Assembly (NCBI GenBank): GCA_002748755.1
Contig: PDTD01000004.1
Location: 1-33,502 of the forward strand
Direction: 5' to 3'
Origin: Desulfobulbus propionicus
Lineage (GTDB): Bacteria > Desulfobacterota > Desulfobulbia > Desulfobulbales > Desulfobulbaceae
DNA length: 33,502 nt
Positions 1-33,502 of this stretch are shown piece by piece (the stretch's first letter is position 1; the number at the start of each line of letters is the position of its first letter). A program made the position numbers and the translations under genes. Under the pieces are notes generated by a model. The model was not told the origin of the DNA. It did not search any database and saw only the letters and a program-made list of their open reading frames with translations.

Positions 1-177
1 CTCCTGCGCCTGTATCTTCCTGGGTAAAATGGCTTTTCCTTCAGCCATTTCGAGAATTCGTTCTGGAGAGCCGAGGTAAACTTGGTTTGTTACTTTTGGT
101 TTTCCGTTAACCCTGGCCATTTCCCTGATGTAGTAATAGGGTCTGCCGTTTTTCATTTTCTTATGTAAATGTGCCAT
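1..177 (-). pseudogene. IS1634-like transposase, N-terminal end, cut by window edge
   Basis: Read on the minus strand from the ATG at 177, an uninterrupted 59-codon frame runs to base 1. It opens MAHLHKKMKNGRPYYYI and continues with a lysine-rich stretch and a QVYLGSP motif. This is the usual N-terminus of IS1634-family (DDE) transposases, which start with a short 'KNGRPYYYIRE' segment. Only this end is in the window, so it cannot be said whether the element is intact; a complete transposase would be roughly 500-600 residues. No convincing ribosome-binding site precedes the ATG, and no terminal inverted repeat could be fixed in the 80 bases beyond it. It faces away from the second transposase remnant at 3217-3797, so the two are not simply the halves of one split copy. 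Confidence 0.6.
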
Positions 178-425
178 GTTGCCATGATAACAATTAGGCC
201 TTACAAAAACAAGGAAAAATATGAAAACTATTTGATTTCTCGATTTTATTTGAGGGGGATAATTTAAAACAGGAGGGGTCTTACAGGGCCAAGGGAGGCA
301 ACATGTTGATATTAAAAGAGAAAGCTGCTGGAAGCTGAACTAAATCCTAAACTCCTGTCTGAGACGGTAGGACCGATCACCTGGGGAAGGGACTGACGGT
401 ATTATGCAGCCCGCAAAGGAAACAT

Positions 426-554
426 ATGCAGATAAGAAAGGCTGATAAACATATGCAAACCTCACTGCGGGGAATAGCAAAGAAAGCAAAAAAAGTACCC
501 GGACACCGATTCGGTAATCTGTACAGTTTACTTAACCCAAGCTTGAGGTTGTAA
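426..554 (+). pseudogene. Group II intron reverse transcriptase/maturase, N-terminal stub
   Basis: A short plus-strand frame (ATG at 426 or 453, TAA at 552) contains LRGIAKKAKKVPGHRFGNL followed by YSLLN. It closely resembles the first conserved block of LtrA-type intron-encoded proteins, where a lysine-rich segment leads into an 'HRFxNLYxLL' motif before the RT fingers. After about 40 residues the frame stops. None of the RT, maturase or HNH blocks can be found downstream, and no intron domain V was recognised. It is therefore a remnant, probably left by deletion or by insertion of neighbouring mobile DNA. Identification rests on this one motif. Confidence 0.5.
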
Positions 555-907
555 TTTTATTTTCTATATAATTACAATATTTTAACAGTATATCGCCTTC
601 AACTCTGGCACTACATCTTTTTATTTTGCCGCAATTGTCGTTGAACAGAATATTTTTTTTCTGTTCCGGATCAGGCTCCACACTCTTCCTGACATGAACC
701 GTACTTCCATCTTTGCACTGCATGGAAACCGTGGCCCGATCATGTGGCAGCAGACAGAATGGCGTTGCTACGCTTCGACGGCCTGGCCGGAATCACTGGA
801 ATACGCCACGAGTCCGGTGAAACGACTTGTTATGAGAATTTTAACCGAAGTTTATTGTTGTAACCTATTGTCATTACATTGAAGCTTACTTCGAATTATG
901 GAAGAAA
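555..907. other. Intergenic stretch without a recognised gene
   Basis: AT-rich sequence between the reverse-transcriptase stub and the end of the chemotaxis gene. A 63-codon minus-strand frame (532-723) is open but has no Shine-Dalgarno sequence and no recognisable motif. No strong hairpin with a T-tract was seen downstream of the chemotaxis gene, so its transcription end is unclear. Confidence 0.4.
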
Positions 908-2620
908 TCAAACCGTAAATCTGGAGACCATTTCAGTAAGCTCCTCTGCCAGCTTATCAAGTTTTACAGAGCTTTCATGTACCTGAGAACAATCTTTTGC
1001 CACTGTGCTTCCCGCACGGCTTACCATGGCAATATCTTCCGCAATGGAAGAAGATACCTCCGCACTTTGAGCGATACTACTATTCATTTCTGAAATTCCC
1101 ATGGTGGCTTGTTGCACGTTGCTGCTGATTTCTTCTGTTGTCAGGGACTGTTTTTCTACCGCTGCTGCAATGCTGTTCACAATATCAGTGAAATTGGTAA
1201 TCACATTCGTGACCTTACCGATTTCCTTGACAGTCTCACTGGTGGCGGCCTGAATCCCAGATATTTTCACCCTGATTTCCTGAGTAGCATCACTTGTCTG
1301 ACCAGCCAGCTCCTTTATCTCGTTGGCAACAATGGCAAATCCTCTTCCAGCCTCACCAGCCCTTGCCGCTTCAATTGTTGCATTCAGGGCCAAAAGGTTG
1401 GTCTGTTCGGAAATGGCTGTGATGACTTCCGTTACATTGCTGATTTTATCAGCGGCATTTCCCAGCTCCTGGAGCTGTCTGGAAGCTGTTACTGATTTGG
1501 AAACAGCCTCATTGACGACATCTTTTGCCTCCCCGGACTTCACCACAATTTCTTGTTCCGCAAGATTAAGCTGTTCTGTGCCCAAGGCAATGACCTGCAT
1601 ATTGGCGGCACCTTCTTCGCTTGTGGCAGCGATGGAACTCATATTGGCACTCATCTCTTCAGATGCTGCTGCCACAGTATTTGATAATGTCATCGTATCA
1701 TCCACAGCTTTTTCCATTCCCGCAGAAATTGTGAACAATTGCCCGGAAGATGTTTTTAACGTCTGGACTCCAGATACTATAATTCTCACAATATCGGCCA
1801 GATTTTTTACCATGGCTTGTAGTGCATCCGCCAACTGCCCGATTTCTCCTCCACCGGGAACCTTGATTCCTCTGGTCAGGTTGCCCTTGCCAATTTCTGT
1901 TACACCTTCTACCAGCAGTCCCACTGAACAGATAACCTGTTTATAAATGACCCAGCCCACAAAAATCAGACACATAAAAAGGAGTATGAGGGTTGCGATA
2001 AATACATTCATATAGAAATCAGCCTTGTCCTGCAAATTGCAGGCTGCTTTGGTACGTTTGTCCAGCTGGAAGAAAAACTGCTCCAACGAACTCATAATTC
2101 CGCTGACATAATCATGATACTGCTGGTTGAACATAAGCTCTCTTGCCAATTCCATATTCGGGGTGCCTCTTTTGGTATAATGACCGCTGCCGTCATCGAA
2201 CAACCCTTTTACGGCATTCATTGCCTTGACTTCTGTTACAACCAGCCCATTTGATTTGGCAACGGCCTCGTCCAGCAATGAAAATTCCTCGGCTGTAAAG
2301 CCAAGATTTTTCATAATTTCCCTAAGGGAGATGGCTCTTCCATCAGGCCTGGGCTTATTGCCGTCCCGCACAGCAATAATATCGTTATACATGGCTTCAT
2401 ACTCTGGATTGCCTGTGACAGCATAGGTTCTTGCCAGACGGGTAAGGTCCTGGGAACTTTGACGGAACTCATTAGCAACCAGATATGATTGATAGCGTTT
2501 ATCCTGTTCGTTTTGAAGTTTATTCTGATTATTCAGCAATAACATAACCAGAAATCCCTGACAGAAAAATAAAATGCTGAATACTACAAAAATAGAAGTG
2601 AAAAGTTTTTTTAGCGTCAT
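908..2620 (-). CDS. Methyl-accepting chemotaxis protein
   Basis: A 570-residue transducer read from the ATG at 2620. An AGGGA Shine-Dalgarno sits just upstream, and a more upstream in-frame ATG at 2671 lacks one. Membrane segment 1 spans about residues 7-28. A periplasmic sensor of about 170 residues follows, then membrane segment 2 at about 203-227, a HAMP linker, and a long cytoplasmic coiled coil. The signalling tip carries the near-invariant EQTNLLALNATIEAARAGEA hairpin, which binds CheA/CheW. The C-terminus ends in SRFTV and has no NWETF-type tether, so adaptation enzymes must act without a pentapeptide docking site. The sensor domain has no recognised ligand motif. It is flanked by mobile-element debris and no che genes are nearby, so it is an orphan receptor. 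The reading frame is intact. Confidence 0.92.
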   Translation of the reverse strand: MTLKKLFTSIFVVFSILFFCQGFLVMLLLNNQNKLQNEQDKRYQSYLVANEFRQSSQDLTRLARTYAVTGNPEYEAMYNDIIAVRDGNKPRPDGRAISLREIMKNLGFTAEEFSLLDEAVAKSNGLVVTEVKAMNAVKGLFDDGSGHYTKRGTPNMELARELMFNQQYHDYVSGIMSSLEQFFFQLDKRTKAACNLQDKADFYMNVFIATLILLFMCLIFVGWVIYKQVICSVGLLVEGVTEIGKGNLTRGIKVPGGGEIGQLADALQAMVKNLADIVRIIVSGVQTLKTSSGQLFTISAGMEKAVDDTMTLSNTVAAASEEMSANMSSIAATSEEGAANMQVIALGTEQLNLAEQEIVVKSGEAKDVVNEAVSKSVTASRQLQELGNAADKISNVTEVITAISEQTNLLALNATIEAARAGEAGRGFAIVANEIKELAGQTSDATQEIRVKISGIQAATSETVKEIGKVTNVITNFTDIVNSIAAAVEKQSLTTEEISSNVQQATMGISEMNSSIAQSAEVSSSIAEDIAMVSRAGSTVAKDCSQVHESSVKLDKLAEELTEMVSRFTV

Positions 2621-3216
2621 AGTCGTTCCCTGCTCATTATCATGGGTTCCCAAGGGAATGGTAACGATCAATCAGGTCATCCCGTAAGCCTTTTTCAGGA
2701 GAACGACGGACCAGTTTGATTGGTAAAGAGTCAAATTCGATGACCGTACCAGTCAATTGCGAGGTATATGTAAGTTTATTGTTTGCGGTCAGCCTTTTTG
2801 GGATACCGGAATGGTTCTTTTTTCCTTGGAGGCAGAGTGCTTACGCCCTTTTCCTCCGGTTTAAAAAGCATGACCCGGCAGGCTCGGTCTTTCAGGTTAC
2901 CCTTTGCCTGATACCAGTTCCACTGGGTACAAAGGACCCTGGATAGAGCTGTACGTCCCTTATCCCAATGAGTGGTGGACCGTGTTAAGATCTTCCTGGT
3001 CGATGATACGACCCCGTAGTTGATAGATTTGTTCTGCCAAGGTAGTTCCCCCTTCCCAGCAAATACCCTAGCAGATTTTTCTTTTCGTCGCCCGTAAAAA
3101 ATATACCCTGTGATGGATTACGGATGAACAGCGAGGGCAATAGAGCCACCCTTGACTCCCAGTAACAAATCAATTTCATAACGACCTATTCAACGTATTA
3201 CAACGCAGATCTTGTT
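2621..3216. other. Intergenic/degenerate stretch upstream of the chemotaxis gene
   Basis: No frame in this interval gave a recognisable protein on either strand. The right part may be further decayed sequence of the adjoining IS, but nothing could be aligned. The promoter of the minus-strand chemotaxis gene should lie near the left end; no clear -35/-10 pair was found. Confidence 0.3.
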
Positions 3217-3797
3217 CATGTTGACTTGAGTCGATTTGCACCGGTTGACCCCAAAAAAAAAGAAGATTGTTAAAGAAAAACAAACTTGGAGATCAACTGA
3301 TTGCCTGGAGAACAGAGGGCAAGTATTGGGGAAAAAAGCGCACTGTTATTGTTAGTTACAATCCGCTAACTGTCACAAAACAGCGGTACAGTTTCCCAAA
3401 AAAACTGCTGCGCCTGCAGGGGCAATTACTCATTTTCCAGACCAAAGTAAACACCCAGGCTCCGCACGGGAAAAACAAAGCCACTGTTGTCCATCCTTAC
3501 AAGGAGCTGTGCTCAGAGCTCCATATACCAACTGACTTCTATACTGCTGAGGTGAGTGATTATGGAGAAAGCTTAAACATGATTTTTCGCAAGAACCATT
3601 ACCGAATCGGCAGGTACCTTGATCGCTTTGGCAAGAATATCATCGTTACCGATAGCATGGACTGGACGACGGATGAGATTGTCAAGGCAAGCCTGGATCG
3701 TTGGATAGTGGAGGATAGTTTTTGCCAGTGAAAAGATGATGGCCTGGTCGCGATAATACCAGTTCGTCATTGGACTGACAGCTCACATATTCTCTAA
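3217..3797 (+). pseudogene. IS1634-like transposase, C-terminal half, frameshifted
   Basis: The fragment begins with HVDLSRFAPVDPKKK in one frame, shifts at a run of nine A residues (3253-3261), and continues from 3267 in another. The continued frame includes WGKKRTVIVSYNP, RKNHYRIGRYLDRFGKNII and MDWTTDEIVKASLDRWIVED. The last of these carries the conserved Glu of the DDE catalytic triad in IS1634-type transposases. An in-frame TGA at 3729, where relatives have Ser, interrupts 'Q-stop-KDDGLV'. The family motif RHWTDS follows at about 3762, and the frame ends at 3797, short of the normal C-terminus. It therefore carries at least one frameshift, one nonsense mutation and truncations at both ends, and is inactive. 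It directly abuts the broken peptidase gene. Confidence 0.7.
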
Positions 3798-4486
3798 GCA
3801 ACCTGACAGATCCCATACCTGCAAGTGCCGATTTGCGGGAACCATGGTGGAAAATGCGCAATCAGAAAAACACAGGGGCCTGCGTTGGCTTCGCCACAGC
3901 CGAAGGTGTCTTGAGATGGCTCTATGCCAAAAAAGGGAAAATGCTGGAAACAAAGCGACCTTCAGCTCGATTCATCTGAATGGATGGCCAATAAGGAAAC
4001 AGACAATAGTACCCGATACCCCACGACATTTATTGAGAGCGCAGGGACTTCGACCAAACTCGCTCTCAGCGTGGTGCAAAAATACGGCTGCGTGCCTGGA
4101 CATATGCTGCCCATGGACGGTCCGCTTTCCCAGCTCAAGGCCAATGTTTTCTTCTCCATCGCGGCACAATTTAGAATCACCGCTTATTACAATCTCGGCA
4201 GGGAACCAGGCAACGGGAGAACATGGCTTGTCAAAGCTGGCCCTATACTCACACGACTGGATGTCGATAAAAACTGGAAAAATGCCACATCGACAAACGG
4301 GCAGCTCACTCAATACGCTGCCAAAAAGACTTATGGCGCTCACGCTGTCTGCCTGTCGGGTATACTAAAGATTCCTTCATTGTGCGCAATAGCTGGGGAA
4401 CAAAAGGGGGTGATCAGGGATTCGCATATTGTAGTAGGGAATACAGTACAGAAGCTTTCACCGAGGCGTATGGTGCTGTGCTTTGA
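3794..4486 (+). pseudogene. Papain-like (C1A family) cysteine peptidase, frameshifted
   Basis: Three consecutive segments together give one C1-type peptidase. Segment 1 (3794 to about 3976) has DLREPWWKMRNQKNTGACVG with the nucleophile Cys codon at 3881. Segment 2 (about 3975 to 4356) is shifted by one base and carries GTSTKLALSVVQKYGC, GPILTRLDVD and the catalytic His in GAHAV (CAC at 4341). Segment 3 returns to the first frame and gives the Asn motif IVRNSWGTKGGDQGFAY (AAT at 4388), ending with TGA at 4484. All three catalytic residues survive, but two single-base shifts and loss of the N-terminus leave no continuous product. The upstream end merges with the IS remnant. Sequencing error could explain the shifts but not the missing start. 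The original substrate is unknown. Confidence 0.72.
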
Positions 4487-4524
4487 AGTGCTCTGTCTGA
4501 GCACACAGAAAATCCGGGTGGAAT

Positions 4525-4581
4525 GAGTGACCCAAAACTGGGCCATCTGGTGCCTCCTGAGCGGATGAAAAAACCGGGTTC
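4525..4581 (+). repeat. Dispersed repeat, 3'-end fragment (copy E)
   Basis: These 57 bases align by eye with the last ~55 bases of the full copies at 8148 and 20612. They share a CCAAAACT block, an internal CTGG, then CCTGAGCGGATGAAAAAACC corresponding to the right terminal repeat. It lies just beyond the stop of the broken peptidase and before the convergent sigma-factor gene. Divergence is considerable, so it is an old copy. Confidence 0.45.
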
Positions 4582-4627
4582 AAAGAGTGTTCCTGCAGGC
4601 AGACGCGTTCCAGCCATGGATTCCCCA

Positions 4628-5893
4628 TCATCCAGGAAAAAATTCCCGGAACGCCGACTCGCTGGCCTGGACAGTAAAATACTGCCGCAGCCTATGCAAA
4701 GCCTTTTTCTCACGTTGATAGATACTGCCCCGGGTAACGCCATATACTTCACTGATGGCAAGAATGGACTGCGCCCCACCCTGGTATTGCCCGATTCCAT
4801 ATCTTCGCTTGATAATATCAGCAGACTTTGCCGAGAGCACAGCGTCAACCGCTGCACACACTCTTTCAGCCATTTCCTTCTGCTCCAGGAACCGAACGGG
4901 ATCATCCGGTGCATAGGATTTTCCGGAGTCTTCCAAAGCACCTAGCGCAACAAAGGCCTTGGTCAATATAGCAGCAGCCTCCTCTTCCTTTTGTCGATTG
5001 TTCTCTCTTTTTGCTTTGGCAATTCTTTCGATCAAAGTCGCAGATACCCGAATCAGGCGGCCATCAAGAGCTTGGCGCTGGATCTCCTTGAAGATCCAGC
5101 GTGATGCATAGGTCGAAAAACGTACGCCAAAGGAGGGATGGTACCGATAGGCGGCCCGTGCAACGCCAAAGCTACCTATCTGGTAAGCATCCTCCCGTGT
5201 TATGGACTGTCGGTAGGTTGCATGTATCCCTGCTGTTATCTTTGCAACCAGCCTGGTTGTAAGCAGCATATAGATATTCCTCAAGGTGTTGAGACAAAGG
5301 ACCACATCATTGAGCTGCCTGAAGGCTGCAGAATCCAGAACCTTCTGGTCAGCCTTGTACAGAACCCGCTCCCAAATCCTTGCAAGAATCAAGTGTTGCA
5401 ATGTTTTTTCTAAAGGAACAGACACCTTGTCCGTTGGCTGACTGAAAAGGTGTAATGCGGCCTGCCGTTCCTTCTCAGCCGAGGGTGCAAAAGCGGTAAA
5501 AAAAATCTTTCGTTCTTTGCATAGGTAGATATTTTGAATAACAGTCAATGCCGCCTGTCGGAAAAACCGATTTTCAGCCACCAGACAGGTAAATCTGTGC
5601 CGCTTCAACAGAACTTCCGTGGCCAGTTCCTGTTCGTTCTCCCTGGTCAGATACAATGCCCTGCAGCCAAGGTCGCCGCTGTGTAACACCCAATCTGCCT
5701 GGAGACACTTTTGCTCCAGGTCTGCGCTCAAGCCCAGGGCCTGAACCTGCTCAAAAAAAGAACATACAGGGCTCCTGGTAACTAGCATATCCACAATGTT
5801 TTCTCTTGCTGCCCTTTCTTTCATAGAGAATAATTTGTCCCAATAGGTGTATGGTACGGCTTGCATATGGTACGGCTTGCACTCGGGATGCAA
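4628..5893 (-). CDS. Atypical sigma-70-family RNA polymerase sigma factor
   Basis: A 421-residue protein whose C-terminal half has sigma-70 signatures. Region 2 runs from LVAKITAG through QIGSFGVARAAYRYHPSFG and RFSTYASRWIFKEIQRQ, and the 2.4/3.0 boundary reads GRLIRVSATLIERI. Region 4 has KRRYGIG, a linker, and the helix-turn-helix VYGVTRGSIYQREKKALHRL. The N-terminal ~190 residues match nothing recognised and contain no obvious region 1.2 or anti-sigma domain. It would direct core polymerase to a private promoter class. The start is uncertain: TTG at 5893 follows an AGGGG Shine-Dalgarno, while ATG at 5866 lies within a tandem duplication. It is convergent with the decayed peptidase and divergent from the hydrolase gene at 6318. 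No anti-sigma gene is adjacent. Confidence 0.8.
   Translation of the reverse strand: MHPECKPYHMQAVPYTYWDKLFSMKERAARENIVDMLVTRSPVCSFFEQVQALGLSADLEQKCLQADWVLHSGDLGCRALYLTRENEQELATEVLLKRHRFTCLVAENRFFRQAALTVIQNIYLCKERKIFFTAFAPSAEKERQAALHLFSQPTDKVSVPLEKTLQHLILARIWERVLYKADQKVLDSAAFRQLNDVVLCLNTLRNIYMLLTTRLVAKITAGIHATYRQSITREDAYQIGSFGVARAAYRYHPSFGVRFSTYASRWIFKEIQRQALDGRLIRVSATLIERIAKAKRENNRQKEEEAAAILTKAFVALGALEDSGKSYAPDDPVRFLEQKEMAERVCAAVDAVLSAKSADIIKRRYGIGQYQGGAQSILAISEVYGVTRGSIYQREKKALHRLRQYFTVQASESAFREFFPG
5850..5881. repeat. Perfect 16-bp tandem duplication at the sigma-gene start
   Basis: TATGGTACGGCTTGCA occurs twice head-to-tail (5850-5865 and 5866-5881) with no mismatch. It covers the region between the two candidate start codons of the minus-strand sigma gene. 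Sixteen is not a multiple of three, so the duplication alters which upstream codons are in frame. Confidence 0.9.
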
Positions 5894-6137
5894 ACTGCCC
5901 CTCTCGTTATCAGTATATCATAAGAGCACGGGGAACTGTGAAGCAGAAAAACACCTTGCCGCTCAAGATATGGTTCTGTTCTTGAGCGTACTTATTTGAC
6001 AGAAACACAAGGCATCCTACTTTTTTCTGTATGTGATCTCCGGGCACAGTCTCTCCCCCGTGCCCCTTATAAACCGTCCACTATGGACAAAATTTACAAT
6101 ATAAAAACAGCAAGTTAAAAATATTTTCCGGCTAATC
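5894..6137. promoter_or_regulatory. Divergent intergenic region with several inverted repeats
   Basis: Between the sigma gene (minus) and the hydrolase (plus) there are three inverted repeats. One is a perfect 9-bp stem with an 11-base loop, CGCTCAAGA/TCTTGAGCG (5960-5988). The others are GGGCAC/GTGCCC (6042-6065) and GTCCA/TGGAC (6076-6088). The first lies about 70 bases upstream of the sigma start and could be an operator or leader hairpin. No convincing promoter pair was identified. Confidence 0.4.
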
Positions 6138-6270
6138 CCCCAAAACGTTCACTAACATTCAACCCCGTCATCGCCATCTTCACCAGTGTTTTGACAGCAA
6201 AAAGGGGATACTATACTGCCAAAAACTGTGAATCTGCCACCGCCTGGGCTGATGAACAATCCGGGCTACC
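6138..6270 (+). repeat. Dispersed repeat, right-hand half (copy D)
   Basis: Aligns with the right half of the full copies: a CAAAACGTTCAC block, CGCCATCTTCACC, GTGTTTTG, CCAAAAACT, and the right terminus GGGCTGATGAACAATCCGGG. The left half could not be aligned with confidence. It ends 47 bases before the hydrolase start codon. An ATG or alternative start read within it (around 6228) would put repeat sequence into the protein, which argues for the start at 6318. Confidence 0.55.
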
Positions 6271-6317
6271 ATCACATGTCCTGTTTCAGTGAACCGGACA
6301 ATTGTCAGGAGAAAGAT

Positions 6318-7217
6318 ATGAAAGAAAAAGCCAAGGCAGCTGTTCTCGCCTCCTTTGCAGCCGACGCCCTTGCTCTCGGGGCACACTGGATATACGATCC
6401 TGTAGTGATCACCAAGACTTTTGGCCGGGTTGACCGACTCTGCGCACCTCCAAAAAATTCATATCACTCGAAAAAGAACAAAGGGGAGTTTACCCATTAC
6501 GGTGATCAGAGTTTTGTGTTACTGGAATCCCTTGCCGAACATGGCAGTTTTCGTCTGCAGAGCTTTGGTGCCGCCTGGCGGCGGCTCTTTACAAACACCT
6601 ACAACGGCTACCTGGACAAGGCAACCAAAACGACCCTGGATAACCTTGAGCAGGGAAAACCGCTTTTAGAAGCTGGCTCCCGCTCCACAGATCTTGGAGG
6701 GGCTGCCCGGATAGCCCCTCTTGTCCATTGGTATCAAGACGACAGGTCCCAGCTCGTTCAATATGCCAAGGAACAAACGATGATGACCCACAACCACCCG
6801 GCAGCCCTTGCCGGTGCGGTTTTTCTTGCTCACACGGTGTACGCTGTCCTCCACGGAGACCACCCGGCTCATGCCATGGAAAAAGCTCTTGACCTGGGGG
6901 TGGATGACCTTGACCTTGACATACGCATCCGTTCGGCAATGGACGCCTCCGATGAGGACAGCGAAACATTCATAAAGAATACCGGCCAGATGTGTGCGAT
7001 TTCGGCCGCTCTCCCTGGGGCGATCCACCTCATCCTGACCTATGTCGACGATCTGGAAAATGCCCTGGTCACAAACGTCATGGCAGGTGGAGATTCCTCC
7101 GCACGCGGTATGGCTGTCGGCATGATCCTCGGTGCCCACCTGGGCATTGAAGGTATCCCCCAATCCTGGCTCAAAGGAATGCATCAATACAGCAGAATGC
7201 AAGGCCTGCTGGCGTAA
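6318..7217 (+). CDS. ADP-ribosylglycohydrolase-family protein
   Basis: A 299-residue protein of the DraG/ARH fold, whose members remove ADP-ribose from proteins using a two-metal centre. Visible family elements are the N-terminal AADALALGAHWIYDP, FTHYGDQSFVLLES at residues 58-71, DLGGAARIAPL, and the C-terminal VMAGGDSSARGMAVGMILGA. The canonical metal ligands are only partly kept: the usual (T/S)DDT is YGDQS, and the usual GGDTDT is GGDSSARG, with one Asp instead of two. This is a divergent subfamily whose activity should not be assumed. The ATG at 6318 follows an AGGAGAAAG Shine-Dalgarno; the longer upstream frame reads through repeat copy D. An intrinsic terminator follows at 7304. No partner ADP-ribosyltransferase is in the window. 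Confidence 0.82.
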   Translation: MKEKAKAAVLASFAADALALGAHWIYDPVVITKTFGRVDRLCAPPKNSYHSKKNKGEFTHYGDQSFVLLESLAEHGSFRLQSFGAAWRRLFTNTYNGYLDKATKTTLDNLEQGKPLLEAGSRSTDLGGAARIAPLVHWYQDDRSQLVQYAKEQTMMTHNHPAALAGAVFLAHTVYAVLHGDHPAHAMEKALDLGVDDLDLDIRIRSAMDASDEDSETFIKNTGQMCAISAALPGAIHLILTYVDDLENALVTNVMAGGDSSARGMAVGMILGAHLGIEGIPQSWLKGMHQYSRMQGLLA

Positions 7218-7303
7218 AACCAAATTGCTGACTTCGGTAGCACAAATACCCAAGGAGAATGCACTGCCAGCAAGTACCCAACCTGGTACCATCAAAACAC
7301 AGT

Positions 7304-7333
7304 AACAGTTAGGATGTACTAACTGTTCTTTTT
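7304..7333 (+). terminator. Intrinsic terminator after the hydrolase gene
   Basis: Perfect 9-bp stem AACAGTTAG/CTAACTGTT with a 6-base loop, followed by CTTTTT. It lies 87 bases past the hydrolase stop codon. Confidence 0.8.
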
Positions 7334-7354
7334 CAAGTATGTTCTCCTCCAGGC

Positions 7355-7453
7355 TGTGGCATGACCGGCCTACGTTTGCCGGATGCCACATGCAACAAGG
7401 CTTTTTTCTGATAGCCGCACCTGACAGCGGGACTCTGACAGGGGCGGTTATCA
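7355..7453 (+). promoter_or_regulatory. Two strong hairpins in the rubrerythrin leader
   Basis: Hairpin 1 (7355-7390) pairs TGTGGCAT with ATGCCACA and, after a 2-base bulge, CCGGC with GCCGG; six T residues follow at 7402. Hairpin 2 (7409-7453) pairs TGATAGCCGC with GCGGTTATCA (one G-U) and continues inward, across an A/G mismatch, with CCTG/CAGG. It ends about 11 bases before the AAGGAG ribosome-binding site. Hairpin 1 with its T-run could act as a terminator or attenuator, and hairpin 2 could limit ribosome access. The sequence resembles no riboswitch class known to me. Confidence 0.55.
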
Positions 7454-7476
7454 AACCTGCACCCAAGGAGTGAATC

Positions 7477-8052
7477 ATGACTACACTACAAGGCACCCAA
7501 ACAGAGAAAAATATTGTAACTGCTTTCACGGGCGAATCCCAGGCCCGCAACCGGTACACCTACTTCGCCTCCAAGGCCAAACAAGAAGGATACGTTCAAA
7601 TAGCTGACATTTTTGAAGAAACAGCCAACCAAGAAAAAGAACATGCCAAGCGCCTATTCAAGCTTCTGGAAGGAGGCGAGGTAGAAATCACCGGCTGTTT
7701 TCCCGCCGGTACCATTGGAACCACCCTGGAAAACCTGGAAGAAGCTGCCCAGGGAGAGCACCACGAACACACGGTGATGTATCCAGAGTTTGCCGCTACG
7801 GCAAGAGAAGAAGGGTTGCAGAAGATCGCGGTAGTCTTCGAGGCCATTGCCAACGCTGAAAAACAGCACGAAAAAAGGTACAGAGACCTCAAAGCCAACA
7901 TAGAGGCTGATCGGGTCTTCAGCCGCGAAGAAACAGTTACCTGGCGCTGCAGAAATTGCGGCTTTGTGCATGAATCCAAAACAGCACCCAGCCGCTGCCC
8001 TGCCTGCGACCATCCCCAAGCGCATTTTGAGTTGCTTGGCGAGAACTGGTAA
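7477..8052 (+). CDS. Rubrerythrin
   Basis: 191 residues, the normal length for rubrerythrin, a cytoplasmic non-haem iron peroxidase that reduces hydrogen peroxide in anaerobes. The N-terminal ferritin-like four-helix bundle has the paired Glu/His motifs (TANQEKEHAKRLF and FEAIANAEKQHEKRY) that bind the di-iron site. The C-terminal rubredoxin domain has CRNCG and CPACD, two CxxC knuckles for the Fe(Cys)4 centre. The ATG follows an AAGGAG site at 7464-7469. It sits alone between two terminator-like hairpins, so it is probably monocistronic, and it lies close to thiol peroxidase, another peroxide-removing enzyme. The 5' leader is strongly structured. No PerR-type palindrome was recognised. Confidence 0.96.
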   Translation: MTTLQGTQTEKNIVTAFTGESQARNRYTYFASKAKQEGYVQIADIFEETANQEKEHAKRLFKLLEGGEVEITGCFPAGTIGTTLENLEEAAQGEHHEHTVMYPEFAATAREEGLQKIAVVFEAIANAEKQHEKRYRDLKANIEADRVFSREETVTWRCRNCGFVHESKTAPSRCPACDHPQAHFELLGENW

Positions 8053-8072
8053 GTCCACCACCAACATGGACG

Positions 8073-8108
8073 GGCAGCACCTTTGGGACACGTCTCCCAG
8101 GTGCTGCC
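8073..8108 (+). terminator. Hairpin after rubrerythrin, possible terminator
   Basis: Nine-bp stem GGCAGCACC/GGTGCTGCC with an inner GGGA/TCCC helix, 20 bases past the stop codon. No T-tract follows (the sequence is C-rich), so termination is inferred only from position and stem strength. Confidence 0.5.
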
Positions 8109-8147
8109 TGCCCTTCCCCCCACCGCTGCCTCCTACGCATCTCTTGC

Positions 8148-8377
8148 CTCGTTCGGATTTCTCATGAACCTTTTATCCTTATTTGAGGAAAAAGATACGA
8201 AAACAGATGGAGGTAATGTCCTTAAACAGACTCAACTTTTGACAAAATGAACACCAAAGCTCAGCCCGGACGGCACCATCTTCGACAATAGTTTGACAAC
8301 GCATATACCCACGTATAATGTGATACCAAAACCTACCGAACCTGGCACCACCTGAGCTGATGAGAAATCCGGGCTAG
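8148..8377 (+). repeat. Dispersed ~230-bp inverted-terminus element (copy A)
   Basis: A near full-length copy. The left end is CTCGTTCGGATTTCTCATGA. The right end is CTGATGAGAAATCCGGGCTAG-like, whose complement starts CTAGCCCGGATTTCTCAT. It is collinear with copy B (20612-20839) over its whole length, with roughly 70% identity by eye; shared blocks include GCACCATCTTCGAC, CATATACCCAC and CTACCGAACCTGG. It has no open frame of note. The palindromic CTAG at the ends could be a 4-bp target duplication. It fills most of the gap between rubrerythrin and thiol peroxidase, and the tpx promoter starts 14 bases beyond its right end. Confidence 0.8.
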
Positions 8378-8390
8378 AAAAAAATCACCC

Positions 8391-8418
8391 TTTACAGACA
8401 ATCGATATTGATTAGAAT
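8391..8418 (+). promoter_or_regulatory. Candidate sigma-70 promoter for thiol peroxidase
   Basis: TTTACA, 16-base spacer, TAGAAT. The predicted transcript start is near 8425, giving a leader of about 110 bases before tpx. Confidence 0.5.
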
Positions 8419-8535
8419 ACGCTATAAAGTGTTCTTATCAGCCTCTCGTACACTCTCAAACAACAGGAACGGATACTGTCCCTTCCAGTTACCAGGAGAG
8501 GCTCATTCTAATCTCTCAACAAGGAGACATACACC

Positions 8536-9036
8536 ATGGCTCAAATCACACTCAAAGGTACTGCCATTGAGACCTCAGGAACGTTGCCAGGCAAAGGAGA
8601 CACTGCCCCGGAATTCACCCTGGTACAAAACGACCTTTCTGAGGCCACCCTGGCTGCATATGCAGGAAAGCGGGTGGTTATAAATATTTTCCCCAGCATT
8701 GATACCCCTGTCTGCGCTGCCTCTGTCCGAAAGTTCAACGAGGTTGCCTCGCAAAAGGACAATACTGTAGTACTCTGCGTTTCTGCGGACCTTCCTTTTG
8801 CCCATCAACGCTTTTGCGAAACCGACGGCCTGGAAAATGTCGTTCCGCTGAGTGTATTCCGGTCGCCTGCATTTGGTCAGGACTATGGCGTTACCATTAC
8901 CACAGGCCCCCTGGCCGGTCTGCTATCAAGAGCCATTGTCATCGTGGACACGGACGGCAAGGTTATCTATACCCAACAGGTTCCTGAGATTACCGAAGAG
9001 CCTGATTATGACGCAGCAATCGCAGCCCTTGGCTAA
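8536..9036 (+). CDS. tpx: Thiol peroxidase (Tpx-type peroxiredoxin)
   Basis: 166 residues, matching the usual length of atypical 2-Cys Tpx enzymes, which reduce hydrogen and alkyl peroxides using thioredoxin. The peroxidatic Cys60 lies in [17 protein letters not shown] and the resolving Cys94 in [11 protein letters not shown]; their spacing is that of the Escherichia coli enzyme. The ATG is preceded by an AAGGAG ribosome-binding site (8521-8526). It is bounded upstream by repeat copy A with a candidate promoter and downstream by an intrinsic terminator, so it appears to be a single-gene unit. Its place next to rubrerythrin suggests a small peroxide-defence locus in an anaerobe. Confidence 0.96.
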
Positions 9037-9079
9037 CCAGGCGTCTACCTGAATCCGTTAGGAAGACAGGTCATTTGAA

Positions 9080-9109
9080 GGGGAGCAGATACGCCCTGCT
9101 CCCCGTTTT
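9080..9109 (+). terminator. Intrinsic terminator after tpx
   Basis: Perfect 9-bp stem GGGGAGCAG/CTGCTCCCC with a 7-base loop, followed by GTTTTC. It begins 44 bases past the tpx stop codon. Confidence 0.88.
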
Positions 9110-9194
9110 CTTCCCCCCTCGAACAACAGCCACCTCTGCGGCTCCTTTTCCCCTCAGGGGCAGCACATTGTTTTTCGCAAGAGAGCATCGAAAA

Positions 9195-9253
9195 TGCCGA
9201 ATTCGGCAAAACATCTCTTTTTCGTTGAGCAAAACATCAACTCCAGATACACT
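9195..9253 (+). promoter_or_regulatory. Palindrome and promoter upstream of the Lrp-family regulator
   Basis: A perfect 14-bp palindrome TGCCGAATTCGGCA (9195-9208) lies 16 bases upstream of a candidate promoter, TTGAGC (9225-9230), 17-base spacer, TACACT (9248-9253). The predicted leader to the regulator start is about 145 bases. Lrp/AsnC proteins often autoregulate through palindromic sites, so the palindrome is a candidate operator. That is inference from position. Confidence 0.45.
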
Positions 9254-9402
9254 AGATAACGCAATCGGTATTTCTCAGCACAACTCTTTTCCGGCGATCA
9301 AGACACAAAAAAGTGCATTGAGAACCGTCTGCCGCAGGTGTCCTCCACCAAAGAGGCTGCAGATAAGGCCTTTGCCCCGGGAGAGATGTTCAGCCTGAAA
9401 CA

Positions 9403-9894
9403 ATGACAATGAAAATAGATGCCGTCAATATAGCCATTATCAACCACCTCAAAGACGGTCGGGCTCCGTATAAAAAAATTGCCGACCAGCTCTCCCTGGC
9501 CGAAGGCACTGTCCGCGCCCGCGTCAAAAAACTTACTGACGAAGGCATTCTCTCCATTAGCGGTCTGGTCAACCCCGAAGCGCTCCCTGATCAGCAGGTT
9601 GTCATGGTGGGGGTTCAGGTCAAGGATATGGACCTGGTCAAAAAGGGCAAAGAGTTCAGTACACTCCGAGGCGTTATTTCCGTCTGTGTGGTCACCGGCA
9701 GATTTGATCTTATAGTCACGGTAATGCTTGATAAGGAATTTGGCCTGCTCGAATTCTTTACTGGAGAAGTGGCAACCATTGATAATATTCGGTCCGTGGA
9801 AACCTTCGTGGTCTACAAAAGCTTTAATCTCAAAGTTCCGCTGAGTAACAATGGGCATCCCCACTCAATCGTATCCGGTAAAGAGACACTGTAG
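9403..9894 (+). CDS. Lrp/AsnC-family transcriptional regulator
   Basis: 163 residues with the two-domain Lrp layout. An N-terminal winged helix-turn-helix (about residues 5-55) contains YKKIADQLSLAEGTVRARVKKL, with ILSISGLVNPEAL as the wing. A C-terminal RAM ligand-binding domain follows, with GVISVCVVTGRFDLIVTVML, the usual 'G.yD' ligand-loop region. The family senses amino acids and binds DNA as dimers to octamers. Being directly upstream of gcvT in the same direction (131-bp gap) suggests it controls the glycine-cleavage cluster, perhaps responding to glycine or serine. A second in-frame ATG at 9409 is also possible. A palindrome and promoter lie upstream. Confidence 0.9.
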   Translation: MTMKIDAVNIAIINHLKDGRAPYKKIADQLSLAEGTVRARVKKLTDEGILSISGLVNPEALPDQQVVMVGVQVKDMDLVKKGKEFSTLRGVISVCVVTGRFDLIVTVMLDKEFGLLEFFTGEVATIDNIRSVETFVVYKSFNLKVPLSNNGHPHSIVSGKETL

Positions 9895-10025
9895 TCCGAA
9901 TTCCTCCTGAGCATGTCACAAAAACAAAAGAAAATAAAAAACCATCAGTTACAATAATATCTTCCACCAACCTCTCCAAAATGTTCAGGAGAAATCTGGG
10001 CGGGACACTTCACAGCAAGAGCACC

Positions 10026-11297
10026 ATGAAACAGACACCTCTTTACGACCTACACCTGCGGCAGGGCGCTTACATGGCGGAATTCGGTTCCTACGAAATG
10101 CCCCTCTGGTATCCCACCGGTGCCAAGGCTGAGCATCTGGCCGTCATCACCAGCGCCGGACTGTTTGACACCTCCCATATGTCCGTGCTCACCCTGCGGG
10201 GTCACGACAGTCGCCGTCTCCTCCAACGATGCCTCTCCAAAGATCTGGATGCCTGTATCGGTCCCCGAAAAACCGAAATGGTCAACGGTCGGTGTGTGTA
10301 CGGTGTGTTGCTCAACCACCAAGCCCATGTCCTTGACGACGCCATTCTCTACCAGTGTTCTACAGACCAGTTCATGCTGGTGGTCAATGCGGCAATGGGG
10401 CAGCCCATTGCTGAGCATCTACACAGGGAGCGCACAGAGAGCGAAGAGGTCACCATCACCGACTGCACAGATCAGGTTGGTAAAGTAGATCTGCAGGGAC
10501 CGGCGGCCGCTCGAATCCTCGCCCGTATCCTGGAAAACCCGGAAGACGTGTTCACCAGGATGGTGTATTTTTCCTTCAAGGGCACCTTCCGCCCCGGCAT
10601 CCTTGCAGGAGAAGATATCCGCCTCAAAGACGGCACCCCGCTGATGGTTTCCCGCACGGGCTATACAGGCGAGTTCGGGTTTGAACTCTTTGTCTCTCCA
10701 GAGCACACCCTGCCGCTCTGGGAGCAACTGCTCGCTGCCGGAGAACGGGACGGGCTGATCGCCTGCGGGCTTGCAGCAAGGGATTCGCTGAGGGCTGGAG
10801 CCGTGCTGCCGCTTTCCCACCAAGACATTGGCCCCTGGCCTTTCATGCATACGCCCTGGAACTTCACCCTGCCCCTTCGGGAAGACGGCACCATGGGCAA
10901 ACAGTTCATTGGCGCCAGCGCCCTTGCAGATCCAAAGGGCGAAATGTGGACCCTCCCCTTTGCCGGCTTTGATCCACGCAAAATACCTGTCTCGCAAAAA
11001 AACTTTGTCATGGATGGGCAGGGAAACAAAATAGGCACCATCCTCACCTGCGCTACGGACATGGCCATCGACAGGATCGACGGGGTGATCGTGAGCCTTG
11101 CCAGTCCAGCAGCCCAAGGCCGTCCCAAAGCATTCAATCCACGGGGACTCTGCTGCGGATTTATCCGAGTCACCCACAACCTGGCACCCGGAACCCTTGT
11201 AACGCTGACAGACGGCAAACGAAACATCCCAGTGGAGATACGCACAGATGTCCGGCCAGACAGAACAGCACGCAAACCCATGGCATCCATGCTGTGA
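10026..11297 (+). CDS. gcvT: Glycine cleavage system T protein (aminomethyltransferase)
   Basis: 423 residues. T protein takes the aminomethyl group from the lipoyl arm of H protein, releases ammonia and forms 5,10-methylene-tetrahydrofolate. The N-terminal TPLYDLHLRQGAYMAEFG, the AGLFDTSHM segment, VDLQGPAA, RTGYTGEFGFELF and GLAARDSLRAGA are typical of the folate-binding GcvT fold. It is longer than the usual ~360 residues, partly through a C-terminal extension rich in Arg and Asp. The start at 10026 is chosen by family alignment; an upstream ATG at 9981 adds 15 unlikely residues, and neither has a strong ribosome-binding site. It is the first gene of the cleavage cluster; gcvH follows after 63 bases. 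No glycine riboswitch pattern is visible upstream. Confidence 0.93.
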   Translation: MKQTPLYDLHLRQGAYMAEFGSYEMPLWYPTGAKAEHLAVITSAGLFDTSHMSVLTLRGHDSRRLLQRCLSKDLDACIGPRKTEMVNGRCVYGVLLNHQAHVLDDAILYQCSTDQFMLVVNAAMGQPIAEHLHRERTESEEVTITDCTDQVGKVDLQGPAAARILARILENPEDVFTRMVYFSFKGTFRPGILAGEDIRLKDGTPLMVSRTGYTGEFGFELFVSPEHTLPLWEQLLAAGERDGLIACGLAARDSLRAGAVLPLSHQDIGPWPFMHTPWNFTLPLREDGTMGKQFIGASALADPKGEMWTLPFAGFDPRKIPVSQKNFVMDGQGNKIGTILTCATDMAIDRIDGVIVSLASPAAQGRPKAFNPRGLCCGFIRVTHNLAPGTLVTLTDGKRNIPVEIRTDVRPDRTARKPMASML

Positions 11298-11360
11298 GAA
11301 AAGGAGACGATCCCCACCCATCGCAAACCCTACAAACCCAGGAGATCAGGAGCTGAACCA

Positions 11361-11765
11361 ATGAAAGAACTTGATGAACTGCAGATACCAGAAGAACTGC
11401 GCTATACCGAGGAGCATGAATGGGCCAAGTTCAACGGCGAGACCGTACGAATAGGCGTCACTGATTATGCCCAGGACCAACTGGGTGATATTGTTTTTGT
11501 CGAACTGCCAGCCGTGGGCGACCGATTCTCTCAGGGAGACGAATGTGGCACCCTGGAATCAGTCAAGGCGGTTTCAGAGTTCTACCTCCCTATGGGCGGC
11601 GAGGTGCTAGCAGTCAATACGGAACTGGAAAACTCCCCAGAGCTGCTCAACCAGGATCCGTACACCAACTGGCTCATCGAGATCAAACCGGACAACAGCG
11701 ATGCCTACAAAGACCTGCTGTCTGCCTCCGCCTACCTGGCCATGCTCAAAGGACAACTGCCATGA
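11361..11765 (+). CDS. gcvH: Glycine cleavage system H protein
   Basis: 134 residues, the lipoyl carrier that shuttles the aminomethyl intermediate between P, T and L proteins. The lipoylated lysine is Lys69 in ECGTLESVKAVSEFYLP, with the conserved upstream GDIVFVELPAVGD. The N-terminal YTEEHEWAKF is the standard family opening. The ATG follows a CAGGAG site. Its stop codon overlaps the gcvPA start by 4 bp (ATGA), implying translational coupling. Enzymes that attach and mature the lipoyl group (lipB, lipA) are encoded in the same operon. Confidence 0.97.
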   Translation: MKELDELQIPEELRYTEEHEWAKFNGETVRIGVTDYAQDQLGDIVFVELPAVGDRFSQGDECGTLESVKAVSEFYLPMGGEVLAVNTELENSPELLNQDPYTNWLIEIKPDNSDAYKDLLSASAYLAMLKGQLP

Positions 11766-13096
11766 GATACCTGCCGCACACCGAGGAAGAAATACAGGCT
11801 ATGCTGGATGTTACCGGGCATGCCAGCCTGGAAGAACTTTTTGCCTCGGTACCCTTGGATTGCCGTATGACCAGGCCATGGAACCTCCCCCCGGCGATGA
11901 GCGAATGGGAACTCAACCAACATGTGGCCGAACTGGCCGCAGCCATGCAGAGCAACGAACATACAACGGTTCTTGTGGGCGCAGGCTCCTATCATCATTA
12001 CATCCCCGAAACAGTGCGCCAGTTAATGGGACGCTCGGAATTTCTCACGGCCTACACACCCTATCAGCCTGAGATGGCCCAGGGAACGCTGCAGGGGATA
12101 TTTGAATACCAGACCCTGACTGCACGCCTGCTTGGGATGGACGCCGTCAACGCCTCCATGTACGATGGCGCCTCGGCGCTAGCCGAGGCCCTGCTCATGG
12201 GTCTGCGGACTGCCCGAAAAAAAAGCAGGGTAGCCGTGTCCAGGGCGATCCACCCTCATTACCGTGCTGTGGTGCAGACCTACCTAAAACCAACGGCATT
12301 TGAGATGCTCGAACTGCCTGTTCTGACAGATGGCAGGACTGACCTCGACAGCATAGACGACATAGAGGATCTGGCAGCCGTGGCTTTACAATCACCCAAT
12401 TTCTTCGGTGTGGTTGAGGACCTGGAAGCGGCTGCCCTCCGAATCCATGCCAAGGACGCCCTGTTCATCACCTCCTTCAGCGAACCCTTTGCCTACGGTC
12501 TATTGAAAAACCCTGGTCTATGCGGTGCCGATATCGTCTGTGGAGAAGGGCAGAGTTTTGGTCTGCCCCGTTCTTTTGGCGGCCCCGGCCTGGGTATGTT
12601 CGGCTGCAAACAACAACTGGTCCGCAATCTACCCGGTCGCCTGGTCGGGGAAACCAAAGATCTGGACGGTCAACGCGGCTTTGTCCTGACTCTGGCCACC
12701 AGAGAACAACATATCCGCCGAGAAAAGGCAACATCCAACATCTGCTCAAACCAGGGCATCTGCGCCATGACAGCCGCTGCATACATGGCTTCCCTGGGCC
12801 GAACAGGACTGCGGAAAATGTCCCGCCTCAACTACGACAAGTGCGCATACCTGAAAAACAAACTCCTCCAAGCAGGAGCCAGCCTTACCTTTTCAGGCCC
12901 GACATTCAACGAGTTCACTGTGCACTTTGACAAGGATTTTCAACCGGTATACGACAGGCTGCTGGAGCAAAACATTGTAGCCGGGCTGGAGCTGGGCACC
13001 TGGTATCCAGACCTGCGCTCACACTACCTGTTCTGCGTGACAGAGACAGTGTCCAAACAAGACATGGACACCATTATCAAGGAGATCAGAGCATGA
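11762..13096 (+). CDS. gcvPA: Glycine dehydrogenase (decarboxylating) subunit 1
   Basis: 444 residues, the alpha subunit of the split P protein, which decarboxylates glycine and loads the aminomethyl group on H protein. The family opening MRYLPHTEEEIQAMLDV and the segments YTPYQPEMAQGTLQGIFEYQ, NASMYDGASALAEA and KATSNICSNQ are diagnostic of the N-terminal half of P protein. This half lacks the PLP lysine, which is in GcvPB. It starts at 11762, overlapping gcvH by ATGA, and ends overlapping gcvPB by ATGA. The two-subunit form is typical of many anaerobes and Gram-positives. The frame is complete. Confidence 0.96.
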   Translation: MRYLPHTEEEIQAMLDVTGHASLEELFASVPLDCRMTRPWNLPPAMSEWELNQHVAELAAAMQSNEHTTVLVGAGSYHHYIPETVRQLMGRSEFLTAYTPYQPEMAQGTLQGIFEYQTLTARLLGMDAVNASMYDGASALAEALLMGLRTARKKSRVAVSRAIHPHYRAVVQTYLKPTAFEMLELPVLTDGRTDLDSIDDIEDLAAVALQSPNFFGVVEDLEAAALRIHAKDALFITSFSEPFAYGLLKNPGLCGADIVCGEGQSFGLPRSFGGPGLGMFGCKQQLVRNLPGRLVGETKDLDGQRGFVLTLATREQHIRREKATSNICSNQGICAMTAAAYMASLGRTGLRKMSRLNYDKCAYLKNKLLQAGASLTFSGPTFNEFTVHFDKDFQPVYDRLLEQNIVAGLELGTWYPDLRSHYLFCVTETVSKQDMDTIIKEIRA

Positions 13097-14571
13097 ACAA
13101 GACACCTGGAACCAGTGGTCTGATACTCGAAGAACCCCTGCTCTGGGAAAAAGGCAAACCTGGCCGCCACGGAATGTCTATCCCCAAAAACGATGTCCCG
13201 TCAGCCCCCCTGGACGAGAACCTCCTCGGTGCAGAAGTGGATTTCCCGGATCTGAGTGAAGTAGATGTGGTCCGCCACTACACCAGGCTGAGTCAATGGA
13301 ACTTCAGCGTTGACACCGGCCTGTATCCCCTGGGTTCCTGCACCATGAAATACAATCCAAAAATCAATGAAAAACACGCTGCCACACCTGCCTTGGCTGC
13401 GGCGCACCCAATGCTGGGCGAGCAGCATTCCCAGGGTGTGCTGCGGATCATGGTTGCCTTGCAAGACTACCTGGCCGACATCACCGGCCTGGATGCGGTG
13501 AGCCTGCAGCCTGCCGCCGGCGCCCATGGGGAGTTGACTGGCATGCTCCTGTTCCACGCCTTTCATGCCGACCGCCAGGCCTCAAGAAACAAAATCCTTA
13601 TCCCTGACACCGCCCACGGCACCAACCCCGCATCTGCAGCATTGTGCGGCTACAAAGCGATTCCGGTTCCCTCAAACGACCAAGGCATCCTGGAAACAGA
13701 TGCTGTAGCAAGGCTCATGGACGAGGAGACAGCAGGCATAATGCTCACCAATCCCAACACCCTGGGTCTGTTTGAAGAGCAGGTCCGACAGATTACCGAT
13801 ATCGTGCATGCCAGGGGTGGGCTGGTGTATGGTGACGGGGCCAACATGAACGCAATTCTCGGTGTGGTGGATGCCAAGAAATGCGGCATAGATGTGCTCC
13901 ACCTGAACCTACACAAAACCTTTTCCACCCCCCATGGCGGAGGAGGACCAGGTGCCGGCCCTCTTTGTGTCACCAGTGAACTGGAGCCCTTTCTTCCCAC
14001 ACCACGAGTTCTTAAAAAAGGCGACCACTACTGTCTTACAACAGACCATCCGCGATCCATCGGCCGCATACATGGTTTTCACGGGAATGTTGGTGTTCTT
14101 ATCAAGGCCTACTGCTATATTCTGTCCATGGGGGAAGAGGGGCTGAAAAAAGTCAGCCGACTGGCTGTCCTCAACGCCAACTACATCAGAGAAAAACTCA
14201 AGAACAGCTATCACCTTGCCTACGAAACGCCCTGCATGCATGAGTGCGTTTTTTCCGATGCGCTCCAGAGGAACAGCAAGGTGAGCACCCTGGATATTGC
14301 CAAGCGGCTTATTGATTACGGGTTTCACCCGCCAACGATCTATTTTCCCCTGGTGGTGCCAGGAGCGATCATGATCGAACCTACGGAATGCGAATGCAAG
14401 GATGACCTGGATCAGTTTATTACGACCATGCAACAGATAGCAGAAGAAGCTGAACACCAACCCGAGCTCCTCCACGGCGCACCCAGCAGGTGCAAGGTTA
14501 AACGACTGGATGAGGTGAGCGCGGCCCGCTGCCCTTGCCTGATAGGGATGCCTGGACAAAAAAGGGAATGA
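13093..14571 (+). CDS. gcvPB: Glycine dehydrogenase (decarboxylating) subunit 2
   Basis: 492 residues, the PLP-bearing beta subunit of P protein. The PLP Schiff-base lysine is Lys275 in LNLHKTFSTPHGGGGPG; other signatures are GSCTMKYNPKINE, LQPAAGAHGELTG and DTAHGTNPASA. It forms the active heterotetramer with GcvPA. The start overlaps gcvPA (ATGA) and the stop overlaps lipB (ATGA), so all are likely on one transcript. The final ~40 residues after the conserved region are basic and Cys-containing (ARCPCL) and may be lineage-specific. No lpd (L protein) gene follows. Confidence 0.97.
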   Translation: MNKTPGTSGLILEEPLLWEKGKPGRHGMSIPKNDVPSAPLDENLLGAEVDFPDLSEVDVVRHYTRLSQWNFSVDTGLYPLGSCTMKYNPKINEKHAATPALAAAHPMLGEQHSQGVLRIMVALQDYLADITGLDAVSLQPAAGAHGELTGMLLFHAFHADRQASRNKILIPDTAHGTNPASAALCGYKAIPVPSNDQGILETDAVARLMDEETAGIMLTNPNTLGLFEEQVRQITDIVHARGGLVYGDGANMNAILGVVDAKKCGIDVLHLNLHKTFSTPHGGGGPGAGPLCVTSELEPFLPTPRVLKKGDHYCLTTDHPRSIGRIHGFHGNVGVLIKAYCYILSMGEEGLKKVSRLAVLNANYIREKLKNSYHLAYETPCMHECVFSDALQRNSKVSTLDIAKRLIDYGFHPPTIYFPLVVPGAIMIEPTECECKDDLDQFITTMQQIAEEAEHQPELLHGAPSRCKVKRLDEVSAARCPCLIGMPGQKRE

Positions 14572-15263
14572 GCGGTCAATGGATCGATCTCGGCCTCATG
14601 GACTACCAGCAGGCCTATGCCCTCCAGCAACAACTGGTTGCTCTGCGCCACCACACTCTGCAGGATGATCTGCTGCTCAGCCTGGAGCATCCACCGGTCT
14701 ATACCCTTGGGAAACGTGGTGGGATGGAGAATCTCAGGGTAGACGAAACTTTTCTACAACGGCACAACATCCCTGTGGTGCCTATTGAACGGGGCGGTAA
14801 TATCACCTACCACGGCCCTGGGCAGGCGGTGATCTACCCCATTATCAGCCTCAAAGAACACAGACTGGCAGTCAAGGAATATGTCTGGATACTGGAAGAG
14901 ATCATGCTGCAAACAGCAGCCTGCTTTGATGTCCCAGCCTGCCGAGACGAGCGCAACCGGGGCATCTGGGTCGGCAGCGCAAAAATGGGCAGTCTGGGCA
15001 TTGCCGTTCGTCAGGGCGTCAGTTTTCATGGGCTGGCGCTCAATGTGAACACTGACCTCCGTCCTTTTTCCTGGATCACGCCCTGTGGTATCCAGGACGC
15101 GACCATGACTTCTTTGGCCCTTGAACGGGGCGCCTTTCTCTGTATGGAAAAAGTCAGGCAGGTGTTGCTGGCCCAATGCAGAAAGCACCTGGCCATGGCA
15201 CTTGAACCTGTTCCCGCAGAGACACTCTACAGATATATCAAGCACCAGGAGCACGGACAATGA
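14568..15263 (+). CDS. lipB: Lipoyl(octanoyl) transferase
   Basis: 231 residues. LipB moves octanoate from acyl carrier protein to the target lysine of lipoyl proteins such as GcvH. Catalytic Lys139 lies in VGSAKMGSLGIAVR and the acyl-accepting Cys173 in TPCGI; RGGNITYHGPGQAVIYP is the substrate-binding signature. The start is the ATG within the ATGA overlap with gcvPB; a longer reading from 14535 would intrude into gcvPB. It overlaps lipA by ATGA. Position implies that lipoylation capacity is made together with its main client, H protein. Confidence 0.96.
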   Translation: MSGQWIDLGLMDYQQAYALQQQLVALRHHTLQDDLLLSLEHPPVYTLGKRGGMENLRVDETFLQRHNIPVVPIERGGNITYHGPGQAVIYPIISLKEHRLAVKEYVWILEEIMLQTAACFDVPACRDERNRGIWVGSAKMGSLGIAVRQGVSFHGLALNVNTDLRPFSWITPCGIQDATMTSLALERGAFLCMEKVRQVLLAQCRKHLAMALEPVPAETLYRYIKHQEHGQ

Positions 15264-16189
15264 CCCGCCCCCTCAAAACAGGCAAACCGTCATGGTTACG
15301 CCGCAGGCTACCCCCAGGTGGTAGTTACGAAAAAATCCGCCACCTCGTCAGGGAAGGCTGCCTGACCACGGTCTGCCAGGAGGCCATGTGTCCCAACCAG
15401 TTTGAGTGCTTTGCCAAGGGAACGGCGACCTTCATGATTCTGGGTGATCGCTGCACCCGCAACTGCCGCTTCTGCGCCGTTCCGCACGGCCCCCTGGAAC
15501 TCCCCGACCGAAAGGAACCCCAACGCCTGGCCCAAGCTGTAGCTGACATGCACTTGCAATACGCGGTCATCACCTCCGTCACCCGTGATGACCTGCCCGA
15601 CGGAGGTGCCGCTCATTTTGCTGATACCATTGCCGCTGTTCGTCAGACATCTCCCGACATTCGGGTGGAAGTGCTGATCCCGGATTTGCTGGGCGATATC
15701 AATGCGCTGCAGACCATCCTTTTGGCCCGGCCTGATGTGCTCAACCACAACATGGAAACCGTTGAGCGGCTCTATCCTACGGTACGTCCCCAAGCTCTCT
15801 ACCACCGCTCCCTGAACCTCCTAAAAATGGTTCAAGAACTTGCGCCAACCATGCTCACCAAATCAGGGATTATGGTCGGCCTGGGCGAAACAGGGGAAGA
15901 GCTGAAGCGCCTCTTTACTGACCTGGCAGGGGTGCATTGTGATATCCTGACCATAGGACAATACCTGCAGCCCTCGACAGAGCATCTCCCGGTGAGCCGT
16001 TTTCTGCCCCCTGAAGAATTCGGGGAACTGGAGCGCCAGGCCATGGCAGCAGGTTTCGCTGCGGTCGCTTCTGGCCCATTTGTCCGCAGCTCATACCAGG
16101 CAGAATCGTTATACGCAGCAGCCGGTGAACGAAACGGCTGGCAGCCCGCTTCTTCATCCTCTTCATTCGCTAAAACACACTCTAAATAA
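15260..16189 (+). CDS. lipA: Lipoyl synthase (radical SAM)
   Basis: 309 residues. LipA inserts two sulfur atoms into protein-bound octanoyl groups. The auxiliary [4Fe-4S] cluster ligands are Cys39, Cys44 and Cys50 (CX4CX5C); the radical-SAM cluster ligands are Cys65, Cys69 and Cys72 (CTRNCRFC). The C-terminal FVRSSYQAE supplies the conserved RSSY serine that ligates the auxiliary cluster. The start overlaps lipB by ATGA. Four bases separate it from the transporter gene. Length and motifs are fully standard. Confidence 0.97.
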   Translation: MTRPLKTGKPSWLRRRLPPGGSYEKIRHLVREGCLTTVCQEAMCPNQFECFAKGTATFMILGDRCTRNCRFCAVPHGPLELPDRKEPQRLAQAVADMHLQYAVITSVTRDDLPDGGAAHFADTIAAVRQTSPDIRVEVLIPDLLGDINALQTILLARPDVLNHNMETVERLYPTVRPQALYHRSLNLLKMVQELAPTMLTKSGIMVGLGETGEELKRLFTDLAGVHCDILTIGQYLQPSTEHLPVSRFLPPEEFGELERQAMAAGFAAVASGPFVRSSYQAESLYAAAGERNGWQPASSSSSFAKTHSK

Positions 16190-16193
16190 TCCC

Positions 16194-17378
16194 ATGGCAT
16201 CCGAACAGAACACCTCACCAGAACCGATTTCTGCACCTTTTCAATTTTCCAAGGTGCTGTTGCTCTCCTTCAGCCATTTCATCCATGATGTCTATTCCAG
16301 TTTTCTCGCCCCCCTGCTGCCGCTGCTGATTGAAAAACTGTCTCTCTCCCTGACTCAGGCAGGTTTCCTCACCACCATTGTGCAAATACCTTCCCTGGTC
16401 AACCCCTATCTGGGGGCGCTGGCAGACCGACTTAACGTTCGCTTATTCATCATCATCGCGCCGGGAATTACCGCCCTGACTATGAGCCTGATTGGTGTTG
16501 CAGACAACTACGCCACCCTGTTGTTTCTGCTTTTCATTGCCGGCTGCAGCACAGCTATCTATCATGTCCCGGCTCCAGTTCTCATGTACAGGTTTGCCGG
16601 TTCCCGCAAGGGGCTGGGGATGAGTTTTTTCATGACCGGTGGGGAACTGGCACGGGCAGCAGGACCCATCATTGCCGTATCAGCAGTCGCTCTGGTCGGT
16701 CTGGAACATATCTACCCGATCATGCTTGCAGGTTTACTGACTTCACTCCTTTTGTACCACCAGTTTAAACACATTCCTCCCAGCCCCTTGAAAAAAGAGC
16801 CGCCCTCCCTGCGTGCAGCCTGGTCCAGCGCCTCCCATGTCCTGCGCCCCATCACTGGCATTCTCCTGTTTCGTGGTTTTATGCACGCCTGTATCGGCAC
16901 CTTTCTTCCCACCTTCATCAACCAGAATACAGGCAACCTCTGGCTCGCCGGACTGAGCCTCGCTGTCTACGAAACCTCGGGAGTATGCGGCGCCCTGACC
17001 TGCGGTTTTCTGAGCGACAAAATTGGTCGGCGGACAACACTTCTCCTTTCGCTGGTCCTGGCTCCACCTTTGCTGTTTCTTTTTCTGCTTACGGATCAGA
17101 CCTGGCTACAAATACTGTTTCTAATAGGAGTAGGGTTTACCGTGCTCTCAACAACCCCGGTCATGCTTGCCCTGGTCCAGGAAAACGCAGGCGACAACCC
17201 GGCAACGGTCAACGGTTTTTTCATGATGATTTCTTTCATGTCCCGCTCAGCGGTTGTGGTGGTGGTAGGGGCCATCGCCGATGCCATAGGCCTGGAAAAA
17301 ACCTATTATCTGGGCGCCGCACTCGGCGTGCTGGCCCTGCCTTTTATTCTCTCACTGCCTAAGGATCAGAAAGAATGA
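16194..17378 (+). CDS. MFS transporter, fosmidomycin-resistance-like
   Basis: 394 residues with about twelve predicted membrane segments. The N-terminus SFSHFIHDVYSSFLAPLLPLL and the internal GALADRLNVR loop resemble the Fsr (fosmidomycin resistance) branch of the major facilitator superfamily. GFLSDKIGRRTTL is the second-half MFS loop motif. The start at 16194 is chosen because the longer frame (from 16080) overlaps lipA by more than 100 bases; no strong ribosome-binding site precedes it. It is the last gene of the glycine-cleavage/lipoate operon, so the substrate could be linked to glycine, folate or lipoate metabolism, but the sequence does not show which. Repeat copy F starts at its stop codon. 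Confidence 0.85.
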   Translation: MASEQNTSPEPISAPFQFSKVLLLSFSHFIHDVYSSFLAPLLPLLIEKLSLSLTQAGFLTTIVQIPSLVNPYLGALADRLNVRLFIIIAPGITALTMSLIGVADNYATLLFLLFIAGCSTAIYHVPAPVLMYRFAGSRKGLGMSFFMTGGELARAAGPIIAVSAVALVGLEHIYPIMLAGLLTSLLLYHQFKHIPPSPLKKEPPSLRAAWSSASHVLRPITGILLFRGFMHACIGTFLPTFINQNTGNLWLAGLSLAVYETSGVCGALTCGFLSDKIGRRTTLLLSLVLAPPLLFLFLLTDQTWLQILFLIGVGFTVLSTTPVMLALVQENAGDNPATVNGFFMMISFMSRSAVVVVVGAIADAIGLEKTYYLGAALGVLALPFILSLPKDQKE

Positions 17379-17432
17379 GGTACCAAAAACTCCCGAGCCT
17401 AAGGCTGCCTAAGCGGATAAGAAACCAGCGCC
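17377..17432 (+). repeat. Dispersed repeat, 3'-end fragment (copy F)
   Basis: Immediately at the MFS stop codon, TACCAAAAACTCCCGAGCCT and then GCGGATAAGAAACCAG align with the last 55 bases of copies A and B. Only this terminal portion remains; upstream is genuine transporter coding sequence. Confidence 0.5.
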
Positions 17433-17501
17433 AGCCCACCTTGCTGACGACTTGCCCAACTGTTACCCCAACCGGTTTACCTCCGGGGCACTCTCACTGC
17501 C

Positions 17502-17544
17502 CCTCTTGAAAAGAGGTTGACAAAAAAATGTTCAGATATATAAT
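17502..17544 (+). promoter_or_regulatory. Consensus sigma-70 promoter upstream of EF-G
   Basis: Perfect TTGACA (17517-17522), 16-base spacer, perfect TATAAT (17539-17544). Directly before the -35 is an inverted repeat CCTCTT-GAA-AAGAGG (17502-17516) that could be an operator. The transcript should begin near 17551. Confidence 0.8.
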
Positions 17545-17550
17545 ATATCT

Positions 17551-17703
17551 CTTTTGGTTAAAGGCTGAAGTCGTTTAGTGTACCGACCTACCAGCCAGAA
17601 GTGGTGACATCAGCTTGACGCAGGGTTCCCCTCCTAACCCCCTGTTCTGCCACTTCCCGTGAACGAAAAAAGGAGTTGCAGAGCCACTGTAACTCCTTTT
17701 TTA
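17551..17703 (+). ncRNA. Candidate structured leader RNA or small RNA
   Basis: From the promoter to an intrinsic terminator is about 150 bases without a credible ORF. Possible helices are GCTGA/TCAGC (17564-17568 with 17610-17614), enclosing GTCG/CGAC, and GAAGTGG/CCACTTC (17598-17604 with 17650-17656), enclosing GGGTT/AACCC. The first and second helices interleave, so they are either mutually exclusive or a pseudoknot. Since the terminator comes before the EF-G gene, the RNA could be a free small RNA or an attenuator leader. It matches no RNA family I recognise. Confidence 0.4.
17672..17703 (+). terminator. Intrinsic terminator between promoter and EF-G gene
   Basis: Ten-bp stem GGAGTTGCAG/CTGTAACTCC (one G-T) with a 5-base loop and a run of T residues from 17697. 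A-tract bases precede it. It lies 66 bases before the EF-G start codon. Confidence 0.8.
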
Positions 17704-17768
17704 TTTATTGCACTGACACCATATTTGAATGGACAAGCGGCCTGAAAGCGGCACTTGAGGAACGCGTG

Positions 17769-19853
17769 ATGAAAAAAAATTTGGAGAAAGTACGAAACAT
17801 TGGTATCAGCGCCCACATTGATTCCGGCAAAACAACGCTTACCGAGCGTATTCTTTTTTATACGCAGCGTATCCATGCAATCCACGAAGTTCGTGGTAAA
17901 GACGGCGTAGGCGCGACCATGGACTCCATGGAGTTGGAAAAAGAGCGTGGGATCACCATCCAGTCTGCTGCCACCTACTGTGACTGGAAAGACTACTCAA
18001 TTAACATCATAGATACGCCAGGTCATGTCGACTTTACCATTGAGGTTGAACGAGCACTACGCGTACTTGATGGCGCGGTTCTCATCCTCTGCTCTGTCGG
18101 CGGGGTACAGTCTCAATCCATTACCGTCAACCGGCAGATGACCAGATACAAAGTGCCCAGGATCGCCTTTATTAACAAGTGCGACCGTACCGGTGCCAAT
18201 CCCTATCGCGTCACTCAACAGCTACGGGAGAAACTCGACTTAAATGCCATCATGCTCCAACTGCCCATAGGCCTGGAAAGTGAGATGGAAGGCATGGTGG
18301 ACCTGGTCACCATGCAAGCGGTCTACTTTGAGGGAGACCAGGGTGAATCCATTCGTATCGAGGCCATCCCAGATAACCTGCGTGATGAAGCCAAAAACAA
18401 ACGTGAAGAGTTGCTGGATGCGGTATCCATGTTCTCGGATGAGCTTATGGAAGCTCTGCTGGAAGAAAAAGAGATCGACGAAGCTCTCATTCACGATGCC
18501 ATACGCAAAGGCACCCTGAGCCTGGAACTGACTCCTGTGTTCATCGGTTCCGCATACAAGAACAAGGGCGTACAGCCCCTTTTGGATGCGGTCATGGCTT
18601 ACCTACCCTGCCCCACGGACATCGAGAACACCGCTTTGGATCTGGACAATGAGGAAAAAGAAATCACCGTCTCCAACAATCCCAAAGACGACCTGGTGGC
18701 TCTGGCCTTTAAACTGGAAGACGGACGCTATGGTCAACTTACCTATATTCGCACCTACCAGGGTACTCTGAACAAGGGAGACACCATCATCAACACCAGA
18801 ACGGGAAAAAAGGTCAAAGTCGGTCGTCTAGTCCGCATGCATGCAGACGAAATGGAAGAGATCGAAAGTGCCGGATCAGGGGACATCGTTGCCCTCTTCG
18901 GTGTTGATTGCGCTTCCGGGGATACCTTCTGCAACGACAAGATCAACTGGTCCATGAGTTCCATGCATGTCCCGGCTCCGGTTATATCCCTTGCTGTCCA
19001 TCCTGTTGACAATAAGGCGCAAATCAACATGTCAAAAGCGCTTAACCGTTTCACCAAGGAAGACCCGACCTTCAAAACCTATGTGGACCACGAGACCAAT
19101 GAGACCATTATTTCGGGTATGGGCGAACTGCACCTCGAGGTTTACATTGAGCGGATGAAGCGGGAGTACAAGGCGCAGGTTGAAATAGGCGCGCCGCAAG
19201 TCGCCTACCGTGAAACCATTCTCCACCGCGCCGAGTTTGATTACACCCACAAAAAACAGACAGGCGGTTCAGGGCAGTTCGGACGGGTAGCGGGCTATAT
19301 TGAGCCCTTGGAAGAGGGTGAATACGAGTTTATCGATCAAATCGTCGGTGGCGCTATTCCCCGGGAATTCATTAGTTCCTGCGATAAAGGTTTCCAGAAA
19401 GCCTTGGCAAAAGGGGTCCTCACAGGCTCACCCATCACCGGTATCCGTGTGGTCATCAATGACGGCAGCTTTCATGCTGTTGACTCCTCGGATGTCGCCT
19501 TTCAGCTGGCTTCCATAGGCGGATTCAAGGCAGGGTATCCCAAAGCCAACCCTGTTATCATGGAACCGATCATGAAAGTTGCCGTGGAAGGACCATCTGA
19601 GTTTCAGGGCGCTGTCATGGGCAGTCTAAACCAGCGTCGAGGGGTTATCATAGGCACCTTTGAAGAAGGAAACTACACCGTGGTCGAATCAGAAGTACCG
19701 CTCTCTGAAATGTTTGGCTACTCGACGACTCTACGCTCATTGACCCAAGGTAAAGCAGAGTTCACCATGGAGTTTTCCACCTACAAACAAGTGCCTAAAA
19801 GTGTAGCCGAAGAGCTGATAAAAGAATTTGAAGCACAAAAAAAGGACGCCTAA
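17769..19853 (+). CDS. fusA: Elongation factor G, mitochondrial/spd type
   Basis: 694 residues, a full-length EF-G GTPase that drives ribosomal translocation. The P-loop is [10 protein letters not shown] (residues 15-24), with [10 protein letters not shown] in switch I, DTPGH for G3 and FINKCDR for G4. The DSGKTTL wording, with [19 protein letters not shown] and [18 protein letters not shown], matches mitochondrial EF-G1 and the spdEFG1 group of spirochaetes, planctomycetes and delta-proteobacteria rather than the common DAGKTTTTER type. The ATG at 17769 follows GAGGA; a GTG three bases earlier and a frame from 17676 are less likely, since the latter reads through the terminator. A stronger promoter and a terminator-bearing leader lie upstream. 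A second EF-G would be expected elsewhere in the genome. Confidence 0.92.
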
Positions 19854-19919
19854 ATGCCGTCATTGGGTATATTACCCGGTACGAGATACTCTATGATACA
19901 ATCCTCATGAGGTACTATA

Positions 19920-20615
19920 ATGGGATATGAACCACTGGTAAGCCAAAATCCACTTCGGGTTCTCAATATGGGGAGAACCGGTAATCAGCTGGGCCTGGTC
20001 ATGGCCAGGGCCGGACTGGGGAAGACCGCCCTTCTTGTTCAGATAGCCCTGGACGCCATTCTGCGCGGTAAAAATGTACTCCATGTCGCCATAGGAGAAA
20101 CCATCGAAAAAACCCGATTCTGGTATGATGACATACTCCAGCTTATCCTTCAGGACCACAGCGTCGATCATCCCCACGAACTCATTGAGATGGTGGCCGG
20201 ACATCGCATGATCATGACCTTCAACGAATCGACGTTCAGTCGTCCCCGGTTGGAAGAACGTCTCAACGACCTGGTTCTCCAAAACATTTTCGTGCCCAAC
20301 TGCGTGGTCATTGATGGCCTGGACTTTGAAAATGCGGACCGCCGAATCATTGAAGATATCAAGGAATTGGCTGAAAATATGAGCATCCAGGTCTGGCTTT
20401 CAGCAATCAGCCACCGGGGAGACAGCCGTTTCTCTCCGGCCGGTGTTCCAGCCCCCTGCCATGAAATCGATGACCTTTTTGACACCATCATCCTGCTGAA
20501 GCCCGAGTCCGACTCCACTATCAACTTGGAGATTATTCGCAACAGCGGAGAAAAGGTGGAAAACGGTACCGGCCTCAAGCTTGATCCCACGACCATGATG
20601 GTCAAGGCTATCTAG
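19920..20615 (+). CDS. RecA/KaiC-like P-loop ATPase, function unknown
   Basis: 231 residues with a single RecA-type ATPase domain. The Walker A region reads ARAGLGKT (residues 29-36), with Ala where the first Gly normally stands; Walker B is CVVIDGLDF (Asp132). VLHVAIGETIEKTRFWYDD resembles the region after the P-loop in KaiC/RadA-like proteins. It lacks a second ATPase domain or zinc finger, so it is not RadA or full KaiC. GAGGT precedes the ATG. It lies 66 bases after EF-G and may share its transcript. The stop codon TAG is the second to fourth base of the terminal repeat CTAG of repeat copy B, so the C-terminus may have been shortened or replaced by that insertion. The biological role is unknown. 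Confidence 0.75.
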   Translation: MGYEPLVSQNPLRVLNMGRTGNQLGLVMARAGLGKTALLVQIALDAILRGKNVLHVAIGETIEKTRFWYDDILQLILQDHSVDHPHELIEMVAGHRMIMTFNESTFSRPRLEERLNDLVLQNIFVPNCVVIDGLDFENADRRIIEDIKELAENMSIQVWLSAISHRGDSRFSPAGVPAPCHEIDDLFDTIILLKPESDSTINLEIIRNSGEKVENGTGLKLDPTTMMVKAI

Positions 20616-20839
20616 CCCGGATTTCTCATGGGCTCTTTGTCTGATTTAAGAAAAAAAGACAAAAACAAATGCAGATGATGTCCATACGCAGGCTCAAATC
20701 TCAACAAAATGTGCACCAACGCTCAGCCCAGGCGGCACCATCTTCGACTGTGTTTTGGTCACACATATACCCACCTCTAAGGCGGGACTAAAAACTACCG
20801 AACCTGGGCCCACCTGAGCAGATAAGAAATCAGGGCTAG
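20612..20839 (+). repeat. Dispersed ~230-bp inverted-terminus element (copy B)
   Basis: 228 bp bounded by CTAGCCCGGATTTCTCAT on the left and a right end whose complement is CTAGCCCTGATTTCTTAT. It is collinear with copy A. Its left CTAG forms the stop codon of the ATPase gene. A further left-type terminus, CGGATTTCTCATCAGGG, follows directly at about 20842, suggesting a second, lost copy beside it. Confidence 0.8.
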
Positions 20840-21005
20840 AACGGATTTCTCATCAGGGAAGTTGTTCGCAGATTAGGACGCAGGTCGGTCCAGGATCATC
20901 CACCGCGTCCATTCTGCAACCAAGAGCCGACAAAATGCTCTCTTGTCTCAAAGGGCGACGGTCCCGATTTTTGACGAACAGAAGTCTGTCTTCTGCTCAT
21001 ACAAC

Positions 21006-21191
21006 ATGGAACCCACTATGCAAGCAGCTTACCGCAGCCATCAGAGCAGTCAGGAGCAATACGGACCAGTGCCTGCTCAGCAGTACTCTTTTCACACAGG
21101 CAGAAAGCAAACCGTCACCAACTTCTGTACAGCCTGCCCATTCCTTGGGAACAGCATCTGCTCTCGCCGTGCGTTTTCGACCCTGCATTGA
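21006..21191 (+). CDS. Possible small protein overlapping the hisA start
   Basis: A 61-codon frame from ATG 21006 has an ordinary amino-acid mix (Gln, Ser and Tyr rich), with CTACPFLGNSIC near the end giving three Cys. It overlaps the first bases of HisA in another frame. There is no ribosome-binding site and no recognised homologue. It competes with a longer N-terminus of HisA from ATG 20935 in a different frame; at most one of them is likely to be real. Confidence 0.2.
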   Translation: MEPTMQAAYRSHQSSQEQYGPVPAQQYSFHTGRKQTVTNFCTACPFLGNSICSRRAFSTLH

Positions 21192-21933
21192 CCTCCACGC
21201 CGGCCAGGTCAAACAGATTATCGGAGACACCCTTTCGAGCAGGGAAGAAGTCACCCCGATCACCAACTTTACCTCCAGGCAACCGCCTTCCTATTACGCC
21301 CGTCTCTACAGGAGGGATAACCTGCGCGGCGGCCATGTCATTATGCTCGGCCCCGGCAACGAACAGGCGGCCCGGGAAGCCCTGGCAGCCTGGCCAGGCG
21401 GCCTCCAGGTTGGCGGGGGAATCCATGATGGCAATGCCGCCCGATGGCTGGATCAGGGAGCCTCCCATGTCATTGTAACCTCCCATGTCTTTCACGATGG
21501 TGCCCTTGATATGACCCGTCTCAAACAACTGGCTGCTGCAATCGGTACAGAGAAGCTGGTTCTGGATCTCAGCTGCCGTTGGCGAAACGACAGGTACTAT
21601 GTCGTAACCGACAAATGGCAAAAATTCACAGAACTGGTACTCTCCAGGCAAACCCTTGAAAAACTGGCCAAATACTGTGACGAATTCCTTATTCACGCTG
21701 TGGATGTAGAAGGCCGGACTATGGGCATCGACGAAAAGTTGCTTGCCCTGATAGCCCGAACCACCCCTCTTCCCACCACCTATGCAGGCGGGGTGTCAGG
21801 AATGTCGGACATTGACAAAATCCGTACGGCGGGCAACAAACTGATAGACTACACGGTCGGCTCAGCCCTGGACATTTTTGGAGGTTCAGGGCTGCACTAC
21901 CAACAACTCGTTACCCTGAACAAGCATGCATAA
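21169..21933 (+). CDS. hisA: HisA, eukaryotic (HIS6-like) type ProFAR isomerase
   Basis: From GTG 21169 a 254-residue (beta/alpha)8 protein. It reads FRPCIDLHAGQVKQIIGDTL, then TNFTSRQPPSYYARLY, LQVGGGIHD, LVLDLSCRW, EFLIHAVDVEGRTMGID and TYAGGVSGMSDI, ending GSALDIFGGSGLHY. This follows yeast HIS6 almost block for block rather than the usual bacterial HisA. HisA isomerises ProFAR to PRFAR in histidine synthesis; the expected catalytic Asp residues (CID and LVLDLS) are present. The start is uncertain: ATG 20935 would add 78 low-complexity residues, and no start has a good ribosome-binding site; the chosen GTG fits the length of HIS6 (261). No other his gene is in the window. Confidence 0.88.
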   Translation: MRFRPCIDLHAGQVKQIIGDTLSSREEVTPITNFTSRQPPSYYARLYRRDNLRGGHVIMLGPGNEQAAREALAAWPGGLQVGGGIHDGNAARWLDQGASHVIVTSHVFHDGALDMTRLKQLAAAIGTEKLVLDLSCRWRNDRYYVVTDKWQKFTELVLSRQTLEKLAKYCDEFLIHAVDVEGRTMGIDEKLLALIARTTPLPTTYAGGVSGMSDIDKIRTAGNKLIDYTVGSALDIFGGSGLHYQQLVTLNKHA

Positions 21934-22117
21934 GCCCCAGACGAGCAGCCCCCCCTCTTCCTTCGATGATCTCAATGAGATTAAACTTTTTGTGTCGGCC
22001 AAGCTCTACAGTGCCTTTCACCGCTGTATATGGCTGCAGGTTCATGAGACGGGTAAAAACCAGCTTGAAATCATGCAAGAACTGGTGGAGGAGTATCTCA
22101 AAAAACACCAGTGTTGA
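21926..22117 (+). CDS. Small hypothetical protein
   Basis: 63 residues starting inside the last codons of hisA (8-bp overlap, ATG at 21926). The sequence is mostly helical and amphipathic: FDDLNEIKLFVSAKLYSAF followed by an acidic segment ending VEEYLKKHQC. No known domain was recognised. Tight coupling to hisA and sensible codon content support it being expressed, possibly as a small partner or regulator. The ribosome-binding site is weak. Confidence 0.5.
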   Translation: MHKPQTSSPPSSFDDLNEIKLFVSAKLYSAFHRCIWLQVHETGKNQLEIMQELVEEYLKKHQC

Positions 22118-22458
22118 ACTTGCCTGTTGTGGTCTCTTCTGCGCCATATCTGCCACCCTCCTGGTAGATAACCCGCGCTGGAGAGATACACATTATCCCT
22201 GCTTGACCACAGGAGCTTAGTCCTTTACAATAGCTATCATGTCCAGTTCGCGTACCTCATGGTTTTTCTGATTTTTAAGGCAACCTGTTTGCATGCGGAG
22301 TTCCATGTCTGCTGACCACAATCCGGCCTGTTTTTCGTCAAGAATCAGCACAGCAAACTGCTCATGAGAAATACACAATGGCCTGGAGTATCTGCTATGC
22401 TGAAAAAGACGAGTACAACAACGACCACCGCCCTTGGAACAGTGGCAAGCTGATATCT
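22118..22458. promoter_or_regulatory. Intergenic region with candidate promoter for the HDOD gene
   Basis: Holds a candidate sigma-70 promoter, TTGACC (22203-22208), 17-base spacer, TACAAT (22226-22231). The resulting leader before the HDOD start at 22459 is about 220 bases. No riboswitch, terminator or gene was recognised in it. An alternative upstream start for the HDOD gene at 22378 lies inside. Confidence 0.45.
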
Positions 22459-23316
22459 ATGACTGACAAGGATCAAAAACTGAATAAAATTCAGCCGGTT
22501 GTAGACAAAATGCCGAGTCTTTCCACCACTGTGAGCAAAGTGCTGGACATCTGTAGCCGGACTGACGCCTCACCCAATGATCTCAACAAGGTTATTTCTC
22601 TGGACCCTGTACTAACGGGCCAGGTGCTCAAGCTGATCAACTCAGCCTACTATTCCCTATTGAACAAGGTGACCTCTCTGACCAGGGCGATTATCATGCT
22701 TGGGCTCAACACGGTAAAAAATCTCGCGCTTTCCACTGCCATCATCCGCAGTGTCGGCAAGGCGAAAAAATCAAAAGCGCTTCCCATCAAACAATTCTGG
22801 GCACACTCCATCGGTGTCGGTGTCATGGCAAAGCTGCTTGCCTCTCAACAGAATATTCCCATTGGGGAACGGGAAGAATTTTTTGTTGCCGGTCTCCTCC
22901 ATGATCTTGGTAAGATTCCCTTTGATGATGAATACGTCAAAGTGATCAGAAACACCCACAAGGAAATGCTCCCGCTGGTTGATGTTGAACAGGAGATGCT
23001 GGGGCTGACGCACCAGGATGTGGGGAGGCTGATAGCAGAAAAATGGAAACTCAATTCCGCCCTGACCGATGCCATTCAGTACCATCATAACCCTGCTGAT
23101 GCGTCACCAGAAAACCAGAAACTAGTTGCAACCATCGCCCTTGCTGACTTTTACGTCTGCCTGTTTGATATTGGTCATGCAGGCAACAGATTTCCCAACG
23201 TGGAAAAACTGACTGAGCTTCTGTCCATCACCGGGCTCACCTGGCAGACTCTTGTCGCCTTATCTGAGGTTGTTGACCAGGAAATCACCAAGGCTGAAAT
23301 TTTCCTGCAGATATAA
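22459..23316 (+). CDS. HDOD-domain signalling protein
   Basis: 285 residues, essentially one HDOD domain. The N-terminal half has the family pattern MPSLSTTVSKVLDI, ISLDPVLTGQVLKLINSAYY and IIMLGLNTVKNLAL. The second half has WAHSIGVGVMAKLLA, the HD motif LLHDLGKIP (His148-Asp149), HQDVGRLIAEKWKL and AIQYHHNP. HDOD proteins act in regulation, often linked to chemotaxis or cyclic-nucleotide signalling, usually without proven phosphodiesterase activity. The HD pair is intact here. The ATG at 22459 was chosen because the extra 27 residues from 22378 are not family-like; neither has a strong ribosome-binding site. Confidence 0.88.
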   Translation: MTDKDQKLNKIQPVVDKMPSLSTTVSKVLDICSRTDASPNDLNKVISLDPVLTGQVLKLINSAYYSLLNKVTSLTRAIIMLGLNTVKNLALSTAIIRSVGKAKKSKALPIKQFWAHSIGVGVMAKLLASQQNIPIGEREEFFVAGLLHDLGKIPFDDEYVKVIRNTHKEMLPLVDVEQEMLGLTHQDVGRLIAEKWKLNSALTDAIQYHHNPADASPENQKLVATIALADFYVCLFDIGHAGNRFPNVEKLTELLSITGLTWQTLVALSEVVDQEITKAEIFLQI

Positions 23317-23437
23317 AGCTCAACACCCTGTCCTGGTACCCTAACCAACGGGGATACAATAGACAGTCCGTCAACAGATGCAGGGACGGCAACCCGTTCG
23401 TCCACCATGCATCAGTAGTGACTCAACCGGAGGACGT

Positions 23438-24364
23438 ATGATCAAAATCAAATTCTGGGGCGTGCGAGGTTCTATTCCATGTCCGGGACCTACTACTATG
23501 AAGTATGGCGGTAATACGGCCTGTATTGAACTGCGCTTTCCAGAAGTGAACCGTCACATCATTTTAGATGCTGGTTCAGGTATTCGCGAACTGGCAAATT
23601 TTATGCTCAAAAACGACCTGCCAAACGGCCCCATATCCACTGAGATCTATCTGACCCACACCCATTGGGATCACATCATGGGGTTTCCCTTTTTCATCCC
23701 CGTTTATATTCCAGGATCGACCATAAAGGTCTTCGGACCTGTCACCTATGAAGACGAACCCCTGGAAGAAGTTGTCGGGGGTCAAATGAAATACCGCTAC
23801 TTCCCTGTCAATATGGGAGAACTCGCCGCAAACATCTCCTATAAACGCCTGAAGGAAAATCCCCAGATCGATCTGGGGGACGGTATCGAACTGGCGACCT
23901 GTATCATCAATCATCCCATTACCGCCTTGGGCTATCGGTTCCGATTCAAAGGATTGACATTCTGTACCGCCTATGATACCGAACCCTTTCGCAATCTCTT
24001 TATTACAGATCCAGAGTCCCCCGACTATGACGCAATTATGGCCCATGAGGGAGAAGTAGTGGCCCGCGAGCAAAACAAGGTGCTGGAAAATTTTTATCAA
24101 GAAGCCGATTTGCTCGTTCATGATGCGCAATACACTCAAGAAGAATATGAGCAGGGAAAAATAGGCTGGGGGCATACACCCATTGAAGATGCCATATCTG
24201 CAGCCAAAAGAGCAGGAGTGAAACGGCTGGCTCTCTTCCATCATGACCCTGAACGAACCGACAGTCAGTTGGACGAAATGAGTGTCCGGTATTGCGAAGA
24301 ATCGTCCCTTACCCGTATGGAGGCCTTTTTTGCCAAAGAAGGCCAGGAAATCATTCTTGAGTAA
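23438..24364 (+). CDS. Metallo-beta-lactamase-fold hydrolase
   Basis: 308 residues. It opens with KFWGVRGSIPCPGP and KYGGNTACIEL, the signature of a phosphodiesterase-like MBL branch. The zinc motif HTHWDH (His74, His76, Asp78, His79) is intact, and later elements include INHPITALGYRF, TAYDTEP, LVHDAQYT and GHTPIEDAI. Members hydrolyse phosphodiester or related bonds; the substrate here is not evident, although cyclic nucleotides are a possibility given the HDOD gene upstream. The start ATG at 23438 is preceded by GGAGG at 23429-23433. A longer frame from 23378 is not supported. YedF follows after 21 bases. Confidence 0.9.
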   Translation: MIKIKFWGVRGSIPCPGPTTMKYGGNTACIELRFPEVNRHIILDAGSGIRELANFMLKNDLPNGPISTEIYLTHTHWDHIMGFPFFIPVYIPGSTIKVFGPVTYEDEPLEEVVGGQMKYRYFPVNMGELAANISYKRLKENPQIDLGDGIELATCIINHPITALGYRFRFKGLTFCTAYDTEPFRNLFITDPESPDYDAIMAHEGEVVAREQNKVLENFYQEADLLVHDAQYTQEEYEQGKIGWGHTPIEDAISAAKRAGVKRLALFHHDPERTDSQLDEMSVRYCEESSLTRMEAFFAKEGQEIILE

Positions 24365-24385
24365 CCAAAACTGACAAGGCCCACA

Positions 24386-25003
24386 TTGAAAGCTGCTGCA
24401 ATAAACGGTCTCGGACTCCCCTGCCCCCAACCCGTACTCCTCACCAAAAACGCCCTGGAAAGGGGCGAACGTCTCATCCAGATCCTGGTTGACAACGAAG
24501 CATCACAAAACAATATTCTCCGCTTTGCCCGGAGCTGCGGCTGCCAGGCCGAAGCGGAAAGTACGCCGGACGGCAACTACAAAGTAACCGTGCGGAACTC
24601 GGATTCCAGCAGGTTGGCGCAATCTTTTGACCCTACGGATTATCAATGCAACCTGCCCGCGAAAAAAAACGTCATTTATGTCATCTCCTCTGATGCCATG
24701 GGCCGAGGCAACGATGAACTGGGCTGGGCACTCCTGCAGACCTTTCTCCAGACCATCAAGGATATCAATCCACTCCCCCGGAAAATCCTTTTTTATAACA
24801 GCGGTGTCAGGCTGGTGACAGAGGAATCGGGCGCGCTGGCTGCCCTGCTCGCCCTGCAGGAAAAAGGCGTTGAAATCCTGGTCTGCGGTACCTGTCTCGA
24901 CTTCTACAAAGTGCAATCAGCGATCATGGTCGGCCGGATTTCAGATATGTATGCCATCATGAACGCCATGGCTGAGGCCGACCAGGTTATCAGCCCCCAT
25001 TGA
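24386..25003 (+). CDS. yedF: YedF-type sulfurtransferase-like protein (TusA-DsrE fusion)
   Basis: 205 residues from a TTG start. The N-terminal TusA-like domain has GLPCPQPVLLTKNAL with the sulfur-carrying Cys13 in a CPxP motif. The C-terminal half has a DsrE-like fold (VIYVISSDAMGRGNDELG, ILFYNSGVRL, ILVCGTCLDFY). This domain pair is the selenium-metabolism-associated YedF family, proposed to handle persulfide or selenide. Its location a few kilobases upstream of dsrMKJOP fits a role in cytoplasmic sulfur trafficking, but no selenium genes are present here. The AAGG site before TTG is weak, and no ATG lies nearby in frame. Confidence 0.88.
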   Translation: MKAAAINGLGLPCPQPVLLTKNALERGERLIQILVDNEASQNNILRFARSCGCQAEAESTPDGNYKVTVRNSDSSRLAQSFDPTDYQCNLPAKKNVIYVISSDAMGRGNDELGWALLQTFLQTIKDINPLPRKILFYNSGVRLVTEESGALAALLALQEKGVEILVCGTCLDFYKVQSAIMVGRISDMYAIMNAMAEADQVISPH

Positions 25004-25149
25004 GATTACAAGAATGATGTTTATAGTGAGGAGATAACCTCTGGAGGTCCATGCACCGCCAGATTACATGAAACCCGGGACGGCCTGCTCAGCCATGCGT
25101 CGATAGCCATACCACATGCACCAACTGATCTATTCAGGCCATATCCCAC

Positions 25150-27273
25150 ATGGTGAGTTCAATGCGCCGTTTTTTCTACAACCTGCTTTTCATACTCTGT
25201 GTGCTTTTGGCCCAGACGGGATGGTCAAAAGTATTTCCCTCCGAATTCAATGCCGGTCGAAATCAGTTGATAGCTTATATTCTCAGTCATCAGCTACCGG
25301 CACGGCATTTTTCCCATGAGCCCTTTGACGATACGCTTTCCAAAGTAGCCTTTGACCTTTACATCCGACAACTTGACCCTCGCAAACGTTTTCTCCTCCA
25401 ATCGGATGTCGATCAACTACAGGCCTTTGCAGAGCACATTGATGACGAACTCAAACGCGGTCGAATCATACTCGCTGATGCCGGGGCAGAGCTGCTCAAC
25501 GACAGGATACGTCTGGTCAAGGGCTTTCTTGATACGCTGCTGGACCAAAAAATCGATATCAACAAAGATGAATACCTGGAAGCTGATCCTGAAAAAATCA
25601 CCTTCCCGAAAACCTCCAGAGACCTACAAGAACGCTGGCGAAAAATCATCAAAATGATGGTCCTTGATACTTATTTCGAACAGTTCGAACAGGAACTGGA
25701 AAAAACAAACCAAAAAGAAGACACCCCGATCCCTTTTCCAACAGAAGACCAGCTAGAAAAAGCTGTTGAAAAGGTTCGTACGCGTACCCGCAGGTCAATG
25801 GACCGCTTGCTCTCCCAGACCAGACAGGATCATTACAACCGCTTTTTTGATGCCGTTGCCAGGTCATTTGATCCCCATACCAATTATATGCCGCCCACAT
25901 CAAAAGAAGATTTCAATATCCATATGAGCGGTTCTCTTGAGGGCATCGGTGCGATGTTGCGTGAAGAGGACGGCCTTATCAAGGTGGTCCGTATCATGCC
26001 AGGCAGCGGGGCGGAGCGACAAGGGGAGCTGGCTGCAGAAGACACCATCCTGACCGTCAGGGAAAAAGACGGTGATGCGGTCGAGATTTCGGACATGCGG
26101 ATCCGGGAGGCTGTCAGTTATATACGCGGCCCCAAAGGCACGGAAGTCATTCTCGGCGTGCAAAAACCAGACGGCAGCAAAAAAACTATTTCCATCATGA
26201 GGGACGTTGTCCGGCTGGAAGAAACCTACGTTAAATCCACGGTACTGGCAACAGAGAGCAACAACAAAATAGGTTATTTACGTATACCAAGTTTTTACCG
26301 GGATTTTGCGGCCGCCGCCAACGACAAAAAAGGACGAAACGTCACCGATGACACCAGAAGCGAGTTACAGAAGCTGAAGGAGCAGGACGTGGTCGGTATC
26401 ATCCTTGACCTGCGAAACAACGGTGGTGGGGCGCTGGGTGATGCCGTCAATATTTCCGGTTTATTCCTGCCAGGCGGTCCGGTCGTTCAAGTGAAGAATT
26501 CCCAGGGGGTGATCAGCGTACTGCAAGATGAAGACCCAACCACCATCTATGATGGCCCTCTTATTATCCTGGTCAACCAGTTCAGCGCCTCTGCCTCGGA
26601 AATTCTGGCAGCAGCCTTACAGGACTATGGGAGAGCATTGATTATCGGCGGCAGCCATACCCATGGCAAGGGAACAGTACAGGCTGTGCTCGATATGAAC
26701 AGCAATCTCCCGCTGCTGCAAATGAAACGCTACGACGACTTGGGTGCCCTGAAGCTAACTGTGCAGAAATTTTATCGGATTAACGGTGATTCTACACAAT
26801 CAAAAGGAGTAACGCCCGATCTAGTCGTCCCCTCCCTGCTTGACTATCTGGAAAGCGGTGAACAGTTCATGGACAATCCCCTCCCCTGGGACAAGGTGGA
26901 AGATGTCGGCTATGATCGTTGGCAAGGCCCTCATTTTGATGTGCAAACAGTTCGCCAAGAAGGCATGCAGTGGGTGGTCAATAGTCCCCAGTTTCAGGAA
27001 ATCAGGCGTGAGGTTGATCAGGCCAAAGAGAGAAAAGAACAGACGCAAGTGACAATCTCCTTCCAGGCCATGCGTAAGGAACGAGAAGAACTGGAAAAAA
27101 ACAGACAACAAGCCATGCAGGCTGGTTTGCTCGCTGGCACGGAGGCCGACGACGACCGAGAGGGAGACATCCCGCTGAGCGAGGAAATCAAAAATGACCC
27201 CTTTGTCCAGATCTCACTTTTTTTACAAGGAACCAAGTCTCTCACCCAAGCCTCTGTGAGCGAAGCCCATTAA
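25150..27273 (+). CDS. prc: Tail-specific (C-terminal processing) protease, Prc/Tsp type
   Basis: Up to 707 residues, like the long Prc of E. coli (682). An N-terminal signal segment (MRRFFYNLLFILCVLLAQ, from the ATG at 25162) directs it to the periplasm. A PDZ-like substrate-binding region falls around residues 265-350 (GIGAMLREEDGLIKVVRIMPG). The S41 catalytic domain has the middle Ser of FSASASE (Ser481) and Lys507 in HGKGTVQ, the Ser/Lys dyad; spacing is one residue longer than in E. coli. The C-terminal ~150 residues correspond to the family's helical DUF3340 region. Start codons at 25150, 25153 and 25162 are all possible. A terminator lies 93 bases downstream. Confidence 0.93.
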   Translation: MVSSMRRFFYNLLFILCVLLAQTGWSKVFPSEFNAGRNQLIAYILSHQLPARHFSHEPFDDTLSKVAFDLYIRQLDPRKRFLLQSDVDQLQAFAEHIDDELKRGRIILADAGAELLNDRIRLVKGFLDTLLDQKIDINKDEYLEADPEKITFPKTSRDLQERWRKIIKMMVLDTYFEQFEQELEKTNQKEDTPIPFPTEDQLEKAVEKVRTRTRRSMDRLLSQTRQDHYNRFFDAVARSFDPHTNYMPPTSKEDFNIHMSGSLEGIGAMLREEDGLIKVVRIMPGSGAERQGELAAEDTILTVREKDGDAVEISDMRIREAVSYIRGPKGTEVILGVQKPDGSKKTISIMRDVVRLEETYVKSTVLATESNNKIGYLRIPSFYRDFAAAANDKKGRNVTDDTRSELQKLKEQDVVGIILDLRNNGGGALGDAVNISGLFLPGGPVVQVKNSQGVISVLQDEDPTTIYDGPLIILVNQFSASASEILAAALQDYGRALIIGGSHTHGKGTVQAVLDMNSNLPLLQMKRYDDLGALKLTVQKFYRINGDSTQSKGVTPDLVVPSLLDYLESGEQFMDNPLPWDKVEDVGYDRWQGPHFDVQTVRQEGMQWVVNSPQFQEIRREVDQAKERKEQTQVTISFQAMRKEREELEKNRQQAMQAGLLAGTEADDDREGDIPLSEEIKNDPFVQISLFLQGTKSLTQASVSEAH

Positions 27274-27365
27274 TTTTTCCTTGAAATCAGGTTCTAATCA
27301 TGATAGAGCATTTCGTGCATGAATCATCATTCATTTTTACATTGAACCTACGTGTGATTATCAGG

Positions 27366-27400
27366 TGAGTTCCGGGAACGCTTCCCGGCGCTCCCCTTTT
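27366..27400 (+). terminator. Intrinsic terminator after prc
   Basis: Stem CCGGGAA/TTCCCGG with a 3-base loop, extended by GAG/CTC, then CCCTTTT. It separates prc from the dsr cluster. A TTGACA follows at 27402, but no good -10 was seen. Confidence 0.75.
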
Positions 27401-27471
27401 CTTGACATAATTGCAGTGCACGAACAACAGGGCCCGGCTTAATGCTGCCGGGATCCGATCGCCTACGAATC

Positions 27472-28020
27472 ATGATGGAACGGACAAAGGCATTGACAGA
27501 GGCATTGACGCAGAAAAGAGAAGCTATTCTCACTCTGTGGTGCGAAAGAACTCTCAACACTTATACCTCCCCTGGATTTTTCAAGAAAGCCAAGGATCCG
27601 TTTGCCAATCCCGTCGGCGTCAACATCAACACAGCCCTGCACTCCATATACGACTTACTCCTAAGCAATGCAGAACCGGAAGCCTATCTCAAACCTGTGG
27701 ATACCATAACCAGAATCCGCGCAGTTCAAGAATTTACCCCAGGCCAGGCCGTTGCCCCCTTCCTGGAATTGAAATGGGTAGTGAGGCAGATTTTGAGATC
27801 AGATCGGAAAACAGCGCCTCTGGTAACTGAACTTGATATCTTTGACTGTGATGTAGATCGTATTGCCCTGACTGCGTTTGATGTCTATACGGAATGCCGC
27901 GAACAGGTCTATCGCGGTCGCATTCGTGAACTGAAAAGCGGCAGTTATCTGCTCACCGATTCAGCTTGTCCCTCGGCAGTACTCAAAGAGGAACTGAAAA
28001 CGGAACCAAAGAGACAATAA
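27472..28020 (+). CDS. RsbRD N-terminal-domain-like protein upstream of dsrM
   Basis: 182 residues, all-helical in appearance. The opening ALTEALTQKREAILTLWCER, then TYTSPGFFKKAKDPFANPVG and the later EFTPGQAVAPFLELKWVVRQ, match the 'RsbRD N-terminal domain' proteins that often precede dsrM in sulfate reducers. The globin-like RsbR N-terminal fold is used for sensing in stressosome proteins; no STAS domain follows here, so any partner is separate. The start at 27472 fits the family; ATG 27442 would add ten residues. There is no strong ribosome-binding site. It is likely part of, or a regulator of, the dsr transcript, which begins 124 bases later. Confidence 0.72.
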   Translation: MMERTKALTEALTQKREAILTLWCERTLNTYTSPGFFKKAKDPFANPVGVNINTALHSIYDLLLSNAEPEAYLKPVDTITRIRAVQEFTPGQAVAPFLELKWVVRQILRSDRKTAPLVTELDIFDCDVDRIALTAFDVYTECREQVYRGRIRELKSGSYLLTDSACPSAVLKEELKTEPKRQ

Positions 28021-28144
28021 GGCCGCAAGAGAAGTATCCATGCTGTACAACAAGCCAGATGGCGGCAGTCCGTGACAGCTTCCAGACAGTCTGGCTCACG
28101 CTATAACGCAAGTTATTGTAAATCTGAATGCGAAGGAGTGATCG

Positions 28145-29164
28145 ATGAAGTACGCCTTCCCACTGGCGACAGTAATTGCCTTGGTGCTGGTCGCGCTAGT
28201 TGGTGTGCAGATACCAGGAATGCAATACTTTTTCGGTATTGTCATCCCGTATGCGGCCATGGCGCTTTTTCTGGGTGGGTTTTGTTCAAGAGTCATTTAT
28301 TGGGCAAGATCCCCTGTTCCTTTTAAAATTCCTACTACCTGTGGTCAGGGGCAATCCCTGGACTGGATCAAGCAGGACAAACTGGAAGCTCCGGCCAACA
28401 CCTCTCAGGTGGCTGTCAGGATGTTCATGGAAATTTTTCTGTTTCGCTCTCTATGGAGAAACACCAAAGCCACTGTGCATGACGGACCCAAGCTGACCTA
28501 TGAATCAAGCAAATGGCTCTGGTTGTTTGGGATTATGTTCCATTACAGCTTCCTGATTGTGGTTGTGCGACACATGCGTCTGTTCATGGATCCGGTCCCG
28601 TTTCCGGTGGCTTGGACAGAGGTTATGGACTCCCTGTTGCAGATCGGCGCTCCGACCATGTATATGACCGACGTTACCATTGTTTTGGGCCTGCTTTTCC
28701 TCTTTGGAAGACGACTGCTAAATCCGCACGTCCGGTACATTTCCCTGGCCAATGATTATTTTCCCCTGTTCTTGATCCTCGGGATAGCCACAACAGGCAT
28801 TCTGATGCGCTTTTACCTGCGTACAGACATCGATATCAACGCCATCAAACAGCTGGCTGTAGGCCTTGTGACCTTCCACCCCATCATCGTCGAAGAAATA
28901 GGGGCTATTTTTTATGTCCATCTATTTCTTGTCTGCGCCTTGCTGGCATATTTCCCATGGAGCAAACTCATGCATATGGGTGGTGTCTTTCTGAGTCCGA
29001 CCAGAAACATGGCCAATGATACGAGGATACAGCGTCACGTCAACCCCTGGAACCCGAAAATTCAACCGCACTCTTATACTGCATACGAAGACGAGTTCCG
29101 TGAAGATATGGTTGAACAGGGCATCCCTGTTGACAAAGAGCTGCCGCCGAAAACCGACGAGTAA
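28145..29164 (+). CDS. dsrM: DsrM, membrane cytochrome b of the Dsr complex
   Basis: 339 residues with about six membrane segments, of the NarI-like b-type cytochrome family. His residues in MFHYSFLIVVVRHMRLF and in TFHPIIVEEIGAIFYVHLF are placed to bind two b haems. DsrM passes electrons between menaquinol and DsrK at the cytoplasmic face in the DsrMKJOP complex, which couples quinone to DsrC/sulfite reduction. AAGGAG at 28133-28138 fixes the start. It is the first gene of the complete operon MKJOP, in the same order as in other sulfate reducers. The C-terminal tail is hydrophilic and acidic. Confidence 0.95.
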   Translation: MKYAFPLATVIALVLVALVGVQIPGMQYFFGIVIPYAAMALFLGGFCSRVIYWARSPVPFKIPTTCGQGQSLDWIKQDKLEAPANTSQVAVRMFMEIFLFRSLWRNTKATVHDGPKLTYESSKWLWLFGIMFHYSFLIVVVRHMRLFMDPVPFPVAWTEVMDSLLQIGAPTMYMTDVTIVLGLLFLFGRRLLNPHVRYISLANDYFPLFLILGIATTGILMRFYLRTDIDINAIKQLAVGLVTFHPIIVEEIGAIFYVHLFLVCALLAYFPWSKLMHMGGVFLSPTRNMANDTRIQRHVNPWNPKIQPHSYTAYEDEFREDMVEQGIPVDKELPPKTDE

Positions 29165-29196
29165 GTTCGTAAATTCAAGAGTATAAGGATAACGCA

Positions 29197-30828
29197 ATGG
29201 CAGTTGTAAAGGTAGATAAATTGGCACGTAGCGTTGCCGAGGGACCTTCATTGATGACAGGCGCCTTTCCAAAAAAAGATTGGATGGAGGTTCCTGCAGT
29301 CTTCAAGCCCGGCAACTATGCTTACCCGACTAAGCCGGAAAAACTTGAGTACCTGGATAGTCAGAAGGGAGTGAGCTTCCCCAATGCACGCGATTGGAAT
29401 CCCGAAGAGGACGACTGGAAACTTCCGGACAACTGGAAAGAGATCGTCATCCAGGGCCTTGCTGATCGCCTGGATCGTTTTCGCAGCCTGAAAATATTCA
29501 TGGACTGCTGCGTACGCTGCGGTGCATGTGCAGACAAATGTCACTTCTTTTTGGGTACAGGTGACCCGAAAAACATGCCGGTTCTCAGGGCGGAACTGCT
29601 CCGCTCCATTTACCGGCGGCATTTTACCAAAGCAGGCAAGATCCTGGGGAAACTGGCTGGTGGACGCGAAATGACCTACGGGGTCATTAAAGACTGGTTC
29701 ATGTACGCCTATCAGTGTACCGAATGTCGTCGCTGTTCCGTCTTCTGCCCCTATGGCATCGACACAGCGGAAATCACCATGATGCTGCGCGAGCTGCTGC
29801 ACATGCTTGGCATCGGTATCAACTGGGCCCTGGAGCCGGTCGCCAACTCCAACCGAACCGGCAACCACATGGGACTCACGCCCCAGGCCTTCAAAGGGAA
29901 TGTCGATTTTCTCTGTGAGGACATAGAGAACCTGACCGGTATCACGGTCAACCCTTCGTTTAACCGGAGAGGGGCCGAGGTTCTTTTTATTACCCCTTCA
30001 GCAGATGTCTTTGCCGAACCAGGCATTTTTACCTGTATGGGTTATCTGCTGCTCTTTGAAGCCATCGGCCTGGATTACACTTGGTCCACCTATGCCTCTG
30101 AAGGCGGAAACTTCGGTCTGTTCACCTCCAACGAAATGATGAAAAAGCTCAACGGCAAGATGTACCATGAAGCCGAGCGCCTTGGTGTCAAATGGATACT
30201 TGGCGGTGAGTGTGGACACATGTGGCGTGTTGTTCATCAGTACATGGACACCATGAATGGTCCGGCAGATTTTCTTGAGGTGCCCAAATCTCCTATCACC
30301 GGAACAGTCTTTGAAAATGCAGCCTCTACCAAGATGGTGCACATCTCCGAATTCACCGCAGACCTGATTAAAAACGGCAAAATCAAACTGGATAAGAATC
30401 GCAACGCCCACGTACGGGCGACTTTCCATGACTCCTGTAACCCTGCCCGTGCCATGGGGCTGCTGGATGAACCCCGATATATCCTGGATAACGTCGTCGA
30501 TCAATGGTGGGAGATGCCCGAAAATACTATCCGGGAAAAAACCTTTTGCTGCGGCTCTGGTACAGCCTTGAATACCGATGAAATCATGGAATTACGCATG
30601 CGTTCCGGTTTGCCGAGAGCCAACGCAGTCAGGTATGTGCAGGAAAAACACGACGTCAACACCCTGGGATGTGTCTGTGCCATTGACCGTGCCACCCTGA
30701 CGACCCTGATGGACTACTGGGTCCCCGAAGTTCAGGTTGCCGGTTTGAGTGAGTTGGTCGGCAATGCCCTGGTCATTGAGGGTGAAAACAGGCAGGAACT
30801 TGACGAGGGCCTGCGGACCCTGGTCTAA
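29197..30828 (+). CDS. dsrK: DsrK, HdrD-like iron-sulfur subunit
   Basis: 543 residues, cytoplasmic. Two [4Fe-4S] sites are seen: CCVRCGACADKC (ligands from Cys105 to Cys115) and CTECRRCSVFCP. The C-terminal half has CCG-domain elements SCNPAR, FCCGSG and LGCVCAID, which in HdrD-like proteins bind a non-cubane cluster for disulfide reduction. DsrK is thought to reduce the DsrC trisulfide made by DsrAB. AAGGAT precedes the ATG. The gap to dsrM is 32 bases and to dsrJ 27 bases. All key Cys motifs are present and the frame is complete. Confidence 0.96.
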   Translation: MAVVKVDKLARSVAEGPSLMTGAFPKKDWMEVPAVFKPGNYAYPTKPEKLEYLDSQKGVSFPNARDWNPEEDDWKLPDNWKEIVIQGLADRLDRFRSLKIFMDCCVRCGACADKCHFFLGTGDPKNMPVLRAELLRSIYRRHFTKAGKILGKLAGGREMTYGVIKDWFMYAYQCTECRRCSVFCPYGIDTAEITMMLRELLHMLGIGINWALEPVANSNRTGNHMGLTPQAFKGNVDFLCEDIENLTGITVNPSFNRRGAEVLFITPSADVFAEPGIFTCMGYLLLFEAIGLDYTWSTYASEGGNFGLFTSNEMMKKLNGKMYHEAERLGVKWILGGECGHMWRVVHQYMDTMNGPADFLEVPKSPITGTVFENAASTKMVHISEFTADLIKNGKIKLDKNRNAHVRATFHDSCNPARAMGLLDEPRYILDNVVDQWWEMPENTIREKTFCCGSGTALNTDEIMELRMRSGLPRANAVRYVQEKHDVNTLGCVCAIDRATLTTLMDYWVPEVQVAGLSELVGNALVIEGENRQELDEGLRTLV

Positions 30829-30855
30829 TTTCCCGGATATACAGGAGGTATAACT

Positions 30856-31227
30856 ATGTACGATAGGAGTAAAATCATTCCGGGACTGTTTATTTTTGTC
30901 CTGTTTGTCACCATCCCCATCTGGTACAACCAAGACAAGGTCGGTGCAGCCCCCGAACTGACCCTTCCCAAAAAGAGCAAAACCTGTGTCCGCCCGGCGG
31001 AAGAAATGCGGGCAACGCATATGCAGCTGCTCAACCAATGGCGAGACGAGGTCTTACGTGACGGTGATCGCAGTACCTTTGAAATAGAGGGCAAACAGTA
31101 TAAAAAGAGTCTGATGCTGACCTGTATGGAATGCCATACCAGTAAACAGCAATTCTGTGATAAATGTCATGATTATGCTTCAGTGAGGCCCTATTGTTGG
31201 GACTGTCACATTGCCCCCGTCGAGTGA
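30856..31227 (+). CDS. dsrJ: DsrJ, triheme cytochrome c
   Basis: 123 residues. An N-terminal membrane anchor (residues about 7-22) exports it to the periplasm. Three CxxCH haem-binding motifs are compact near the C-terminus: CMECH (90-94), CDKCH (101-105) and CWDCH (114-118). Cys44 in KTCVRP corresponds to the unusual Cys axial ligand reported for one DsrJ haem. It forms the periplasmic module with DsrO and DsrP. A strong AGGAGGT precedes the ATG. DsrO starts 22 bases after the stop codon. Confidence 0.95.
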   Translation: MYDRSKIIPGLFIFVLFVTIPIWYNQDKVGAAPELTLPKKSKTCVRPAEEMRATHMQLLNQWRDEVLRDGDRSTFEIEGKQYKKSLMLTCMECHTSKQQFCDKCHDYASVRPYCWDCHIAPVE

Positions 31228-31249
31228 ACGGCAAGAAGGAGATATACTG

Positions 31250-32086
31250 ATGGATAAAAAAAGAAGAAATTTCCTCAAGCTTGCCGGTCTTTCAACACTG
31301 GCGGGTCTTGGTGGAACAGCAGTTGTTGACCGGCTTGTTGCCGGCACACATCCCCCTGTGGCAGAGTCCGCAGGTGGACATGCAACGGAACACGCCGAAT
31401 CAAAAGAAAAACATGCTGCCCATGGAGCGCCGAAAACTGGCAAACGATATGGGATGGTTATTGATACAAGGAAGTTTCATGAGGACCCTTCCCTGGGAGA
31501 AAAAGTAACCCGTGCCTGTATACAGGCCCATAATATACCTGAGTTTCCAGAAACAAAAGATGCCATCAAGTGGATCTGGATGGTTGATTACGAAAACTCC
31601 TTTCCAAACAAAAGCCATCTGTACAAAGACGAGGCAACAGAAGAGCACCAGGTCCCGGTTCTTTGTAATCACTGCGACAATCCCCCCTGTGTACGCGCCT
31701 GCCCTACCAAGGCTACCTTTAAAAACAAAGACGGCCTTGTCATCATGGACTTTCATCGCTGTATAGGCTGCCGGTTCTGCATGGCGGCCTGCCCCTATGG
31801 CATGAGAAGTTTCAACTGGCGAAATCCAAGGGATTTTATCAAAGAAGTCAATCGTGATTTCCCGACACGCATGCGTGGTGTAGTAGAAAAATGCAACTTC
31901 TGCGCTGAGCGTATCGGTGTAGGTATCAAGCCTGCCTGCGTTGAAGCCTGCGGCGACTCCGGTGCAATGGTGTTCGGCGATCTGAATGATCCGCATTCAG
32001 AAGTCAGAAAGATGCTCAAAGATAATTACACCATTCAACGCAAGCCCAGCCTTGGAACCCATCCTTCCGTCTTTTACATAGTATGA
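31250..32086 (+). CDS. dsrO: DsrO, periplasmic ferredoxin-like subunit
   Basis: 278 residues. The Tat signal RRNFLKLAGLSTLAGLGG marks export of a folded cofactor protein. Several ferredoxin Cys motifs follow: CNHCDNPPCVRACP, CIGCRFCMAACP and CNFCAERIGVGIKPACVEAC, as in NrfC/HybA-like subunits with up to four [4Fe-4S] clusters. It would relay electrons between DsrJ and DsrP. The ATG at 31250 follows AAGGAG and begins the Tat signal; a longer frame from 31211 would overlap dsrJ and mask it. A His-, Glu- and Ala-rich linker follows the signal. Confidence 0.96.
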   Translation: MDKKRRNFLKLAGLSTLAGLGGTAVVDRLVAGTHPPVAESAGGHATEHAESKEKHAAHGAPKTGKRYGMVIDTRKFHEDPSLGEKVTRACIQAHNIPEFPETKDAIKWIWMVDYENSFPNKSHLYKDEATEEHQVPVLCNHCDNPPCVRACPTKATFKNKDGLVIMDFHRCIGCRFCMAACPYGMRSFNWRNPRDFIKEVNRDFPTRMRGVVEKCNFCAERIGVGIKPACVEACGDSGAMVFGDLNDPHSEVRKMLKDNYTIQRKPSLGTHPSVFYIV

Positions 32087-32093
32087 GGTCGCC

Positions 32094-33266
32094 ATGATTG
32101 AAAAAGCGTTTAAAGGAAATAAATACTATTGGATGTGGCTCGCCTTTCTTGGAATCTTTATTGGTGTTGCCGTACTCTGCTATTTACGACAATACTTTTA
32201 CGGACTCGGATTAACCGGTATGAGCCGTGATGTATCCTGGGGGCTGTACATTTCCCAGTTCACCTTTCTGGTCGGTGTTGCAGCAGGAGGTGTTATGCTG
32301 GTGCTGCCCTACTACATTCATAACTTCAAAGCGTTTGGCAGAATCACCATACTCGGTGAATTCCTGGCCATCTCCGCTCTGCTCATGTGCCTGATGTTTA
32401 TCATGGCTGACCTTGGTCAACCACTGCGTGGCCTGAACGTCCTCCTCCATCCGACCCCCAACTCCATGCTGTTTTGGGATATGTGCGTTCTGTGGGGATA
32501 TCTGCTGCTGAACATCCTCTGCGGCTGGGTTATTCTGACTGCTGAGCGTAAACAGGTGGCGCCGCCGAAATGGATTTATATCTTTGTCTATACGTCTATC
32601 CCCTTTGCGTTCTCCATTCATACCGTAACAGCAATGCTGTACTGCGGTCTGCCTGGTCGACACTTCTGGCTCTCGGCCATCATTGCGCCCAGGTTCCTGG
32701 CCTCTGCTTTCGCAGCCGGCCCGGCACTGATTGTCATCATGGCCTTAATTCTCAAACGTGTTGCCAACTTTGATGCCGGTAAACAGGCTCTGGATAAGAT
32801 GGTTACCATCATTATTTATGCCGCTATAGCCAACATGTTCTTTGTAGGACTTGAGTTCTTTGTCGGCTACTACTCCAACATCCCTGGCCACTATCACACC
32901 CTGCAATATCTCTTCTTTGGTCTGGAACATCACGGGCATGTATACAGCAACCTGGTCCCCTTCATGTGGGGCTTTCTGCTTCTCTTTGCCTTCGGATTCT
33001 TCCTCATCTGCTACCCGCAGACTCGACGGGACAACGATCTCTGGCTGGGCATAGGATGTGCGTCCATTTTTGTCTCCTTTTGGCTGGATAAAGGTATTGG
33101 CTTTGTACTCGGCGGCTTTGTCCCCACACCCTTGGAGAAGATTGTAGAATATTATCCCACTGCCAATGAGTTGCTCATTACCATTGGTATTTGGGCCACA
33201 GGCTTTTTTATTCTAACAGTCCTCTACAAAATTGCCATTGGAGTAGAGCACGAAGTTGAAGAGTAG
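32094..33266 (+). CDS. dsrP: DsrP, NrfD-like integral membrane subunit
   Basis: 390 residues with about ten membrane segments of the NrfD/PsrC family, which exchange quinone electrons with a periplasmic ferredoxin subunit. Visible elements are the opening KGNKYYWMWLAFLGIFIG, the GLYISQFTFLVGVAAGG helix and HPTPNSMLFWDM. It starts 7 bases after dsrO with GAGGT upstream. It is the last gene of the operon; a strong terminator follows 28 bases later. The frame is complete. Confidence 0.95.
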   Translation: MIEKAFKGNKYYWMWLAFLGIFIGVAVLCYLRQYFYGLGLTGMSRDVSWGLYISQFTFLVGVAAGGVMLVLPYYIHNFKAFGRITILGEFLAISALLMCLMFIMADLGQPLRGLNVLLHPTPNSMLFWDMCVLWGYLLLNILCGWVILTAERKQVAPPKWIYIFVYTSIPFAFSIHTVTAMLYCGLPGRHFWLSAIIAPRFLASAFAAGPALIVIMALILKRVANFDAGKQALDKMVTIIIYAAIANMFFVGLEFFVGYYSNIPGHYHTLQYLFFGLEHHGHVYSNLVPFMWGFLLLFAFGFFLICYPQTRRDNDLWLGIGCASIFVSFWLDKGIGFVLGGFVPTPLEKIVEYYPTANELLITIGIWATGFFILTVLYKIAIGVEHEVEE

Positions 33267-33294
33267 CCTACATAACCCAATAACTCCGGGATAT

Positions 33295-33328
33295 AAAAAA
33301 GCCTGCGGCAGATGCCGCAGGCTTTTTT
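33295..33328 (+). terminator. Strong intrinsic terminator of the dsr operon
   Basis: AAAAAA, stem GCCTGCGGC/GCCGCAGGC with a 4-base loop, TTTTTT. The A- and T-runs on both sides make it usable from either strand. Confidence 0.95.
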
Positions 33329-33353
33329 ATACAGACACAGAGAATATCCATCC

Positions 33354-33423
33354 TGGACTACGGATTTCTGATGAACAATATGTCTCATTTGAGAAAAAAG
33401 AGACTAACCCGCATTTCTCATCA
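33354..33423 (+). repeat. Dispersed repeat, left-end fragment (copy C)
   Basis: Contains CGGATTTCTGATGAACAATA, and then ATTTGAGAAAAAAGAGAC aligns with the first ~55 bases of copy A. A second left-type terminus, CCCGCATTTCTCATCA, follows at 33408-33423. The remainder to the window end does not align further. This is the only fragment that keeps the left rather than the right end. Confidence 0.5.
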
Positions 33424-33502
33424 AGTGCAAGGCTGACCATATTTTCCAAGATAAATCAGTTTTGATTGCTCATTTTCTCCTACAAGCTGACCATTTGTTG
33501 CC

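Follow-up and report, generated by a model that had tools for sequence, protein, structure and literature searches.

Bacterial MITEs are usually seen as passive DNA, the foldback of which is a by-product of the inverted ends. According to the available text on the Chunjie MITE of Geobacter uraniireducens, this element is 235 bp long, has inverted ends and direct repeats, and occurs in tens of copies (PMC10969869). The small mobile repeats ERIC, BOX, RUP, Correia/NEMIS, and QMITE are described, in the portions of the sources available, as having highly base-paired transcripts (PMC2229807, PMC3049150, PMC5896051), and BOX elements are stated there to provide the stop codon of 36 coding sequences (PMC3049150). 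The family described here is a MITE as well, and one strand of it has a predicted fold that is conserved across genera. No description of this family was found in the literature searched, which is weak evidence of absence since subscription papers were mostly outside its scope.

Members of the family in the window

The window, i.e., the whole 33,502-nt stretch of DNA that was analysed, contains the following features, among which copies A and B are both members of a family with a consensus element of 229 bp (a 221-bp core and 4-bp flanks).

8148..8377, minus strand (the strand of the conserved fold): copy A with flanks, core at approximately 8152-8373
20612..20839, minus strand (the strand of the conserved fold): copy B with flanks, core at 20616-20835
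20612..20615: CTAG on the left side of copy B, one half of its target duplication, with the TAG serving as stop codon for the open frame 19920-20615
20836..20839: CTAG on the right side of copy B, the other half of the duplication
6053..6269, minus strand: degenerate copy, nearly full length
4498..4580, minus strand: fragment, model positions 146-227
7232..7296, minus strand: fragment, model positions 143-207
17367..17431, minus strand: fragment, model positions 162-226
33361..33408, minus strand: left-end fragment, model positions 7-54
33404..33502, plus strand: start of a further element that has the end CTAACCCGCATTTCTCAT and is truncated where the contig stops (weak; 83% match in G002)
9895..10000, minus strand: possible copy with an internal deletion (weak; E value of 0.012 to 0.03)
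20836..20884, plus strand: what is left of one end of a second family, adjoining copy B

Copies A and B are collinear, as the preliminary description had stated, and share 78% identity rather than the approximately 70% estimated there. Copy A has a degenerate left end, CTCGTTCGGATTTCTCAT, with 3 mismatches. At ≤3 mismatches, the window contains 7 occurrences of the end pattern, against 0.02 expected. Three of the four partial copies noticed earlier are indeed fragments (4498-4580, 17367-17431, and 33361-33408), whereas the one placed at 6138 is nearly full length (model match at 6057-6265; E value of 1e-15), and the piece at 7232-7296 had been missed. That the copies lack an open reading frame agrees with the open-frame listing.

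Abundance, ends, and target sites

A sequence profile search of the 2.0-Mb source genome (G000) gave at least 153 family matches, a lower bound because 150 of 1,482 candidates were scored; 40 copies had E values of ≤2.1e-32, with 40 of 299 candidates scored. A 15-base end pattern allowing ≤2 mismatches had 217 and 196 matches genome-wide, compared with 0 and 1 for the reversed control. The search for further copies and recurring termini proposed in the preliminary description found both, with the ends recurring as units. The inverted ends are 14 bp long in the copy consensus (CCCGGATTTCTCAT), and the target duplication is 4 bp long and of the type YTAR. Duplications and stop codons (see below) were counted on 99 of 100 G000 copies, the end of the remaining one not having been located. 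Identical nonpalindromic flanks were found in 14 of these 99 copies, compared with a mean of 2.9 and a maximum of 9 in 5,000 shuffles, while 8 copies had palindromic flanks and 1 had inverted flanks. Among 23 cases from other genomes, the flanks were direct repeats in 8, palindromic in 3, and inverted in none.

All six species of the same genus that were compared lack an insertion at site B. Copy A is missing from the corresponding gap in G001 and G006, and in G003 the gap matching site A is occupied by a member of a different family in the opposite orientation. No copies were found at 18 named loci of relatives. The elements thus have the features by which MITEs are recognized, being short, multicopy, and without an open reading frame and having terminal inverted repeats and a target site duplication. 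Together with the empty related site B, these observations show that the family is a MITE, and the earlier proposal of a MITE that is old in the source genome and has CTAG flanks made by a 4-bp target duplication holds.

Conserved fold and decay of resident copies

On the minus strand of the window, almost the whole length of the element is predicted to fold into a three-way junction, with the inverted ends as the base stem, a long arm of ~97 nt, a 3-bp mini-hairpin, and another arm, the loop of which varies. Among 257 genomes of the order, 64 gave a match to the fold model, representing 26 of 69 genera. This order-wide search scored 9 candidates per genome and a further search scored 5, with stricter filters, and absences in both are soft for these reasons. 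Across 23 genomes with a mean identity of 56%, 53 of the 70 pairs were changed on both sides, and the departures comprised 132 G-U against 43 A-C, with G-U ahead in 22 genomes. Double-change cells numbered 125, 221, and 269, compared with 46, 60, and 88 after shuffling, and none of 500 shuffles reached any of these excesses; further pair types, one measure in the first comparison, showed no excess over shuffles. Consensus energies of the sense and antisense strands in four species were -107/-85, -111/-93, -89/-66, and -91/-60. When folds were made without G-U, the opposed positions showed 18 G-U and 0 A-C. G001 is an exception to this strand-specific tolerance of G-U, and in a second family of G003, the antisense fold was slightly better in 2 of 6 copies. 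For these comparisons, alignments A5 (without L335) and A6 were fitted to the fold model, A3 was made without L319 and L320, which have insertions, and without 5 of the 21 G005 copies, the species consensus left out L302 and L308 (G003) and L318 (G004), and L328 and L329, lacking the end pair, were not folded. The comparisons show that compensatory changes have preserved the predicted fold of one strand among genera and families and that departures favour G-U over A-C, which fits selection on RNA or single-stranded DNA. They also suggest that a predicted shaped RNA travels with the elements. The RNA-level role that had been offered as the alternative to a MITE would instead form a second layer, with the conserved fold being carried by the MITE.

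The resident copies of the source genome, in contrast, decay neutrally. New G-U (493) and new A-C (495) are equally frequent in them, and their paired cells number 6,326, compared with 6,331 ± 15 after shuffling; selection on these copies was rejected by both results. For 40 decayed copies, RNAalifold predicted 4 pairs with the minus strand and 0 with the plus strand. Single resident copies are thus not selected for pairing in the source genome. Because the fold is conserved among genomes while the resident copies decay neutrally, the target of selection seems to be the moving lineage of copies. The combination of one-strand compensatory conservation with neutral resident decay separates the needs of the mobile lineage from use by the host.

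The explanation that we consider probable is that the family is a nonautonomous transposon (MITE) with a conserved structured RNA, which is moved by IS1380-type transposases and the RNA of which aids its own spread. Selection would be limited to the lineage of copies that keep moving, so that the RNA or single-stranded DNA would serve the spread of the element; in the most likely form, the RNA would be recognized by the transposase or a host factor while the element is mobilized. The role of a folded RNA or single strand in DDE transposition thereby becomes testable.

Folded single-strand sites serve as recombinase substrates in attC cassettes and IS200/IS605. The selected molecule could likewise be single-stranded DNA that takes up its fold in the course of replication or transposition and is recognized by a recombinase. 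This would fit the strand bias, since G-T pairs form in DNA too, the position of the ends in the base stem, and the unbiased orientation of copies towards genes (see below); however, the inverted ends, the 4-bp duplication, and the DDE transposases suggest double-stranded substrates, and we regard it as unlikely. If imperfect palindromes were corrected from a template at replication, the arms would stay alike with no selection on the fold, and paired double changes would also be produced. However, this process predicts neither the one-strand excess of G-U relative to A-C (18 versus 0 and 132 versus 43) nor the constant three-arm layout with its mini-hairpin, and no such correction was seen in 100 decaying source-genome copies, which makes it improbable.

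Gene context and stop codons

In 17 of the 99 source-genome copies and in 3 of 21 copies in G005, a long open frame ends with the target duplication as its stop codon, counting stop-to-stop frames of ≥150 codons. Judged from bare open frames of ≥90 codons, the copies lie at median distances of 32 nt from 3' gene ends and 94 nt from 5' ends, without bias in their orientation towards genes (28 versus 21), and the 17 stop-codon copies are divided 9 versus 8. The YTAR target may often coincide with TAA or TAG stop codons, and the duplication would rebuild the stop, so that insertion would be harmless to the upstream gene. Such a coincidence would give a transposon a simple route to insert beside genes and leave them intact. 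The proximity to gene ends and the stop codon at the start of 17 of the 99 copies could also be expected if the fold were a host regulatory RNA or a stabilizer of mRNA ends, spread by transposition and useful at many loci. The neutral decay of resident copies and their occurrence in both orientations, including at stop codons, argue against this reading, to which we give little probability.

Likely transposase partner

Judging from shared terminal sequences, the partner is likely an IS1380-type DDE transposase (PF13701) acting in trans. G015 contains an IS1380-type element with a 477-codon frame, both family ends, and a CTAA duplication, and G132 contains two such elements with ends identical to those of the G132 repeat, the transposase being in two frames. 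In G026, a variant end (ATATTTCA) is common to the repeat and a broken IS1380-type element. At a contig edge of the source genome, the start of a transposase was found with the end CCTGCATTTCTCAT (2 mismatches). IS1380-type elements with the family termini, as were to be looked for, occur in G015 and G132; no intact IS1380 transposase was seen in the source genome, where four fragments were found. The elements of G015 and G132 resemble the family in their terminal sequence and 4-bp YTAR-type duplication but differ in having a transposase, and by eye the likeness stops at the ends.

PF13701 had no match in G004, and G003 and G005 had only fragments without family ends. In a set of 13 repeat-bearing genomes, 5 gave no PF13701 match. 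The IS ends in G142 (of the ATATTTCA type) differ from those of the one repeat examined, and family ends were not found at the PF13701 loci examined in G079, G127, G140, and G141. G015, despite its intact IS, gave no match to the fold models. The fold as a part of the IS1380 element itself was rejected, since the IS1380 loci searched had no fold-model match except L041, where the match is a separate copy beside an IS1380 fragment.

An ordinary MITE with an incidental fold and an IS5-type transposase, the source first proposed, is suggested by the CTAG duplication and by the strong base pairing reported for MITE transcripts in the available text of PMC2229807, but is highly improbable, since PF01609 (IS4/IS5-type DDE), the one IS5-type Pfam model used, had no match in the source genome and G005, the family end pair was found at none of 17 PF01609 loci of G003 and G004, and covariation spanning families is not incidental. 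Mobilization by IS1380-type transposases remains the preferred reading. In a bolder form, put forward tentatively as a minority possibility, a mobile structured RNA found throughout the order and in parts of the phylum would aid its own transposition; the folded sense RNA would be recognized by, or control, IS1380-type transposases, and the MITEs would be RNA-dependent passengers instead of passive DNA.

Comparison with known systems

A known RNA family was rejected, as Rfam 15 had no match at the gathering score for the window and four loci; the four loci gave only subthreshold matches to microRNA hairpins (best E value of 0.05). What the element shares with Rfam families is a structured, conserved RNA-like nature. 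In two collections of plasmids, phages, and viral contigs, no match was found by blastn with copy L350, and one exact 20-base pattern had no match among plasmids, phages, and viral contigs. Chunjie reportedly has a stable fold and an operon insertion. As far as its available description allows comparison, it resembles the present family in size, inverted ends, repeats, copy number, and phylum. The folds of ERIC, BOX, RUP, Correia/NEMIS, and QMITE are reported, in the source text available, within a genome or among close relatives, whereas the covariation of the present family spans 26 of 69 genera.

Copies of the repeat in the window and the genome

A profile built from 40 copies of the MITE repeat located copies A and B and five pieces in the window. 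All seven share one orientation in the window, and both orientations are present across the genome (G000).

4498-4580, minus strand, piece of the repeat
6096-6268, minus strand, further copy, nearly complete (6057-6265) with the later structure model
7232-7296, minus strand, piece of the repeat
8148-8377, minus strand, copy A
17367-17431, minus strand, piece of the repeat
20612-20839, minus strand, copy B
33361-33408, minus strand, piece of the repeat

Copies A and B are collinear and 78% identical, a higher value than the roughly 70% estimated by eye in the preliminary description. Three of the partial copies reported there (4498-4580, 17367-17431, and 33361-33408) stand as pieces, whereas the one near 6138 is nearly complete. 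In G000, 40 copies had E values of ≤2.1e-32 (40 of 299 candidates scored), and the profile gave at least 153 matches (150 of 1,482 candidates scored). The consensus of the 40 copies is 229 bp long, and each copy is 78 to 89% identical to it; over 100 G000 copies, the mean identity is 82.5%. The 21 copies of comparison genome G005 share 91% identity with their own consensus, which indicates that they are younger. The G000 and G005 repeat consensuses are 89.6% identical, versus mostly 66 to 76% for orthologous blocks, which we read as spread of the repeat after the two species parted, or between them. A 72-base noncoding stretch (window 27268-27339) that precedes the open frame 27411-27830 shows 93% identity to G005, compared with about 66 to 76% for nearby blocks, and ARAGORN predicted no tRNA in it.

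Target duplications, empty sites, and stop codons

Both repeat ends were located in 99 of 100 G000 copies. Of their 4-base flank pairs, 14 were identical and nonpalindromic (direct), 8 were identical palindromes, and 1 was inverted; 5,000 shuffled pairings gave a mean of 2.9 and a maximum of 9 direct pairs. This excess indicates that CTAG is part of the target and not of the repeat ends, in agreement with the 4-bp target duplication proposed in the preliminary description. The G005 flanks (n = 20) comprised 6 direct, 1 palindromic, and 0 inverted pairs (shuffle mean, 1.8; maximum, 6), and 23 copies from 23 other genomes gave 8, 3, and 0, respectively.

The comparison of orthologous empty sites, also proposed earlier, found copy B absent from all six same-genus species. 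Its neighborhood is syntenic in all six; the upstream gene stops, the next gene follows, and neither the sequence profile nor the fold model matched there. The gap holding copy A, between the rubrerythrin and peroxiredoxin genes, gave no match in G001 and G006, and the stretch of G002 examined gave no match for the two flanking genes. In G003, the same gap is occupied by a repeat from a different family, oppositely oriented (locus L421, 11151-11396, compared with window 8152-8373 for copy A), so the gap has received two insertions, one in each genome. Copies from the phylum outside the order (loci L403-L408, L412, and L415) end in CCCGGATTATGCAG or similar, and their flanks lack a clear 4-base duplication, which may mean that they use a different transposase.

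In 17 of the 99 G000 copies, the duplication coincides exactly with the end of an open frame of 150 codons or more, versus 0 to 2 frame ends at any one of the 24 remaining offsets from -12 to +12 and a mean of 0.5 or less farther out. The same coincidence occurs in 3 of 21 G005 copies. At copy B, the stop at the duplication is the natural gene end, judged from relatives. Repeat-supplied stop codons are already known, since the BOX repeat supplies those of 36 Streptococcus pneumoniae coding sequences (PMC3049150); the exact coincidence of stop and duplication is the new addition.

Candidate transposase

The IS5-type source suggested in the preliminary description was not supported: searches of G000 and G005 with PF01609 (IS4/IS5-type DDE transposase) gave no match, and the end pair was absent from all 17 PF01609 loci of G003 and G004. 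Based on shared termini, an IS1380-type transposase (PF13701) is the likely enzyme for repeat mobility. IS1380-type elements with the same termini were found in two genomes. In G000, PF13701 matched four fragments, one of them a transposase start at a contig edge with GTTAGCCTGCATTTCTCAT ahead of it. G015, from another genus, carries a 1.7-kb element that has both ends, is flanked on either side by CTAA, and contains a frame of 477 codons. G132 carries two IS1380-type elements whose ends match those of its repeat exactly, with CTAA and CTAG duplications and the transposase in two frames. In G026, the variant end ATATTTCA is common to the IS and the repeat. Other results speak against this enzyme: the IS ends of G142 are unlike those of its one repeat examined, the PF13701 loci examined in G079, G127, G140, and G141 showed none of these ends, G224 has a single end with 2 mismatches, and PF13701 had no match in 5 of 13 genomes with the repeat.

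The two G132 frames overlap at the same place in two both-ended copies and a third, degraded copy (loci L375, L381, L388, and L395), possibly reflecting a frameshift signal. At locus L041 (1501-1909), an IS1380 transposase fragment directly adjoins a repeat copy. Other short repeats in G015 (loci L050, L055, and L060) have the end CTAGCCCGGATTTCTCATCAGC and no fold-model match.

A conserved, strand-biased fold

RNAalifold on 40 decayed copies gave 0 pairs on the plus strand and 4 on the minus strand. The consensus folded at -116 kcal/mol on the minus (sense) strand and -94 on the plus strand. Separately folded consensuses of G000, G005, G003, and G004 shared one three-way junction, always more stable on the minus strand (minus/plus, -107/-85, -111/-93, -89/-66, and -91/-60). 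An alignment of 34 young copies folded at -47 (minus) and -21.5 (plus), compared with -5.4 ± 2.4 in minus-strand column shuffles. Two-sided changes filled 125 cells of this alignment, compared with 46 expected, and affected 17 of 70 pairs, compared with 11.8 expected (17 was reached by 3 of 500 shuffles); the pair-type count (60 versus 59.7) was not above shuffles. Adding G079, G026, and G001 raised two-sided changes to 44 of 70 pairs (221 versus 60 cells). A separate set of single copies from 23 newly reached genomes that had no part in building the model gave such changes in 53 of 70 pairs (269 versus 88 cells; model-fitted) at a mean identity of 56%. All 23 copies fold on their own with the sense strand more stable. 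This strand was likewise favored in all 10 copies from G079, G026, and G001 and in each of the 10 phylum copies that were folded (12 were listed). Within the family, the first covariance model matched 9 of 73 genomes. Within the order, the second matched 64 of 257, in 26 of 69 genera, and it also matched 7 more among 395 genomes from the phylum.

A remnant adjoining copy B (window 20836-20884) corresponds to one end of another repeat family, which has many copies in G003 (loci L423-L428). This family differs in sequence from the repeat and has the same three-arm layout; the strand that is more stable in the repeat is also the more stable in 4 of 6 of its copies.

Probable selection on the fold

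In folds computed without G-U, opposed positions held 18 G-U and 0 A-C over four species, which are related, so the 18 are not independent events. In model-fitted alignments, seven species consensuses gave 32 G-U versus 6 A-C (reversed in G001, 2 to 3), and the 23 genomes gave 132 versus 43, with G-U ahead in 22. Selection on RNA or one single DNA strand accounts for this excess; palindrome correction does not.

Selection on the fold in resident G000 copies was also considered and rejected. Among 100 copies, paired cells numbered 6,326 versus 6,331 ± 15 in shuffles, paired double changes 98 versus 106.5 ± 8.8, and new one-sided transitions 493 G-U and 495 A-C. Resident copies decay regardless of the fold. 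No orientation bias toward codirectional genes was found (28 plus, 21 minus), and the 17 stop-codon copies split 9 to 8. From this neutral decay and balanced orientation, the fold seems to matter to copies that continue moving and not to hosts at single loci.

Relation to known systems

MITEs with base-paired transcripts are already known (PMC2229807, PMC10969869, PMC3049150, PMC5896051, and PMC6382973). The literature searched contained no description of a fold that covaries across an order, favors one strand, and is carried by resident copies that decay neutrally. Chunjie, a 235-bp MITE of Geobacter uraniireducens with inverted ends, direct repeats, and tens of copies (PMC10969869), may be a relative of the repeat.
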